A stretch of 59,523 bases of DNA from Acidimicrobiaceae bacterium. GTDB taxonomy: Bacteria; Actinomycetota; Acidimicrobiia; Acidimicrobiales; RAAP-2. Position numbers and translations under genes: made by a program. Location of the stretch: positions 1 through 59,523 of the forward strand of contig DAHUZE010000050.1 in NCBI GenBank assembly GCA_027306755.1, in the 5' to 3' direction. Shown piece after piece: positions 1-59,523 of the stretch (the stretch's first letter is position 1; each line of letters begins with the position of its first letter). The notes under the pieces are model-generated. The model saw only the letters and a list, made by a program, of their open reading frames with translations. It did not search any database and was not told the origin of the DNA.

Positions 1-124
1 CACCCTCGCTGAGCAGTCCCAGCAGGATGTGCTCGGTGCCGATGAAGTGATGATCCAGGAGCCGCGCCTCGTCCTGTGCCAACACGAGCACGCGCCTTGC
101 GCGGTCAGTGAACCGCTCGAACAC
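1..124 (-). CDS. clpC: ClpC-type Clp ATPase, N-terminal fragment (cut by window edge)
   Basis: The 41 visible codons read [20 protein letters not shown] and continue through a [10 protein letters not shown] motif, the standard start of the Clp N-terminal (double Clp-N) domain of ClpC, the HSP100 unfoldase that feeds ClpP. The start is a GTG at 124-122, aligned with the usual first residue of the family; only a weak purine stretch (GGGAAG) precedes it. The AAA+ modules lie beyond position 1, so ClpC cannot be told from another Clp-N protein with certainty. The 82 bp up to the aldolase gene show no clear -10 box. Family assignment is strong, the exact subfamily is inferred. Confidence 0.8.
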
Positions 125-206
125 GCTTCCCAGGTTGCCACCGGCGGTCCCGACACTCCAGCGCGCCAGCGCGGATGGGGGCGGGTTCCTCGCCGCGTGC
201 GCAGGC

Positions 207-875
207 TCAGACGGCGACCGTGCCCTGCTGCTCGAAGGCCATGGCCCGCTGGAGGGCGGCGGCCTTCATGTCGGAAGGAATTTCCACCGGGCCGCCGAGC
301 CCGACGGCGCGGATGCCGGCCTGGGCCGCCTCTTCCACTACTCCGCCCACCATGATCGCCAGCTCGGGGGTGCGGTGGAAGACCAGGACCCCGTGGTTGG
401 CCAGCAGGACGGCCGGGACGCCGGGCATCACTGCGGCCTGGATGTTGGCGACAGCGTGGTCGGATCCGCGTGGCCCGTAGGCGGCCACGGGCACGCCGTC
501 GGGCAGCCCGAACATGGCCAGGGCCTCGATCCAGCAGCCGATGGGCCGGTGCGCGACGGCGTAGGCGGTGGCGAAGGGCGAGTGGGTGTGGATCACGCAG
601 CCGATGTCGGGCTGGGTGGCGTACATGGCCGTGTGCATGGCCACCACCGCAGCCGCGATGGGAGGCAGCTGGCCCTCGCGCAACGCGCCGTCCAGGCCCA
701 CCCGGACCACCGCTTGGGGGTCGTGCCCACGCAGCGACGAGCCGCCGGTGAAGTACATCTCGTCCTGGCCCGCCACCCGGATGCTCACATTCCCGTGACC
801 GTTGGCGGAGATCGCCCCGGAGGCGACCACGCTGTTCGCCGCATCGATGATCTGGCCCACCACGTCCGCGTCCAT
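207..875 (-). CDS. Class II aldolase/adducin family protein
   Basis: A 222-aa protein with the class II aldolase fold signature: GNVSIR at residues 28-33, the HTH metal motif at 96-98 and NHGVLVF around 160-166, which supplies the third zinc-binding histidine. Family members split or epimerise sugar phosphates (fuculose-, ribulose- or rhamnulose-phosphate) or act as decarboxylases. The glutamate that usually sits in the SSE segment before the active-site helix is not evident; the segment reads [11 protein letters not shown], so aldol cleavage is not assured. The ATG at 875 follows a good GGGAGGT ribosome binding site. It lies alone between clpC and a repeat-rich spacer; substrate unknown. Confidence 0.8.
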
Positions 876-893
876 GCGACCTCCCGCCAGGCC

Positions 894-1018
894 CGCTACC
901 CGCTACCCGCTACCGACACGCTAGCCACGCCGCGGGCACGTGTGCTCGGGCTGACGTGTGCTCGGGCTGCCGCGTGCTCGGGCTGCCGCGTGCTCGGGCT
1001 GCCGTGTGCTCGGGCTGC
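894..1018. repeat. Two adjacent tandem-repeat arrays in a non-coding spacer
   Basis: At 894-914 the 7-mer CGCTACC occurs three times in tandem. At 939-1018 a 16-bp unit of the form CGYGTGCTCGGGCTGM occurs five times head to tail (939, 955, 971, 987, 1003) with only a few substitutions. Neither unit length is a multiple of three and no convincing gene crosses them, so the 336-bp spacer 876-1211 is non-coding. It holds these arrays, a pair of palindromes (1061-1102) and a -10-like box (1160). Confidence 0.9.
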
Positions 1019-1060
1019 CGCGAACCGGGGCCGGACCGCGTGCCGGGCCAGGAGCTGCAA

Positions 1061-1102
1061 ACGTCTCCGCGGAGACATTTGCCGATGTTTCCGCGGAGAC
1101 AT
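1061..1102. promoter_or_regulatory. Twin 18-bp palindromes, candidate operator pair
   Basis: Two near-perfect palindromes sharing the core TCTCCGCGGAGA lie at 1061-1078 and 1085-1102. The first contains a perfect 14-bp palindrome (1063-1076); the second differs by one base on one arm. Centre-to-centre spacing is 24 bp. They lie 110-150 bp upstream of the acyl-CoA synthetase start and upstream of its -10-like box, a position suited to an activator or to cooperative binding of a dimeric regulator. The binding protein is unknown. Confidence 0.6.
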
Positions 1103-1159
1103 TCGCTCCGCTCCCGCTGCATCTGCATGAGGCACCGGAGACGGGCTGCGGGCCACGCC

Positions 1160-1165
1160 TAGACT
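1160..1165 (+). promoter_or_regulatory. Putative -10 box (TAGACT) of the acyl-CoA synthetase gene
   Basis: TAGACT fits the actinobacterial TANNNT consensus and would start a transcript near 1172, giving a leader of about 40 nt with a GAGGAGG site before the ATG at 1212. No good -35 box is seen, which fits an activator-dependent promoter. The same hexamer serves as the candidate -10 box of purF (57236-57231). Confidence 0.4.
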
Positions 1166-1211
1166 CGGCCCGTCCCGGTCCGGCCGCCGCCCGATACGAG
1201 GAGGCACACCC

Positions 1212-3308
1212 ATGGAGGGTGCAGCACCAGATCCGACCGGCGCCACGGCGGGACTGCCGCCGATGGTGCGCGCCGCTGGCCTCGTACCGCCGCCCCGTCC
1301 CGCCTCAGGACGCCTCCCGGTGTCCGACGTCGCGGGCTACCAGGCTCTCTACCGGGCATCCGTCGAGGATCCCGGCGCCTATTGGGCGGAGGTGGCGTCC
1401 GAGATGGAATGGATGTCCGGATGGCCGGCGGACCCGGCGCTGTCCGGCGACCTGGCCACCGGGTTCCGCTACTTCCCCGGAGCCACCGGGAACGTCAGCG
1501 TCAACTGCGTGGACCGCCATGCCCGCCGGCACCCCGACCGCCTGGCCGTGCGATGGCTGGGTGAGGACGGAGCCGAGCGTTGCTGGACCTACGCCGAGCT
1601 GCTCGACCAGACCAGCCGCTTCGCCAAGGCCCTGTCAGAGCTGGGCGTGGGCAAGGGCGACGTGGTGGCCCTGTTCCTGCCGAACCTCCTCGAGACCTTC
1701 GCTGCCGTCCACGCCTGCTTCCGGCTAGGGGCCATCTACAACGTCATCTTCTCCGGGTTCTCCCCCCGGGCACTGGCCGACCGCATTGTGGACACCGGGG
1801 CCGGAGTGGTGGTCACGGCCGACGAGACCTTCCGGCGGGGCCGCACCATCGAGCTCAAGGCCACCTTGGACTCGGTGCTGGGGCAGCTTCCGTCCGTGCA
1901 GCACGTGGTGGTGGTGCGGAGAAGCGGCAACCCCCAGGTGCCCATGACGAGCGGCCGGGACGTGTACTGGGACGAGCTGCTGACCCGGACGCAGGCGCCG
2001 GCTGACCCCGTCCCGGTCGAAGCCAACGAGCCGGGCTTCATCATCTACACCAGCGGTACCAGCGCCAAGCCGAAGGGGTTGGTGCACAGCGGGATCGGCT
2101 TCATGCTGGGCGCGTACCACAACACGAAGATGTCCCTGGACCTGGGTTCCGAGGACGTCTACTGGTGCACGGCCGACGTCGGCTGGCTCACCTTCCCCAT
2201 CTTCGAGCTCGTAGGCGCCACCGCCTGCGGCGCCAGCATGCTGGCCTGCGAGGGCGCCCTGGACTATCCCGACCCCGACCGCTTCTACCGCGTGGTCGCC
2301 GATCACGGCGTGACCAAGGTGTTCACCGCGCCCACCCTGTTGCGCATGCTTGCCCGCTACGGCGCGCAGTGGGCCCAGCGCCATGACCTGTCCACCCTCA
2401 GGCTGGTCGCCCTGGTGGGCGAGCCGCTGGACGCCACCACGTGGCATTGGGTCCAGGACCACGTCGGCCACGGCCGGCTCGAGATCAACAACACCTACGG
2501 GCAGAGCGAGACCGGGAGCGCCTGGACGTCGTCGATCGCGGGCGTGACCCCGGCCAAGCCCGGATCCTGCGGCCTGCCCCTGCCCGGCCACGCCTACGCC
2601 ATCCTGCCCGGCGGTGCGGCGGACCCGAACGCAGGATCCGGCGGATCCGGCGGTGCCGGCGGCTCCGGCGGTGCCGGGGACCCGGGCACCTGGCCCACGA
2701 TCCGGCCGGTCCCGGTGGGCGCAGTGGGCCACCTGGTCCTGACGGCCCCGTTCCCGGCGCTGTTCCGCAGCATCTGGCGCGAGCCGGAGCGCTACCGAGC
2801 CCAGTACTTCTCTGCGTTCGGCCCCTACTGCTACGCCAGCGCAGACGCGGCCCTGGAGGATCCCGACGGGCACGTCTGGGTGGTGGGCCGCGTGGACGGG
2901 GTGATCAACGTGGCCGCCCACCGGCTGTCGACCATGGAGATGGAGAGCGCCCTGCTGGAGGTGCCCGGCGTAGCCGAGGCGGCCGTGATCGGCGTGGCCG
3001 ACGAGATGAAGGGGCAGGTGCCGGTGGGGTTCGTCACGCTGGCCGCCGGCACCGACGCCGGCGCAGCCTTCGACGAGGCTTTGCTGTCCGACCGCCTGGT
3101 GGAAGCGATCGGCCCCATCGCCCGGCCCAAGCGCATCTACCTGCTGTCCACGATGCCCCGGACCCGCAGCGGCAAGATCGTCCGCCGGCTCCTGCGCGAC
3201 CTGGTGGTGGAGGGCGACGTCCTCGGCGACGTGACCGGGCTGGAGGATCCCGAGGTGCTCGCCCAGCTTCGCGTCGAGCTGCAGTCCGCTCCCCGTCCAG
3301 AATGCTGA
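1212..3308 (+). CDS. Acetyl-/propionyl-CoA synthetase-like AMP-forming ligase
   Basis: A 698-aa acyl-adenylate-forming enzyme of the acetyl-CoA synthetase branch, expected to convert a short carboxylate, ATP and CoA to acyl-CoA and AMP. It has an Acs N-terminal domain (about 40-100), the P-loop YTSGTSAKPKG at 279-289, the NNTYGQSETG motif, the hinge motif GRVDGVIN at 559 and the C-terminal RSGK motif with catalytic Lys655. The segment after the hinge reads AAHRLST where SGHRLGT is usual. A glycine-serine stretch (475-489), encoded by a short tandem duplication, lies between the core and C-terminal domains and looks like linker expansion. The ATG has a strong GAGGAGG site. Acid substrate not determined; acetoacetyl-CoA synthetase is an alternative. 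Confidence 0.85.
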   Translation: MEGAAPDPTGATAGLPPMVRAAGLVPPPRPASGRLPVSDVAGYQALYRASVEDPGAYWAEVASEMEWMSGWPADPALSGDLATGFRYFPGATGNVSVNCVDRHARRHPDRLAVRWLGEDGAERCWTYAELLDQTSRFAKALSELGVGKGDVVALFLPNLLETFAAVHACFRLGAIYNVIFSGFSPRALADRIVDTGAGVVVTADETFRRGRTIELKATLDSVLGQLPSVQHVVVVRRSGNPQVPMTSGRDVYWDELLTRTQAPADPVPVEANEPGFIIYTSGTSAKPKGLVHSGIGFMLGAYHNTKMSLDLGSEDVYWCTADVGWLTFPIFELVGATACGASMLACEGALDYPDPDRFYRVVADHGVTKVFTAPTLLRMLARYGAQWAQRHDLSTLRLVALVGEPLDATTWHWVQDHVGHGRLEINNTYGQSETGSAWTSSIAGVTPAKPGSCGLPLPGHAYAILPGGAADPNAGSGGSGGAGGSGGAGDPGTWPTIRPVPVGAVGHLVLTAPFPALFRSIWREPERYRAQYFSAFGPYCYASADAALEDPDGHVWVVGRVDGVINVAAHRLSTMEMESALLEVPGVAEAAVIGVADEMKGQVPVGFVTLAAGTDAGAAFDEALLSDRLVEAIGPIARPKRIYLLSTMPRTRSGKIVRRLLRDLVVEGDVLGDVTGLEDPEVLAQLRVELQSAPRPEC

Positions 3309-3338
3309 CATATGCCTCTGGGGGGCGCGGGCAGGGCC

Positions 3339-3692
3339 TCAGACGATCGGCGATGGACCTGTGCTGCTGGGGGGCAGCCCGGGAGCGTGCGAACGGACGG
3401 CCTCTTCGAAGGCGTCGGGAAAGTCCGGGGTGAGGTAGGGCCGGACCCGGCGGCCGATGTCCAGCACGAAGGCGACCTTCTTGGTCGCGCGCTTGGGATC
3501 CAGGCTGGCCCAGTAGCCGGGGTCCACGGTGCCCCAGATCCTTCCCTTGCCCCGGGCGGCCGACATCGAGGCCCGAGTCAGGGAGCGGATCTCACCGTAG
3601 GGGATCCGCTTGGTCCCGGCCGGGAAGTAATAGAAGCGAACGCGGATCTCGTCTGTCGTGCACTCGATCCAGCTGTCCCGGTACCCCTCCAC
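3339..3692 (-). CDS. Small PH-like domain protein, hypothetical
   Basis: A 117-aa soluble protein that I do not recognise as a named family. It is rich in beta-strand-like segments (IPYGEIRSL, GRIWGTVDPGYW, KKVAFVLDIG) and ends its ordered part with PYLTPDFPDAFEEAV, the pattern of bacterial PH-like domains of about 100 residues. No signal peptide or membrane segment. The GTG at 3692 is preceded by an excellent GGGAGGTGA site. It converges on the acyl-CoA synthetase gene with a 30-bp gap and lies upstream of the tRNA pair on the opposite strand. Function unknown. Confidence 0.65.
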   Translation of the reverse strand: MEGYRDSWIECTTDEIRVRFYYFPAGTKRIPYGEIRSLTRASMSAARGKGRIWGTVDPGYWASLDPKRATKKVAFVLDIGRRVRPYLTPDFPDAFEEAVRSHAPGLPPSSTGPSPIV

Positions 3693-3805
3693 CGTTCACC
3701 TCCCGTGCCGCCCGCCGACGCTATCCCCTGACGCCGGGAAGCTCCGGCGAGCTGCCTGCCCCGTGAACTCTGTCGCCGGCTGGCCGGGCCGGGTGCGGCC
3801 TGGCG

Positions 3806-3811
3806 TATAGT
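3806..3811 (+). promoter_or_regulatory. Putative -10 box of the tRNA-Asp/tRNA-Phe operon
   Basis: TATAGT is the best TANNNT match in the spacer and lies 54 bp before the tRNA-Asp 5' end, a normal distance for a processed tRNA leader. No clear -35 box is visible 17 bp upstream. Confidence 0.5.
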
Positions 3812-3864
3812 GGCTCTTCGCCGTTCCGTCCCGGTGCCGCTCGGTTCCGGGCCGGAGCACTCGA

Positions 3865-3939
3865 GGACCTGTGGTGCAGCCAGGAGTGCACGCCGGCCTG
3901 TCAAGCCGGAGGTCGCGGGTTCAAATCCCGTCAGGTCCG
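3865..3939 (+). tRNA. tRNA-Asp (anticodon GTC)
   Basis: A 75-nt cloverleaf with acceptor stem GGACCTG/CAGGTCC, D arm GTGC/GCAC, anticodon stem CCGGC/GCCGG with loop CTGTCAA (anticodon GTC), T stem GCGGG/CCCGT with loop TTCAAAT, and discriminator G. CCA is not encoded. It is the first of two tRNA genes 51 bp apart, probably one transcript. Confidence 0.97.
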
Positions 3940-3990
3940 CGCCGTTCCGCCGTGCTCTGGAGATTCGTTCCGGGAGAGCGCGGCGCCTGC

Positions 3991-4063
3991 GGTCGGGTAG
4001 CTCAGTTGGCAGAGCGCGCGCCTGAAAAGCGCGAGGTCACCGGATCGACGCCGGTCCCGACCA
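3991..4063 (+). tRNA. tRNA-Phe (anticodon GAA)
   Basis: A 73-nt cloverleaf with acceptor GGTCGGG/CCCGACC, D arm GCTC/GAGC, anticodon stem CGCGC/GCGCG with loop CTGAAAA (anticodon GAA), T stem ACCGG/CCGGT and discriminator A; CCA not encoded. The T loop reads ATCGACG, so the nearly universal T54 is A while T55, C56 and A58 are kept. Confidence 0.95.
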
Positions 4064-4064
4064 C

Positions 4065-4091
4065 GAGAAGCCCCTTTCAGGGGTGTTTCTC
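4065..4091. terminator. Bidirectional hairpin terminator
   Basis: CCCCT-TTC-AGGGG (4071-4083) flanked by GAGAA and TTCTC arms forms a hairpin directly after tRNA-Phe and directly after the stop codon (4094-4092) of the convergent glycosyltransferase gene. It is followed by short T-rich runs on both strands, so it probably serves both. Confidence 0.6.
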
Positions 4092-5456
4092 TCAGCGGAG
4101 CCGACCCTTGGCGCGCTGTGCCGCCCCCTTCCCGATGCGTGCCGCCAGGCGCCGGACCTCGCTCGCCACGTGGGCGAGGTCGTCGGCGACGGGAGGTGCC
4201 GCCGCGGGAGACCCGGGAAGCCCGGGGGCCCCAGGAACCCCGATCCCCTCGCTCCCCGCGCGCCGCGAAGCCACCCAGTCGGCGGCCCGACGGGGCCGGG
4301 CAACATAGTCCCGCAGCGGGTCGCACACGGCGGACCACGCGTACCGGGAGCCGAAGGCCGTGATCAACCGGCGGGACGGCGGGCGGGCGAGCATGGCGTC
4401 GATGGCCGCAGCGATGGCCGCAGAGTCGCCCGGGGGCACCGCCGCGCCGATGCCGGCGGCGGCGATCTCGGCCGACAGCGTGTCCCCCTCGGTCAGGACC
4501 GTGGGCAGGCCGGCCCACAGGTAGTCGAGGACCCGGGTCCGGAACGAGAACCGGGTCTCGATGTGGGGAAGGTGGGTGCTCACACCCACATCGGCGCCGG
4601 CCAGGTACGCGCCCCGCTCGTCGTAGGGGATCCAGCCGTCGTTGAAGAGCACGGTGCTCCCCTCCAGGCCCAGGCGCCGGCAGGTGGCGCGGAGCTCGGT
4701 CGCCACCCGCATCTCGGGGATCTCGGGGTTGGGGTGGCGCATCCCGAGGAAGACCAGTCGCACGGAGGGGCGGTCGCGCCGGAGCCGGTCGACCGCTTGG
4801 ACGAGCGACTCCGGGTCGAACCAGTTGTAGACGCCGCCGCCCCACACCACGACGGGGTCCTCGGGCCCAATGACCGGAAACGCCGCCCGCAGCGCGCTGC
4901 GATCACGCGATGGCGACGGATCCGTGTCGATGCCGAAGGGCACGACGTCGATGAGCGACCGCAGCGAGGGATCGTCGGCGTAGGTGGCCGGATTGACCCG
5001 GCCGAGCGAGGCGAGACTGCCCATCCAGAAGTCGCGCTGCCGCTCACTGGCGCACAGGAAGAAGTCGCCCGAGCGCAGGTCGTCGTTGATCACGGCCACC
5101 TGGTGGGCAACCTCGGCGTCGTGGGTGGGGCCGATCGCTCCCCGCGCCTCCAGGTTCTCCAGGTGGGCTGGCACGTACATGTCGATGCACAGCGGGCGGG
5201 CGGTCACTGCCGGATGGCGGCGGACGACGCTGCTCGGGGCCACGACCACATCCGCTCCGTCCACGAGGGCGTCCAGCTCCGGGCCAGTCGCCGCCCGCAC
5301 GGTCATGGCCGGGTGGTCCCGCGTCGCCCCCGCCGTCCCGGCCAGCACCACCTCGTGGTCGGGAGCCAGCTGGAGCGCCAGGTTCCAGGCCCGGATGGCC
5401 GGACCCGGCATCCGATCGGTGAGCGGATCGAACGACAACGCTAGAACGCGGCTCAT
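4092..5456 (-). CDS. GT4-family glycosyltransferase
   Basis: A 454-aa GT-B glycosyltransferase that would move a sugar from a nucleotide donor to a cytoplasmic acceptor. The N-terminal Rossmann domain starts RVLALSFDPLTDRMPGPA with the usual glycine-proline loop; the C-terminal donor domain shows VVVWGGGVYNWFDPESL, a GIDTDPSPS joint, VRLVFLG and the phosphate-binding stretch RVLDYLWAGLPTVLTEGD. No signal peptide. The tail after about residue 400 is a proline-rich spacer and a basic amphipathic segment that could touch the membrane. ATG at 5456 with a weak site. It stands alone, outside the large EPS locus, so the acceptor is unknown. Confidence 0.8.
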   Translation of the reverse strand: MSRVLALSFDPLTDRMPGPAIRAWNLALQLAPDHEVVLAGTAGATRDHPAMTVRAATGPELDALVDGADVVVAPSSVVRRHPAVTARPLCIDMYVPAHLENLEARGAIGPTHDAEVAHQVAVINDDLRSGDFFLCASERQRDFWMGSLASLGRVNPATYADDPSLRSLIDVVPFGIDTDPSPSRDRSALRAAFPVIGPEDPVVVWGGGVYNWFDPESLVQAVDRLRRDRPSVRLVFLGMRHPNPEIPEMRVATELRATCRRLGLEGSTVLFNDGWIPYDERGAYLAGADVGVSTHLPHIETRFSFRTRVLDYLWAGLPTVLTEGDTLSAEIAAAGIGAAVPPGDSAAIAAAIDAMLARPPSRRLITAFGSRYAWSAVCDPLRDYVARPRRAADWVASRRAGSEGIGVPGAPGLPGSPAAAPPVADDLAHVASEVRRLAARIGKGAAQRAKGRLR

Positions 5457-5500
5457 CGCTGTGCCCTTCGGTGCTCGGGTGGCCTGGGGTGCTCGTGGGG

Positions 5501-5555
5501 GTCAGGCGTCAGGGGTCAGGCGTCGAGGCTCGGGCGTCGAGGCTCGGGCGTCGGG
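5501..5555. repeat. 14-bp tandem repeats in the spacer upstream of the ABC system
   Basis: GTCAGGCGTCAGGG is followed by a near copy at 5515, then CGTCGAGGCTCGGG occurs twice (5521-5534, 5535-5548) with a partial third copy. The 235-bp spacer 5457-5691 otherwise holds only a -10-like box at 5624. Confidence 0.85.
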
Positions 5556-5623
5556 TTCCGGACAGCCTGCCCGTGCGGACACTACCGCCGCCGCCACCCC
5601 AGGCGCCCCAGGCGCCCCCGCCC

Positions 5624-5629
5624 TAGCAT
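5624..5629 (+). promoter_or_regulatory. Putative -10 box (TAGCAT) of the FtsX/MacB-type operon
   Basis: TAGCAT lies 62 bp before the ATG at 5692; a transcript would start near 5636 and carry the GAGGGAGGT ribosome site at 5677-5685. No -35 consensus is seen. Confidence 0.4.
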
Positions 5630-5691
5630 TGGGCCGACAGGCCGGGCGTCGAGCCGACAGGCGCTCGCCCGGCGGCGAGGGAGGTCAGGTG

Positions 5692-8600
5692 ATGACACGC
5701 GGCGGCCGTCGCCAGTGGGCGGTGAACCGTCGCATCCGTGCCGCTCTGCTGATCAACGGACTTCGGTGGCGGGGGCGCAGCTCCGTCGCCATGTTCGCCG
5801 TGGCCGTCTTCGCGTGCGGGGCGGCCGCCTTCGGCCCGATCTACCTCCACAGCAGCGACGAGCTCGCGCTGTCCCGGACCCTGGCCGGGGCGCCTCCGGG
5901 GAACGCCGGCCTGACCATCGCCAACGCCTCGTTTCCCCGCGCCGGCCACCACTCCCGCTCGTGGCTCCAGCGCTACGCCGAGCACCCGCCCGAGCCGGGC
6001 ACAGGCACGCGGTGGTGGGGAACGCCCATCATGACGCTGACGGTCGGCCTCCAGACCATCCCGCTTGTCCCGAGTGGTCCGGGCGCCCAGGTGAGCGCCA
6101 CAGCGCGCCCCGGGCCCGGCCCCTTGGGGGCGCCGTCGACAATCCACCTCGACCGCGTTCCCTACAGCCCGACACATCCCTACTCGGGCCAACTGGTGGC
6201 CCGGACCGGCGAGTGCGGGCACCTGCACATGGTCGCCGGAGTGTGCCCCCAGGGAGGCAGCCGGGGCGTGGCCATCAGCACGAGGACGGACCAGACGCTC
6301 GGCATCCCCCTCGGCGGCACCTTCCCGGTTCTCTTCGGCCCCCACCAGCCGCCCAGGGAACTGCATGTCGTCGGCATCTACCTCCCCGGGAACGCGTCCG
6401 CTCCCTACTGGTGGGGCATCAACTACTTCGGCTTCGACGCTGTGGGCTCGCAGGGCTTCCTCAATATCGATGCCGCCTTCACCACGCCTTCGGGGGAGCT
6501 GGCCCTGGCCCCCCACAAGCGGGTGACGGTCATGGGCCAGGTCCCCTACCGCCAGGGGACCCTCACCACCGGCGACGTGGGCGCCATCCGGGCGGACATC
6601 GCGGCGTTCGAGCGACAGTCCCTCACAGGCCGCCAGGTCGTGGTGAGCACGCTCATGCCCGCCCTGCTCTCACGCTCGGGAGCAGTCGAGCACACCGAGG
6701 CCACCGTGGTTGACGTGGCGGACCTGGAGCTCGTGCTCCTTGGCCTCCTCGTTCTCTACTTCGTGGCCGGCCGCACGGCGGCCGAGCGCGAGCCCGACGT
6801 GCGGCTGGGCGAGCTGCGCGGCTTCCGCTCCTCCAGCACGATCGCCGTGGCCCTCGCCGAGCCCGTGGCCATCGTGGCCGCCGCCGCTCCGGCCGGGCTG
6901 CTGGGCGGATGGCTGGTGGCCGAGGCCACGGCGCCCGCCATCTTCGGGGGCGGCGTCACCGTGTCCGTCACCTTGCTGTCCGTGGGCGCGGCCATCGCGG
7001 CGGGCGCGGTGGGGGTCGCCGCCGCCGGGCTCGGCGCCCGTCGCTCTCTGGCGGGAGGGCTCAGCGCAGCCGCCGACGCGCCGAGCGGCGAGATCAGCCT
7101 GTCCAGGTGGTACCTGCTGGGGGACGCCGCCGTGGTGGCGGTGGCCGGCGCGGCGTTCTTCGCCCTTGCGGTCGGCGGGGACTCCGGACGTTCGGCCACC
7201 GGGTCGAACCCGCTCGCTGCCTTCGCCCCTGGCCTGCTGGCGGTGGCGCTGGGCATCCTCACGGCACGGCTCCTGCCCCGCGTCCTCGCCGCCACCCATC
7301 GCTGGACCGCCTTCTCGGGCCGCCTGTCGCTGGCCCTGGCCGCACGCACCGTCGCCCGCCGCCGGGAATACCGGACCCAGCTCGTCCTCACCGCCCTGGC
7401 CGTCTCCCTGGCCACCTTCGCCGTGAGCGGCTGGGTGGTCGCGGCCCGGAACCGGGACCAGCGGGCCGAGCTGCAGGTTGGCGCCCCCCGGGTGCTCACC
7501 GTGTCGGTGCGGTCGGGGACCACATTCCTGCGGGACGTCCGGGCCGCGGATCGCGGGGGGACCGGGGCGATGGCCGTGGTGGTCGAGCACGCGGCCGACG
7601 GCAACACGCTGGCGGTGGACGCTCGCGCCCTTGACACCGTGCCCATCTGGCCGCACGACCTCGGCCTGCCCGCGGCCACCGCTGCGCGGCGGTTGCTCCC
7701 CACCGGCCTCGCCCCCGAGATCCCCGTGAACGGCACGACCGTGGCGGCAACGATCGACCTCGTCGGCAACGTTCGGCCCTTGCCGCAGCTCACCATGGCG
7801 GTGTACGACGCCGACACACAGTTCTCCTCCACAGTGCTCCTCGGCAAGCTCACGCCCGGGCTGCACCGCTACACCGGGCAGCTCAACGTGGACTGCCCGA
7901 CCGGCTGCCGGCTGCTCGGGCTGAGCTTGACATGGACCTCTCCGTCGCCGGCGGCCGGGGTGCAGGCGCCTGCGGTCACCGTCGAGCTCCGCTCGCTCGC
8001 CGAGCGGTCAGCGTCCGGCAGCTGGCGAACCCTCCACGCCCTCCTGGGCGACGCCCGGGCATGGGCCAGCCCCACCGGCGGGGTGCACCTCTCCTCCGCC
8101 GGGACCGCCCTCGCGGCCCGGGTGTCCTTCGTCAGCGGCACCACGGTCACCCTGTCCCCGCGGACCGTACCCACGGCGGTGCCGGTGATGGTGACCCCCA
8201 CATCGAGCTCTCAGGCCTCGGGCGACGGCGGACCCCTGCTCGTCGGCCTCGACGGCAGCACGCTGCCTGGCCGCTCCGTCGGCGAGGTCCCCGCACTTCC
8301 CGGCATCGCCGGCGACGCGGTCCTGGCCACACTGGGCATCCTCGAGCGCGAGCTCACCGGCAACATGCTCACGGACACGACCGAGGTCTGGCTGGGCAAG
8401 GGCGCCCCCACGTCGATCGTCCGGTCGCTGCAGGCCCACGGCGTGCACGTCATCAGCGGCGCCTCAGCGGCGGCCGCGGTGGCCGACCTCGCTCGCAGCG
8501 GGCTCACGCTCGCCTACCTGCTCTACCTTGTGGCCGCGGTGGCCGCCGCCGTCCTGGTCATGGGGGCCACGGCCTTCACCCTGTCCTCGGCCGCCCGCCG

Positions 8601-8931
8601 GCGCAGGGGCGAGTTCTCGGCGCTTCGGGCGATCGGCGTCACGTCCCGGTCATTGCGCCGGACGGTGCAGTTCGAGCAGGCCATCGTCCTTGCCGCCGGC
8701 GTGGTGGCCGGCGTGGTGGCCGGGGCTGTGGCGGGGGCGGTGGCGCTGCGGTCGGTGCCCGAGTTCCTGACGCATGCTCCGGGGCCACCACTGCAGCTGG
8801 GCCTCCCCCCGGCGGACATCGCCGTCACGGTTGGCGCCATGATCCTGGCCCTGGCGGCCACGGTGTGGGTGTCATCGTCCATCGTGGTCGGTGGCGCGGC
8901 GCCCGAACGCCTCGCCGGGGGGCAGCCGTGA
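5692..8931 (+). CDS. FtsX/MacB-type ABC transporter permease, duplicated (about 10 TM)
   Basis: A 1079-aa membrane protein of the type VII (MacB/LolC/FtsX) ABC class, which couples cytoplasmic ATP hydrolysis to movements outside the membrane (lipoprotein or peptide extrusion, hydrolase control). Layout: TM1 near residues 28-46, a large extracytoplasmic domain (about 47-335), three TMs from about 342, a TM pair from about 473, TM7 near 564, a second large external domain (about 590-930), then three C-terminal TMs from about 938 containing the FtsX-type loop with RRRGEFSALRAIGV. This is the duplicated arrangement, so one chain can form the whole membrane part. ATG 5692 is chosen for its GAGGGAGGT site; a GTG one codon earlier is possible. 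The stop overlaps the next start (GTGA). Confidence 0.85.
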   Translation: MTRGGRRQWAVNRRIRAALLINGLRWRGRSSVAMFAVAVFACGAAAFGPIYLHSSDELALSRTLAGAPPGNAGLTIANASFPRAGHHSRSWLQRYAEHPPEPGTGTRWWGTPIMTLTVGLQTIPLVPSGPGAQVSATARPGPGPLGAPSTIHLDRVPYSPTHPYSGQLVARTGECGHLHMVAGVCPQGGSRGVAISTRTDQTLGIPLGGTFPVLFGPHQPPRELHVVGIYLPGNASAPYWWGINYFGFDAVGSQGFLNIDAAFTTPSGELALAPHKRVTVMGQVPYRQGTLTTGDVGAIRADIAAFERQSLTGRQVVVSTLMPALLSRSGAVEHTEATVVDVADLELVLLGLLVLYFVAGRTAAEREPDVRLGELRGFRSSSTIAVALAEPVAIVAAAAPAGLLGGWLVAEATAPAIFGGGVTVSVTLLSVGAAIAAGAVGVAAAGLGARRSLAGGLSAAADAPSGEISLSRWYLLGDAAVVAVAGAAFFALAVGGDSGRSATGSNPLAAFAPGLLAVALGILTARLLPRVLAATHRWTAFSGRLSLALAARTVARRREYRTQLVLTALAVSLATFAVSGWVVAARNRDQRAELQVGAPRVLTVSVRSGTTFLRDVRAADRGGTGAMAVVVEHAADGNTLAVDARALDTVPIWPHDLGLPAATAARRLLPTGLAPEIPVNGTTVAATIDLVGNVRPLPQLTMAVYDADTQFSSTVLLGKLTPGLHRYTGQLNVDCPTGCRLLGLSLTWTSPSPAAGVQAPAVTVELRSLAERSASGSWRTLHALLGDARAWASPTGGVHLSSAGTALAARVSFVSGTTVTLSPRTVPTAVPVMVTPTSSSQASGDGGPLLVGLDGSTLPGRSVGEVPALPGIAGDAVLATLGILERELTGNMLTDTTEVWLGKGAPTSIVRSLQAHGVHVISGASAAAAVADLARSGLTLAYLLYLVAAVAAAVLVMGATAFTLSSAARRRRGEFSALRAIGVTSRSLRRTVQFEQAIVLAAGVVAGVVAGAVAGAVALRSVPEFLTHAPGPPLQLGLPPADIAVTVGAMILALAATVWVSSSIVVGGAAPERLAGGQP

Positions 8932-9890
8932 TCGGCCACCTCACCCGCCGCCGCCCGGCCGCGGCGCCTTCGGGATCCCGCCCCAACGGAGCACCCAGCC
9001 GCGGAGGGGTGGCGGCCCACCTCGTGGGCGTGGTCCACCTCTACCGCCAGGCCGGCGAGGACATCGTCGGGCTGCGCGGGATCGACCTGGACGTGGAGGC
9101 CGGCGAGACCCTGGCGCTGCTCGGCCCCTCCGGCATGGGGAAGACGACGGTGCTCCGCCTCATCGCCGGGGTCATGACGGCGTCGGCCGGCGTGGTCCGC
9201 ATTGGCGACGCCGACCTCCGCCGGCTCCGGCCGTCCGATCGTCGGGCGCTGCGGGCCGGGGAGATCGGCTACATCGTCCAGGGGACGGCGGCCAACGTGC
9301 TGCCCTTCGCCACGACGCTCGAGAACCTGTGGTTCGCCCAGCACGGGGCCCGAACCCTCGGCCGGGTTCCCCCGTGGCACCCGGCGGAGCTGCTGGAGCT
9401 CCTGGGCCTCCTGTCCCTCGCCCACGTCCGCGTCGTCCAGATGCCCCGCGGCGTGCAGCAGCTGGTGGCCGTGGCCAACGGCATCGCCAGCGGCCCCCGC
9501 CTCCTGCTCGCCGACGAGCCCACGGCCCAGCTCACAACCAGCTCGGCGTTCACCGTCATGCAGCTACTCCTGCGGATCAACGCCGAGCTGGGCACCACCA
9601 TCGTGATGGTGACCCACGATCCCACGATGGCCGCGCTGTTCCCCAGGGTCGTGACCATCCGCGACGGCCGGGTCGGTGCTGACGCCCTCCACGGCACCGA
9701 GTACGCGGTGGTGGACGGCTCGGGCTCCGTGCAGCTGCCGCCAGACGTCCTCGACACGTTGCCCCCGAACACGCGGGTCCGGGTGGTGCGGCGTGAAGGC
9801 GGCGTGGAGCTGCTCAGCCCGGGATGGGAGCTCGGCGCGGGATGGGAGCTCGGCGCGGGACGCGAACCCCGTCCGGGACGGGAGCCGTGA
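8928..9890 (+). CDS. ABC transporter ATPase A with degenerate signature motif
   Basis: A 320-aa ATP-binding subunit of the MacB/LolD type. Walker A GPSGMGKTT (residue 66), a Q loop (IVQGT), Walker B LLLADEP (about 192-199) and the switch histidine in VTHD (228) are intact. The LSGGQ signature is replaced by MPRGVQQ (172) and the D-loop reads TAQL rather than SALD. Such a subunit can hydrolyse ATP only with a partner that supplies a good signature, as the next gene does. The last 20 residues are a low-complexity tail made by an 18-bp tandem duplication. The GTG start overlaps the permease stop by 4 bp and its own stop overlaps the next gene the same way. Confidence 0.85.
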   Translation: MIGHLTRRRPAAAPSGSRPNGAPSRGGVAAHLVGVVHLYRQAGEDIVGLRGIDLDVEAGETLALLGPSGMGKTTVLRLIAGVMTASAGVVRIGDADLRRLRPSDRRALRAGEIGYIVQGTAANVLPFATTLENLWFAQHGARTLGRVPPWHPAELLELLGLLSLAHVRVVQMPRGVQQLVAVANGIASGPRLLLADEPTAQLTTSSAFTVMQLLLRINAELGTTIVMVTHDPTMAALFPRVVTIRDGRVGADALHGTEYAVVDGSGSVQLPPDVLDTLPPNTRVRVVRREGGVELLSPGWELGAGWELGAGREPRPGREP

Positions 9891-10585
9891 CGGCCGGGCG
9901 CCTGCGCCTCGTGCTCGAAGGCGTGGGGCTGGACCTGGGCGGTCGCACGGTCCTCGACGATATCGACCTGGTCGTGGAGGGCACCCTGCCGTTGGCGGTG
10001 ACCGGGCCCTCGGGCGCCGGCAAGACGGTGCTCTGCCTCGTCATGGCCGGCGCCGTCGCGCCCTCGCGCGGCGTGGTGCGGGTGGACTGGCCGACCGGCG
10101 CGGTCGTCGGGGTCGGGCCGGCCGGCGGGGGCGCCGGGTCGGGCACGACCGGGCTGGTGCTCCAGACGCACGGGCTGGTCCAGGGATTGACCGCCGAGGA
10201 GAACGTGGGCCTCGCCCTCCAGGCGCGCCGGGTCGACCCGCGCGAGGCGGCCAGGCGGGCGGCGCAGGCACTCGGGGACGTAGGGCTCACCCGGCATGCA
10301 GCCCGCTTGGTGGACGAGCTCTCCGGGGGCGAGCGCCAGCGGGTGGGCATCGCCCGGGCCCTGGCGCTGGACCCGACGGTGCTGATCGCCGACGAGCCCA
10401 CGTCCGAGCTCGACCCGGGCAACCGCGAACGCATCCTCCGGTTGCTCACCGCCCGCTCCGAGTCCGGAAGGATCGTGGCCATCGCCTCGGACGACCCCGA
10501 GATCATCGCCGCCTGCGGGCGGGTGGTGACGCTGGAACGGGGGACGCTGGCCCGCTCGCCCGAGGCAGAGCGCGCCAGCAGCTGA
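9887..10585 (+). CDS. ABC transporter ATPase B with canonical signature, no switch histidine
   Basis: A 232-aa ATP-binding subunit. Walker A GPSGAGKT begins at residue 40, the signature LSGGERQRVGIARAL at 145 is canonical, and Walker B is VLIADEP. Where the H-loop VTHDPE is expected the sequence reads IASDDPE, so the catalytic switch histidine is Asp202. The insert at about 70-90 (GVGPAGGGAGSGTTG) is glycine-rich and unlike relatives. The defects complement those of the preceding ATPase: paired, one composite site would be fully intact and the other doubly defective. Start GTG 9887 overlaps the previous stop. Last gene of a three-gene operon. Confidence 0.85.
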   Translation: MTAGRLRLVLEGVGLDLGGRTVLDDIDLVVEGTLPLAVTGPSGAGKTVLCLVMAGAVAPSRGVVRVDWPTGAVVGVGPAGGGAGSGTTGLVLQTHGLVQGLTAEENVGLALQARRVDPREAARRAAQALGDVGLTRHAARLVDELSGGERQRVGIARALALDPTVLIADEPTSELDPGNRERILRLLTARSESGRIVAIASDDPEIIAACGRVVTLERGTLARSPEAERASS

Positions 10586-10632
10586 CGGGCCGGGGGCGCC
10601 CCCGGCGAGTGCAGGCAGGACCCCCCTCGGAC

Positions 10633-10645
10633 TAGATTCTTGACG
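10633..10645 (+). promoter_or_regulatory. Leaderless-type promoter of the fused DppD-DppF gene
   Basis: TAGATT (10633-10638) is followed by 7 nt and then the ATG at 10646. This spacing puts the transcription start on the start codon, and no Shine-Dalgarno sequence is present upstream, so a leaderless mRNA is likely. Confidence 0.55.
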
Positions 10646-12769
10646 ATGCCTGCCGTCTTGCAACTGAACGACCTGCGGACCGAATTCCACATGCGATCGG
10701 GCAGCGTCGTCGCGGTCGACGGCGTCTCGCTGGCGGTGGAACAGGGCGAGTCCGTGGGCATCGTGGGGGAGTCCGGGTGCGGCAAGAGCACCACGGGGCT
10801 CTCCATCATGCGGCTCCTGCCGTCCAACGGCCACATCAGCGGCGGGAACGTCGTGCTCAACGGGCGGGATCTGGCCAAGCTCTCCGAAAGGGAGATGCGC
10901 AGGGTACGGGGCAACGAAGTGGCCATGATCCCCCAGGACCCGATGACGTCGCTCAACCCGACGATGACCATCGGGCGCCAGATCTCCGAGGCGGTGAGGC
11001 TCCACCGGGACGTGAACAAGGAGCAGGCCCGGAACCGGGCCCTCGAGGTGCTCCAGCTGGTGGACATGCCCCGGCCGGCCGAGCGACTGGACCAGTACCC
11101 CCACGAGCTGTCCGGCGGCCTCCGCCAGCGGGTGATGATCGCCATGGCTTTGGCCTGCGACCCCACCCTCCTCATCGCCGACGAGCCGACCACCGCCCTG
11201 GACGTGACCATCCAGGCCCAGATCCTGGACCTCATCGACGACCTCCGCGAGCGGCTGAAGATGGCGGTCGTCCTGATCACCCACGACATGGGCGTGATCG
11301 CCGGCCGGACCGACCGGGTCATCGTGATGTACGCCGGCAAGGTGGTGGAAGAGGCAGCCACCGAGACGCTGTTCGGCAAGATGGGGCACCCGTACACCGA
11401 CGCCCTCCTGGCCTCGGTGCCCAAGCTCGACGCCCACGCCGGGGACCGGCTCATCAGCATCCCAGGCCTGCCGCCGGACCTGTCGAAGAACCACACCAAC
11501 TGCCGCTTCCACCCCCGGTGCCAGTACGCCAGCGACCAGTGCCGCGAGCAGGAGCCTCCGCTGGCCGAGGTCAGCAACGCAGCGTTGAACGGTGACGGCC
11601 TGCACCGTTTCGCCTGCTTCCACCCGGTCAACATCGAGCACCGGCCGGTGGCCGTCCAGGTCCGCAGCACCGAGGCCATCGCGGCCCACACGGCCAGGCG
11701 CCAGGCCGAGCTGTCCACACTGCCCGAGCTCCTGGGCGTGGACAACCTGATCAAAGAGTTCCCGGTCATGAAGGGCGGCGTCTTCCGCCGCAAGGTCGGC
11801 ACCGTGAAGGCGGTGTCCGACGTGTCGTTCTCGATCCGCAAGGGCGAGGTCTTCGGCCTGGTGGGCGAGTCCGGCTGCGGGAAGACCACCGTGGGCCGCC
11901 TGGTGGTGGCCCTCGAGAAGGCCAACAGCGGCAAGCTCCGGTTCGAAGGAAAGGAGATCCAGAGCCTGCAGGGCCAGAAGCTGCGCCGCGTCCGCCGGGA
12001 CGTGCAGCTCATGTTCCAGGACCCCTACGCCTCCCTGGATCCCCGGATGCGGGTGGGCTCGATCGTCCGGGAGCCCCTCAAGGTCCAGCGGGTGGGCTCG
12101 GGCGCCGACCAGCGACGCCGGGTAGGCCAGCTGATGGACGAGGTCGGCCTCAGCCGCACCGCGGTGGACCGCTACCCCCACGAGTTCTCTGGTGGGCAGC
12201 GCCAGCGCATCGGCCTGGCCCGCGCCCTGGCCCTGGGGCCCAAGCTGATCGTGGCCGACGAGCCGGTCTCGGCCCTGGACGTCTCCATCCAGGCCCAGAT
12301 CCTCAACCTCATGAAGGACCTGCAGACACGGCACGGCCTGACGCTGGTCCTCATCTCCCACGACCTGGCCGTCGTGCGGTACATGGCCGACACCATCGGC
12401 GTGATGTACCTGGGAAAGCTGGTCGAGATGGGGCCGGCCCACGAGGTGTACGACCACCCGGCCCACCACTACACCCGGGGCCTCCTGGACGCCGTGCCCG
12501 AGGCCGACCCGGTCAAGGCCAGGCTCAAGGTGGCCGCCAAGGGTGTCCGGGGCGAGCTCCCATCGGCTGTGGACCCGCCGTCAGGCTGCCGGTTCCGCAC
12601 CCGCTGCCCGCGGGCGGAGGAGAAGTGCGCCCAGGAGGAGCCGCCGCTGCTGCACTTCGGCAACGGCCACATGGCTGCGTGCCACTTCCCGCTCGAGACC
12701 CCCGTCTCGATGACTTCTTCGACCACCGCGGTCGCCGGGCCTTCGCCCTCCCCCACCTCGCAGGTCTGA
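10646..12769 (+). CDS. Oligopeptide ABC transporter ATPase, DppD-DppF fusion
   Basis: A 707-aa protein with two full ABC domains in one chain, as in GsiA/YejF-type proteins. The N-terminal half has Walker A GESGCGKST near residue 41, signature LSGGLRQRV and Walker B LLIADEP; the C-terminal half has Walker A GESGCGKTT near 406, signature FSGGQRQRI and Walker B LIVADEP. Each half ends in an oligopeptide/dipeptide C-terminal (oligo_HPY) segment with four cysteines (CRFHPRC...C...FAC and CRFRTRC...C...AAC), the pattern proposed to hold an Fe-S cluster in some Dpp ATPases. ATG 10646 is preferred over an upstream TTG because of the leaderless promoter. It converges on, rather than joins, the permease and binding-protein genes at 12800-18957. 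Confidence 0.9.
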   Translation: MPAVLQLNDLRTEFHMRSGSVVAVDGVSLAVEQGESVGIVGESGCGKSTTGLSIMRLLPSNGHISGGNVVLNGRDLAKLSEREMRRVRGNEVAMIPQDPMTSLNPTMTIGRQISEAVRLHRDVNKEQARNRALEVLQLVDMPRPAERLDQYPHELSGGLRQRVMIAMALACDPTLLIADEPTTALDVTIQAQILDLIDDLRERLKMAVVLITHDMGVIAGRTDRVIVMYAGKVVEEAATETLFGKMGHPYTDALLASVPKLDAHAGDRLISIPGLPPDLSKNHTNCRFHPRCQYASDQCREQEPPLAEVSNAALNGDGLHRFACFHPVNIEHRPVAVQVRSTEAIAAHTARRQAELSTLPELLGVDNLIKEFPVMKGGVFRRKVGTVKAVSDVSFSIRKGEVFGLVGESGCGKTTVGRLVVALEKANSGKLRFEGKEIQSLQGQKLRRVRRDVQLMFQDPYASLDPRMRVGSIVREPLKVQRVGSGADQRRRVGQLMDEVGLSRTAVDRYPHEFSGGQRQRIGLARALALGPKLIVADEPVSALDVSIQAQILNLMKDLQTRHGLTLVLISHDLAVVRYMADTIGVMYLGKLVEMGPAHEVYDHPAHHYTRGLLDAVPEADPVKARLKVAAKGVRGELPSAVDPPSGCRFRTRCPRAEEKCAQEEPPLLHFGNGHMAACHFPLETPVSMTSSTTAVAGPSPSPTSQV

Positions 12770-12799
12770 AGCCGTCCGCCGCTCCCCCGCGCCGGCTGT

Positions 12800-13843
12800 T
12801 CAGCGTCGCTGGGTGCGGACCTCGAGCGCGTCCCGAAGGGCGTCGCCGATGAAGTTGAAGGCAACCACCACGAGCACGATCAGGACGCCGACGGGGTAGA
12901 TCTCCCACCACCACCCGTTGCCCACGGAATTGATCGCCGTCGAGAGCATCGAGCCCCAGTCCGTGCCCGGCGCCGGGATGCCGAAACCCAGGAAGCCGAG
13001 GGCGGCCAGGATCAGGATCGATGTCGCCACCTGGAACGTGGCGAACACCACGATGGTCCCGACGGCGTTCGGGATGATGTGGCGCCCGATGATGCGGCCG
13101 CCCCGGCCGCCCATCGACCGGACGGCTTGCACGTACTCGCGGGTCCGGAGGGTGAGCGTCTCGCCGCGGACGAGCCGGGCCGGGATGAGCCAGCTCACCC
13201 CGGCGATCACGAAGATCAGCAGGAGCTCGGAGGCTTGGAAGATCGTGACCAGGGCAATCAGGAGGAAGAGCACCGGGATGGAGAGCACGATGTCCACGAT
13301 GCGCATCATGAAGGCGTCCAGCCACTTCCCGAAGAAGCCGGCGATGGCCCCGTAGATGACGCCGACCACCGTCGCCACCGCCGCGGACAGGAGGCCCACG
13401 GTCATGGACGCCTGTCCGCCGTACATGAGGCGCCCGAGCACGTCGAAGCCGGTCTGTGTGGTGCCGACCGGGAACTTGCCTGTGGCACCGGGGGGAGCGT
13501 TCTCCGGGTTCAGCAGCGCCACTTCCTGGTTCGTCTGGTTGGTGTGGTAGATGAGCGGGCCAACCCAGCAGAACAGCACGATGAGGATGATGAAAGCAAG
13601 GCTGACCACGGCCAGCTTGTGCTCGAGGAACACCCGCAGGATCTGGCGGGCCATGCCGCCCGATGCCTGGGCCTCCCCGCCCGAGGGACCGGCTTGCTCC
13701 TGAGCCGCGGCCGCCTCCTCGGGCACGATCAGCCCGATCCCCACGGCCACAGGGCTCTCCGTGGGGCTCGTTCCGAACGCCGGTGTGTCCATGGCGGCCC
13801 GGCCCTCCCGGGGAACATCGCTGGCGTCGTTGGCGTCCGTCAA
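12800..13843 (-). CDS. dppC: Oligopeptide ABC transporter permease, DppC type
   Basis: A 347-aa permease with a long Pro/Gly/Ala-rich cytoplasmic N-terminus (about 65 residues), TM1 near 80-100, an external loop containing FPVGTTQTGFDVLGRLMYGG (the DppC pattern), and five further TMs. The ATPase-contact (EAA) loop reads EYVQAVRSMGGRGGRI. The start is a TTG at 13843 overlapping the dppB stop (TTGA), with GGAGG 8 nt upstream; an internal ATG at 13792 would shorten it by 17 residues. Partner of DppB, with which it would form the heterodimeric channel. Confidence 0.9.
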   Translation of the reverse strand: MTDANDASDVPREGRAAMDTPAFGTSPTESPVAVGIGLIVPEEAAAAQEQAGPSGGEAQASGGMARQILRVFLEHKLAVVSLAFIILIVLFCWVGPLIYHTNQTNQEVALLNPENAPPGATGKFPVGTTQTGFDVLGRLMYGGQASMTVGLLSAAVATVVGVIYGAIAGFFGKWLDAFMMRIVDIVLSIPVLFLLIALVTIFQASELLLIFVIAGVSWLIPARLVRGETLTLRTREYVQAVRSMGGRGGRIIGRHIIPNAVGTIVVFATFQVATSILILAALGFLGFGIPAPGTDWGSMLSTAINSVGNGWWWEIYPVGVLIVLVVVAFNFIGDALRDALEVRTQRR

Positions 13844-14796
13844 AACGAGCCTCCGTAACGGATCCGCGGGTCCACGAGCACGTAGAAGATATCCGCCAAG
13901 AGGGATCCGATCACCGTCGCGACCGTGATGACCAGGGTCGTGCCCAGCACCGTGGGGATGTCCGCGTTCTCGGCGGCCTGCACGGTCAGCAGTCCCATCC
14001 CCGGGTAGTTGAAGAGGTCTTCGACGATCACGGCGCCGCTCACGATTCCCGGCAGCGACAAGCCCAGGAGCGTGATGATCGGGATGAGGGCGTTGCGCAG
14101 GGCATGCCCGTACAGGACACGGCGACTGCTCGCTCCCTTGGCTCTGGCCGTGCGGATGTAGTCCTCCGCCATGGCATCCAGCAGGGAGGAGCGCATGTAC
14201 CGGCTGAACCCGGCAATGGTCAGCGCGGCGAGCGTGACGACCGGCAGGATGAAGCCCTTGGGGTCGGTCCAGACGGCGAACGGCGAGGCGTTGGACGGGG
14301 GAGAGACCGGCAGCAGGCGGGTGTCGAAGGAGAACCAGCTGATGAGCAAGGTGCCCAGGAAGAACGACGGCATGGAATAGAGCACGAAGGCGCCGCCGGT
14401 GAGGGCGTAGTCGCTCGGCTGGTTCCTCTTCACCACCTGGATCACACCGAGGGGTACGGCGATGATCAGCGCCAGCAGCGTGGACGTCCCCACGAGCACC
14501 AGCGTCTTGGGCAGCCGGGTGGAGATGACGCTCCAGACCGGTTCGGTGAACTTATAGGAGTAGCCAAGGTGCAGGGTGGGGAGGCCGATCAGGTAGTGCC
14601 AGAACTGCACCCACAACGGCTGTGTGAGGCCATTGGCGTGGTTGAACTGTCGAATGAGCTCGGGAGTGGACTTGGGGCCGAGGACGGCACGGGCCTCGCC
14701 GCCCGGGATCAGCCGTGACAGCGCGAACACGATGATGGTGACGCCCAGGACAACGATGATCGCCTGGATGAAGCGTCGTATCAGGTACCCGATCAC
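13840..14796 (-). CDS. dppB: Oligopeptide ABC transporter permease, DppB type
   Basis: A 318-aa permease with six TMs: TM1 at residues 9-28 (RRFIQAIIVVLGVTIIVFAL), the external N-terminal loop of the DppB family, then the transport core with EAA loop EDYIRTARAKGASSRRV and the family ending DIFYVLVDPRIRYG. The GTG start at 14796 lies 165 bp after the binding-protein gene, and the stop overlaps dppC. That 165-bp gap shows no obvious terminator, so one transcript with the binding proteins is plausible. Confidence 0.92.
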   Translation of the reverse strand: MIGYLIRRFIQAIIVVLGVTIIVFALSRLIPGGEARAVLGPKSTPELIRQFNHANGLTQPLWVQFWHYLIGLPTLHLGYSYKFTEPVWSVISTRLPKTLVLVGTSTLLALIIAVPLGVIQVVKRNQPSDYALTGGAFVLYSMPSFFLGTLLISWFSFDTRLLPVSPPSNASPFAVWTDPKGFILPVVTLAALTIAGFSRYMRSSLLDAMAEDYIRTARAKGASSRRVLYGHALRNALIPIITLLGLSLPGIVSGAVIVEDLFNYPGMGLLTVQAAENADIPTVLGTTLVITVATVIGSLLADIFYVLVDPRIRYGGSF

Positions 14797-14961
14797 GGTG
14801 TCTCACTTTGCCACGATCCCGCGCTGGACGGCGCTCGGGCCGCAACGATCCGGGGCCACGGCGTCTTCGACGCTTGTGGCTCATCGCAGGGGCCGGCCAA
14901 TGGTCGCATCCGTCGGCCCGATCCGTCAATTGTCACTCGGCCAGTGCAGGACCGTTCAGGG

Positions 14962-16896
14962 TCAGGACCAGTGGTATGTGGCCGGTGTGAGGGTGTCCAT
15001 CGGGTCCCAGGGGCTCAGACCCACGAGGCCCTTGCGCACCTCGTGCAGTGTGACGCGGTAGGGCTGCCAGATGACCGGCTCGTTCTTCGTCAGGTAGTTC
15101 TCGACCTTTGTGATCTTTGTCGTTCCGGTGATCGTCTTGTCGATGAGCTTTGTGGCGGTCTTTGTGACGAAGTTCCCGTCGTTCGAGCCGGCGCCGGCAA
15201 GGAAGATCTCTGTGCCGTTCGGGTACAGGTCAGGCGCGTACTCCCAGGCCAGGCCCTGGCTGTAGTCGGCGGTCTGCCACTTGCAACCCTTCGGGCACGG
15301 GACGATCGCGCCGATGATCGAGGTGAACGTCTCGGCTGCCAGGTTCACCCGGATGCCCGCCGACGCCATGGCGTCCTTCTGGGCGACCACGACGGCCGAC
15401 GCCGTCTTTGTCCCGGCAACCTGGAGGAATGTGAAGTTCAGCTTGGCGCCCTTCTTGACGCCCTTGCCGCAGTGGCCGGCACCGGATCCCGGCTTCTGGC
15501 AGGTGTCGACGCCGCCGGGCACCACCTTCCAGCCGTGCGAGGACAGGAGCTGCTTGGCCGCCGACACCGAGTAGGGGTAGGGGTTCTTCAGCTCTGTCTT
15601 CGAGATGAGGGAGCTCTTCGGCAGGACTGGCACCGGGCCGTAGTTCGGCACCCCGTACCCGTGCCACAGGCGGGAGATGATCAGTGTCTGGTTCACCAGG
15701 TGCTGCACCGCCTGGCGGAAGTAGAGCTGCCGGTAGATCGGACCGGCATTGCCTGTGTCCCCATTGGAGTTGTAGTTGATGTAGTAGTAGTCGATGGACC
15801 ACGTGGGGGCGGGCACGAGGTTGTATGTCGCCGAGAGACGCGGGTTGTTCGGCCCGGGCTTCGGCGCCTGGCCGGGCTTGCCGATCGCGCCCGCCGGGGA
15901 GGTGATCTCTGTTGGCGGGAGGAGGCCGGCGTCGAGTGTGCCGCCGACCATGGCGTTGTACTGCGCGGTGGCCGTCGTGTACTGCTTCGCGATGTACTTC
16001 TTGACCTTAGGCTTGTTGGGGCCGGAGTACGACGGGTTCGGCACGAGCACGAATGTCGTTGTGGGGGTGAAGCTCGACAGCGACCACGGGCCGTCGACGA
16101 CCTTCCACAGCGGGTTCGTGGCATAGGTCGGCAGCGCGTTGACCTTTGTTGTCGGCTTTGTCGGGTTGTGGCCCGACTCCGTGGAGAGGAAGTCGTACAC
16201 GGCCTTGCACTTGGCGCCGTTCGCTCCCTTGGCTGTGGTCGTGGAGAATGTCGCCTTCGCACAGCCACCGGACCCGGTCGCCCCTGTTGCCGAGGTCTTT
16301 GTCCAGGCGAGTGGCAGCGGGGTGATCTGGGACAGCTCGTTGTAGAGGAACCAATGCGGGTTAACCGACTTGGTCATCGTCAAGGTCAGGGACGTGGGGC
16401 TTGTGACCTTGATCGACTTCACGCTTGTCGGAAGCGAAAGGCCGCCAGGGAACCAGCCGGCGTAGCCTGTCGGCTTCTGGTGCCAGATGTTCATCCAGAA
16501 GACCACGTCTGTGGCGGTGACCGATTCCCCGTCGGACCACTTGTACGTCTTGAGTGTGATCTTGACGGTCTTCCCGCCGTTGGAGTACGTGGGTGTGTCG
16601 GCGAGCGAGAGCCGCTTGTTCACTGTGACCTTCCCAGCACTGCCGAACATGTAGAGCGGGCGGTACAGGTAGTACTGGAAGGTGTCGATGTTGGCCACCG
16701 AGAAGTAGGCGGTTGTCATGAACGGGAAGATGTAGTTCACCGCCACCTGGCCCCATGTGCCGATGGGCACGGTGATCGTTGTCTTTGTCACCGCACCACC
16801 GGTGCCCGGCGCAACGGCCACGCCGGCCAGGGACACCAGGCCGACGACTGCAAGTCCGGACACGGCCCTTCTCAGGGTCCTCACGATCTGACGCAT
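14962..16896 (-). CDS. Family 5 extracellular solute-binding protein, oligopeptide type (copy 1)
   Basis: A 644-aa secreted binding protein for the adjacent Dpp-type permease. A Sec signal (MRQIVRTLRRA followed by a hydrophobic run) ends near residue 36; there is no lipobox cysteine, which is unusual for a Gram-positive binding protein. The mature part follows the SBP_bac_5 plan, with tandem motifs such as LYRPLYMFG, TATDVVFWMNIW and AVQHLVNQTL. Cysteine pairs (CQK...CGKG, CPKGC) suggest disulfides. ATG 16896 is chosen because the signal peptide begins there and GAAGGAG lies upstream. Threonine is often ACA, unlike neighbouring genes. It is closely paralogous to the next gene upstream, with the same block order throughout. 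Confidence 0.88.
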   Translation of the reverse strand: MRQIVRTLRRAVSGLAVVGLVSLAGVAVAPGTGGAVTKTTITVPIGTWGQVAVNYIFPFMTTAYFSVANIDTFQYYLYRPLYMFGSAGKVTVNKRLSLADTPTYSNGGKTVKITLKTYKWSDGESVTATDVVFWMNIWHQKPTGYAGWFPGGLSLPTSVKSIKVTSPTSLTLTMTKSVNPHWFLYNELSQITPLPLAWTKTSATGATGSGGCAKATFSTTTAKGANGAKCKAVYDFLSTESGHNPTKPTTKVNALPTYATNPLWKVVDGPWSLSSFTPTTTFVLVPNPSYSGPNKPKVKKYIAKQYTTATAQYNAMVGGTLDAGLLPPTEITSPAGAIGKPGQAPKPGPNNPRLSATYNLVPAPTWSIDYYYINYNSNGDTGNAGPIYRQLYFRQAVQHLVNQTLIISRLWHGYGVPNYGPVPVLPKSSLISKTELKNPYPYSVSAAKQLLSSHGWKVVPGGVDTCQKPGSGAGHCGKGVKKGAKLNFTFLQVAGTKTASAVVVAQKDAMASAGIRVNLAAETFTSIIGAIVPCPKGCKWQTADYSQGLAWEYAPDLYPNGTEIFLAGAGSNDGNFVTKTATKLIDKTITGTTKITKVENYLTKNEPVIWQPYRVTLHEVRKGLVGLSPWDPMDTLTPATYHWS

Positions 16897-17034
16897 CTTC
16901 CCCCACGCTCCTTCTCTACCGACCGCTGCTGCGGACCTGCCGAATCTGTGTACACGCTCCGTCCCCAGTTCCCGGCCCAACCCTCCGCAGGTGAGCCGGG
17001 CACGGGGCCGGTCCGAATCAGTATCTGGCCGTGA

Positions 17035-18957
17035 TCACGACCAGTGGAATGTGGCCGGTGTCAACGTGTCCAGCGGGTTCATGGGGGCGACGCCCTTCAG
17101 ACCCTTGTGCACCTCGTAGAGGCGGACGCCGGTGTTCTCCATCACGTACGGGAGGTGCTTCATCTCCCAGTTCTCGTACTTGTAGAGGTTTGTGGTGCCC
17201 GTCTCGGTCTTGATGATGAGCGCTGTGCTCGTCTTTGTCTTCCAGCTGCCAGAGTTCGAGCCGGCCGTGGCGGCGAGGAGCTCTGTACCTGCCGGGTAGA
17301 TGTCGGGGGAGAACAGCCAGGCGCCCCAGTCGTTCATCTCCCACTTGCAGCCGTGGGGGCAGGGAACCGCCGCGCCGATGACGGAGTTGAACGTCCCCGA
17401 GGTGAGGTTGATGTGGATCCCCGCCTCGGACATCGAGGCCTTCAGCGAGGTGTTGATGGTCTTGAGCGTCGCCGGCTGGGTGGAGTACACCAGTGTGAAG
17501 TTCAGCTTCGCACCCTTCTTGATGCCCTGCCCGCAGGCGCCGGCGCCCGTGCCCGCCTTCTGGCAGGTGTCCGTGCCGCCGGCCGAGATCTTCCAGCCGT
17601 GGGCCTTCAGGAGCGACTTGGCTGCCGTCACGCTGTAGGGGTAGGGGTTCTTGAGCGCTGTCTTCGACAGGAACGGGGTCTTCAGCTCGTCCGGGATGAC
17701 GCCATAGTTGGGCGTCCCGTAGTCGTGGTTGATCGACTTGATGAAGAGTGTCTGGTTGACCAGGTGCTGCATGGCCTGGCGGAAGTACAGCTGGCTGAAG
17801 ATCGGCCCGGCGTTGCCTGTGTCACCCGTGGACTTGAAGTTGTAGGGGAAGTATGTGATCTGCCATGTGGCCGAGGGTGCCAGGATGTATGTGCCGGTCA
17901 GCCTGGGGTTGTTCGGACCCGGAACGGGCAGGTGTCCGGGCGTCCCGACCTTCTTGGCCGGCGCGGTGACCTCTGTCACGGGCAGGTGGCCGATGTCCAG
18001 TGTGCCGCTGGCCAGGGCGTTGTACTCCGAGGATGTCGACGTGTAGGCCTTGTCGACGTACTGCTTGTACGTCGGCTTGTTGGGTCCGGAGTACTTCGGG
18101 TTGGGCACCATGGTGAAGCCCACTGTCGGGGTGAACGAGGAAAGCTTCCAGGGCCCGTCCACCACGCTCCAGATCTTGCTCGACACGTAGGTCGGGAAGG
18201 CGTTGATCGTCTGCTTCGGTGTTGTGGGGTTGAACCCGGACTGCTCCGAGAGGAACGAGTACACGGCCTTGCACTTGGCGGCGTTGGGCCCGTTCGCGCC
18301 GGTGGTTGTGAACGCCGCGGTGGCGCATCCCGCCGAGCCCGGCGTCGCTGTGAGCGACGTCACTGTCCACGCCTTGGGCAGCGGCGTGATCGTCGAAAGC
18401 TCGTTGTAGAGGAACCAGTGCGGGTTCATCGGCTTGGTCATTGTGAAGGTGATCGTGGTCGGGCTTGTGACCTTGATGGACTTCACGCTTGTCGGCAGCG
18501 AGAGGCCGCCGGAGAACCAGGCTGCGAACCCTGTCGGCTTCTGGTGCCAGATGTTCATCCAGAAGAGGATGTCTGTGGCCGTGACCTGCTCTGTGTTCGA
18601 CCACTTGTATGTCTTCAGGTTGATCGTGATGGTCTTGTCCGAGTTGGAGAACTTGGGCGGGTTCGCCAGCGAGAGCTCGGAGTTCATTGTGATCTTGTTG
18701 TGGCCGCCGAACATGTACAGCGGCCGGTACATGTAGTACTGGAAATAGTCGATGTTGTCGACGCCGAAGTTGGCGAGGGCCATGAAGGGGAAGATGTAGT
18801 TCGGCGCGGTGCCTGTCTGGCCCTGGTCGGTGACGATTGTCTTTGTCACTGCCGCCCCGGCGGTGGACGTCGTGAGCGTCACCGTCGCAAGGGAGACCAT
18901 TCCCAAGGTCGCCACCGCGGTGGCCAGCCATCGGACGATCCTGAAGCGCTGCCGCAT
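17035..18957 (-). CDS. Family 5 extracellular solute-binding protein, oligopeptide type (copy 2)
   Basis: A 640-aa paralogue of the binding protein at 14962-16896: identical blocks such as WHQKPTG, GLSLPTSVKSIKVTSPT and NPHWFLYNEL alternate with diverged ligand-pocket regions (for example INHDYGTPNYGVIPDEL against the other copy's LWHGYGVPNYGPVPVL), as expected for two receptors with different peptide or opine-like ligands feeding one permease. The signal peptide MRQRFRIVRWLATAVATL ends near residue 35 (AGAA), again without a lipobox. ATG 18957 has GGGGGA upstream. First gene of the - strand transporter unit; a -35/-10 pair lies about 100 bp upstream. Also rich in ACA threonine codons. Confidence 0.88.
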   Translation of the reverse strand: MRQRFRIVRWLATAVATLGMVSLATVTLTTSTAGAAVTKTIVTDQGQTGTAPNYIFPFMALANFGVDNIDYFQYYMYRPLYMFGGHNKITMNSELSLANPPKFSNSDKTITINLKTYKWSNTEQVTATDILFWMNIWHQKPTGFAAWFSGGLSLPTSVKSIKVTSPTTITFTMTKPMNPHWFLYNELSTITPLPKAWTVTSLTATPGSAGCATAAFTTTGANGPNAAKCKAVYSFLSEQSGFNPTTPKQTINAFPTYVSSKIWSVVDGPWKLSSFTPTVGFTMVPNPKYSGPNKPTYKQYVDKAYTSTSSEYNALASGTLDIGHLPVTEVTAPAKKVGTPGHLPVPGPNNPRLTGTYILAPSATWQITYFPYNFKSTGDTGNAGPIFSQLYFRQAMQHLVNQTLFIKSINHDYGTPNYGVIPDELKTPFLSKTALKNPYPYSVTAAKSLLKAHGWKISAGGTDTCQKAGTGAGACGQGIKKGAKLNFTLVYSTQPATLKTINTSLKASMSEAGIHINLTSGTFNSVIGAAVPCPHGCKWEMNDWGAWLFSPDIYPAGTELLAATAGSNSGSWKTKTSTALIIKTETGTTNLYKYENWEMKHLPYVMENTGVRLYEVHKGLKGVAPMNPLDTLTPATFHWS

Positions 18958-19339
18958 TCCCCCCACTCCTGTCTCTCGGTCGCCACGGCGGTGGCGAGGG
19001 CTCGTGCTGGCCTCGGCTCTCCGAGGCCCCGGGCGGGTTGCCTTTGCGGAACGGTAACACGGCACCCGCGGGCGCGCAATGGTGGGATCAAGCAACCGGG
19101 GTGTGCAAATTGGCGTTCTGCGGCGTAATTCTCGCTGGCAGCAGCCGAATCATGCGTCGGAGTCCCCCGTCGCGACGGATTCCATCAGTTTGGGAGCGAA
19201 CGGTCGCATGTGACAGGCGCGTGAACGCGACGCCTTCTTGCCCGCCGGATCCGGCGGCCCGTGCCCGAATGCCAGTTGCACGCCGGGGCTCGGGCAGGCG
19301 CCCGGTCGGTCGCCCCCTGCGGCTACCGGGCCCCTGGGA
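18958..19339. other. 382-bp spacer with the promoter region of the binding-protein operon
   Basis: No convincing gene. The less GC-rich part (about 19075-19155) is the likely regulatory region of the binding-protein operon transcribed leftward. The right-hand part (about 19200-19339) carries only shadow reading frames and a short direct repeat (GGGCCCCTGGGACTACCGGGCCCCTG around 19326). Confidence 0.5.
19051..19079 (-). promoter_or_regulatory. Putative -35/-10 promoter of the oligopeptide-binding operon
   Basis: On the - strand TTGCGC (19079-19074), a 17-bp spacer and TACCGT (19056-19051) form a sigma-70-like promoter. Transcription would start near 19044, leaving a leader of about 87 nt before the ATG at 18957. 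Confidence 0.5.
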
Positions 19340-19945
19340 CTACCGGGCCCCTGCGGGATTGCAGCGCCTCCGCACACCCTCCGCCTCCACGTCCAGGCGG
19401 GCGAGGAATCCCGGGACGATCCTCCTCTCGGCCATCCCACCGATCACGGGCAGCGCGACCACCACCTGCCCGGCCAGGCGCCGGACGGTGGCCACACCGT
19501 CGGGGGTGAGGTCGAAACGGGCGTCCCCGTGCAGCAGCTCCGGGCGTTCCTCGGAGCGGAAGGCCAGCCACCCCTCGATGACCTCCCCGTCCACGGTGCC
19601 CGCTCGGGGGTCCGCGGGGGCGGGAGCGGCGATCCGCACCTCCTGGGTCCAGGTCAACCGGCCGCCACCCAGGAGCCGGCGGGCCATCGGGTCCAAGGCA
19701 CCGGTGTACTCGTACCGGAGCACCAGGAGCCGCGCCCCGGCCACCCCCGGATGGCCGGGAGCCTCAGGATCGCCCGCCTCCCCGGGATCCCACGCCTCCC
19801 CGGGATCGCCCGCCTCCGGGGCGGCCACCACGCCGTCCAGGCGCAGGTCCGGCAGGTCCAGCGCCTCGTAGAACGTCGGGTCCACCAAGACGTCGGCTAC
19901 CACGGAGGTCGGTGCCGGGAAGCGGTGCTCCGCAGCGAACTCCAT
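19340..19945 (-). CDS. DUF2505-like protein (START/polyketide-cyclase-type fold)
   Basis: A 201-aa protein starting MEFAAEHRFPAPTSVVADVL, typical of the actinobacterial DUF2505 family, a ligand-binding SRPBCC-type fold of unknown role. The middle (RLTWTQEVRI, VDGEVIEGWLAF) and end (TVRRLAGQVVVALPVIGGMAERRI) also match that plan, the last part being the long C-terminal helix. Residues of about 45-70 are a run of DPGEA/DPEAP-like units from an 18-bp tandem duplication, an expanded loop. ATG 19945 lacks a Shine-Dalgarno sequence; a TAGGGT box 32 bp upstream gives a very short leader. Divergent from the ABC1 kinase gene. Confidence 0.7.
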   Translation of the reverse strand: MEFAAEHRFPAPTSVVADVLVDPTFYEALDLPDLRLDGVVAAPEAGDPGEAWDPGEAGDPEAPGHPGVAGARLLVLRYEYTGALDPMARRLLGGGRLTWTQEVRIAAPAPADPRAGTVDGEVIEGWLAFRSEERPELLHGDARFDLTPDGVATVRRLAGQVVVALPVIGGMAERRIVPGFLARLDVEAEGVRRRCNPAGAR

Positions 19946-19976
19946 GTCAGGAGGAACCCGCCGCAGGCATATCGTG

Positions 19977-20010
19977 ACCCTACCGACCGGCGTGCCCGTA
20001 TCGTCGGTCC
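19977..20010. promoter_or_regulatory. Compact divergent promoter pair
   Basis: On + , TATCGT (19999-20004) lies 6 nt before the GTG at 20011, a leaderless arrangement. On -, TAGGGT (19982-19977) lies 32 bp before the ATG at 19945. The two -10 boxes are only 16 bp apart, so the -35 regions of each promoter overlap the other. Confidence 0.45.
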
Positions 20011-21729
20011 GTGGAGCCTCACGATCCAGCCCGCGGAGCGCCCGGCACGGCACCCGCGCCACCCGGCACGGCACCCGCGCCACCCGCGCCACCCGGCACG
20101 GCACGGGCAACGCCCAGGGACCTGGCGTGGGGCGCCTTCAGCGACCGCGGACCGTGGACCGTGGACCCCGACGCGCTGCCATGGCGGGCCGGACTCGGTC
20201 CGGTCCGGAGCCGGGGTGGCGCCGAAGCTCGGGACCTGGCTCGCCGCCGCACGCTGCCTCCGATCGCCGCCACGGCCCGGGTAGGCGGAGTGCTCGGGGC
20301 CGCCGTGGGCGCCTGGTACCTCACCGACCGCCACCGGGGCCGCCACCGCTCCCGGGCCGGCCTGTCCCGGCGCCTCCGGGTGGCCTTCGAGCGGCTCGGG
20401 CCCACGTACATCAAGCTCGGCCAGATCCTCTCGACCGGCGAGGGCATCTTCCCAGAGGAGCTGGTGGGTGAGTTCCGCCGGTGCCGGGACCAGGTGCCGG
20501 CGGATCCCTTCGCGGTGGTCCGGCGCACCGTGGAGGAGTCCCTGGGTGCGCCCCTGGAGGAGCTGTTCGACACGTTCGAGCCCGTCCCGGTGGCGGCCGC
20601 CTCCATCGCCCAGGTCCACAAGGCCCGCCTCCGCACGGGCGAGGAGGCCGTGGTCAAGGTGCAGCGGGCCGGGATCGACGGCCAGGTCCGTCGGGATCTG
20701 GCCGTGATGGGCTGGCTGGCGCCCCTGCTCGTCGGGAGGATCCCGGTGGCCGCGCTGGCCAACCCGCCAGCGCTGGTCGAGGTGTTCGCCGAGACCATCG
20801 CCGAGGAACTGGACTTCCGGCTGGAAGCAGAGAACATGCTCGATGTGGCCATGGTCCTGGCCGCCACCGCACCCGCCGGCAGCCGGCGCCAGCTGGTGGT
20901 CCCCCGGCCCCACCCCACGCTGGTGACCCGCCGGGTGCTCGTGATGGAGCGGCTCGACGGCTTCGCCTGGGGCGATCCGGGTGCCATGCGGGCGGCCGGA
21001 ATCGACACGGCGTCGGTGCTGCAGGCCGCCCTGCTCGCCTTCTTGGAGGGGCTGGTCCTGTCGGGCGTGTTCCACGGCGACCTCCACGCCGGCAACCTCC
21101 TGGTGCTGCCGGACGGGCGGGTGGCCCTGCTGGACTTCGGCATCACCGGCCGGCTGGACCCTTCGGGCCGGCGGGGGCTGCTGCGGCTGGTCATGTCCAC
21201 GGCCACCAACGACGTGCGGGGCCAGGTGGCCGCGATGAGCGCCCTGGGCGCCCTGCCGGAGGACGCGGACGTGGACGCCGTCATCGCGGACTTCCACCTG
21301 GACCAGCCGGTGGTGGACCCGACCACCATGGATGCAGAAGAGCTGACCCGGGAGATCCGGGAGATGACCAAGACCCTCCTCGGCTACGGGGCCCGGGTCC
21401 CCAAGGCGTTGATGCTGTTCCTGAAAGACATGCTGTTCATCGACAACGCCATGGCCACCATGGCACCGGACGTGGACGTGCTGGGCCAGATGGTGACGAT
21501 CCTCACGCAGCTCCAGTCCGCCCACGGGGCCAGGATCGCCGCGGACCTCGGGCTGGCTCCGGGCGCCATGCCGGCGGTGGAGCTGGCGGGCCTGCGCAGC
21601 GCGCTCGGGGTGTCCGAGGACGTCGAGCGCCTCACCCACCGCGATCTGCAGGCCCGCCGGCGCCTGATACGAAGGCGGCTGGCCCACCACCGCCGGGCGG
21701 GGAGGCCGGATCCCGCCCCCGGCCCCTGA
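20011..21729 (+). CDS. ABC1/UbiB-family atypical kinase
   Basis: A 572-aa AarF/UbiB-type protein-kinase-like protein. Family hallmarks are present: the KxGQ motif (YIKLGQILSTGEG, near residue 135) that closes the active site, the alanine-rich nucleotide loop VAAASIAQVH near 195, EELDFRLEAEN, HGDLHAGN near 355 and DFGITGRLD near 375. These kinases act in lipid and quinone homeostasis as ATPases rather than ordinary kinases. The first 35 residues are a Pro/Ala-rich tail encoded by tandem 9-15-bp units and the next 60 are poorly conserved. Start GTG 20011 is supported by a TATCGT box 6 nt upstream. A hydrophobic segment near 90-105 could be a membrane helix. Confidence 0.88.
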   Translation: MEPHDPARGAPGTAPAPPGTAPAPPAPPGTARATPRDLAWGAFSDRGPWTVDPDALPWRAGLGPVRSRGGAEARDLARRRTLPPIAATARVGGVLGAAVGAWYLTDRHRGRHRSRAGLSRRLRVAFERLGPTYIKLGQILSTGEGIFPEELVGEFRRCRDQVPADPFAVVRRTVEESLGAPLEELFDTFEPVPVAAASIAQVHKARLRTGEEAVVKVQRAGIDGQVRRDLAVMGWLAPLLVGRIPVAALANPPALVEVFAETIAEELDFRLEAENMLDVAMVLAATAPAGSRRQLVVPRPHPTLVTRRVLVMERLDGFAWGDPGAMRAAGIDTASVLQAALLAFLEGLVLSGVFHGDLHAGNLLVLPDGRVALLDFGITGRLDPSGRRGLLRLVMSTATNDVRGQVAAMSALGALPEDADVDAVIADFHLDQPVVDPTTMDAEELTREIREMTKTLLGYGARVPKALMLFLKDMLFIDNAMATMAPDVDVLGQMVTILTQLQSAHGARIAADLGLAPGAMPAVELAGLRSALGVSEDVERLTHRDLQARRRLIRRRLAHHRRAGRPDPAPGP

Positions 21730-21742
21730 CGGACGGAGAACC

Positions 21743-22954
21743 GTGGTCACCGAGAGACCCCTGTCGGCGGAGCTGCTGCCCGTCCGGTCCGTCGCCCAGG
21801 AGGACGTGGACCGGTGGCGCGAGCTCGCTGCGCGCGCCGTCGAGCCGAACCCGTCGTTCGAACCCGAGGCGGTGAAGGCGGCCGGGGCTCACGATCCTGC
21901 ATGGGCACGCGCGCAGCTGCTCGTCGTCCGTGACGGGGACCGCATTGCGGCCTGCGTTCCCCTCCGATCGGCTCCCCCTCGCCGGGACCTGCCGGTCCCG
22001 AGCATCACCACCCGGGTGGATCCTTCTCCCGTCCCCCTGCTTCCGGTGCTCGGCACCCCCCTCGTGGCCCGAGAGAACCTGCGACCGGCGGTGGACTGCC
22101 TGCTCGGAGCGCTCAGCTCAGGGGCGCTCCCGTGGCCGGGCCGGCCGCGGCCATCGGTGCTGGTCACCGAGCGCTGGAACGACCGGGGTGCGGTGGCGGA
22201 CGCGTGGCGTGCTGCCTGCCGCGCGCTGGGGATCCCGGTGGTCGTGGAAGACGGCTGGGACCGCGCCGTCCTCCACCGCGAGGCAGGCGGGGGCCGTCCC
22301 GACTGGCCCGCCGGCCTGGGAACCAAGCGATTGGCCGATGCCAGGCGCAAGCGGCGGCGATTGGAGGAGCACCTCGGAACCCCGGTCTCGGTGGTGGACC
22401 GGGCCGCACCGGCGGGACCTGCTCCGGTCGCCCCCGAAACCCTGAGCGAGGCCCTGCGCGCCTTCGTCGAGCTCGAGGGCTCAGGGTGGAAGGGGCGAGC
22501 CGGCACGTCACTCTCGGCCACACCCGATCTGGCGAGCGGCTTCCACGACGCGTGCCGAGGGTGGTCAGAGGCGGGTCGGCTCTCCCTCCTCACCTTGGAG
22601 AGCGGCGGCCGGCCCATCGCCATGCGCTGCGCTGTCCGCTCCGGCTCGGGCTTTTTCCTCTACCGGATCGCGTACGACGAGGAGTTCGGCCGGTTCGGTC
22701 CCGGGGTGCTGCTCGAGCTCGACACCGCCGAGCACTTCCTCGCCCTGCCCGGTGCCGAGCTCATGGACCCGTGCTGTGCGCCGAGCAACGCCTTCTACCC
22801 GGACTTTCTCCCGGACCGCCTGCCGGTGGCCACCGCCCTCACCGGATTCCTGCGCGAGGGGAGGCTGGCTCTCGCTGCACGGCCCCATCTCCGCCGGGCT
22901 GCGCAGGCGGCCGGCCGGCTCCGCTCGCTGGCCCGATCGTCCGAGCAACGGTAG
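21743..22954 (+). CDS. GNAT-fold protein of the BioF2/FemAB-like type
   Basis: A 403-aa protein with the double-GNAT plan of the BioF2-like/CelD group: a first half with LLVVRDGDRIAACVPLRS, a basic helix (LGTKRLADARRKRRRLEE), and the second-half core WSEAGRLSLLTLESGGRPIAMRC followed by YDEEFGRFGPGVLLELD. Relatives transfer acyl or aminoacyl groups and often sit in polysaccharide loci. It is paralogous to the protein at 25950-27131 (shared NPxFEPE motif). GTG at 21743 with GGAG 5 nt upstream; 13 bp after the ABC1 kinase stop, so probably co-transcribed. Substrate unknown. Confidence 0.75.
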   Translation: MVTERPLSAELLPVRSVAQEDVDRWRELAARAVEPNPSFEPEAVKAAGAHDPAWARAQLLVVRDGDRIAACVPLRSAPPRRDLPVPSITTRVDPSPVPLLPVLGTPLVARENLRPAVDCLLGALSSGALPWPGRPRPSVLVTERWNDRGAVADAWRAACRALGIPVVVEDGWDRAVLHREAGGGRPDWPAGLGTKRLADARRKRRRLEEHLGTPVSVVDRAAPAGPAPVAPETLSEALRAFVELEGSGWKGRAGTSLSATPDLASGFHDACRGWSEAGRLSLLTLESGGRPIAMRCAVRSGSGFFLYRIAYDEEFGRFGPGVLLELDTAEHFLALPGAELMDPCCAPSNAFYPDFLPDRLPVATALTGFLREGRLALAARPHLRRAAQAAGRLRSLARSSEQR

Positions 22955-22983
22955 GCGCCGTTGCGGGCTCAAGCGCCTGGGGG

Positions 22984-23778
22984 CTACTGCGCCGCGGCCC
23001 CCGGCGCCTCGGGGTCCTGGGTCCCGGGGTCCTGGGTCCCGGGGTCCTGCGAGCCCGGGCCGATCTCTCCGGAGGGTGCTCCTGCGGCCACCCGAGCCTT
23101 CAAGGCGGCCAGCTGGCTGTCGACGTCGGACTTGGCGCTCAGCTCGTCGAGCTCATGTTGGATGTCGTCGGTCCCCCCACCCACGTCCTCGAGCACGCCG
23201 GACTGCAGCAGCTCGTCGGTGGCCTGCCCTCGCGCCTGCATGGTGGCGATCTTGTCCTGGGCCCTCTGGAGCGCGGCTCCCGAGTCGCTCAGCGACCTCG
23301 AGATGCCCGACACGCTCTCGTTGACCGAGGTGACGGCCTTGGACGCGGTGTACTGCGCCTTCAGGGTCTCCTTCTGCGTCCGGAACGAGTTCACCCGCTG
23401 CTGGAGCTGCTGCATCGTCTGCTCGAGCTTCTCTTCCTGCTCCGTCAGCTGTTGGTGCTGCGGCTCCATCTCGTCGACTTGGTGCTGTGCCGCCGCCCGC
23501 CGGGAGAGGGCCTCCTTGGCCAGATCGTCACGCCCTTGGGCGATCGCGGCCTGAGCCTGGTCCTGGAGGTGGTCGATCGAGTGCTGCAGCTGCGTCTCCT
23601 GCAGCTCGATCCGCTTGCGGGAGGCGGCGATGTCCACCAACGCCCGGCGCACCTGCGTCAGCTGGTCGAGCATCCTCTCGTAGGAGAGATCGAGGGTGTC
23701 GGCCGGGTTCTCGGTCGCGTCCAGGGCCTTGTTGGCCTTCGCCTCAACGATGTCGTGTGCCCGCTGGAAAAGTCCCAC
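22984..23778 (-). CDS. pspA: PspA/IM30 family protein
   Basis: A 264-aa coiled-coil protein starting MGLFQRAHDIVEAKANKALD, the membrane-binding amphipathic helix of PspA/Vipp1 proteins, followed by long heptad-rich helices to about residue 215. These ESCRT-III-like proteins assemble on stressed membranes. The last 35 residues are a Gly/Pro/Gln/Asp tail (repeated PGTQD) from a 15-bp tandem duplication. Starts with GTG at 23778. It lies 43 bp downstream of operon A's last gene and converges on the GNAT gene; a separate promoter cannot be excluded. A PspA homologue next to EPS export genes fits an envelope-stress role. Confidence 0.9.
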   Translation of the reverse strand: MGLFQRAHDIVEAKANKALDATENPADTLDLSYERMLDQLTQVRRALVDIAASRKRIELQETQLQHSIDHLQDQAQAAIAQGRDDLAKEALSRRAAAQHQVDEMEPQHQQLTEQEEKLEQTMQQLQQRVNSFRTQKETLKAQYTASKAVTSVNESVSGISRSLSDSGAALQRAQDKIATMQARGQATDELLQSGVLEDVGGGTDDIQHELDELSAKSDVDSQLAALKARVAAGAPSGEIGPGSQDPGTQDPGTQDPEAPGAAAQ

Positions 23779-23821
23779 TGTTCCATCCTCGCGCCATGTC
23801 GTCCCGCGCCGGGCGCGCCGC

Positions 23822-25093
23822 TCAGGTGCGCCGGCCCGAACCCATCATCGCTCGGGCGGACGGCACGCCGCCAGCACCGGCCGACCGCCGCCGGCCGGTC
23901 CGGGCGAGGTGGACCGGCGCCGGCGCCTGGTCCCGGCTCGGATCCATGACGTCAGCCGTTCCCGCCACGAGGGCCGGGTCCGATGCGCAGGGCAGCGCTC
24001 CCGGCAGGCCGAGCTCGGCCAGCTCGGCCTGGATGCGCCGGGCGAAGTGGACCTGAGCGTACCGGTCGGCGTGGGCACGCAACCGGTCGGGGGCCCAGTC
24101 GGACTCGAGGAGGAGCCCGACGGCCTCGGCGACGCCCGGCCCGTCCGGCCGCTCGATGTACACGCCGGTCTCTCCTTCCACCAGGGTGTCGAGGAACCCG
24201 CCCCACCGGAGGACGGCCGACGGCCGGCCGAATGCTGCCGCCTCCACCGGGGTCAGGCCGAAGTCCTCGTACGACGCGCTCACCAGGGCCCGGCTGGAAC
24301 GGTAGAGCCAACGCAGCTGGGCGTCGTCCACCTGCCCGAGGAACGTGACGTTGGGCGGGGCTGCCGCCGCCAGCTGGTTCCTCATGGGACCGTCGCCGAC
24401 CACCACCAGCCGCTCGCCGCGGAGCCGGCTGAACGCATCCACCACGGCGTCCACGTTCTTGTACGCAAGCAGCCTGGACACGCAGAGGAAGAACCCGCCG
24501 TCCAGTCCCGCCACGGGGCGCCGCTCCCCGAACACGTCCACCGTGACCGGGGGCGGGACGACCTCGGCTTCGATCCCGTAGATGGCACGGACCTGGGCCG
24601 CCACCGCGCTCGAGTTGGCCAGGTACCGGTCCGCCCCGATCGCCGCCCGGCGGTCCCACCGGCGGAGAGCCGGCGCCAGCGCGGCCAGGGCGGGCCGGGC
24701 GGCCGGGGGCATGCCGCTCAGGTACCGCCGGGTCTGGTAGAGCCAGCGTGCCGGCGCGTGGCAGTACACCAGCTTCGACCCGGAGACCGGCGCTCCGTGG
24801 GCCCACCCGCTGGACGAGCAGACGGCGACCTCGGCATCCACCCGGAGCGAGCCCATCGCCGGCGCGAGCAGGGGGAGTGCCGCCCGGTGGTGCTTGCGGA
24901 CGACCGTCAGCCGGTCCAGGGCGCTCGTCCGGACGTCCATGTGCCCGAACTCAGGAAACGTGCCGGCCGGGTCGTACAGGGAGGTGTACACCGGGGCTCC
25001 AGGCAGTGCCCGGGCGAGGGCCAGGACGACCCGCTCCGCCCCGCCCCGCTGGGTCAGGTAGTCGTGCACGATCGCCACCGGGGGGCGGGTCAT
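23822..25093 (-). CDS. GT4-family glycosyltransferase, last gene of EPS operon A
   Basis: A 423-aa GT-B enzyme. The N-terminus (VAIVHDYLTQRGGAERVV) has the GGAER loop of GT4 mannosyl/galactosyl transferases; the middle shows YCHAPARWLYQ; the donor domain has FFLCVSRLLAYKNVDAVVDA, LVVVGDGPM, and the nucleotide-sugar signature SYEDFGLTPVEAAAFGRP (E-x7-E). Likely adds a hexose to the lipid-linked EPS unit at the cytoplasmic face. The ATG at 25093 overlaps the previous stop (ATGA). The last 45 residues are basic and probably disordered. Confidence 0.88.
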   Translation of the reverse strand: MTRPPVAIVHDYLTQRGGAERVVLALARALPGAPVYTSLYDPAGTFPEFGHMDVRTSALDRLTVVRKHHRAALPLLAPAMGSLRVDAEVAVCSSSGWAHGAPVSGSKLVYCHAPARWLYQTRRYLSGMPPAARPALAALAPALRRWDRRAAIGADRYLANSSAVAAQVRAIYGIEAEVVPPPVTVDVFGERRPVAGLDGGFFLCVSRLLAYKNVDAVVDAFSRLRGERLVVVGDGPMRNQLAAAAPPNVTFLGQVDDAQLRWLYRSSRALVSASYEDFGLTPVEAAAFGRPSAVLRWGGFLDTLVEGETGVYIERPDGPGVAEAVGLLLESDWAPDRLRAHADRYAQVHFARRIQAELAELGLPGALPCASDPALVAGTADVMDPSRDQAPAPVHLARTGRRRSAGAGGVPSARAMMGSGRRT

Positions 25094-25953
25094 CCGAGCG
25101 CCACCATTGCCGCACAGTTGTCGATGGAGACGTCGTACCGCATGGAATCGGTCGGCCGCGCCCGGCTGCGCCACATCCGGGCGTCGAACAAGATCGGCTG
25201 GTTGCCGTTGCGGTTGAGGTCCTGGCCGATGAGCGTCCAGCCCGGGGAGCGCCAGAACCGCTCCCCGCTCCGGCTTGTCCCTCCGTTGACGAAGACGGTG
25301 AGCACGAGGGCAGGCAGCGTCGAGATGGGCCTGCGGAGCGACACGGTGCTCCAGTCCTTCCATGTTGTCGGCTTGGAACCGCTCGTGGCCGAGCCGGTGC
25401 CGGCGACGGGCAGCGACGGCGGCACGCCCGAGAGCTCGGCGATGAACGCGGTGCTCGCCGCCTGCGTGCCCTTGGGGACCTGTCCCAAGGAGACCGAGCG
25501 GACACCGCCGGGATTGTCGGGCCAGTACCAGATGGACGCTTGGAGGCCGCCGGTGCTGGGCGGACCGCTGCCGTTTGTGGCCGTCTGGCCGCCCACGGTG
25601 TCCGCACCCCGCCGCCACCCGCGGAGCAGGCGCCAGTCGGGCTGGCGCATGCCGCTCGTCAGCACGCCGTCCACGACCCCCACCACCAAGAGGTCGCCTG
25701 GCGTGCTGGGGCGTGGCAGCACGGCTCGGAAGGCGCGGGGACCCTGGACCCCGTGGGCGTCCGGTCCCTCGAGGCGGGCTTCGGCCCTCTGCACCACGAC
25801 CGGTCGGTAGCCCGCCGACGCGACGCCGGCGGCGGCCAGCGGTCCCGCTCTCTCCAGGAGGGGGACGGGGGCGAGGCAGGCCGTCACCACGGCCAGCGCA
25901 AGGACCACGAGCACCAGCACAGCCCGGACCGGGGACCGGGTGGGCGTCCTCAT
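25090..25953 (-). CDS. Secreted lipoprotein, hypothetical, in EPS operon A
   Basis: A 287-aa exported protein. Residues 11-26 are a hydrophobic signal ending in LAVVTAC, a lipobox with the modified cysteine at 26, so the mature protein would be membrane-anchored outside the cell. The mature part is rich in Trp, Gly, Ser and Thr (SIWYWPDNPGG, TTWKDWSTVSLRRP, TLIGQDLNRNGNQPIL), suggesting a beta-sandwich like carbohydrate-binding or concanavalin folds; I do not recognise a named family. Overlaps both neighbours by 4 bp. A surface role in retaining or processing the polymer is plausible but inferred. Confidence 0.7.
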   Translation of the reverse strand: MRTPTRSPVRAVLVLVVLALAVVTACLAPVPLLERAGPLAAAGVASAGYRPVVVQRAEARLEGPDAHGVQGPRAFRAVLPRPSTPGDLLVVGVVDGVLTSGMRQPDWRLLRGWRRGADTVGGQTATNGSGPPSTGGLQASIWYWPDNPGGVRSVSLGQVPKGTQAASTAFIAELSGVPPSLPVAGTGSATSGSKPTTWKDWSTVSLRRPISTLPALVLTVFVNGGTSRSGERFWRSPGWTLIGQDLNRNGNQPILFDARMWRSRARPTDSMRYDVSIDNCAAMVALG

Positions 25954-27131
25954 CGATCCGCCGTGCTCTGGAGCCCGCGGGGGGCCACCGGGCGCACCAG
26001 CGGTGCCGGCTCGGCGTCGTCGCCCGCGGACGGCGGGGGAGCCGGGCGGCGCGAGCGCTGCTGCGCGAGCAACGCGCGCGCTGCGGCCACCGCGAGCACG
26101 ACGGCCCTGTCCGCCAGGCCGCCGGTGGCGAGGACCGTCGAGGACACCCCCTGGCGGTCCGGGTACAGGCGGAGCAGCGGGTCGTTCCCCTCGTAGGTGC
26201 ACGTGTCGATCCACCCGGCGTCGGTCGCAGCCCGAACGTGGTCGGACAAGGCCAGGTGCAGCTGGATCCCCGGGGAGTACCGCGCCAGCTCCTCGTCATA
26301 GGTCGTCTTGAGGGCGAAGAGGCCTCCGGCCCCCCGCACCAGGAGGATGACGGCCACTGTCCGGACGCCGACGCCCAGCGTGTAGACGTGCAAGCGGCCC
26401 TCGGAGCGGAACCGGTCGCACATCTGCCGGAACCACGCGGTCTCGCCCGGCTGCGTTGCCGCTGCAACGCCGGACCGCCGCTTGTACCCTGCGGCCTCCA
26501 GGCCGAGGAGCAGATCGACGGCCGCCGGGTCCCCGCTGCGGTCACGGAGCTCGGGCTCGCCACCCAGCTCCTCCCCCATCCGCCGCCCCATGCGCTCCTG
26601 GTTCCGGGCCCACTTCCTCGAGTGGCGCTGGCGCAGACCGGCGTCGTGCACCTCGCGGAGCACCGGCCGCTCCCACCGGTGGTACGGGCGCCGCGCCATG
26701 CCGAGCTGGTGTGCCGAACGAACCAGCTGGTCGGCAACCGGGCCGTCGTCGAGCCAGTCGAGCACCGTGATGCCGGGCAGCCCCGGGGACCGCAGGGTGC
26801 GCAGCATCACGGTCATCGCCTCCTCGGGCCGCTGCGGGTCCAGCAACGGCACGCCGCTGTACTGCATGCGGCGGACCTGCGTCACGAGCACGGGCCGTCG
26901 CACGGCCCGCCACGACGCCTCCACCTGGACGGCGAAGCATCCGTACCAGCGACCGGCCTCCTGTGCGCTGGCGACGAGGATGCGACGGCCGTTCGACAGG
27001 TGGTCGGCAGCCGGCACCAGGCACTCCGGCTCGAACAGCGGGTTGGGCTGGACGGCGCGCCCGGCCAGCGCCCGCCACGCGTCGATGTCCGCCGCATCGA
27101 GCGCGGCTACCGGGCGCAGGTCGCCGTTCAC
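25950..27131 (-). CDS. GNAT/FemAB-like acyl- or aminoacyltransferase in EPS operon A
   Basis: A 393-aa double-GNAT protein related to the BioF2/FemAB group: NPLFEPECLVPAAD near the start, a basic stretch HSRKWARNQERMGRRMGEEL, then AGYKRRSG, FRQMCDRFRSEGRLHVYTLGV and YDEELARYSPGIQL in the second core. FemAB-type enzymes transfer amino acids from aminoacyl-tRNA; this operon also encodes an amino acid:[carrier protein] ligase and a carrier, so this is the best candidate for a transferase using an aminoacyl carrier. That link is inference. GTG 27131 overlaps the previous stop (GTGA). The C-terminal 35 residues are low-complexity. Confidence 0.7.
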   Translation of the reverse strand: MNGDLRPVAALDAADIDAWRALAGRAVQPNPLFEPECLVPAADHLSNGRRILVASAQEAGRWYGCFAVQVEASWRAVRRPVLVTQVRRMQYSGVPLLDPQRPEEAMTVMLRTLRSPGLPGITVLDWLDDGPVADQLVRSAHQLGMARRPYHRWERPVLREVHDAGLRQRHSRKWARNQERMGRRMGEELGGEPELRDRSGDPAAVDLLLGLEAAGYKRRSGVAAATQPGETAWFRQMCDRFRSEGRLHVYTLGVGVRTVAVILLVRGAGGLFALKTTYDEELARYSPGIQLHLALSDHVRAATDAGWIDTCTYEGNDPLLRLYPDRQGVSSTVLATGGLADRAVVLAVAAARALLAQQRSRRPAPPPSAGDDAEPAPLVRPVAPRGLQSTADR

Positions 27132-28987
27132 GACGGCACTCGGGTCGGGACGAAGCCGCGCAGATAGTCCGTGAAGCGCTCGCACACCTCCCGCCGGTGG
27201 GCGGCGACGGTGAGGGCGTGGTCGAGATCGTCGATGACGTCCACCTGCACCTGCTCGCCTTCGGCGTCGCCGGGCGGCCGTGCCAACCGGACGGCCGGGA
27301 TCGCCTGGACCTCCTCGGTCCCGCACACGAGGTACACGCGGACGCCCGCCACCGCCAGCTCGTCGAGCCAGCTGCTCTCGTCGCCGTCAGCCCGGCGCCA
27401 ACGCCACGCCCGCCGGGACTGGACCGCAGCCCGCACGACCGGGCCCGGCACCCAGCTGCGAACGGCGGGAACCCACTGGGCGCGGAGCTCGCACAGCCTC
27501 CGGCGCGGGGACATCCCCTCCCCCGCGGCCACCTCCGGCGGCGTGAAGCGAAGGATCGGGTTCACGCCGAGCACGGCGAGCGGGTGCAGCTCAAGGGCGC
27601 TCTCCAACGCCTGGTACGCCCCGGAGCACAGGCCGACGAGCACGGCCCGCTCCGGGCCACCCACGGCGTCGACGATCTCGGCCACGTCGTCGAAGGCCTC
27701 CGGTGCCCGGACGACGAGGCGGTGGTGGCCAGGGCGGGGGGCGCTGTCGCCGTAGCCGCTGAAGTCCACGCGCACGCACCGCAGGCCGGCAGCGGCGACA
27801 CGCCGTGCGAGGTCGACCCAGAGCCGGGACGGTCCGACGTGGGGGTCCGTGCCGCTCGACAGGAAGACGACGGTCGGCCCGCTGCTCACCGAAGCGGCGT
27901 CGCCGACGGTCTCGATCCCGAAGAACCCGTGGTCGCCGAGTGACACCGCGCGCTCGTACACGGTCACCTCGCCGGGAGCCGACGGCCGGATCGGCACCCT
28001 CTCGGTGCCGGTGACCGACGGGGCACGCCGCCGGACCGCGCCGTCTGCCCGGCGGCCCGCGCCGTGCGCCCACCGTGCCGTGCCCGGTCGGCGGTCGGCT
28101 GCACGGGCTTGCGCCACGCCCGTGGCCGGGCGGACGTGGGACTCGGCGAGGTTCTGGAGCGTGGCATGCAGCCATGTGGCGGCCAACCGGGCCGTGGCCT
28201 CGGGCAAGCGGCGGTAGAGGGCGTCTACGTCGAAGCAGGCTTCCTGCTCCCCCGCGACCGTCTCGATCGTCTCCGCCCGGATGCCGGTGCCGTCGCCCCG
28301 GCCGGTCAGCGCGACGTGCGGCGGCGTCGAGCCCGGCCGGCGGACGACGAGCGCCCGCTGCACGTGGAGGGTCGACGGGATGCGGAGGGCGTTGAGGGAC
28401 TCGGCCGCGGCGGCGTCGACCACGAAGCCCGGCACTTCCACCTTCCCGCCCGGGACCACGTCCCCCTGGCGGAGAGCGTGGAGCGCGTGCTGGCGCCGGA
28501 GGAAGGCCCGCCCGCTCTTCCACGGATCCCACAGCACGATGGCGTCCACATCCCGGCGCCGTTGCGCGGCGAGCGCCGCCACGAGGGCCCCCGACCGCAC
28601 CCCGAGGAGCGCCATCGGCCCGTCGCACCGTTCCCGAGCGGCCGAGACCGCCTGGTCGACGCCGTCGAGCCAAGCGTCCGCGCGGGCGCTGCCGCCCGAT
28701 GGACCAGCGGAGTCGCCCGTGCCCTCGTAGTCGAACCGGACGACGAGGACGCCTCGCGGTGCGAGCAACTCGGCCATCTCCCGGTGGAGGTCGTAGGCAG
28801 CAGCGTGCTCACCGAGGAGCGGCGGGCACAGCACGACTGCGGCACGCGGTCTCGTCTCGGGCTGGTGCACCCAGCCGAACAGCGGCCAACGGTTACGCGT
28901 GAGCCAGAGGGGTTGCGCGCCGTCGCCGTCGGCCAGGGCGTCGGGCCGGACGTGGGTCCCCCGGACCAGAGAGAGGCTCACCGGCAT
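27128..28987 (-). CDS. Tandem alpha/beta hydrolase (two catalytic-type domains in one chain)
   Basis: A 619-aa protein made of two serine-hydrolase domains. Domain 1 (about 20-270) has PPLLGEHAAAYDL, RFDYEGTGDS and the nucleophile elbow GVRSG; domain 2 (about 340-615) has VRVDFSGYGDS and the elbow GLCSG, then a late CGTEEVQAI (acid) and DLDHAL (histidine). The pair resembles the two separate hydrolases of exosortase-A/EPS loci, fused here. Between them is a disordered Arg/Ala-rich linker. No signal peptide, so cytoplasmic; could hydrolyse thioesters or esters such as misloaded carrier protein. ATG 28987 follows AAAGGGA and overlaps the GH2 gene by 10 bp. Confidence 0.75.
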   Translation of the reverse strand: MPVSLSLVRGTHVRPDALADGDGAQPLWLTRNRWPLFGWVHQPETRPRAAVVLCPPLLGEHAAAYDLHREMAELLAPRGVLVVRFDYEGTGDSAGPSGGSARADAWLDGVDQAVSAARERCDGPMALLGVRSGALVAALAAQRRRDVDAIVLWDPWKSGRAFLRRQHALHALRQGDVVPGGKVEVPGFVVDAAAAESLNALRIPSTLHVQRALVVRRPGSTPPHVALTGRGDGTGIRAETIETVAGEQEACFDVDALYRRLPEATARLAATWLHATLQNLAESHVRPATGVAQARAADRRPGTARWAHGAGRRADGAVRRRAPSVTGTERVPIRPSAPGEVTVYERAVSLGDHGFFGIETVGDAASVSSGPTVVFLSSGTDPHVGPSRLWVDLARRVAAAGLRCVRVDFSGYGDSAPRPGHHRLVVRAPEAFDDVAEIVDAVGGPERAVLVGLCSGAYQALESALELHPLAVLGVNPILRFTPPEVAAGEGMSPRRRLCELRAQWVPAVRSWVPGPVVRAAVQSRRAWRWRRADGDESSWLDELAVAGVRVYLVCGTEEVQAIPAVRLARPPGDAEGEQVQVDVIDDLDHALTVAAHRREVCERFTDYLRGFVPTRVPS

Positions 28988-31533
28988 GTTCCCGTTCCCT
29001 TTATGGGCACGGGCGCGGGTGCATTGAGTGCCTGGACCGTGCCGCGCGGCGGTGCTCCCGCTGTTGACGCCCGTGCGCCGGCCCCCGTCCGCTCGGGGCA
29101 CAGCTCGAGGGTGCGGCGGCCGCCCGGGGGGAGGTGGAACCACGAGTCCGACGCCTGATGGCCATCGACCCGGACCGTGACCCACTGGGCAAGCCGCCGA
29201 GTCTGGACGTCGAGGTGCCAGCGCCCGTCCGGTCCGCAGCGGGCAGTGGCCTCCAGGCCGAGGTCCGCTTCGACGGGGCGCGCCTGTCCCAATGGAAGAT
29301 GCACGACCTCGGCCAGGGGCTCGGCCGCTGCTGCGCCGCCGGTGGGGACCGCGGACGGGACCGCGCCGCGCCGGCGCAGGGTCGCGACCACCGCGTCGTA
29401 CGCGGGTGGTGCGAAGCGGAAGGCGTACGAGACGTCCCTCCAGCCGTCCAGGACCTCCTCCACGCCGATCGACCGCGAGCCGGCGGCCGGCACGTCCAGC
29501 AACACGTCGGCCCGCTCGACCGCTCCGGATCCCCGGGCCACCAAGGCCACCTCGAGCTCGGCGGCCAGCGGTTCGGGACGGTCGTTGAGGACGTGGAGGG
29601 CAACGCCGTTCAACCCCTCGTCCACCGCCAGCAACGCCACCGGGGCGAGCACTCGCCGCAACGCGTACCACGGGGCCTTGGGGCGCCCGGCTGCATCCAC
29701 CAGCCCCCAGCCGGCACCGGGCCGGAGATCCGAGAGGGCCAGCACCAACGCGCCGTCACAGGTCGAGCCGGGCCGGCGCCATTCGGTGAACACCGACTCG
29801 GCCAACCAGGCGTTGACGGCCCGCCCGAGCTCGAGCGCACGCTCGGCGTCCTCGTAGCGAGCTTGGACCGGATCGATCCCGAACAGCGTGCGCAGGTAGT
29901 GCGCCCGGACGTCCTCCATGTCCCAGCTGCGACCGGCGTCGCGGTGGACCCCACGCTTCCACTCCGGGTCGTGCCCGGCGCGCTGGGCCCCTCCGCAGTG
30001 CTCCTCGATCGTGGCCGGCTCGGGCGGCGTGGACATCGCCAGGCACTCCGACGCGAAGCGCACCCCGGCGCGCCGGGCGTCCTCGGGGTGCCGCAGGTAG
30101 CCCCCCACTCCGAAGTACTGGCAGACGCCGGCGTCCATCCTGAACGGCGGGTCGCTCCCCCACGGATTGGACGGCACGTAGTGGACGCCGGGCACTTCCT
30201 CGGCCGCCACGCCGGCGAGCAGCTTGTCGAACAGCGGCGTGGCGCGGCGCTCACGATCGAGGCCTGCCATGGCCGCCACCTCCTCGACCTCCTGGTTGCC
30301 GCACACGACAGCCAGGCTGGGATGGCTCCCCAGCGATGCGAGGATCTGGCGGCACTCGGCAACCGCCTCGGCCTGGAAGGCCTCGTCGTCCGGCGGGTCG
30401 GTGAACGCGAACATGCAGTCCTGCCATACGAGGACCCCGAGCTCGTCGCAGCGGTCGTAGAAAGCGTCGCCCGGGTACACGCTCGTGCCGGGAACGCGCA
30501 GCATGTTCATGCCGCCGCGGCGCGCCAGGTCCAGGAGGCGGCTCTCGTCCTCCCCCCCCGCCGCGAGCGACACGGGGTCCGCCGGGAACCAGACCGCTCC
30601 CCGGCAGAACACCGGCCGGTCGTTCACGACGATCCGGAAGGCCCCGCCGTCCTGCTCGACCCGGACGTCGCGGAACCCGACGCGGCCGAGCGGCAGCGAT
30701 CGCCCTCCGACCTGGCCGACGACCTCGTAGCAGGGCTGGTCCCCGTGCGTGTGCGGCCACCAGCGGTCAACCTGGGGAAGGGTGACGGCCCCGCGGAACG
30801 AGAGCCCTCCGCTCGTCTCGCTCCATTGGAGCGGGGCCGTCACCTCCCCTGCCACGAGGTTCGCCCACCCTTCCGCCGAACCCGGGACGTGGACCGCCCC
30901 GGGCAGGGTGAAGCGAACCTCGATGGTCCCGCCCGCACCCGGTCCGCACCGGGCACGCAGGCGAATGTCGGCGGCCGTGCCGCCGTCGATCGCGCACATC
31001 TCGACCGGACGCCACAGTCCGACGGGTGGCGGCACGTCCGCCCACCCGGGAATGCGCCCGAGCATGCTGGTCCGGAGCCAGCGCATCTGCTGGTGCTCGA
31101 CCAGGTTGGTCTTCCATCGCGGGCGCGGCCGCCGGGCTGCCAGGAGCGGCGCCAGCGCGGCGCACCGCACCACCAGCTCGCAGGGGCCAGAGACGTCGTC
31201 CAGGGTGACGGTGACCGGGCGGTGCATGGTGGAGGACCGGGCCACGTGCGCGCCGTTGAACCACACGTCGGCGATGGTGGCGATGCCGGCGAGCACCAGG
31301 CGGTGCGGGCCCCCCGGACCGGTGAACCGGCAGCGATACCACCAGTCCTTCGCATCGAGCTCGTGGCGCGGGAGCGAACGTCCGGCGGCACGCCATGCCG
31401 ACGCGACCGTCCCGGGGACGGGAGCCGGGATCCACTCGGCCGCGGCGTCGACCAGATCCTCCGGGGCGCTCCAGGAGCCCGCCGGGACGCCGGCGCACTC
31501 CCATCCCTGGTCGAGCTTCACCGCCGCGCTCAT
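28978..31533 (-). CDS. Glycoside hydrolase family 2, beta-mannosidase-like
   Basis: An 851-aa GH2 protein: sugar-binding jelly roll (about 1-180, WWYRCRFTGP, ADVWFNGAHV), two immunoglobulin-like domains, and a TIM barrel starting RGAVWFPAD. The acid/base motif GNxE appears as CGNQEVEE and the nucleophile region as RFASECLAMS, both keeping the glutamate. No signal peptide is visible, so it would act on oligosaccharides in the cytoplasm unless exported by another route, which is odd inside an EPS operon and suggests trimming or recycling of intermediates. ATG 31533 overlaps the previous stop by 4 bp. Confidence 0.85.
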   Translation of the reverse strand: MSAAVKLDQGWECAGVPAGSWSAPEDLVDAAAEWIPAPVPGTVASAWRAAGRSLPRHELDAKDWWYRCRFTGPGGPHRLVLAGIATIADVWFNGAHVARSSTMHRPVTVTLDDVSGPCELVVRCAALAPLLAARRPRPRWKTNLVEHQQMRWLRTSMLGRIPGWADVPPPVGLWRPVEMCAIDGGTAADIRLRARCGPGAGGTIEVRFTLPGAVHVPGSAEGWANLVAGEVTAPLQWSETSGGLSFRGAVTLPQVDRWWPHTHGDQPCYEVVGQVGGRSLPLGRVGFRDVRVEQDGGAFRIVVNDRPVFCRGAVWFPADPVSLAAGGEDESRLLDLARRGGMNMLRVPGTSVYPGDAFYDRCDELGVLVWQDCMFAFTDPPDDEAFQAEAVAECRQILASLGSHPSLAVVCGNQEVEEVAAMAGLDRERRATPLFDKLLAGVAAEEVPGVHYVPSNPWGSDPPFRMDAGVCQYFGVGGYLRHPEDARRAGVRFASECLAMSTPPEPATIEEHCGGAQRAGHDPEWKRGVHRDAGRSWDMEDVRAHYLRTLFGIDPVQARYEDAERALELGRAVNAWLAESVFTEWRRPGSTCDGALVLALSDLRPGAGWGLVDAAGRPKAPWYALRRVLAPVALLAVDEGLNGVALHVLNDRPEPLAAELEVALVARGSGAVERADVLLDVPAAGSRSIGVEEVLDGWRDVSYAFRFAPPAYDAVVATLRRRGAVPSAVPTGGAAAAEPLAEVVHLPLGQARPVEADLGLEATARCGPDGRWHLDVQTRRLAQWVTVRVDGHQASDSWFHLPPGGRRTLELCPERTGAGARASTAGAPPRGTVQALNAPAPVPIKGTGTCR

Positions 31534-32564
31534 CTGCGGGCCAGCTCCGGCTCGTCCAACCGTTGGACGTAGGCACCGATGCTCCCGGTGATCCGGTCGA
31601 TCCCGTCAGCCCAGGAGGCGGCCAGAGGCCCGAAGACCGCGGGGACGTCCACGCGCCGACCGCGAACGGCGCGCGCCAGGAGCATCTCGGCCGCTTTCAT
31701 GCCCGCCGCCACCCCGTCCAAAGACAGCGCTCCGCCCGCCGCTCCGTGCACCCCGAGGGATTCCAGGTGGCGTCCGAACGACGCGGCGAGCTCGGCATTG
31801 GCTCCGCACTGGCGGACGGTGCCGAACGCCCACCGGTGGAACGCCTCCAGGCCGTCCCGGCGAAGGCCGTCCAAGTCCCGCGCAACCCGGTCCGCCATGC
31901 GGCTGACCGGGTTGCCCCGGGGCCGGCACGCCGCGCCCGACGCCGCCAGGCGTACCGTCGTCCGGGCATCCGCGGGTCCCGGCGCCAGCCGACCCGCCAA
32001 GCGAACCTGCAACGTGAACGGGGGGAGGTTCCCCCCGGAGGGAGCGGCAGGCAGCAACGCCTCGAAATCCTCCCCGCCGAGCTCGAAGTAGCCCGTGTTG
32101 TGCAGGTACCCGAGGCGTGCCCGCGCCACGTCCACGCACGCCGCCAGGATCGTGGTCTTCTGATGCGCCGTGCGGTAGGTGAGGCCGACCGTGTCCGGCA
32201 GCCACCACGCGTCCACGTCGAATGCCACAAGGTTCCCGAACGAGAGCTGCTCGACGACGTGCTGGCGGAGGGGTCGCCACACGTTGAGCTCGTCAACCTC
32301 GATGCCGTACAGCGCGGCCAGGGTCTCTTGGGGATAGGTGAACATGCGCCACTGGTCCCCGTCGAAGTCCGATGCCAGCGTGAACCCCAGCCCCGCGACG
32401 GGGTCGTGGCCCAGCGCGTGGATGGCCTCGATCCACAGGTCAGCGGCGCAGTTGGTCTCGGGCCATACCCGGTCGGGGCCATGAAGCGCGTGGCATTCGT
32501 ACCCCGCCGGGTCCATGCCCAGGACGTCCACCACCGGCGTGCTCCCGCGTCCCTGCCGTGTCAA
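31530..32564 (-). CDS. DUF1839-like protein, partner of the amino acid:[carrier protein] ligase
   Basis: A 344-aa soluble protein with AGYECHALHGPDRVWPETNCAA near the start, GFTLASDFDGDQWRMFTYP, and FDVDAWWLPDT. This resembles the DUF1839 family, which I recall as a frequent neighbour of carrier protein, acyl-CoA dehydrogenase and SerRS-like amino acid:CP ligase genes in rhizobia, the set seen here. The conserved His, Cys and Asp residues in the first 80 positions could form a cysteine-hydrolase or transferase site, so transfer of the aminoacyl group is one possibility. TTG start at 32564 overlaps the ligase stop (TTGA); an ATG 16 codons later is an alternative. Function unproven. Confidence 0.6.
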   Translation of the reverse strand: MTRQGRGSTPVVDVLGMDPAGYECHALHGPDRVWPETNCAADLWIEAIHALGHDPVAGLGFTLASDFDGDQWRMFTYPQETLAALYGIEVDELNVWRPLRQHVVEQLSFGNLVAFDVDAWWLPDTVGLTYRTAHQKTTILAACVDVARARLGYLHNTGYFELGGEDFEALLPAAPSGGNLPPFTLQVRLAGRLAPGPADARTTVRLAASGAACRPRGNPVSRMADRVARDLDGLRRDGLEAFHRWAFGTVRQCGANAELAASFGRHLESLGVHGAAGGALSLDGVAAGMKAAEMLLARAVRGRRVDVPAVFGPLAASWADGIDRITGSIGAYVQRLDEPELARR

Positions 32565-33520
32565 GCGAGTGAGCCCGCGAGGCCGAGCTGGTCACGAACG
32601 CCGGAGGGCCACGATGCCGGGTCCAAGCCGTGCACGGCCAGCAGCGCGACCACGATCCGATCGACACCAAAGGCGACACAGGCGCTGTGGGCCACCGCGC
32701 CGCCGGCCGTCTCGATGCCAAAGGGCACCCCGAAGTGGTCCCGGTGGCTGTTCGCCGACATGATCGCCGTCATCCCCTGCGTGCCCGGGATTGCGGTGAC
32801 CCCTTCCATCTTCAGCTCCTCATCGAGCTGCCCCGCGGCGAGGACGGCTCCCACGCGGCCGAAGAACGGATCCGAGGCCGGGACGGCAGACATGTCGAGC
32901 CCGAGGCCGGACAGCATCCGTAGCCCGTGGGCGAGCCCCTCCTCGCGGTGGTTCCACGCTCCGTCCGCCGTTCCCACGTGGGCGATCTCGTGCATCACGA
33001 ACGACTGCATGCGCGCCGCCTGGGGGCTCGGCTCGTGCCTGAAGCAGTAGCTCTGCACGTCGAACGTGCGGCCCTCGATCGGGAGCACGCCGGTGCAGAG
33101 CGGGTACACCCCGTGGCAGGCCGCCGATGCGAGCACGACGTCGGCCGGCTCGAGCAGCGCGGGCCAGTCACCGCCCGACTCCACCCGGCGCAGTAGCTCC
33201 TTGTGCTCGGGGTTCCCCCCGGAGAAGACGTGGACCGATCCCATCAGATCCGGGAACGACTCCAAGTAATTGGTGTGCGCGAACGTCGCTCGCCCCAGGA
33301 CGGGAGGTAGGTGGAGGCGCCGCGCCCCGAGGCTGGCCCCCCACCGCCGGACCATGGCGCCGATGCCGTCGGCAACGTCCTGGTAGGTCCCCGAGCGGCC
33401 GTAGAGGCCGAGCACGCCCGTCGGGACGAGGAGCTCAGCGTCCACCAGGCGGCACACGAGCGACTCTGTGCCGGGGGTGCCGGGGGTGCCGGGGGTGCCG
33501 GCTCGGATGATGTCGGTCAT
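32561..33520 (-). CDS. Amino acid--[acyl-carrier-protein] ligase (truncated SerRS-like)
   Basis: A 319-aa class II aminoacyl-tRNA-synthetase-like protein without a tRNA-binding arm. It should activate a small amino acid (glycine or alanine in characterised homologues) with ATP and load it onto the phosphopantetheine arm of a carrier protein. Visible features: motif 2 FRHEPS with Arg161; zinc ligands Cys135, Glu178 (MHEIAHVG) and Cys281, spaced as in the studied rhizobial enzyme; motif 3 with GVDRI (Arg288). The N-terminus carries a GTP-repeat (residues 8-18) from a 9-bp tandem duplication. The carrier and holo-ACP synthase genes lie upstream in the same operon. Substrate identity is inferred from the family. 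Confidence 0.88.
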   Translation of the reverse strand: MTDIIRAGTPGTPGTPGTESLVCRLVDAELLVPTGVLGLYGRSGTYQDVADGIGAMVRRWGASLGARRLHLPPVLGRATFAHTNYLESFPDLMGSVHVFSGGNPEHKELLRRVESGGDWPALLEPADVVLASAACHGVYPLCTGVLPIEGRTFDVQSYCFRHEPSPQAARMQSFVMHEIAHVGTADGAWNHREEGLAHGLRMLSGLGLDMSAVPASDPFFGRVGAVLAAGQLDEELKMEGVTAIPGTQGMTAIMSANSHRDHFGVPFGIETAGGAVAHSACVAFGVDRIVVALLAVHGLDPASWPSGVRDQLGLAGSLA

Positions 33521-34710
33521 TGGTTCCCCTCGGTTCCGGCCACCGGGTCCTTGGCGATGAGCAAGAGCTGCGCGTTGTCGCCCAGGATCCGATCGTTGCT
33601 GACCATGAGTGCGGCGCTGTGGGCGTCGCGGAGCTGCCGGCCCAGGCTGAACGGGGTGCCCTCCCGGTAGCCGTCCATCCCGCAGATTCCGAGCGCCCCG
33701 GTCACCACGTCGACGACGAGCTTGGACGCACCGACCTTCAGGGCGTTGAGGGCGACGGCATCGCCGACGCTCTCAGCCCGCCGGCCCCCGGCCCCCTCGT
33801 CGTAGCGAGACAGCGTGGACGCCACCAGAGCTGCCAGCTGCTGGTAGACGACGTCCAGCTCGGCAAGCCGCCGCGCGCCGGGGGGGACCGTCCCGGGATC
33901 CTGGCGGGCCTTCTTCCGCACCAGAGCTCCTGCCTTGCCGACTGCGGCCGACGCGATCCCCAGCCACACGTGGCTCCACAGGATGTGCGAGTAGGGCAGC
34001 ATCGTCTCGGCGGCGATGTCCGCGAACGGGTCGGAGAGGACCATCGGGACGGACCCGGTGGCCCGGACCACGAACCCCGGGCTGCAGGTGCCGCGCAGCC
34101 CGAGCGTGTCCCATTGGCCGACCTGCTCGAGACTCAGCTGGGGCTTGACGCAGGCCACCAGGACCTGGTCGCCCGGCGGGCTGTCCGGGGTGCGACGGGC
34201 CGTGACCAGCACTGCGTCCGCCTGCGCCCCGTAGGAGACCACCGGCGCCTGCTTCTCCAGCTCGAACGAGCCGTCCTGGACGTGCAGCGCGCAGCTGCTC
34301 TCGCGCAGCCGACCGCCGATGCCCGCCTCCGTGGTCGCGGACGCGATGAGGAGCTGGCGGTCGGCAACGTCGCCCAGGAAGCGCCGGAGCGCGTCGGTGC
34401 GCCCGTGGCGGGCGAGGCACGCCACCTGGAGGTGGTGCATCGCCAACACCATGGCGCTGGACGCGCACTGGCGTGCCAGCACCCCCACACCGGCGGACAC
34501 CTCGCCGAGCGTCGCCCCGCCTCCGCCGAGATCGCCGGGGACGAGCGCGCCGAGCACCTCTGCCTCGCGCAGGGCGGCGAAGGTCTCGGTCGGGAAGCGC
34601 GCCGAACGGTCCACGTCGTCGGCGTGGAGCCCGGCAACCTCCCGTGCGACGCGCCCGATCCCGTGAGCTGCCGTCGTCCTCTCCGCATCGCGGGTGACGG
34701 CCGTGGTCAT
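33517..34710 (-). CDS. Acyl-CoA dehydrogenase-like flavoprotein, carrier-linked
   Basis: A 397-aa flavoprotein of the acyl-CoA dehydrogenase fold: an N-terminal helical domain (LGGGGATLGEVSAGVGVLARQC), a beta domain (LLIASATTEAGIGGRLRES, PVVSYGAQADAVLVTARR) and a C-terminal helical domain with GMDGYREGTPFSLGRQLRDAH. The usual catalytic glutamate motif YEGT is not seen; that region reads ALMVSNDRI, so the base is elsewhere or chemistry differs. Homologues beside amino acid:CP ligases are thought to act on the carrier-bound aminoacyl group. ATG 34710 overlaps the carrier stop and its own stop overlaps the ligase start, 4 bp each. Confidence 0.8.
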   Translation of the reverse strand: MTTAVTRDAERTTAAHGIGRVAREVAGLHADDVDRSARFPTETFAALREAEVLGALVPGDLGGGGATLGEVSAGVGVLARQCASSAMVLAMHHLQVACLARHGRTDALRRFLGDVADRQLLIASATTEAGIGGRLRESSCALHVQDGSFELEKQAPVVSYGAQADAVLVTARRTPDSPPGDQVLVACVKPQLSLEQVGQWDTLGLRGTCSPGFVVRATGSVPMVLSDPFADIAAETMLPYSHILWSHVWLGIASAAVGKAGALVRKKARQDPGTVPPGARRLAELDVVYQQLAALVASTLSRYDEGAGGRRAESVGDAVALNALKVGASKLVVDVVTGALGICGMDGYREGTPFSLGRQLRDAHSAALMVSNDRILGDNAQLLLIAKDPVAGTEGNQ

Positions 34711-35525
34711 GCCGGCACCTCCATCGCCTCGAGGGCGGCCAGCGCCCGGTGCAGGGACCCGATCGACGAGAAGGTGCTCTTGCGCAGCATCGCTTCGGGG
34801 AGCTCCACGTCGAACGCGTCCTCGAGGGCGAGCATCACGTTCACGCTGGCGTGAGAGGTCATCCCCGCCTGGAACAGATCGTCGTCCTCGGACAGCGTGC
34901 TCACGTCCACGGGGAGCCTGGCGTGCTCGGCCAGCACATCCCGGATCCGCTCGCTGAGCTGGCTGGTCGTGGTCATCTCTGTCGTCCTCCCCTTGCTGTG
35001 GGTTCGAGCGCGGTCCTCGGAGGCCTCGCCGGGCCAGCGGTGGCCGGGAACGGGCGTGTCGCACAGTGCGGCCACGGCGATAGCGGGCGTGTCGCACAGT
35101 GCGGCCACGACGGCAACGGCAACACCGGCTTCGTGGCTGAGGCTGACGCTCATCGCTCCGATCCCGCGCCGTGCGGCCATGGCGGCTGCCCGGCGGTGCA
35201 GCCGGATCCGGCACCCGCCGCTCGGTTGACGCACGACCTCCATGTCCACCCATTGCGGACGGGCGGCGGCGGGCTCGAGGATCTTCAGGACCGCCTCCTT
35301 GGCGGCGAACCGGGCGGCAAGCGACGCGGCAGCCCCGGCCGCGTGGTTGCCGCCCCGGCTGCTGGCGATCTCGGCTTCGGTGAAGATCCGGCGGAGGTAG
35401 CGGTCCCCGAAGGCGCGGCAGGACGCGGCCACGTCGTCCACCGACGCCAGGTCCACGCCGACGCGCACGGTCCGTCCCTCCCAGCTGCTCGTCGACGCGG
35501 GCACGGCCTCGGGAAGCTCAGCCAT
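34707..35525 (-). CDS. Holo-ACP synthase fused in frame to an aminoacyl carrier protein
   Basis: One uninterrupted 272-codon frame. Residues 15-145 are an AcpS-type 4'-phosphopantetheinyl transferase (VGVDLASVDDVA, FTEAEIASSRGG, RFAAKEAVLKIL, SVSLSHEAGVAVAVVAAL). Residues 184-272 are an 89-aa carrier protein with the attachment site GMTSHASVNVMLALE (Ser224 here, Ser41 of the carrier), the TSHAS variant of DSL typical of carriers used by amino acid:CP ligases. The linker holds a duplicated VAALCDTP unit (33-bp direct repeat, 35051-35109). A GGGGAGGA site 9 nt before the internal ATG at 34976 suggests that free carrier is also made. ATG 35525 overlaps the flippase stop by 8 bp. Confidence 0.85.
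   Translation of the reverse strand: MAELPEAVPASTSSWEGRTVRVGVDLASVDDVAASCRAFGDRYLRRIFTEAEIASSRGGNHAAGAAASLAARFAAKEAVLKILEPAAARPQWVDMEVVRQPSGGCRIRLHRRAAAMAARRGIGAMSVSLSHEAGVAVAVVAALCDTPAIAVAALCDTPVPGHRWPGEASEDRARTHSKGRTTEMTTTSQLSERIRDVLAEHARLPVDVSTLSEDDDLFQAGMTSHASVNVMLALEDAFDVELPEAMLRKSTFSSIGSLHRALAALEAMEVPA
34986..34993 (-). promoter_or_regulatory. Internal ribosome binding site for free carrier protein
   Basis: GGGGAGGA lies on the - strand with 9 nt to the in-frame ATG at 34976, which opens the carrier domain (MTTTSQLSERI). It is among the strongest Shine-Dalgarno matches in the window and would be needless if only the fusion were made. Confidence 0.6.
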
Positions 35526-37872
35526 CGAGCGCCTCCACAACCTGGCGGACCAGCGCATCGGCGTCCCGGTCGCACGGCAGGGGAACGACCTCGCGCACCG
35601 ACCGGACGGCCCATGGCGCCTGCGGCGCAATGGACCGGGATGCGCTGGCGCGCCTGGCAGCCGCTTCCAGATGGGCGGCCACCTCGCACCCTCCGTCATC
35701 GCCGATGCACGGCGTGGCGACCACAAAGGTGGATGGCCCGACCCGTGCGACCAGGTCGTCGAACCGGAGCTCGCTCTGGAGCTCCGCCGCGACCGCCGCC
35801 AGCACGTCCTCGGACGGCACCGGGCCCGTACCGCCTGCCCGGGCCAGGCGGATCGCGACGACCGCCAGGGACCAGCCGGCGCCACGCGTGGCCCCCAGGA
35901 CCCGACCCACCTTGCCCAGGAGCACCGCTGCCGACGGGAGCCCGGTCACGGGGTCACGATCCGACAGGAGCGCGGCGACGAGATCCCGCCCCGGCGCCCG
36001 CCCCCCCGGGAGAGGAAGGGCTCCGGCGGCGCGCAGCCCGGCGAGGTTCTGGCGCGGTACGACGGATCCTCCCGTCTCGCCGGGCAGCGAGCCCAGCGAC
36101 ACCCTGCGGTCGGCGATCCTCGGGTCCGTGGGATCGACGACGGTCCCGGCCTCCTGCCGCCACGCCCGGAAGGGCGGGTAGAGGGAGGGCGGGGCGTACC
36201 CGTTGAGGCGTGAGCCGTTGAGGCGTGAGCCGTTGGCCGCCATCTCAGGCCCTCCCGCCTCGAAGGCCGCCACCACGACGACCATCCGGGCCGGGGCGGC
36301 CGGCACGTTCCTGGCCCCTGCGGCATCGGTCCGAGGGGCCGCGGTCGGAGCGGCATCGGTCCGAGGGGCCGCGGTCGGAGCATCCGCCGGCGGCCCACTG
36401 GCTCGCCGGGCGACGGTCGCCCGTGCCACCGAGGCCAGGTGCCCGATCTCCGACCGCACCGACGGCACCGCGAGCAGCGCCAAAGGGGGCACGACCAGGA
36501 GCAGCGACCACGGCATGGGCGTCACGGCGATGAACATCGGCGGCAGCAGCGCGGCCAACGGGAGGACCAGGCGCCGGTACCTGATGGCCGCCAGTCTGTG
36601 CGCCGCCCGGTGCGTGTAGGCCGTCGAGCTCACCGCCAGGACGCTGGCCACGCCGAACCCGGCGATGCCCAGCTGCCGGATCAGCACCAGCGATCCGGCG
36701 GTGACGATCGCCACCTCGATGGTGGCCGTGACCGCCGGGGCGAGGTTCTGTCCGTAGGCGTAGAGCAGGGTCCGTTGGACCGAGACCGGCACGCGCAGCG
36801 TCGCCCAAACCGCCAGCAGCACGTACACCGGAAGCGCCGGGAGCCACGCCCGGCCGAACACCGCCGGCACCGCCCAGTGGGCGACCACTCCGAAGGCGGC
36901 AAACGGCACCGCGGCCGCCACCATGAGCAGCAGCGTGCCCTCCTCGAGCGCGCTGGACAGGCGCCCGGGACGGTCCTTGCCCGCCTGGGAGATCGCCACC
37001 AGCCCGATGCGGTGGACGCCCCGATCGGTGAAGTTCAGCGTGCCGACCAGACGCTGGGCGAAGTTCACCAGCCCGACGCCCACCGTCCCGGCGTAGGTCC
37101 CGACGATCATCGTCAGGATCGCCGAGCGCGCCCCGCCCACCCATGTGGTGATGGCGTAGGTCCTGCCGTGCACGAACAGCTCCGACGCCGTGCGGCGCGA
37201 CCATGCGATCCTCGGCCACAATCCCGACAGGGCCATGCTCCCCACCAGCAGCCAGGTCTGCCATGCGAAGAACCCGGCGATCAGAGCCCAGGGGCCCGCC
37301 CCGACCATCGCCAGCGGGAGCGCCGTCGCGTAGAGCGCCACGTCGCCCCCGAGCTCGAGCAGGCCCATCCGCCGGTAGGCGAAGCTCCGCTCGATGCACG
37401 CCTGCATGGGAGCCCACAGGACGTTGACGGGCACGCTCAGCAGCAGGATGCGCATGGGGACGACCACCCCGTGGGGTCGCAGCCACGGTGCGACGGCAAA
37501 GGAGAGCCCCATTCCCACGGCCACCACCACCAGCGAGCTGCCCAGCAGCACCGTGAACACCTCGTCGTACCGGCGGCGGGGCAGTGGCCCCGGTTGCCGG
37601 ACGAGGAAGACCTCGGCTCCCATCTGGGCCAGCGCGGTGGCGAACAGGACGTAGGCCGCAGCCCCGCTGTAGATCCCGAAGTCCCCCGGCCCGATCCGGC
37701 GCATCACCAGCACAAGGCCGGCCAGTCGGATGCCCAGCCCGATCGCTTCGCGCCCGGCCAGGTAGGCGCCGCTGCGGAGCGCCACGTCCCGCAACGTGCG
37801 TCCGGCGGTCTCCGAGGCCGGCCCCGGGCTGGTACCCGGTGCAGCGGCAGTCCGACCTCGCGCGGCGGCCAT
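35518..37872 (-). CDS. Wzx-type polysaccharide flippase fused to a degenerate GGDEF domain
   Basis: A 784-aa protein. Residues of about 30-480 are a 12-14-TM MOP-superfamily flippase (AYLAGREAIGLGIRLAGLV, RRIGPGDFGIYSGAAAYV, NFAQRLVGTLNFTDRGVHRI) expected to move undecaprenyl-linked EPS units across the membrane. A cytoplasmic linker with 30-bp and 15-bp tandem duplications (about 495-565) leads to a C-terminal domain at about 640-784 with DPVTGLPS and LRFDDLVARVGPSTFVV. This is the diguanylate-cyclase fold with GGDEF replaced by GPSTF (712-716), so it cannot make c-di-GMP but may sense it or pair with another GGDEF protein. ATG 37872 lies 9 bp after the preceding stop. Confidence 0.85.
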   Translation of the reverse strand: MAAARGRTAAAPGTSPGPASETAGRTLRDVALRSGAYLAGREAIGLGIRLAGLVLVMRRIGPGDFGIYSGAAAYVLFATALAQMGAEVFLVRQPGPLPRRRYDEVFTVLLGSSLVVVAVGMGLSFAVAPWLRPHGVVVPMRILLLSVPVNVLWAPMQACIERSFAYRRMGLLELGGDVALYATALPLAMVGAGPWALIAGFFAWQTWLLVGSMALSGLWPRIAWSRRTASELFVHGRTYAITTWVGGARSAILTMIVGTYAGTVGVGLVNFAQRLVGTLNFTDRGVHRIGLVAISQAGKDRPGRLSSALEEGTLLLMVAAAVPFAAFGVVAHWAVPAVFGRAWLPALPVYVLLAVWATLRVPVSVQRTLLYAYGQNLAPAVTATIEVAIVTAGSLVLIRQLGIAGFGVASVLAVSSTAYTHRAAHRLAAIRYRRLVLPLAALLPPMFIAVTPMPWSLLLVVPPLALLAVPSVRSEIGHLASVARATVARRASGPPADAPTAAPRTDAAPTAAPRTDAAGARNVPAAPARMVVVVAAFEAGGPEMAANGSRLNGSRLNGYAPPSLYPPFRAWRQEAGTVVDPTDPRIADRRVSLGSLPGETGGSVVPRQNLAGLRAAGALPLPGGRAPGRDLVAALLSDRDPVTGLPSAAVLLGKVGRVLGATRGAGWSLAVVAIRLARAGGTGPVPSEDVLAAVAAELQSELRFDDLVARVGPSTFVVATPCIGDDGGCEVAAHLEAAARRASASRSIAPQAPWAVRSVREVVPLPCDRDADALVRQVVEALDG

Positions 37873-37880
37873 CGGCCGCG

Positions 37881-38975
37881 TCAGCGCGCACGGAGCTTCA
37901 CCACCGCGGCGCGGAGGAGCTCATCGGCCTCGTGCCCGCCGTTCAAGGGGGCGACGACATGGGCGGACCGCACCCTGAGCTGCGGGTCGGACTCCACGGC
38001 GGCGCGCACGAGACCGGCGAGGTGATCCTCGACCTTGGATGCGTTGGCAGCCCCCGGGGCCAGCGGGATCACCGCCACGAAGGACAGCGCGCCGATGCGT
38101 GCCACGGGGTCGTCGAACCGCAAGCCCCGCCGGAGGGCCTGCGTGACCTCCGCCACCACGTGCTCCCCGCGGGTTGCGGGGCCGTCCACGGCAAGGGCGA
38201 CGACCGCCAGCTCACCGCTCAACGCCGTGCCCGCACCCAGCAGCCGCCCGGCCCGTCCGAGGAGCGTCCCGAGCGGCACGAGACCGGCCACCTCCGGCTC
38301 TTCGGTGAGAAGTGCCCGGAACGTGTCCCCGTCCGCGACGCCCACCGGACCCTCGGGCTGGGACGGGCGGCCGGCGGGTGCCGGCTGTGCGCCGCCGGGA
38401 CGCGTCCGGATTGTCCGGCTTGACCGCGGCACGCCGATGGTGCCCGCCGGCGGCGGGAAGGGTGGCGGGGCGGGAGGCAGCACCTCAGCGGCCGGGCGGT
38501 CACCCGGCGCCGCCGGCTGGACCCGGAGCTCGGCGCGGACCACCTGGCGGGCCTGGACGTACGAGTTGAGCCGCTGGGCGACGCGGGCCAGCAGCTCGAG
38601 CTCGGCCATCCCGAACGCAGCCACCATGGGGTCGGCCACACCAAGGACGCCCGAAGGATGGCCCTGCGCCGTCATCCCCAGAGGCACGGCCGCAACGGCC
38701 AGGCGGAGGAGCGGTTCGCCCGGCTGCCCCGTGTCGAGCTGGACGGTGCGCAAGAGGGACTTTCCCTGCGCGAGCCCGGGATCGGACCACAGCTGGCGCA
38801 CCAGGCCTTCCACCTCGGCTGCGTCGAGCCCGTCCGGCTCGCTGGCGGACGGATAGGTTGCGGTGGCAAACGTCTGGGGGCCGGCGGCCAGGGCCACGAA
38901 TGCAACCGCGCTCTGGCACCCGGTCCTCGCCATCCGCAGGAGGTTGCTCGTACCGCCGCTCAGATTGTCTGGCAT
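37881..38975 (-). CDS. GAF-like plus degenerate GGDEF protein, first gene of EPS operon A
   Basis: A 364-aa cytoplasmic protein. Residues of about 10-170 look like a GAF sensor domain (SAVAFVALAAGPQTF, LRLAVAAVPLG, GVLGVADPMVAAFGMAELELLARVAQRL). After a proline-rich linker, residues 225-364 match the degenerate cyclase domain of the next gene (LRFDDPVARIGALSFVAV against LRFDDLVARVGPSTFVVA); the GGDEF site is GALSF at 295-299. The two proteins are therefore paired relatives that may heterodimerise. ATG 38975 is preferred for GAGGGA upstream; GTG 39011 is an alternative. Expressed from the SARP-type promoter at 39047-39089. Confidence 0.75.
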   Translation of the reverse strand: MPDNLSGGTSNLLRMARTGCQSAVAFVALAAGPQTFATATYPSASEPDGLDAAEVEGLVRQLWSDPGLAQGKSLLRTVQLDTGQPGEPLLRLAVAAVPLGMTAQGHPSGVLGVADPMVAAFGMAELELLARVAQRLNSYVQARQVVRAELRVQPAAPGDRPAAEVLPPAPPPFPPPAGTIGVPRSSRTIRTRPGGAQPAPAGRPSQPEGPVGVADGDTFRALLTEEPEVAGLVPLGTLLGRAGRLLGAGTALSGELAVVALAVDGPATRGEHVVAEVTQALRRGLRFDDPVARIGALSFVAVIPLAPGAANASKVEDHLAGLVRAAVESDPQLRVRSAHVVAPLNGGHEADELLRAAVVKLRAR

Positions 38976-39046
38976 CCTCGCCCGTTCCCTCGGTCCCTTG
39001 GTCGGCCACACGGCGCCCCGTCGGCGCCCGCTCGACCGTCGCCATC

Positions 39047-39089
39047 ACGGTACGGACTGCACGTCCCAGCCCCGTCTGTGGCGCGTCCC
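39047..39089 (-). promoter_or_regulatory. SARP-type promoter of EPS operon A
   Basis: Reading the - strand: heptamers GGGACGC (39089-39083), CAGACGG (39078-39072) and GGGACGT (39067-39061) repeat every 11 bp; 8 bp later comes the -10 box TACCGT (39052-39047) inside CCGTACCGT. A start near 39040 leaves about 65 nt before the ATG at 38975. The whole block GCTGGGAC-N7-CCGTACCGT is identical to that of operon B. Confidence 0.65.
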
Positions 39090-39103
39090 ACCCCGCCCGC
39101 TTC

Positions 39104-40237
39104 CTACCGTCGTGTGACGGATCTGGCGGCGGACGCGGCGACTGGCGGCGCCTTTGGCGCCAGCGCGCGTCCCAGTGCCGCCTCGGCCGCCGGGAAGCCT
39201 GCGCCCGTAATGGCCCAGTTTCCGTAGTCCCACAAGATGCTGATCCGGACGTGCTCGGCCCTCTCCCAGCTCAGCAGGTGGGCCACGAAGGCGGGGTCGT
39301 CCCCGCCGCCTCCTGTGCTCGCCGGTACGACGCCCCACATCGCCACTGCAAGCGGCCGGCGGACGGACCGGGCGAAGGACGCGGCCCATGCCGGCCCGCC
39401 GCGCTGTCCCAGCAGCGACCCCCAGCGTGTGGCGGCTGCCGATCGGCGAGGTGTGGACCGGTCGAAGACGACGGCGCCGATCAGGTCGACAGCCGAGGAG
39501 CCGGGGTACATGGCCGCCGGGCTCACGGGCGAGGTGTCGCCCCCGACCACCCACTCGAAGGTGAAGTGCGCACCGGAGACCGCCCCCATCACCTGGTGGA
39601 TGTGGTCCCAGAACTGGACGTAGGAGCGAGCCGCCGCCGCAGTGGCCACGTACCACGGCTGGGCGGCGTCGGCCGGATCCCACCCGATCATGAGCACCGC
39701 CGAGCTGAGCCCGTCCTGGACGAGACGCTGGGCCAGCAGGCTGAACTGACCGTCGTAGACGCCCGTGGCGCCGGCGGCCAGCGTGGCGCCGGTGGTCGGC
39801 AGCATCGGCACCCCGACGACCAGTTGGAAGGGACCCCCCCTCCACTGGGCGGACAGCCAGCTCGGATCGGTGATCGTGGTCCACGACGACCCGGACAGGA
39901 AGTCCAGCGCATAGCGGAATCCGTCGCTCAGCGCCTGGTCGGCGGCGACCGCCCCGCTGAGGGCGCCAGGGCCGGCATAGACCCCGGTGACGGGGGTGGC
40001 GGCGGCTGTCGTCGGTGCTGACGTGGCGGCCGGCGGCGAGCCGCCGCCCGGCGAGCCGCCGGCATGGCGCTCCGTGGTCGTGGTGGATCCGGCCGCGTCC
40101 CTGGCCGGCGCTGTCCCCGCTCCAGGGCGGGACAGCGCGACGGTCCAGGCGGCAACCACGAGCACCGCCAGCAAGACCAGCGCGATCCAGGCGGCAGCCC
40201 GGCGACGGCGGGTGCGGCGGGTCCCGCGGCGCCTCAT
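39104..40237 (-). CDS. Membrane-anchored GH26-like protein lacking catalytic glutamates
   Basis: A 377-aa protein with a basic N-terminus, one TM (16-35, signal anchor), a Ser/Thr/Gly-rich stalk (40-85) and an extracellular domain resembling the GH26 (beta-mannanase) group: FQLVVGVPML, an IGWDP motif (184-188) where family members read IGWE, and PLAVAMWGVVP at 295-305 where they read a PEWG motif, followed by GGGGDDPAFVAHLL as in relatives. Both catalytic glutamates thus appear replaced (Asp187, Met300), suggesting a polymer-binding rather than cleaving role. Last gene of operon B, overlapping the Wzy gene by 4 bp. Confidence 0.65.
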   Translation of the reverse strand: MRRRGTRRTRRRRAAAWIALVLLAVLVVAAWTVALSRPGAGTAPARDAAGSTTTTERHAGGSPGGGSPPAATSAPTTAAATPVTGVYAGPGALSGAVAADQALSDGFRYALDFLSGSSWTTITDPSWLSAQWRGGPFQLVVGVPMLPTTGATLAAGATGVYDGQFSLLAQRLVQDGLSSAVLMIGWDPADAAQPWYVATAAAARSYVQFWDHIHQVMGAVSGAHFTFEWVVGGDTSPVSPAAMYPGSSAVDLIGAVVFDRSTPRRSAAATRWGSLLGQRGGPAWAASFARSVRRPLAVAMWGVVPASTGGGGDDPAFVAHLLSWERAEHVRISILWDYGNWAITGAGFPAAEAALGRALAPKAPPVAASAARSVTRR

Positions 40238-41835
40238 CCCACGGCCCCCGCGCCCAACCGCACGCGCCCCAACCCGCCGGAGAGCACGAAGAGCCGCCGG
40301 TCACCCAGGACCGCCGACGGCTCGTCCGCCCTGACGACCCCCGGTACGGTGACCGCCATCAGCGCCCAGAGCATCTGGGGCATCCCCCCATTGCTGAGAA
40401 AGGGCCACATCGAGCTCATCACGAGGAGCGAGACCGTGGAGGCCGCGGTCGCCAGGCCCAGTGCCCGCTCCAGCCGGTCCGAGGACTTCGCCGCCTGCAG
40501 GGATCCCCGGAGCATCGCCACGGCGAGGCCGCCGAACATCAGCAGCATCGGGACGCCGCCCTCCACGAGGAACGAGATGTACTGGGACTCGGGGTACTGC
40601 CACTGCACCGATGGGGGCAGCACGACGCCGTAACCGGTCAGCGGGCGGGCGCCGATCGCCGGCAGGTACTGCCTGGTCCACACCGACCAGCGGAAGCTCA
40701 CGGTGTTGGGCACCCACGAGACGCGACCGGTGCCGGCCCCGCCCCCCAGCTCCCGGGCCAGCCGCTCGATGAGCACCGGACTCACGGCAACGGCCACGGC
40801 GGCAACGGCCAGCAACAGCCAGCGCGTCAGGCGGCCGTCGGTGTCGTAGCGCCGGGCCAGGATCAGCATGCTGACGATCAGGCACACGATGGCCGACTGC
40901 TCGACGGTGAGGGCGAGGGCCAGCCCGCACAGGATCCCGGTCACCAGGAACCAGCGGCGCCTGCGCACCTCCACCTTGGCGAACCACATCGTGACCAGGA
41001 CGAGCAGCACGGGGAGCAGGTAGCCGGCGAGCGCGGCCCAGTTTCCGAACGGGCCGGTCACCCGCTGCAGCGCCCCGGCTGTTGCTCCGGTGCCCGGTGT
41101 GAGCCCCCCCGTGATCTTGGCGATGAACGACGTGACGGCCGACACGCCCGTCTTCTGCACGAGCGCGAGCAGGGTCACCGGGATGGTGGCGAAGAGCAGC
41201 GCCGCCACCACCAGCCGGCGTTCCCCACTCGTCCGGACAGCCTGGCGGATGCCCCGGTAGACGAGGAAGAACTGGAGCTGCCCGAAGACGGTCCCCCACT
41301 GGTCCAGGACCAGATGCTCGTGGAGGGTCACCTCGGAGTAGGCGCCGAAGGCTGCCCAGCACAGCCCGTAGGCGAGCAGCACCCAGTCGAGCAATCCCCA
41401 CGGGACGGCGTCCTGGCGCCGGACGAAGACGATCAACGTGAGGCCGATCCCCCCGATGATCAGCTCCGAGAGCCGGATGTGGGGGATGGGGAACCCGCTC
41501 GCCAACCCCGAGGTCATTGGGACCAGCGTGGCGAGCATCACCGCGCCGATGATCGGCCAGAGCAGCACCAGGCCCACGCCTGCGGCGGCGATGACCAGCG
41601 CGACGGCGTCCTTGGGCTTGGACACGCCGAGGAACCCGGCGGCAAACGCCACGGTGGCCGCCGCCAGGGCGATGAGGACCGGTCGGGGCTGCCGCCCGAG
41701 CCATCCCGATCGCTCCGGTTCGGCCCGTGGGCGAGCCTGGGCTACGAACCGCCCGCCGGCCGGCAGCGCCGCAGCGCGGCGCGGGCTCCCGGGCCGGCTC
41801 GAGCCGGCGACCGCCGGAACGTCAGTCGGAGCCAT
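40234..41835 (-). CDS. Wzy-like O-antigen/EPS polymerase (O-antigen ligase family)
   Basis: A 533-aa polytopic membrane protein with about 12 TMs starting near residue 50. The pattern LLDWVLLAYGLCWAAFGAY, the long external loop with RWSVWTRQYLPAIGARPLTGYG and the following QYPESQYISFLVEGGVPMLL is characteristic of Wzy/WaaL-family proteins, which join lipid-linked repeat units outside the membrane; the arginine and SQYISFLVEGG region is the usual active part. ATG 41835 overlaps the Wzz-like gene by 14 bp. With flippase and copolymerase nearby, this is a complete Wzx/Wzy assembly set. Confidence 0.85.
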   Translation of the reverse strand: MAPTDVPAVAGSSRPGSPRRAAALPAGGRFVAQARPRAEPERSGWLGRQPRPVLIALAAATVAFAAGFLGVSKPKDAVALVIAAAGVGLVLLWPIIGAVMLATLVPMTSGLASGFPIPHIRLSELIIGGIGLTLIVFVRRQDAVPWGLLDWVLLAYGLCWAAFGAYSEVTLHEHLVLDQWGTVFGQLQFFLVYRGIRQAVRTSGERRLVVAALLFATIPVTLLALVQKTGVSAVTSFIAKITGGLTPGTGATAGALQRVTGPFGNWAALAGYLLPVLLVLVTMWFAKVEVRRRRWFLVTGILCGLALALTVEQSAIVCLIVSMLILARRYDTDGRLTRWLLLAVAAVAVAVSPVLIERLARELGGGAGTGRVSWVPNTVSFRWSVWTRQYLPAIGARPLTGYGVVLPPSVQWQYPESQYISFLVEGGVPMLLMFGGLAVAMLRGSLQAAKSSDRLERALGLATAASTVSLLVMSSMWPFLSNGGMPQMLWALMAVTVPGVVRADEPSAVLGDRRLFVLSGGLGRVRLGAGAVG

Positions 41836-43552
41836 CGGTGACCGGCATCACGTCCGCCGGCACCAGGACCGCCCACACCGGCTCACGGTCGAGCAGCCGC
41901 AGGCGCTCGGCCGCCTCCGCAACCACCCGCGCCCGCTCCCCGGCCCCGACCACGAGGATGATCTGGCCCGCGCCGTCGCTCAGCGCCTCGGGCGCCACCT
42001 CGAAGGTGGTGCCGACCGCCATCCCGCCCCTGCCCTGCAGGGGCCACGCCGCGCCGAGGTCCCGCGCCAGGTCCTGGGCGACCCGTTCTTGTGCCCGGCG
42101 GAGCGGCACGACCGTCACCGGCTCCTCCCCGGCCCGGGAGACGGCCCGTGCAAGCTCGGTGGTCGAGATCCCGCCGGGGATCATGGTCGCCGAGCACCCG
42201 GCTGCAGCGCTGAGTGCATCGAGGTCGTCAACCCGGCGGTCGGCGCGTTCGGCCAGCAGCGCGCCGGCCCCGCCGACGACCAGGCCGAGCAGGGTCCCCA
42301 TGGGCAGCCCGTACTTGCGCAGCGAGCCGCTCCGGCTCGCCGTGTGCGGGGTGGAAACGAGCGAGATGGACCCGCGCGCGATGGCCGGTCCCGGCGACGC
42401 GGCCGCGGTGAGCACCCGGGCGACGTCGTTGGCCCCGGCCAGAGCGGCTGCAGGGCTCGGCGCCGAGAAGTGGACGTCGAGCAACGACGTGCCGGCAACG
42501 GCCTGGACGTTGATCTGCCCGGCCACGCTCGACGCAGGGACGCCGGTCAGGTTGCCCACCCGCTGGAGGAGCGACTGGTCGTCGGGGATGAGGGCTGCGT
42601 AGGTGACGGCCAGCACCTCGGCGCCGTTGGCGCTGGCGGCAACCGATGTGGAGGCGCCGGACTTGACCTCGAACACCGAGGTCGCGCTGTAGGTGGTCCC
42701 GCCGCGCCCGCCGGCCACGAATCCTCCGAGCGCTCCGGCGATCACCCCGGCCACGATGATCCACACGCGCCGACGGGCCCACGCCCACCGCTGCCCCGCC
42801 TCTGCCGACGGCTCGGGACCCGAGGGCGCGCCCGGACGGCGCCACCGCCGGGACTCCTCGGGCGGCGGAGGCGGCTGCTGCCCGTGGGCGCTCCCGTACC
42901 CGGCCGGCGCCGCCGGCCAGAGTGCGGGTGGCGGGGCGGGGACCAGCGAGGTCCGTCCCGGAACCGGGCCCGCTCCTGGGGGCGTTGAGGACGGCTGGCG
43001 GTAGCCGGAGGGAACCTCCGGAGCAACCGCCGGCGCCACGGGGATGGGGATGGGGATGGGATCCGTGGCGACCGGCGGCAGCCCCGTAAGGGCCCCGTGG
43101 GGCGAATGGCTAAGCGTTGGAGGCAGGGCGACGGCGCCCGAGGGCGCCCCCCGGGTTGCGGGGGCCCACATCAGGGTGTGGATGCACGTCCGGCTGCCCC
43201 GGATGGAGCAGGCCGACTCGGCGACGGTGCCGGGGGTCCCGAACGCGGCGCGCGGGAGCGCCTCGAGCCAGGCGCCGACGAGCGCGCACGACTGCGCGGC
43301 GTCGAGCGACCCGCCAGGGCCACTCCGCACCACGAGCGTGTCCCGCCGTGCCCGTACGACCTCGACGGCCATGCCCAGGGACCGCAATCGCGGAACCGCG
43401 GCTCGGGCCATGGCCTCGACGGGGTTCGCCGACGACGCCACCGCCGGGCTCAGCGCCTCGGCGGCAACCTGCCGGCCCGCGGCCTGGGCGGCTTCCAGGC
43501 TCCTCGGCTCGTGCACTGCGGAGCCGGGGTGCTGCGCTGGGGTCAGGGTCAT
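41822..43552 (-). CDS. Wzz-like chain-length copolymerase with N-terminal sensor-like domain
   Basis: A 576-aa protein. The C-terminal half is a polysaccharide copolymerase: TM1 at 263-281, an external domain starting YSATSVFEVKS (about 289-410) with DVHFSAPSP, TM2 at 415-434, then a cytoplasmic domain without a recognisable Walker motif. The N-terminal 130 residues are unexpected: CALVGAWLEALPRAAFG and ESACSIRGSRTCIHTLMW (Cys89, 115, 123) resemble the end of a V4R-type small-molecule or metal sensor usually found on regulators. A proline-rich linker (158-235) joins the parts. ATG 43552 overlaps the GGDEF gene stop. Confidence 0.75.
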   Translation of the reverse strand: MTLTPAQHPGSAVHEPRSLEAAQAAGRQVAAEALSPAVASSANPVEAMARAAVPRLRSLGMAVEVVRARRDTLVVRSGPGGSLDAAQSCALVGAWLEALPRAAFGTPGTVAESACSIRGSRTCIHTLMWAPATRGAPSGAVALPPTLSHSPHGALTGLPPVATDPIPIPIPVAPAVAPEVPSGYRQPSSTPPGAGPVPGRTSLVPAPPPALWPAAPAGYGSAHGQQPPPPPEESRRWRRPGAPSGPEPSAEAGQRWAWARRRVWIIVAGVIAGALGGFVAGGRGGTTYSATSVFEVKSGASTSVAASANGAEVLAVTYAALIPDDQSLLQRVGNLTGVPASSVAGQINVQAVAGTSLLDVHFSAPSPAAALAGANDVARVLTAAASPGPAIARGSISLVSTPHTASRSGSLRKYGLPMGTLLGLVVGGAGALLAERADRRVDDLDALSAAAGCSATMIPGGISTTELARAVSRAGEEPVTVVPLRRAQERVAQDLARDLGAAWPLQGRGGMAVGTTFEVAPEALSDGAGQIILVVGAGERARVVAEAAERLRLLDREPVWAVLVPADVMPVTDGSD

Positions 43553-45267
43553 CGCACAGCCTCCTGCGCCTCGGCCCGCCGCCGGTTCTTGTGGTCGTAC
43601 ATCTCGCGGTCGGCCCGCGTGATGAGGGAGTCGGGCGACTCGTCACCCGATGAGGTGCTGACCCACCCGACCGAAACGCCGATGTCGAGCACCAGGTCGC
43701 CGAACCGGTACGGCGCCGAGAGGACCTTTCGGAGCCGGGCCACCACGGCGTCGCCGTCGGACAAGCGGGACTCGGTCACGTGCGCCACGACGAATTCGTC
43801 GCCCCCCAGGCGTGCCACGACGTCCTCGCCGCGCACGGCCCGCTCGAGGCGTCGGGCGACCGCACGCAGCACCTCGTCACCGGTGTCGTGCCCGTGCTCG
43901 TCGTTGATCTCCTTGAACCGGTCCAGGTCCAGGTAGATCAGGGACACAAACCCTCCCCGCCGGGTGAGCCCGTCAAGCATGCGCCGCAACGCGTCGATGA
44001 GCAGGTACCGGTTGGCAACCCCGGTCAGCGGATCGTGGAGGGCGTAGTGCGTCAAGTGCGCCTGGCGCTCCCGTTCCGCCGTCACGTCTCGGAGCACGGC
44101 GATCGCACCGTCGCCGCCGTCAACCCGCAGGGGGTGCGACGAGACCGACACGTAGCGGCGGACGTCGTCGTCCACGAGCAGGAACTCTGTGGTGACCGGG
44201 ACGTCGTCGAGCATCGAGCGCACCACGGGGTGCTCGTCCACGCTGAGGGCGTGTCCTTCGACGGTCTGCAGTCGGACCCGCGCCGGCAGTGGGGCGCCCA
44301 CCTGCAGCTCGTCGTCGGAGAGCCCTTGCAGGCGGCGCGCAGCCCGGTTGGCGACCACGACCGTCCCGCGGGCGTCGCAGCAGATGATGCCGTCTTCGAT
44401 GTGGTCGAGCAGCGCCTGGATCCCTCCCTGCGCCCCCTGCGCCGACTCTGCGGAGCCTCCCGGGTGCCCGGGACGCACCAGGGTGATGAAGCAGTCTCCG
44501 GCGAACCGGCTCTCGACTCTGCGGCCGACGGCGTTCAAGAGCGCCGCTGGGTCCGCCCCGGCGACGTGGACGCCCCGGCCGGAGCCCGCGGCACCGAGGA
44601 GCTGCTCGACGAGCGCGCCGTGATCTCCAGCACCAGGGGTCCCCGGCGCCGGCACCAGCAGTCGGGTCGCGTCCTCGCCCAAGACGGTGTCCATGGGGAG
44701 CCCGGTGAGGTCGGAGAAGGTCTGGTTGACCAGGACGATCGTCCCGTCGCTGCGGGCCACCACCAGCCCGTCGGGAAGGTGGTCGAGCAGCTCGCCGACG
44801 AACGGCTCACCGCCCGGCGCCGTCCGCTGGGCGCCCGCATCAGGTCCGGCGGCCTGACCGGCCGGAGCCGCCGGTGCGCCCTCGACCGAGGCCGCCAGCG
44901 CCAGCAGCCCGGACCGCTGCTCCTCGTCCAGCTCGGGGAGCCATACGTCCACCACGCCGAGGAGCCCCGTCCACCGCCCCTGGTGCCAGACCGGCGCCAC
45001 CACGCACGCCAGCGACCACTCAGGTGAGGCGGCCGACAGGTCGTCTGTGGACTCGGCGCTCCAGAACAGCCCTTGGCCCCGCGCTGCGGGGTGACTGAGG
45101 CAGCTCCGGGCGAGCGCGTGCACGCGCTCCTCGGCGTCGTCGGGGCGCATGACGTCGGACACGTCCGCGGTCACCGCCCCGGCGGCTGTCACGAAGAACG
45201 CACCCACCCCGAGGCAGAGGTCGCGGGCTAGTCGGAGCGTCTCATCCATAGGCCTGTTCGTTGGCAC
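43549..45267 (-). CDS. Diguanylate cyclase: GAF-like, PAS, PAS, intact GGDEF
   Basis: A 572-aa soluble protein: GAF-like domain (about 10-130), PAS-type domains (about 155-265 with DGTIVLVNQTFSDLTGLP, and 285-400 with DARGTVVVANRAARRLQGLS), then a GGDEF domain from about 410 (DPLTGVANRYLLIDAL). The active site GGDEF is intact at 488-492, so it should make c-di-GMP from two GTP. An inhibitory RxxD five residues upstream is not present (DVVARLGG). First gene of operon B, ahead of the Wzz, Wzy and GH26-like genes. GTG 45267 lies 7 nt after a TACCGT box, implying a leaderless mRNA; an ATG six codons later is an alternative. Confidence 0.9.
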   Translation of the reverse strand: MPTNRPMDETLRLARDLCLGVGAFFVTAAGAVTADVSDVMRPDDAEERVHALARSCLSHPAARGQGLFWSAESTDDLSAASPEWSLACVVAPVWHQGRWTGLLGVVDVWLPELDEEQRSGLLALAASVEGAPAAPAGQAAGPDAGAQRTAPGGEPFVGELLDHLPDGLVVARSDGTIVLVNQTFSDLTGLPMDTVLGEDATRLLVPAPGTPGAGDHGALVEQLLGAAGSGRGVHVAGADPAALLNAVGRRVESRFAGDCFITLVRPGHPGGSAESAQGAQGGIQALLDHIEDGIICCDARGTVVVANRAARRLQGLSDDELQVGAPLPARVRLQTVEGHALSVDEHPVVRSMLDDVPVTTEFLLVDDDVRRYVSVSSHPLRVDGGDGAIAVLRDVTAERERQAHLTHYALHDPLTGVANRYLLIDALRRMLDGLTRRGGFVSLIYLDLDRFKEINDEHGHDTGDEVLRAVARRLERAVRGEDVVARLGGDEFVVAHVTESRLSDGDAVVARLRKVLSAPYRFGDLVLDIGVSVGWVSTSSGDESPDSLITRADREMYDHKNRRRAEAQEAVR

Positions 45268-45274
45268 GGCTCCG

Positions 45275-45306
45275 ACGGTACGGCGGCCCGGTCCCAGCAG
45301 CGTCCC
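45275..45306 (-). promoter_or_regulatory. SARP-type leaderless promoter of EPS operon B
   Basis: On the - strand: heptamers GGGACGC (45306-45300) and GGGACCG (45295-45289) are 11 bp apart, and 8 bp separate the second from TACCGT (45280-45275). Seven nt later is the GTG start (45267). GCTGGGAC-N7-CCGTACCGT matches operon A's promoter base for base at all 17 fixed positions. Confidence 0.65.
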
Positions 45307-45368
45307 ACGGTCGCAGGGACCGGATCGTGCTGATCGCCACGCGTCCCGGCCGCGTCCACCCGACCCCT

Positions 45369-45407
45369 AGGACACTCGGCAGACGGGCCCTCCGTACCGT
45401 GACCGCC
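45369..45407 (+). promoter_or_regulatory. SARP-type leaderless promoter of EPS operon C
   Basis: On the + strand: heptamers AGGACAC (45369-45375) and CAGACGG (45380-45386) are 11 bp apart; 8 bp later is TACCGT (45395-45400) within CCGTACCGT, and 7 nt later the ATG at 45408. CAGACGG is identical to the middle heptamer of operon A's promoter. Divergent from the operon B promoter within a 140-bp spacer. Confidence 0.6.
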
Positions 45408-45674
45408 ATGGTGATCTCCTACGTCGTGCGGCTACGGCCCGATGCCCTGGCGGACGGCCGGTTCGTTGGCGAAGTGGAGGCGGTCACGAGCCGGCAACGA
45501 ACGCGCATCCGCACGTTGGAGCAACTGGCGGCCTTCATCCTGGCCACGATGCCGACCCAGGTCAGTTCGAGCTCTGCCGCCCGGCAGCTGGCGACCGAGG
45601 AGGACGGCAGCGCCGGCGGGCTTAGCGCCGGCGGGCTCAGCGCCACCGAGCTCATCGGAGGTCAGGACTGGTGA
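45408..45674 (+). CDS. Small hypothetical protein ahead of the EPS initiating transferase
   Basis: An 88-aa soluble protein with a compact first half (MVISYVVRLRPDALADGRF then VGEVEAVTSRQRTRIRTLEQLAAFILATM) that looks like a strand-helix fold, and a Ser/Ala/Gly-rich tail with a repeated SAGGL. No family recognised. The ATG sits 7 nt after a TACCGT box (leaderless). Its stop overlaps the next gene's GTG (GTGA), so it is translationally coupled to the initiating glycosyltransferase and may modulate it; that role is inferred from position only. Confidence 0.7.
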   Translation: MVISYVVRLRPDALADGRFVGEVEAVTSRQRTRIRTLEQLAAFILATMPTQVSSSSAARQLATEEDGSAGGLSAGGLSATELIGGQDW

Positions 45675-47218
45675 GCACGCTCCCCGTTCCCCCGATCATC
45701 GTCACACCCTCCCGCGCCGACGCCGCGAGCCTCGGCCGCGACGGCACGGTCGGCGCCGGGTACCTGGCCGGAACTGCCCGCGCCGGACGGCGGCGGCTGG
45801 CGCTCGTGTTCGCCGCCGGGGACGCCGTCGGCCTCGGCGCGGCGGCCACCGTGCTCGCTCTGGCCGGACCCTGGCACGCGACCGCGCACGCCCCGCTCGG
45901 CCGGGTGGCCGCCGGGTTCCTGGCCGCCGTCGCAGTGCTGGCCGTCCTCGCCATCAAGGGGCTGTACCGGATCTCGGCGGGCAGGATCGCCCCCCGCGTG
46001 GCCGACGACGTGGGCGCGATCCTGGCGGCGCTGGCCACGGCCGGAGCCGTGCTGTTCGCGCTCGACGGCATCGGGACGCTGCGGGGCTGGGTGCCGCCTG
46101 CGGAGGTGGGCGGCCTCCTCGTGCTGGCGGCCGTCGCCATCCCCGCCGTCCGGGAGCTCGCGCTGGCCATCGCGGCGCGCCACCCGGCCAATGTGCAGCG
46201 CGTGGTGATCGTGGGGGGAGGGTTCGTCGCCTCCTACCTCACAGCCCGCCTGTCCCGGTCCAGATTGGTCGACGTGCTCGGAATCGTGGACGACACAGCC
46301 TTCGCCGGTCGCCGCCGCCTGGGCTCCATGGCCGAGCTCCCCAGGATCTGCGCTGCCCACGAGGTCGACCGCATCGTGGTGGCCTTCTCGGGGCGGCACC
46401 CGGCCAAGAGCGCCTCGGTGCTGCAGGCAGTGCGGGGGCTCGTCGAGATCGACGTCGTCGTCCGGTACTTCGAGCTGGCGAGCTGGGAGAGCCGCGTCTC
46501 CGACGTGACAGGGCTGGCCCTCCTCAACATCGGGCGCGAGCCGGGACGGGCGTCGCGTGCCGTCAAGCGCCTCGTGGACGTGGCGGTGGCGACCGTGCTC
46601 CTCGTCGCATTGAGCCCCCTGCTCGCCGTCACCGCATTGGCCGTCCGTCTCGAGTCGGGCGCGCCGGTCCTGTTCCGGCAGGTCCGGGTCGGCCGTGGCC
46701 GGCGGCAGTTCGAGATCCTCAAGTTCCGCTCCATGCGGTCGGCGCCGGGCGCCCATCCCGCGGCCCCGGCGGACCCCGGTGCCCCAAGGGACCCCGGTGC
46801 CCCAATGGACATGGCCCGTGCCTACCGGGACGCGGACACCTCCGATCCGGACGACCCCGGCCGGACGCCCCTGGACACCGAGCCCGACATCACCCGCGTG
46901 ACCCGGACGGGCGCGCTCCTGCGCCGCACCGGCATCGATGAGCTGCCGCAACTCCTCAACGTGCTGCGGGGGGACATGTCCCTCGTCGGCCCGAGGCCGT
47001 TCATTCCCGAGGAGTGCGCCAGCCTGCAGGGGACAGTCGAGCGCCGCTTCAACGTCCGTCCGGGGATGACCGGATTGTGGCAGGTGTGCGGGCAGCACGA
47101 AGTCGGCTTCGACGAGCTGTGTCGGCTCGACGTGCAGTACGCGACGTCGTGGTCCATCCGGGGAGACCTGCGGGTCCTGGCCCGGACCCCGGGACGGCTC
47201 GTGCGGGGAAGCCGGTGA
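45671..47218 (+). CDS. EPS initiating polyprenyl-phosphate sugar-phosphate transferase (WbaP/CpsE type)
   Basis: A 515-aa membrane enzyme that starts EPS synthesis by moving a sugar-1-phosphate (usually glucose or galactose) from UDP-sugar to undecaprenyl phosphate. N-terminal TMs (about 42-175), a CoA-binding-like Rossmann domain (NVQRVVIVGGGFVASYL), then the catalytic core: the re-entrant helix after AVKRLVDVAVATVLL, LFRQVRVGRGRRQFEILKFRSM, DELPQLLNVLRGDMSLVGPRP and RPGMTGLWQVCGQ. A loop of about 35 residues after KFRSM is longer than usual and contains a duplicated DPGAP unit (18-bp tandem duplication). GTG start coupled to the small upstream gene. Confidence 0.92.
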   Translation: MSTLPVPPIIVTPSRADAASLGRDGTVGAGYLAGTARAGRRRLALVFAAGDAVGLGAAATVLALAGPWHATAHAPLGRVAAGFLAAVAVLAVLAIKGLYRISAGRIAPRVADDVGAILAALATAGAVLFALDGIGTLRGWVPPAEVGGLLVLAAVAIPAVRELALAIAARHPANVQRVVIVGGGFVASYLTARLSRSRLVDVLGIVDDTAFAGRRRLGSMAELPRICAAHEVDRIVVAFSGRHPAKSASVLQAVRGLVEIDVVVRYFELASWESRVSDVTGLALLNIGREPGRASRAVKRLVDVAVATVLLVALSPLLAVTALAVRLESGAPVLFRQVRVGRGRRQFEILKFRSMRSAPGAHPAAPADPGAPRDPGAPMDMARAYRDADTSDPDDPGRTPLDTEPDITRVTRTGALLRRTGIDELPQLLNVLRGDMSLVGPRPFIPEECASLQGTVERRFNVRPGMTGLWQVCGQHEVGFDELCRLDVQYATSWSIRGDLRVLARTPGRLVRGSR

Positions 47219-47250
47219 CCTCCCTCGACTCCGGCCGACGCCAGGTGCGC

Positions 47251-48267
47251 TCAGCGGCGGCCGGCCGGTCCACCCCGGCTGCGGCGGGCCCACCCGCCCC
47301 AGCCGGCCTCCATCGCCCACCCGGCCTCCATCGCCGCCCGCTGCTCCTCCCAACGCCGCTCCTGGGCCCGGCGGGCTTCGGGGGCCGCGTCGCGCAGCGC
47401 GTCGTAGCGCTCGTCGGCCGCCCGGAGCGCGTCCGCGAGGGCTCCTCCCTCGTTCCGCGCGTACAGGGCGAAGGGGAACGCGTCCCGGCCGACCGGCCAG
47501 TCGCTGACCACGAGGGGACGCCCGGCCCACACCGCCTCGCAGGCGGCGCGCATCACCGAGGAGGGCTCGGTCGTGAGGCTCACGACGACGTCGCAGCCGT
47601 AGACGGCATCCCGGTAGCGGCTCTCGTCGAGAAAGCCCAGGAGCGTCACGTTGCCCGGCAGGCGGCCGGGCTCGAGCCCGGCAACCGCAGGGGGGTCCCC
47701 GGTCATCAGGACGTCCACGTCGGGGAGCTGGCGGGCGGCGTCCAGCACGGCCTCCCACGGCTCGTCGGAGGCGAAGCGCCCGACGTAGAGAGCTCGCAGG
47801 CGACCTCGGCGGCCGGTGGGCCGCAGCTGCCAGTCCCCCGGCGCCTCGTGGACGACGACGGCCCGGGCTCCCCAGGACTCGACGAGGGCTCTCCACGGCT
47901 CGGCGGCCACGATCGACAGGTCGGCTTTCCGGGTCACCCACCGGTGGACCTGCTGGAGCCTTGCGGCCACGCGGTCGCCTTGGGCTCCGAAGGCACCAGG
48001 GTGGCTGTCGAGGACCACCCGGGCGCCGACCAGCCGGCCGGCGGCCAGTCCCACCACGGCCGCCACGCTGGGCGGGTTGGTGACGACCACGACGTCCGGT
48101 CGCCGGCGCGCCACCTCCCAGACGGTGGCCCCGGCGCTGAGCGCCCACCGGACCAGCACCGGCGGGCGGCGGGTCCCGACCGGGAACAAGCAGCGGGCGT
48201 CCCCGCCGAGGGCCGCCGCCAGCTCCCGGGACCGGCCGCTGACCGCGCCCCACGCGACGAAGTAGAC
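47251..48267 (-). CDS. GT4-family glycosyltransferase, start codon unresolved
   Basis: About 338 aa of a GT-B glycosyltransferase: VYFVAWGAVSGRSRELA opens the acceptor domain, VVVVTNPPSVAAVV and DSHPGAFG follow, the donor domain has RLRALYVGRFASDEPWEAVLDA and the phosphate-binding CDVVVSLTTEPSSVMRAACEAVWAGRP. Homology begins at about 48267, where the codons read GGT-GTC-TAC; no ATG, GTG or TTG occurs in frame for over 100 bp upstream, until an ATG near 48400 inside the divergent gene. Either a rare start is used, or there is a small indel. The C-terminus holds a duplicated MEAGW unit. Confidence 0.75.
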   Translation of the reverse strand, partial: VYFVAWGAVSGRSRELAAALGGDARCLFPVGTRRPPVLVRWALSAGATVWEVARRRPDVVVVTNPPSVAAVVGLAAGRLVGARVVLDSHPGAFGAQGDRVAARLQQVHRWVTRKADLSIVAAEPWRALVESWGARAVVVHEAPGDWQLRPTGRRGRLRALYVGRFASDEPWEAVLDAARQLPDVDVLMTGDPPAVAGLEPGRLPGNVTLLGFLDESRYRDAVYGCDVVVSLTTEPSSVMRAACEAVWAGRPLVVSDWPVGRDAFPFALYARNEGGALADALRAADERYDALRDAAPEARRAQERRWEEQRAAMEAGWAMEAGWGGWARRSRGGPAGRR

Positions 48268-48291
48268 ACCCCCGGCCTGCCGACGGCCTCC

Positions 48292-49263
48292 GTGGTGGTG
48301 GCCACCGTCAACCGGGCGGACCGCCTGGAGACGCTGGTGGACACGGTGCTGGCCGACCCTGCCGCCCTCGAGATCGTGGTCGTGGTCGATGGCCCAGATC
48401 ATGCCTCTCTCGAGACCCTCCGGCAGCTGGCCGTGACGCGCCCCCGCCTCGTGGGGTTCGGCGTTCCTCGCGGCGGCCAGCTCCCCGCCCTGGACGCCGG
48501 CGTCCGGCGCGCCCGGGGTGACGTCGTCGTCCTGCTCGACGACGATGTGCTCCCGTTCCCCGGGACGATCGCCCGCCATGCCGCGCTCCACCGAGATGCC
48601 CGGCGTACGGTGGCGGTCGGGCCGATGCCCGTCGTCACCGGGGGGCCCGGCTCCAGCGTCGCCACCCGGCTCTACGCGGCCGCGTACCTCGGGCACGTGG
48701 ACAACATCTGCGGTCCGCACCGCGATGTGCTGGTGCCCCTGTGGGCCGGCAATCTCTCCCTGCGACGCGAGGACTGCATGCGAGTCGGCCTTGCCAGCTC
48801 CGAGTTCCGGGCCAACTTCCATCAGGACAGGGATCTCGGGTACCGCTTCGCGGACGCCGGGCTCGTCGGCCTGTTCGATCCGGACCTGCGGGCCGGGCAC
48901 CACCACCGCCGGAGCGACGAGCAATTCCTCGCCGACGCCGCCCGGCAGGGAGAGGGCCTCGTCGCCCTGCACAGGGTCCATCCCCACCGGCTGGGCCCCT
49001 TCCGGCTGCGCTCGGTGGCCGACGGGCTGTCCCCCGTGCTCCGGATCGCCGTCGCAGCGTGCGGGGCGACCCCCCTGGCACGGCAGCTCGCCCGGGGGTT
49101 CCTGGCCGTCGGGCGGCAGTGGGAAGCCACGCTTCCGGGCTTCGGGGACCCGCTGGCACCAGCCCGGCTCGCCCGGCGGATCATGCAGTGGCGCGGGGCG
49201 CAGCGGGCACTCGCCGTACCGGGGGGGAGTCCAGGAGGTATTCCCCGGCGTCCGCCGCGGTGA
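48292..49263 (+). CDS. GT2-family glycosyltransferase
   Basis: About 323 aa of an inverting GT-A enzyme: VVVATVNRADRLETLVDTVL at the start, the DXD-type loop VVVLLDDDVLPFPG, AGNLSLRREDCMRVG, and the acceptor-side LGYRFADAGLVGLFDPDL (ED-like motif with Asp). One of three consecutive GVG valines (GTG at 48292) is taken as the start, because no other start codon is near; a few upstream residues may be missing. Its 3' end overlaps the convergent gene at 49181 by 83 bp. Faces the previous glycosyltransferase head to head with about 24 bp between coding parts. Confidence 0.75.
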   Translation: MVVATVNRADRLETLVDTVLADPAALEIVVVVDGPDHASLETLRQLAVTRPRLVGFGVPRGGQLPALDAGVRRARGDVVVLLDDDVLPFPGTIARHAALHRDARRTVAVGPMPVVTGGPGSSVATRLYAAAYLGHVDNICGPHRDVLVPLWAGNLSLRREDCMRVGLASSEFRANFHQDRDLGYRFADAGLVGLFDPDLRAGHHHRRSDEQFLADAARQGEGLVALHRVHPHRLGPFRLRSVADGLSPVLRIAVAACGATPLARQLARGFLAVGRQWEATLPGFGDPLAPARLARRIMQWRGAQRALAVPGGSPGGIPRRPPR

Positions 49264-50164
49264 CCCGGCCGGACGCGGCCTTCCACAGCTCGGCCGGCGC
49301 CAGCGCCCCGGCCTCGCACGCGACCGCCAGGCCCCGCCGCTCGAGCTCCACGGCGATCTGCACCTGGTGGTCGTCCACGTGCTCCCCGCGCGCGGCACGG
49401 CGGGGGACGAGAAGCGGCAACCGCCCGGCGCGCATGGCCGTGAGGGCCGAGCCGACGCCGGCGTGGGATACCACCAGGTCGGCCTCGGCCATCCGCTGCG
49501 CAAGCTCCGTGTGCCCCACGTACGAGCGGGCTACGGCCTCCAGCCCCATGCCGCGGATATCGGTGGCGCCGGTCTGCCAGAACACGTCGCAGCCCGGAGG
49601 CAACGCAGCCTGGAGGCTGGTCAGCATGCACCGGGACGAGTACTGGCTCCCCCCGACGGTCACGACCACGCGTCGCAGGGCGGGTCGCTCGGCCGGGGCC
49701 GCAGCGAACCCGTCCAGGACCGATCCCCGGTAGGCCCATCCCGGCCGGTTCCACCACGGGTACGGTGCGTACCGGTGGATCCCGGGCGTGCGCTCGAAGA
49801 TCCGCCCCGTCAGCGACGGCTCCGCCACGCGGGCGGCGGACTCGACGAAGTGGCAGGGGATGCCTTGGGCCCGGGCCAGGCTCAAGAAGGGGACCGCCAC
49901 CGACGATCCGGTGCTCACCACCTGGCTCCAGCGGGCGAGCGCGATGACGTGACGGGCCAGGCGCAGCGTCCTGAGGGCCGCCCCGGCGTCACGGGGCCGC
50001 GCCGGCGGGGCGAACACCCGCTGCTCTCCGGCCAGCAGGGCGCGCGACTGGGCGGTGTCCCACGTCACCCATAGGACATCGTCATCCATGGGCCGCATGC
50101 GGCGCCGCAGCTCCCAGAGCTCCTCGAGATGCCCGCCACTGGTGGCTACGAGCAGCGTCGCCAT
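49181..50164 (-). CDS. Alg14/Alg13-like (MurG-type) glycosyltransferase in one chain
   Basis: A 327-aa GT28-like enzyme. The N-terminal half (MATLLVATSGGHLEELWEL, VVSTGSSVAVPFLSLARAQG, CHFVESAARV) matches Alg14/PssD/EpsE-like membrane-tethering subunits; the C-terminal half (RRVVVTVGGSQYSS, VSHAGVGSALTAMRAGRLPLLVPR, HVDDHQVQIAVELERRG) matches Alg13/PssE catalytic subunits. In many EPS loci these are two genes; here they are fused. Typical action: addition of a second sugar (GlcNAc or glucuronate) to the lipid-linked acceptor. ATG 50164; last 83 bp antisense to the GT2 gene. Confidence 0.85.
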   Translation of the reverse strand: MATLLVATSGGHLEELWELRRRMRPMDDDVLWVTWDTAQSRALLAGEQRVFAPPARPRDAGAALRTLRLARHVIALARWSQVVSTGSSVAVPFLSLARAQGIPCHFVESAARVAEPSLTGRIFERTPGIHRYAPYPWWNRPGWAYRGSVLDGFAAAPAERPALRRVVVTVGGSQYSSRCMLTSLQAALPPGCDVFWQTGATDIRGMGLEAVARSYVGHTELAQRMAEADLVVSHAGVGSALTAMRAGRLPLLVPRRAARGEHVDDHQVQIAVELERRGLAVACEAGALAPAELWKAASGRVTAADAGEYLLDSPPVRRVPAAPRATA

Positions 50165-50232
50165 GGCTCATTCATGGCGGACGCCCATCTCCGGACCGTC
50201 CGCGGCCCCACCGGGACGCGCGAGGGACCGGG

Positions 50233-53200
50233 TCACGCTCCGTCCAGGCTCTCCCGCAGCTGGCGGATGGCGGGTGACGGCGAGACGTTCAGCTCGGCGA
50301 GCATCCGCTCCGCCCGCTCCAGGGCGTCCAGCGCCCGGCCGCGGTTCCCGGCCTGGAGGTGGATCTCGGCCGTCCGGAGGTGGTGCCGCTCGTCGAACGG
50401 GTCCACCTCGGCCAGGCGGTCCAGCAGGACCAGCGCCTCCGCCTGGCGTTCGCCGGCCACCGCGTCGTCGACCAGGAGGTCCAATAGCCTGAGGTGCGTC
50501 CGGGCTACGGCCTCGCGCGCGCTCGCCGCCCAGTCCGCGTAGCGGTCCCCGGGCAGCAGCTCGCCCCGGTAGACGTCCAGCGCCGCCCGGGCCACCTCGA
50601 TGGCTCGGGCGGTGCCGGCCTCGGAGCCCACGAGTGCCTGGTCCGCCAGCTCCCGGAACCTGGAGAGATCCGTGACCGCGCCGGGGGCGAGCCGCAGGAA
50701 GCTGCCTTCACGCACCAGGAGATCCCCGCAAGCGGAGCGGATCCGCCACAGCACGTTGCGGAGCCGCCGGGCCCCGACACCCGGCTCGGCGTCCTCCCAC
50801 AGGTGCTCGATGAGCTCGTCCACGGTGATCCTGGGGTGGATGGCCACGATCTTGACGGCCTGGGTCGCCAAGCTCGCGGGCAGGGAGACGGCCTTCCCCC
50901 GGTGCCGGATGGCGAACCCACCGAGGAGCAGGACGTCCCAGTCCGCCACCGCGCCGGGAACGGCCGGACGCGGGAGGTCCGGCTCGGGCGCCACCTGGGG
51001 CGCAGCGGTGAGCACGCCGGCCGGGTGCGAGGGAAGCCGGCTGCGCTCCTGCGTGACGACGGTGGCGATGCCGGCGGCACCGAGCTCGGCCATGCGGGCC
51101 CCCGTGTCCTCCAACAACGTTGCCGCCTCCCGCAGCGACCCAAGCTCCACCAGGCGCACGGCCCGGCACAGGTCCACCAGCCCCTGCTGCATCGGCAGTG
51201 CGCTCGAGGCTGCACTCGCCGAGGCCAGCAGGTCCGCCGCCCGCTCGGGGTCGGACTCGCGCACGCCCCGGAGCCAGTACGACCGGGCGGAGCCGCTGGA
51301 CGCCGGGTCCGGCCACCCCTCACCGGCGCTCGTCCATGTCTCGATCCCCGCCCGGTTCCGGGCCAGCACGAGGAGGGAGGACGCGATCGGCGCGAGCTCG
51401 GCAACAAGCGGGCTGGCGTCGGGCGTGCGTTCCCCGTCGCCCACCCCCAGGTCGTGCTCGAGCGAGCGCAACCACGCCACCGCGGCCCCGGAGCGCCCGC
51501 GCTCGAGCTCGAGCAGGGCCACCGCCGGCAGGGCGCGAGCCCTGGCCAGCGCACCTGCCTGGTCCGTCAACGCGAACAGCCGGGCGGCGGCCGAGAGGCC
51601 GCCTTCGTAGTCCCCGGTGAGGGCGTGGAGGTGCAGGCTGAGGTGCAGGCTCCACGCCACCAGGGCCGAGCTGCCGTTGCGGTCGGCGGAGGCCGTGCCC
51701 CGGAGGATCTCGTCCGACCCCGCTTCCAGCTCGCCCTCGTCCAGGAGCAGAGCCCCCACGAGGAGGGAGGGCACGACTCCAAGGCTGACGTCCCCGCTGC
51801 GCTCGGCACACCGGTCGATCCACTGGGACCACCGGTGCGCCTGGTGGTGCAGGCCCTGCTGGGCCAGGCTCCGGCCGATGACGAGCGCGACCTCCGGCGA
51901 GGACGGGAACCGCTCCGTCTGCCCGATCAGCAGCGACACGTGGCTCCGCTGGGCGACGTCGTCGATGGTGTGCCCGCGGGCCAGGGTGGCGGCGCCGCGC
52001 AGGGTCCGGGCCAGCACCTCGGAGTGGCTGCTCACCGAGGCCGCGACGCCCACGGCCTGCTGGGCCACCCGCTCGGCTTCCTCGGGCTGGTTGGCGAGGA
52101 TCCGCCAGGCGGCCGCGTCCGCGAGCATCGCCAGCGCCCGGTGCGGACGGTCCACGAGGCACTCCTCGGCCGCGGCGATCATCTGGGTGGCCGTGGCCGC
52201 CTCGTCTCCGCCCATCATGAGCCGGGCGCGCTGGTACCTGAGCTCGGCGTTCACGGGCGGGCTCAGCACGAGGTCGGCTGCCGGCTCCACGCACTGGCGC
52301 GCCCGGTCCCGCTGCCCTGCGGACAACCAGTGCCCGCAGGCATCGGCGAGGTGCTGCCCGACGGCATCCGGAGCTTCGCTGCACATGGCAGCCAGCTCCT
52401 CGTGGCGGGCGGCGGCTCCGGGATCGCCACGGTCGAGGGCCACCCTGGCCGCCTCCACGAGCCGGCGGGCCGCGAGCTCGTCGGGCGCCACGGCGTCGAT
52501 GGACGCGTGGTACGCGCTGGCTTCGATGGCCTGCACCTCTGCAAGCACGTCGCTCAGCGCGGTGCGCACGGCCCGGCGCACCTCGGGAGGGGCGCGATGG
52601 AAGGCGACACTCCTCACCAGCGGATGGCGGAAGTCCACGCGCGGCCCACGCTCGTAGATCACCGCTGCTTCCAGGGCGGGGGCGAGATCCGCGGCGTCCA
52701 CCCCCAGCCGCCGCATCGCGGCGAACATCACGTCGCGCGACGCGCCGCCGGCCGCAACGACGGCGAGCGCCCGGCGGGTGGCCGGCGGGAAGAACCTGAC
52801 GACGTCGAAGGCGTCGGCCAGGGGACCCGTCACCGGGAGGGGCTCGGGCAGCGGATGCCATCCGCCGAGCTGGGCCGGCGTCAGCCGGCCGCAGATGTCC
52901 ACGAGGGCCAGCGGGTTCCCTCCCGTTCTGGCTACGAGCTCGCCCAGCACCGCTTCGTTCGGCAGCTGGTCGAAGCGGGAGGCCAGCAGCTCACGTGACT
53001 GAGGGAGCGTGAGGCCGCCCAACCGGTGCACGGGAACATCCAGTACGTCGATCTCGAAGGGTTCGAGGTGCGGCGTGTCCCGCCACGCCAGCACCAGGGC
53101 GATGGGCTCGTTGGCCAGCTGCATCAACACGGCAGTCGCCATGGCCACGACCACGGCGCGCGGGAGTGCCTGGCAGTCGTCCACCGTCACCAGAAGTGGT

Positions 53201-53673
53201 GACGGTGGGGACCCGACCATTCGGCGAAGGGCAGCCTGCGCCGCCGCCACCAATCCGTCGGAGGGCGCCGCGGCCGGTTCGGGCAACGATCCGTGGTCCG
53301 CAGCGAACCGCGGCATGGACGCCTCGCCGTCGTCGTCGAGCGCGTCGACCAGCTCGCCCAGCCCCCCGGGCCACTGCGGCGCCAGCGAGCTCACGCTGCC
53401 GCGCGTCCGCCCGCGCACTTGCACGGTCCGGAACTCCGTGGCGCGGGCGACAACCGCTTCGACGAGGGCGCTCTTGCCGACTCCCGACTCGCCGCGCAGC
53501 CCGACGACGCCGCTCGTCCCGCGCCTGGCCTGCCACAGCAACTGGTCGATGTGCGCGAGCTCCCGGCTCCTGGCGACCAGGCCGGCATGCACACTGGGGG
53601 CGTGCCGGGCGACGAGGCGCCGCTCACCGGAGAGGCGCCGCTCACCGGAATGGCGCGCGCCGCGCGAGGTCAT
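50233..53673 (-). CDS. STAND-type ATPase with C-terminal SARP (wHTH-BTAD) module
   Basis: A 1146-aa regulator. Residues of about 25-330 are an AAA/STAND ATPase of the MalT/LuxR-associated kind (Walker A GESGVGKSAL near 62, Walker B LLVTVDDCQAL near 163, then LARTGGNPLALVDIC). A long helical-repeat region follows. Near residue 910 a winged-helix domain starts (DWDVLLLGGFAIRHRGKAVSLP, RRLRNVLWRIRSACGDLL) and a bacterial transcriptional activation domain runs to the end (YRGELLPGDRYADW, HLRTAEIHLQAGNRGRALDALE). Classical SARPs have this module at the N-terminus; here it is C-terminal. Three nearby EPS promoters have SARP-type sites. Start taken as ATG 53673; the 5' end carries an 18-bp tandem duplication (SGERRL). 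Confidence 0.85.
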   Translation of the reverse strand: MTSRGARHSGERRLSGERRLVARHAPSVHAGLVARSRELAHIDQLLWQARRGTSGVVGLRGESGVGKSALVEAVVARATEFRTVQVRGRTRGSVSSLAPQWPGGLGELVDALDDDGEASMPRFAADHGSLPEPAAAPSDGLVAAAQAALRRMVGSPPSPLLVTVDDCQALPRAVVVAMATAVLMQLANEPIALVLAWRDTPHLEPFEIDVLDVPVHRLGGLTLPQSRELLASRFDQLPNEAVLGELVARTGGNPLALVDICGRLTPAQLGGWHPLPEPLPVTGPLADAFDVVRFFPPATRRALAVVAAGGASRDVMFAAMRRLGVDAADLAPALEAAVIYERGPRVDFRHPLVRSVAFHRAPPEVRRAVRTALSDVLAEVQAIEASAYHASIDAVAPDELAARRLVEAARVALDRGDPGAAARHEELAAMCSEAPDAVGQHLADACGHWLSAGQRDRARQCVEPAADLVLSPPVNAELRYQRARLMMGGDEAATATQMIAAAEECLVDRPHRALAMLADAAAWRILANQPEEAERVAQQAVGVAASVSSHSEVLARTLRGAATLARGHTIDDVAQRSHVSLLIGQTERFPSSPEVALVIGRSLAQQGLHHQAHRWSQWIDRCAERSGDVSLGVVPSLLVGALLLDEGELEAGSDEILRGTASADRNGSSALVAWSLHLSLHLHALTGDYEGGLSAAARLFALTDQAGALARARALPAVALLELERGRSGAAVAWLRSLEHDLGVGDGERTPDASPLVAELAPIASSLLVLARNRAGIETWTSAGEGWPDPASSGSARSYWLRGVRESDPERAADLLASASAASSALPMQQGLVDLCRAVRLVELGSLREAATLLEDTGARMAELGAAGIATVVTQERSRLPSHPAGVLTAAPQVAPEPDLPRPAVPGAVADWDVLLLGGFAIRHRGKAVSLPASLATQAVKIVAIHPRITVDELIEHLWEDAEPGVGARRLRNVLWRIRSACGDLLVREGSFLRLAPGAVTDLSRFRELADQALVGSEAGTARAIEVARAALDVYRGELLPGDRYADWAASAREAVARTHLRLLDLLVDDAVAGERQAEALVLLDRLAEVDPFDERHHLRTAEIHLQAGNRGRALDALERAERMLAELNVSPSPAIRQLRESLDGA

Positions 53674-54020
53674 GGACGGCGCCTTCGCGACGGTGCCGGG
53701 GGGGGCGGGGGGGACGGGGGGGCGGGCGCGCACAGCTCTCGGGGAGCGCAAGCGGCGCGCGAAGCCGCACGCGCCTCGTGGCCCACGGACCCGCGCACGC
53801 GGCCGCACCGGCTGGCCGCGAGCACAGCGCTCGCAGGCGTGATCGTCCCATCCCCCGAGAGCGTCACTGCCTTCTCCGCACTATTTGGACTGTCTGGCAA
53901 TGGTTCGGACAACTATTGCCTGAACAGAATGTATCGCCGCTGCACCAAGCTGTGCAAGCGGCGTAGCACTTCAGCATAAATGCAAGTGCGTTGCCCCCGG
54001 TGCAGCCGGCCCCCGGCGGG
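53674..54020. other. 347-bp regulatory spacer between the SARP gene and pyrE
   Basis: No convincing gene. Next to the regulator start it has G-tracts on the + strand (53698-53726: runs of 8, 7, 7 and 3 G separated by 1-2 nt). An A+T-richer island at about 53870-54000 contains the inverted repeat GGCAAT-N13-ATTGCC (53896-53920) and an imperfect hairpin GCCGCT...AGCGGC with an inner GCAC/GTGC stem (53936-53962). It probably holds the regulator's promoter and operator. Confidence 0.55.
54005..54017 (-). terminator. Weak hairpin after pyrE
   Basis: GCCGG-CCC-CCGGC lies 4 nt after the pyrE stop codon; a second palindrome CCCCTTCGAAGGGG (54026-54039) lies within the last codons of pyrE. No T-tract follows, so intrinsic termination is uncertain. 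Confidence 0.35.
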
Positions 54021-54602
54021 TCAACCCCCTTCGAAGGGGAATCCGAGATCCGGTGCCCCGAGGACCGCACGGAACGGAAGGCCCTCGGCCGCCGCCAGCT
54101 CGGTCACGGTGCCGCCGCGGTCGACCACGGCCAGCAGCAGCACCGGTTCCGCGCCGGCTTCGCGCACGGCACGGGCGGCCTCGAGCAGCGAGGTCCCCCG
54201 GGTTACGGCGTCCTCGGTCACCACGACGCGGTCCCCCGGGTCCAACGCCCCGGCGATCCGGCCGCCGCCGCCGTGGTCCTTCACCGCCTTGCGGACGCTG
54301 AAGGCCTTGAGCGGCCGGTTGCGTCCGGCGGCCACGGCTGCAGTGACGAAGGCGACCGGATCGGCACCCATCGTCAAGCCGCCGACGGCGGTAGCGTCCT
54401 CCGGCATCAGCGCCAGCACCGCTTCGGCAACCAGCAGCATGGCCTCGGGACGGCACACCGTCTGCTTGGCGTCGATGAACCAGCTGCTGCGCCTCCCCGA
54501 CTTGAGCACGAAGTCCCCCATCCGGACGGCATGTGCGAGGAGGTGGGACTTGAGCGGCTCGAGGACGGCATCGGGGAGCCGTCCGGGCCCCGCCGCAGTC
54601 AC
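54021..54602 (-). CDS. pyrE: Orotate phosphoribosyltransferase
   Basis: A 193-aa type I phosphoribosyltransferase converting orotate and PRPP to OMP in pyrimidine synthesis. GDFVLKSGRRSSWFIDAKQ gives the N-terminal hood, and the PRPP loop is VVVTEDAVTRGTSLLEA (about 118-134); the flexible loop KAFSVRKAVKDHGGGG precedes it. GTG 54602 overlaps the purM stop by 4 bp, so it is translated with the purine genes, an arrangement linking both nucleotide pathways through PRPP use. Confidence 0.93.
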   Translation of the reverse strand: MTAAGPGRLPDAVLEPLKSHLLAHAVRMGDFVLKSGRRSSWFIDAKQTVCRPEAMLLVAEAVLALMPEDATAVGGLTMGADPVAFVTAAVAAGRNRPLKAFSVRKAVKDHGGGGRIAGALDPGDRVVVTEDAVTRGTSLLEAARAVREAGAEPVLLLAVVDRGGTVTELAAAEGLPFRAVLGAPDLGFPFEGG

Positions 54603-55639
54603 AGCTCGACCCGTCCGGCCCCGGGCACGACTGCGCCCACGACCGCGGCTCCTGCGGCGGGTAGGGCACCCGCCGCGGCCCGCAGGACGGCATCTGCCCG
54701 TTCGCTCGCCACGACCAACACCATCCCCAGCCCCATGTTGAACACGTGGTGCATCTCCGCGTCGCCGACCGGGCCGAGCCGGGCGATCTCCTCGAAGATG
54801 GGCGGCACCGTCCAGGCACTGCGGTCCAGGCGGGCGTCCACGCTGCCCGGCAGGACCCGCGCCAGGTTCCCGGCGATCCCGCCGCCCGTGACGTGGGCGC
54901 AGGCGTGCACGCCACCGGCACGCACCGCGGCCAGGACGGCCGGGGCGTAGACGACCGACGGCCGGAGGAGCTCTGTGGCAAGGGAGTGGGCCGCCCCCTC
55001 CCACGCCGGGCCGTCCAGGGAGAGCCCGCCCTGCTCCAACAGCACGTGGCGAGCCAGGGAGTAGCCGTTGGACCGGAGGCCGGGGGACGCCAGGCCGATC
55101 AGCGTGTCGCCGGCGCGCACGCGCTCGGGGCCGAGCTCGTCTCCGGCTTCCACCACGCCCACGGCGAACCCGGCGAGGTCCACGTCGTCCGCGCCCATCG
55201 CGCCGGGGTGCTCCGCAGTCTCCCCGCCCAGCAGGGCGCAGCCGGCAGCCCGGCAGCCCTCGGCGACGCCCGACACGACGGCCTCCAGCCGCGCCACGTC
55301 CACCCGCCCGGTGGCCACGTAGTCCAGCAGGAACAGCGGCTCCGCCCCCACGCACACGAGGTCGTCCACGCACATCGCCACCAGGTCGGTCCCCACAGTG
55401 CCGTAGCGGCCGGTGGCCTTGGCCACCAGCATCTTGGTGCCGACGCCGTCGGCGGAGGACACGAGCACGGGGTGGGCGTAGCGGCCGGTGTCGAGGGCGA
55501 ACCGGCCGGCGAACCCGCCTATGGCGTCGAGCACGCCCGGCCGGGCGGTGGAGGCGGCAGCGGCCCGGATGCGACGGACCACCTCGTCCCCCGCCGCGAT
55601 GTCCACGCCGGCAGCCGCGTAGGTCACCGGGTCAGCCAC
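54599..55639 (-). CDS. purM: Phosphoribosylformylglycinamidine cyclo-ligase (AIR synthetase)
   Basis: A 346-aa enzyme of step 5 of purine synthesis (FGAM plus ATP to AIR). Signature stretches: SSADGVGTKMLVAKATGRY, DLVAMCVDDLVCVGAEPLFLLDY, ALLGGETAEHPGAM, GLASPGLRSNGYSLAR and HVTGGGIAGNLARVLP. Length is normal. GTG 55639 lies 2 nt after the purF stop; overlap with pyrE downstream. Operon order purF-purM-pyrE. Confidence 0.95.
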   Translation of the reverse strand: MADPVTYAAAGVDIAAGDEVVRRIRAAAASTARPGVLDAIGGFAGRFALDTGRYAHPVLVSSADGVGTKMLVAKATGRYGTVGTDLVAMCVDDLVCVGAEPLFLLDYVATGRVDVARLEAVVSGVAEGCRAAGCALLGGETAEHPGAMGADDVDLAGFAVGVVEAGDELGPERVRAGDTLIGLASPGLRSNGYSLARHVLLEQGGLSLDGPAWEGAAHSLATELLRPSVVYAPAVLAAVRAGGVHACAHVTGGGIAGNLARVLPGSVDARLDRSAWTVPPIFEEIARLGPVGDAEMHHVFNMGLGMVLVVASERADAVLRAAAGALPAAGAAVVGAVVPGAGRVEL

Positions 55640-55641
55640 GG

Positions 55642-57144
55642 TCAGACACCGGGCAAGACCTCCTGCAGGGCGTGGTCGGGCGCCTGGGCCACGGCTCCGG
55701 CCCGGACGAGCTCGACGGGAACGGCCGTCGGGTAGCGACCGGTCAGGCAGGCGTCGCACCAGCCGGCGTGCCCGGCCCCGATGGCCTCCTTCAGGTGGTC
55801 CAGGTCGATGTAGGCGATCGAGTCCACGCCCAGGTACCGCTCGATCTCGGGCACCGTCCGGGTGGCGGCGAGCAGCTCGCCGCGTGTGGGCGTGTCGATC
55901 CCGTAGAAGCACGGCCACTGGATGGGCGGCGAGGACACGCGCATGTGCACCTCGGTCGCACCCGCGTCGCGCAGCATCCCCACGATGGCCCGGGTGGTGG
56001 TCCCCCGGACGATCGAGTCGTCCACCACCACCAGGCGCTTGCCGGCGATGTTCTCGCGCAGCGGGTTCAGCTTCCGGCGGACGGCGTTGCGGCGGGCGTC
56101 GGAGTCCGGGTTGATGAAGGTGCGCCCGATGTAGCGGTTCTTCACCAGGCCCTGGCCGTACGGGATGCCGCTCCGGCGGGCGAAGCCTTCGGCCGCCGGC
56201 ACACCGGACTCGGGAACCCCCATGACCAGGTCGGCCTCCACAGGCGCCTGCACGGCCAGGAGCTCGCCCATGCGCCGGCGGGCCCCGTGCACCTCGCGCC
56301 CGTAGAGGCGGCTGTCGGGCCGGGCGAAGTACACGAGCTCGAAGATGCAGAGGCGGGGGTCGGGCACGTCCGGCCCCCACAGCTGCTCGCTGTGCACGCC
56401 GTGCTCGTCCACCGTCACCAGCTCCCCGGGGGCCAGCTCCCGCACGAAGGTGGCCCCCACCACGTCCAGCGCCGGGGACTCGGACGCCAGGACCCATCCC
56501 TCGGGCTGCTCCGCGCTGCCGAGGCGCCCCAGGCACAGCGGGCGGAAGCCGTGCGGATCCCGGATGCCGTAGAGGCGGGCCTCGTCCATGAGCACCAGGG
56601 CGTAGGCGCCCTCCACGTGGGGCAGGACGGCGCGGAGCGAAGCCGCCAGGCCGTCGTCGAGGTGGTCGGGCCGGCCGGCGTGGTCGGGCCCGCCGGCGTG
56701 GTCGGACCCGCCGTGCCGGGGCCAGGCCTGCGCCAGGAGCTCGGCCACCACATCGCTGTCGGTGGCCGCCATGCCGGGCAGCATGCCGGCCCGCTCGGCC
56801 AGGGCAGGGGTGTTCGTCAGGTTGCCGTTGTGCCCGAGCGCGAAGCCGGAACGACCCGCCGGCCGGTACACGGGTTGCGCCGCCAGCCAGTCCGAGGACC
56901 CGTGGGTGGAGTACCGGGTGTGCCCCATGGCCAGATGCCCGGAGAGGCCCGAGAGCGTCCGCTCGTCGAACACCCTCGTGACCAGGCCCAGGTCCTTCAC
57001 GACGGTGACGGACCGGCCGTCGCTCACCGCCATGCCCGCCGATTCCTGACCTCGGTGCTGGAGGGCGTACAGCCCGTCGAAGGTGAGGTGCGACGCCACC
57101 CGGTCGGGCGCGTACACCCCGAAGACCCCGCAGGCTTCCTTCAC
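55642..57144 (-). CDS. purF: Amidophosphoribosyltransferase
   Basis: A 500-aa enzyme committing PRPP to purine synthesis. The glutaminase nucleophile is Cys5 after a four-residue propeptide (MKEA-CGVFGVYAP), and HTRYSTHG and HNGNLTN follow. The phosphoribosyltransferase half has VVVDDSIVRGTT. Four cysteines in LCIFE, PCFYG and CDAC match the [4Fe-4S] ligands of the Bacillus-type enzyme. A short loop (about 146-160) with repeated DHAG units comes from an 18-bp tandem duplication. GTG 57144. Confidence 0.96.
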   Translation of the reverse strand: MKEACGVFGVYAPDRVASHLTFDGLYALQHRGQESAGMAVSDGRSVTVVKDLGLVTRVFDERTLSGLSGHLAMGHTRYSTHGSSDWLAAQPVYRPAGRSGFALGHNGNLTNTPALAERAGMLPGMAATDSDVVAELLAQAWPRHGGSDHAGGPDHAGRPDHLDDGLAASLRAVLPHVEGAYALVLMDEARLYGIRDPHGFRPLCLGRLGSAEQPEGWVLASESPALDVVGATFVRELAPGELVTVDEHGVHSEQLWGPDVPDPRLCIFELVYFARPDSRLYGREVHGARRRMGELLAVQAPVEADLVMGVPESGVPAAEGFARRSGIPYGQGLVKNRYIGRTFINPDSDARRNAVRRKLNPLRENIAGKRLVVVDDSIVRGTTTRAIVGMLRDAGATEVHMRVSSPPIQWPCFYGIDTPTRGELLAATRTVPEIERYLGVDSIAYIDLDHLKEAIGAGHAGWCDACLTGRYPTAVPVELVRAGAVAQAPDHALQEVLPGV

Positions 57145-57230
57145 GACCCGGACTCCGCCCCTGTGCGCTCCGGACGCCGGGCGGGCCGCGTGCGCGGCTG
57201 ACGACGGGGCCCGAGCGTCGATTCACGTCG

Positions 57231-57329
57231 AGTCTACCGCCCGCCCGCTCACCGCCGGCCCGCCGGCCTGCCGGAGAGGCGGGCGCAGTCCGCGGTTCGG
57301 GTGGCCGCCGCCCTCCCGGCGGTTAGGGT
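57231..57329. promoter_or_regulatory. Divergent -10 boxes between purF and the PHP gene
   Basis: TAGACT on the - strand (57236-57231) would start purF mRNA near 57224 with an 80-nt leader. TAGGGT on the + strand (57324-57329) lies 13 nt before the ATG at 57343, giving a leader of only a few nucleotides. No purine riboswitch-like structure was recognised. Confidence 0.4.
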
Positions 57330-57342
57330 CGGCCGCAGCGTC

Positions 57343-58182
57343 ATGATCGATCTGCACACCCACTCCACCTGCTCCGACGGCACGGACGCCCCGGAGCGGG
57401 TGATGGAGCTGGCGTCCGCCGCCGGATGCCGGGCAGTGGCTCTCACCGACCACGACACGCTGGCCGGGCTCCCCCGGGCCCGGGCCCGGGCCACCGAGCT
57501 GGGCCTCACGCTCGTTGCCGGTTGCGAGGTCTCGTGCGCCTACCGGTCCACCAGCGCCCACGTGCTCGTGTACTTCGCCGACGGCGAGGACGGCCCGCTG
57601 CCCGAGGAGCTGGCCCGGCTGCGCAGGGACCGGGTCGCCCGAAACCGGCAGCTGGCAGAGCGACTGCGATCCCTGGGGGTGGACGTCACCTACGAGGAGA
57701 TCGTGGCGGAGGCGGCCGGTGAGGAGTCGGCCGGGCGCCCCCATGTGGCCACCGTCCTGGTTCGCCGTGGATACGCCGAGTCGATCCCCGACGCCTTCGA
57801 CCGCTGGCTGGGTCGCGGGGCGCCGGCATACGAGCCCAAGGCGCGGCTGGACCCGGCAACGTTGGCCCGGACGGCGCGCCAGTCGGGCGCGGTGGCCGTG
57901 CTGGCGCACCCCCTCACCCTGTGGCTCGAGCCAGCCGAGCTGGACGCTGCGGTCCGGGAGCTGGCGGATGCAGGGTTTGCCGGGATCGAGGCCTACTACG
58001 GCCGTTACTCCCCGGACACCCGGACGGAGCTGGTGGCACTGGCCGAGCGGCACGGGCTGGTGGCCACCGGCGGGTCCGACTACCACGGCACGGTGAAGGA
58101 GAGCCTGTCCGTGGGGACGGGAGAGGGCGACCTGGCAGTGCCCGACGACGTGCTGGACGCCCTGGAGGCCCGCCGCCCCTGA
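57343..58182 (+). CDS. PHP-domain phosphoesterase (nucleoside 3',5'-bisphosphatase/RNase AM-like)
   Basis: A 279-aa PHP metal-dependent phosphoesterase: MIDLHTHSTCSDGTD at the N-terminus, ALTDHDT, GCEVS, AHPLTLW and the final GSDYHG supply the trinuclear metal ligands. Members of this group (YciV type) remove the 3' phosphate of pAp-like nucleotides or trim RNA 5' ends. ATG 57343 starts exactly at the first conserved strand; an upstream in-frame extension is not supported. Length is typical. Confidence 0.88.
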   Translation: MIDLHTHSTCSDGTDAPERVMELASAAGCRAVALTDHDTLAGLPRARARATELGLTLVAGCEVSCAYRSTSAHVLVYFADGEDGPLPEELARLRRDRVARNRQLAERLRSLGVDVTYEEIVAEAAGEESAGRPHVATVLVRRGYAESIPDAFDRWLGRGAPAYEPKARLDPATLARTARQSGAVAVLAHPLTLWLEPAELDAAVRELADAGFAGIEAYYGRYSPDTRTELVALAERHGLVATGGSDYHGTVKESLSVGTGEGDLAVPDDVLDALEARRP

Positions 58183-58184
58183 GC

Positions 58185-58205
58185 GACCGGCCGGCTCGGC
58201 CGGTC
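58185..58205 (+). terminator. GC-rich hairpin after the PHP gene
   Basis: GACCGGCCG-GCT-CGGCCGGTC is a perfect 9-bp stem with a 3-nt loop, 2 nt after the PHP stop codon. No T-tract follows, as is common for actinobacterial hairpin terminators. It also faces the transposase gene's end. Confidence 0.6.
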
Positions 58206-58214
58206 CCGGCCGCC

Positions 58215-59516
58215 CTATTGACTCACGTCAAATTGCCCGGGAACGGCGATTCGTTGACTCATCTGGAAATGCCCGGGAGCGGGGGGCCTGCTGCTCGCCG
58301 CGGACCTCGGGTCGATCCGAGGCGTTGAAGGCCCGGTTGACCCGTCGGGGCAAGGCGTCGGGGCCTTGGTGAGGGCAACGCGTTCGAGGTCTCTCACGAG
58401 CTCGGCGATGGCGCCCGACAGGTCGGCCGGTCGGATGGCGGTCGTCATCTTGGACAGTGCGGCGATCGTGGCCTTTGCCAAGACGCCCGAGGCGATGGCC
58501 CGCTCGACGGGGGTCTGAGCCCGGTCGTAGCGCTTGATGACCTTGGAGCCTTCCCTACGTCGCTCGATCAGCTTCTGCTGGGCGAGCAGGTGGTTGGAGA
58601 ACCGGCCGTCGAGCTCCCAGATGGCGTTCAAGAGCTCGAGCTCTTCTTCGGTGTCAAAGCGCAGGTAACCGACCAGCTCGCGGACATGGGTCCAGTTCTT
58701 CTGCTCGACATGGGCACCGTCGTTCTTGTTCCCCGGCCTCGACCTCGTGAAGGTGAGCTTGTTCACCGTGCAGTAGTCGAACAGGTGGGCGTTGATGAAC
58801 TCGCTCCCGTTGCCCGAGTCGATGCCCACGATGGGGAAGGGGAACTTCTTCCTCGCGTCGTCGATGGCGGCGGTGACGTGGATGGCGGCCTTGTTCTTCA
58901 CCGACCGGTTGATCGTGAACCCGCTGTGGACGTCGGTCATGGTGAGCGTGAAGCAGAACTCCCCCAGGGGGTTGCCGCCCTCGTGGCCGACGAAGTCGAT
59001 CTCACAGAACCCCGGGCGGCCCTCGTCCCACTCCGACCAGGTGCGGATGGGGATCTGGGACTTGAGCAGCGTCCCGGGCTTGGTGTGCGAGCGGCCCTTG
59101 GGGGTGAGGAGGTGACGGGCTGCTGCGAGCCTGCGGTCGATCGTGGCCGGGCTCATCTGGCACAAAAGGGTCGTCTGGGCGTCGTCCAAGGTGAGCACGC
59201 CGTCACGGCGCAGGGACCTGACGAGGACCGGGAGCATCGGGGCCAGGCGCTTGCCGGTCGGATAGCGGCTCACCCGCCAGCAGACCGCCAGGGCTTCGAC
59301 CAGCGCCTCTGGGTACACCGGCTGGCGCAAAAAGCGGGACACGGCGATCCGGGGCGCCCCGGTCGTCCGGAGGGCCTTTCTGGCGTGGTCCCGGTGCCAG
59401 CCGGTCAGCTCCACGAGCTCGTCCAGGATCCTCGCCTTCTGCGCCCGGGATCCGCGCCGATAGACCGTCGCCAACTTCTGGGTCACTGCCTTGCGTTGTC
59501 CCATCGAGAGCTCCAT
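58215..59516 (-). CDS. DDE integrase-type transposase
   Basis: A 433-aa transposase. An N-terminal helical/HTH region (about 5-135, with GWHRDHARKALR and MSPATIDRRLAAAR) precedes an RNase H-like integrase core with D174 (CEIDFVGHEGG), D233 (GIDSGNGSEF) and E271 (HVEQKNW). A C-terminal region follows. The last codons run through the element's terminal repeats, ending PGHFQMSQ...PGQFDVSQ-stop (TAG). ATG 59516 is the first start; MGQRK four codons later is possible. Appears intact; family resembles integrase-type elements listed as not classified yet. Confidence 0.85.
   Translation of the reverse strand: MELSMGQRKAVTQKLATVYRRGSRAQKARILDELVELTGWHRDHARKALRTTGAPRIAVSRFLRQPVYPEALVEALAVCWRVSRYPTGKRLAPMLPVLVRSLRRDGVLTLDDAQTTLLCQMSPATIDRRLAAARHLLTPKGRSHTKPGTLLKSQIPIRTWSEWDEGRPGFCEIDFVGHEGGNPLGEFCFTLTMTDVHSGFTINRSVKNKAAIHVTAAIDDARKKFPFPIVGIDSGNGSEFINAHLFDYCTVNKLTFTRSRPGNKNDGAHVEQKNWTHVRELVGYLRFDTEEELELLNAIWELDGRFSNHLLAQQKLIERRREGSKVIKRYDRAQTPVERAIASGVLAKATIAALSKMTTAIRPADLSGAIAELVRDLERVALTKAPTPCPDGSTGPSTPRIDPRSAASSRPPAPGHFQMSQRIAVPGQFDVSQ
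58218..58282. repeat. Two 29-bp subterminal direct repeats of the insertion sequence
   Basis: 58218-58246 and 58254-58282 share TTGACTCA, an A/T-rich middle and TGCCCGGGA followed by CGG; the copies are 36 bp apart and each has the GCCCGGG palindrome. They overlap the 3' end of the transposase gene and are probably transposase-binding sites. Confidence 0.8.
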
Positions 59517-59523
59517 CGCCGGG

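Follow-up and report, generated by a model that had tools for sequence, protein, structure and literature searches.

The window analyzed here (the whole stretch of 59,523 nt) contains three neighbouring operons, A, B and C, and a large regulator gene. The first gene of operon B (43549–45267, minus strand) encodes a diguanylate cyclase (DGC) with PAS and GGDEF domains (Pfam GGDEF, 4.2e-38), and the GGDEF motif is intact in the translation. The rest of operon B (39104–43552, minus strand), called from third-position GC and domain matches, encodes B2, with a weak match to chain-length determinants, B3, with a Wzy_C match, and the unknown protein B4. The first gene of operon A, A1 (37881–39011, minus strand), encodes a weak GAF-like N-terminus and a weak, degenerate GGDEF domain, the Pfam matches being below the curated cut-off. 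The remaining genes of operon A (28978–37872, minus strand; third-position GC) encode a flippase (Polysacc_synt_3) with a degenerate GGDEF tail, an acyl-CoA dehydrogenase-like protein, an unknown protein, a DUF1839 protein and a GH2-like protein; the extent of this operon was deduced from the tight spacing of its genes. Operon C (45408–49263, plus strand) encodes the small protein C1, an EPS polyprenyl glycosylphosphotransferase (Bac_transf) and a GT2 glycosyltransferase. Between operon C and the regulator lies a further glycosyltransferase gene (GT28-C/PssD-PssE/WelK-like; 49181–50164, minus strand), and the matrix described below assigned no site in the window to this gene.

Based on Pfam, the predicted fold and orthologues, the regulator gene (50233–53673, minus strand) encodes an N-terminal AAA_16 ATPase and a C-terminal SARP module composed of a winged helix and a BTAD domain (within 50236–50991, minus strand). 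Its start is uncertain, the open frame extending to 53808; in the 1191-residue frame, Pfam placed AAA_16 at residues 77–219 and BTAD at residues 1046–1187 (3.3e-14). When an AlphaFold2 model of the C-terminal domain (252 residues, pLDDT 88) was compared by Foldseek, the six best PDB matches were chains of AfsR and EmbR; Pfam BTAD and the predicted fold thus agree on the SARP-module protein that the initial annotation had placed beside the locus. EmbR has a role in envelope polysaccharide genes. When the entire frame was searched against PDB chains by phmmer, nothing was found at E 0.01, and no repeat family (TPR or LAL) was found in the middle part by Pfam at E 0.001. The order of the parts is reversed relative to SARP-LAL and large SARP proteins, with the ATPase first and the SARP module last; an N-terminal module is usual in characterized SARPs, which is not the case here. 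By analogy with GSU1771, a SARP-family protein whose corresponding region is C-terminal, the N-terminal position appears to be no strict requirement. Across 14 orthologues, the region of the recognition helix (VGxRRLRNVLWRxR) does not vary. Two BTAD matches were found in the genome, namely the regulator and one marginal match (G000:C74, 22.6 bits; cut-off 22.1).

Each of the three operons is preceded by heptamers at an 11-bp period, the last of which lies 8 bp before a TACCGT −10 box. Promoter A (39047–39089, minus strand), located downstream of operon B, which ends at 39104, and ahead of A1 (start GTG 39011 or ATG 38975), has the heptamers GGGACGC (39083–39089), CAGACGG (39072–39078) and GGGACGT (39061–39067), followed by TACCGT at 39047–39052. 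Promoter B (45275–45306, minus strand) has GGGACGC (45300–45306), GGGACCG (45289–45295) and TACCGT at 45275–45280, and promoter C (45369–45400, plus strand) has AGGACAC (45369–45375), CAGACGG (45380–45386) and TACCGT at 45395–45400. When the coordinates were re-read, the spacing and the heptamer numbers given in the initial annotation (three at A, two each at B and C) held at all three promoters, as did the identity of A and B over GCTGGGAC-N7-CCGTACCGT (17 fixed positions); GAC-N7-CCGTACCGT is common to A, B and C. The heptamer formula proposed there, RRGACNN, fits five of the seven heptamers and fails at both copies of CAGACGG, and NRGACNN is the corrected form. The hexamers 17 bp upstream of the −10 boxes agree with TTGACA at 0–1 of 6 positions, as expected of activator-dependent promoters.

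Promoters B and C look leaderless, with 7 nt between TACCGT and the start codon (GTG 45267 and ATG 45408, respectively). At the B-sites of the window and its relatives, an ATG or GTG follows TANNNT after 6–7 nt (17/17), and at the C-sites the start codon lies 6–8 nt after it in 10 of 11; at the eleventh C-site (L107), the GTG found at 6 nt is not the one matched as the start of C1. The A-sites are not leaderless in layout. A search for Rfam RNA elements in 28000–59523, the A leader included, gave no match at the gathering score.

Owing to the misfit at both CAGACGG heptamers, the literal RRGACNN pattern retrieved B alone and was discarded. With the corrected pattern, RGAC-N7-RGAC-N10-TANNNT, the proposed genome-wide search gave three matches in the 2.55-Mb genome, exclusively A, B and C; the genome is 82% complete, so further sites may be missing. 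The RGAC pattern read backwards as a control gave one match in the same genome and 62 matches across 61 genomes (1.02 per genome). Three matches per genome are therefore unremarkable as a mere count, and their number alone was discarded as evidence; the remarkable point is that all three precede the starts of three neighbouring operons. When the window was dinucleotide-shuffled, 0.02 matches were expected vs 3 found, and none of 100 shuffles had at least 3. With CCGTACCGT fixed, the genome search gave three exact matches and 27 with 3 mismatches, but none with 1 or 2, the backwards control for this search giving 36 matches in all. When TACCGT was fixed and periods of 8–14 were combined with gaps of 5–12, only the 11/8 combination was present in the window. 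A matrix built from 22 sites outside the genus ranked B (26.8), C (26.0) and A (20.3) highest in the window, 12 bits above the next score (8.0 at 38270), so that, as regards possible autoregulation, no site was found by matrix before the regulator gene in the window. On contig G006:C18, a site lies upstream of a regulator fragment (leave-genome-out score 18.2), and its ATG is out of frame with the fragment.

The motif is conserved in relatives that keep the locus, a comparison proposed in the initial annotation, though not in every distant carrier of the regulator. When orthologous loci were retrieved by the DGC protein, blind to the motif (L031–L040), the motif lay before the DGC gene in 10/10, and the regulator was encoded on the same contig in 10/10, adjoining its predicted target genes in each as in the window; besides the window, 6 of the 17 B loci were taken via pattern matches. 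The other 63 loci (1.06 Mb) gave one motif match. The minimal loci of G001, G004, G007, G008, G012 and G044 retain only the regulator, the DGC and A1, along with the site; judged by eye, five minimal loci (L031, L032 and L114–L116) show no clear site belonging to A1 itself. The site was absent in 3/3 stretches carrying DGC paralogues with an A1-like neighbour and no regulator alongside. Among 37 genomes of the family, a pattern match was present in 11/11 regulator carriers vs 7/26 non-carriers (Fisher p 3.7e-5), and one of the seven, G023, is convincing: its sites are strong, the regulator was not found in the assembly, and the contig ends inside operon C. The profile model was built from 30 of the 37 sites (C_L107, B_L036, B_L040, C_L036, C_L040, A_L036 and the identical L038 B-site were dropped), and 150 candidates were scored per genome; among the best matches listed, 22 had E < 0.001, in 10 carriers and G023, a result that is partly circular. 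The profile match in G014, which has no regulator, lacks the −10 part (E 0.0047) and was slightly better than that in the carrier G019 (E 0.0053). The matrix analysis drew on all 37 sites, and its leave-one-genome-out grouping is unclean for near-identical relatives (L037 and L038 share one B-site). The A-sites in relatives are those found by pattern, a subset of the A1 genes.

Four more distant carriers were also compared. The C-site is clear in three of them (G409, G068 and G117), genomes outside the family that were unused in defining the motif; the B-site is clear in one, weak in G068 and absent in G117, and G078 has no clear site (best score 15.3). In 397 genomes of the order, the strict motif was found in 3/6 carriers vs 2/391 others. 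Strong strict-motif matches lie on contigs of 7–8 kb in G349 (C55, 29.5) and G212 (C375, 27.3); no regulator was found on these contigs by tblastn with the window proteins, nor in the two genomes at E 1e-60.

We consider it likely that A, B and C are operators of the cluster-situated SARP activator at 50233–53673, driving an EPS and c-di-GMP regulon. The 11-bp/8-bp geometry is indeed that of published SARP promoters (PMC10936776, PMC7040171), SARP targets being described as direct repeats with a period of 11 (or 22) bp, in which 8 bp separate the 3' repeat from the −10 box (PMC10936776). Two, and at A perhaps three, C-terminal SARP modules would sit side by side on the 11-bp direct repeats (consensus about RGACGNTCGTG), take the place of the absent −35 element and bring RNA polymerase to the TANNNT −10 box, in the manner of AfsR at the afsS promoter, where a pair of 11-bp direct repeats spans −40 to −19 next to a poor −35 element (PMC10936776). 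The DGC, the GAF/degenerate-GGDEF protein and the EPS polymerization, export and priming genes would be switched on jointly, B and C would give leaderless mRNAs, and the N-terminal ATPase part would presumably gate activation by a signal. The sequences show sites that stand isolated in this genome, are conserved and co-occur with the regulator, for which a SARP fold is predicted; binding, activation, start sites, gating and exopolysaccharide as the product are inferred.

AfsR of Streptomyces coelicolor, a large SARP, shares the SARP fold (Foldseek matches 8k60 and 8hvr, TM 0.75, E 3e-10 to 2e-9) and likewise has an extra ATPase part, and with transcription of C taken to begin at its ATG, the operator here would span about −39 to −18; however, the SARP module is N-terminal in AfsR, the repeat sequence is different, and the target is an antibiotic-regulatory gene rather than EPS/c-di-GMP genes. 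PimR and other SARP-LAL proteins also combine a SARP module with a large ATPase part, and the heptamers of PimR-type operators, two or three in number, are spaced 4 bp apart, and binding needs at least two of them (PMC5930380). The PimR module is N-terminal, its heptamer is CGGCAAG, its target is a polyene regulator gene, and, as described there, its main operator lies clear of the −35 box. EmbR of Mycobacterium tuberculosis shares the SARP-type winged helix and BTAD fold (2ff4, 2fez); compared by description, it differs in having an FHA domain after the SARP module (PMC10936776) and no ATPase part. GSU1771 of Geobacter sulfurreducens affects biofilm and several DGC genes (PMC10599522), but carries at its N-terminus a receiver domain where the regulator here has an ATPase, and belongs to another phylum.

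The motif could instead be read by another protein, either the marginal BTAD protein G000:C74 or a WYL-type, PafBC-like regulator, for which a similar sigma adaptation is described (PMC10936776), the SARP being a mere neighbour. We regard this as unlikely: although a second BTAD match does exist and G349, G212 and G023 have motif matches with no regulator found, the SARP gene lay near the motif in every blind locus, including minimal ones in which only homologues of the regulator, the DGC and A1 were recognized, and heptamers arranged in tandem every 11 bp, with 8 bp to the −10 box, are the SARP signature. The regulator and the DGC are linked, and co-occurrence alone therefore cannot fully tell them apart. 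Repression of the operons by the regulator bound to the repeats would recall Geobacter, where loss of GSU1771 gives thicker biofilms and changes six DGC genes, one up and five down (PMC10599522), but is very improbable here, given that the operators lie within about 1–2 bp of the AfsR box, an activating position (PMC10936776), and that basal activity should be low at promoters with no −35 hexamer. It is hardly credible that there is no shared regulator and that a common leaderless −10 context was combined with a promoter segment recently duplicated inside the locus, as the 17 positions common to A and B and the identical TACCGT might suggest, since the spacers of A, B and C are not alike, the same repeats persist where DGC proteins are only ~42% identical, the pattern is absent from the other promoters of the genome, and repeats and spacing are conserved beyond the −10 box alone.

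SARPs are known above all for switching antibiotic clusters in Streptomyces. Given that the shared promoter code travels with the SARP gene in relatives, a SARP-type switch probably also governs polysaccharide production. On our preferred reading of A, B and C as operators of the adjoining SARP, a SARP that carries its DNA-binding module at the opposite terminus appears to have a regulon of its own, small and sharply bounded and made up of EPS and c-di-GMP genes, in an uncultured actinobacterial group, and no description of such a regulon was found in open-licence PMC titles and abstract openings. The proposed operator is specific enough for further regulon members to be predicted from sequence, and it allows the control of polysaccharide production in these bacteria to be tested directly.

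A bolder and rather doubtful extension is that in this actinobacterial group the reversed-order SARP forms a closed EPS switch with leaderless promoters and with the DGC and GAF/degenerate-GGDEF proteins as lead products; its core role might be to set c-di-GMP output, the EPS operons having joined by gaining the 11-bp operator, and the signal might be read by the degenerate GGDEF proteins, of which one is fused to the flippase. The core role is proposed because the regulator, the DGC and A1 co-occur in several relatives without adjacent EPS genes.

The source genome of the window (2.55 Mb, 108 contigs, 82% complete) contributed contig C97, in which genes were called from open frames and third-position GC. 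Operon B (-) begins with a PAS-GGDEF diguanylate cyclase (DGC) gene whose GGDEF motif is intact, and it also encodes a Wzy_C protein. The first gene of operon A (-), A1, encodes a protein with a weak GAF match and a weak, degenerate GGDEF match and is followed by a Polysacc_synt_3 flippase gene. Operon C (+) codes for an EPS polyprenyl glycosylphosphotransferase and a GT2 protein in addition to a small protein. From these protein families we infer the "EPS" label of the locus.

The candidate promoters A (39047-39089, -), B (45275-45306, -) and C (45369-45400, +) share the -10 box TACCGT. The spacings proposed in the initial annotation were found to be real, and an 11-bp period with an 8-bp gap was the sole combination before TACCGT in the window (7 x 8 combinations tried); the proposed heptamer RRGACNN was violated by two CAGACGG heptamers and was replaced by NRGACNN. 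The pattern RGAC-N7-RGAC-N10-TANNNT occurred three times in the window (0.02 expected). When the whole-genome search suggested in that annotation was carried out with this RGAC form, the only three matches were A, B and C, against one for the pattern read backwards. With CCGTACCGT held fixed, the genome search gave no matches at 1 or 2 mismatches and 27 at 3 mismatches, which is the control level (36 in all).

Among relatives, the pattern was present in 27 of 61 genomes; the backwards control gave 62 matches in all over these genomes, and single pattern matches therefore mean little. Within the family, many pattern matches were similar to one another, and divergent site pairs 74-95 bp apart, like the B/C arrangement, were found in G003, G018, G023 and G024. 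With the DGC protein as query, 73 loci were obtained, and the best ten (L031-L040), from records of MAGs labelled as Actinomycetes, Actinobacteria or Acidimicrobiaceae bacteria, were taken as orthologous loci; judged by length, L031, L032, L033, L037 and L039 correspond to the contigs of G008, G007, G024, G018 and G044, respectively. The regulator, whole or partial, was present in all ten, and the motif before the DGC gene, whose retention in relatives keeping the locus had been put forward as a check, was likewise present in all ten. These loci held 21 pattern matches in 0.18 Mb, and the remaining 63, which aligned mainly over GGDEF or PAS-GGDEF, held one in 1.06 Mb.

When L031-L040, the window and six others were taken together, a site was found upstream of the DGC gene in 17/17 loci (six of the 17 had been fetched through pattern matches) and upstream of C1, the first gene of operon C, in 10/11, the eleventh (L107) being weak; these counts are loci and not independent events, because near-duplicates (L034/L036, L038/L040) were included. 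Upstream of A1, eight sites were found by pattern and two more by matrix (G003, 24.6; G018, 18.1). The A1 site was weak in L039 (17.0, matrix) and degenerate in L033, the A1 position of G007 gave a profile match with E 0.055, and no clear A1 site was seen by eye in five minimal loci with A1 after the DGC gene (L031, L032, L114-L116).

Regulator orthologues, defined in family genomes as best matches above 240 bits, were found in 11 of 37. A pattern match was present in 11/11 carriers versus 7/26 non-carriers (Fisher p 3.7e-5); among the seven matching non-carriers, the divergent B/C pair was found only in G023, whose contig terminates within operon C. All 22 site-profile matches with E <0.001 (the profile is partly circular) came from G023 and ten of the carriers. 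The remaining carrier, G019, reached E 0.0053, and the non-carrier G014 was slightly better (E 0.0047) with a match lacking the -10 part. Genomes with distant regulator matches only (G009, G010, G011, G029, G035) gave no profile match below 0.03. At paralogous DGC genes with an A1-like gene behind them, located elsewhere in the source genome (L137, G000:C102) and in related ones (L138, G002:C9; L139, G009:C113), no window scored above 12 by matrix, so the motif does not simply follow this DGC type. Two regulator orthologues were seen in G006, the full one on C109 (L110); the pieces running off the contig ends of C12 (L108) and C18 (L109) may be one gene.

A matrix built from 22 sites outside the window's genus placed B (26.8), C (26.0) and A (20.3) as the top three of the window, followed by a score of 8.0. 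Leave-one-genome-out scores for all 37 sites ranged from 18.2 to 35.5, near-identical relatives not being cleanly separated. None of 2.1 million windows in the 63 control loci, which differ in base composition, scored at least 15, and across 545 kb of loci from the relatives themselves only four further windows did so: the A1 sites of G003 and G018, the L039 site and another, unassigned G018 site at 26.3.

In the wider order, the regulator was found at E 1e-60 in 6 of 397 genomes, and the strict form GGACG-N6-GGAC-N8-CGTACNNT in 5 of 397 (carriers G000, G068 and G117; non-carriers G212 and G349). Four carriers from other families, which played no part in motif definition, were scored with the matrix: G409 had A-, B- and C-type sites (22.5, 20.0 and 23.8, with one imperfect heptamer each in A and C), and C-sites were also present in G117 (26.1) and in G068 (20.6), the latter genome showing a weak B-site (15.5) as well; the top score in G078 was 15.3, which marks no clear site. 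For G019, the B-site scored 18.0 and the C-site, in which one heptamer was imperfect, 24.4. Strong matches in genomes with no regulator found at E 1e-60 were located at L136 902 (-) (G349:C55, 29.5) and L135 6026 (+) (G212:C375, 27.3). A three-heptamer-like site (L131 7251 (-), G003:C24, 22.5) precedes a GNAT acetyltransferase gene (Acetyltransf_6, 3.1e-23), which is a possible distant regulon member. Candidate sites were also observed before an FAD-NAD(P)-binding protein gene (L134 9952 (-), G023:C176, 25.0) and a LuxR-type (GerE) regulator gene (L133 9798 (-), G018:C54, 16.9).

The regulator (50233-53673, -) has AAA_16 near the N-terminus and BTAD at the C-terminus; elsewhere in the genome, BTAD gave one further, marginal match. 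The C-terminal 252 residues were modelled from 14 sequences, and the six best PDB matches were AfsR (initiation complexes) and EmbR. VGxRRLRNVLWRxR, invariant in 14/14 sequences, lies in the presumed DNA-reading helix, and this agrees with a constant operator. According to PMC10936776, AfsR forms a side-by-side dimer over -40 to -19, touches sigma region 4 and compensates a poor -35 element. Compared with this box, the repeats at C would lie at about -39 to -18 if the start is the A of C's ATG, and all three promoters match TTGACA at 17-bp spacing in 0-1 of 6 positions. The ATG/GTG of the gene lies 6-7 nt past the B-site in 17/17 loci and 6-8 nt past the C-site in 10/11, a layout that appears to be that of leaderless mRNAs; at A-sites a leader is present. 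As proposed initially, we infer that this one regulator would jointly activate operons A, B and C. Because operons A and B start with c-di-GMP-type proteins, a link of its output to c-di-GMP is suggested.

SARP operators with two or three heptamers are already known (PMC5930380), and a C-terminal module occurs in the SARP-family regulator GSU1771, which affects biofilm (PMC10599522). As far as our searches show, neither the repeat nor the EPS/c-di-GMP regulon had been described in the literature searched, and the same holds for the leaderless layout, the bacterial group and the reversed domain order in which the ATPase is N-terminal.

At its C-terminus, the flippase encoded at 35518-37872 (-) in operon A is extended by a long tail, and a weak, degenerate match to GGDEF covers residues 683-744, with RVGPSTF occupying the position of the GGDEF motif; the flippase is fused here to a putative c-di-GMP-type module. 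In L036, the corresponding GGDEF part is separate from the flippase. At the contig end (58215-59516, -), an integrase-core (rve) protein was detected at 32.6 bits, exactly the Pfam cut-off.
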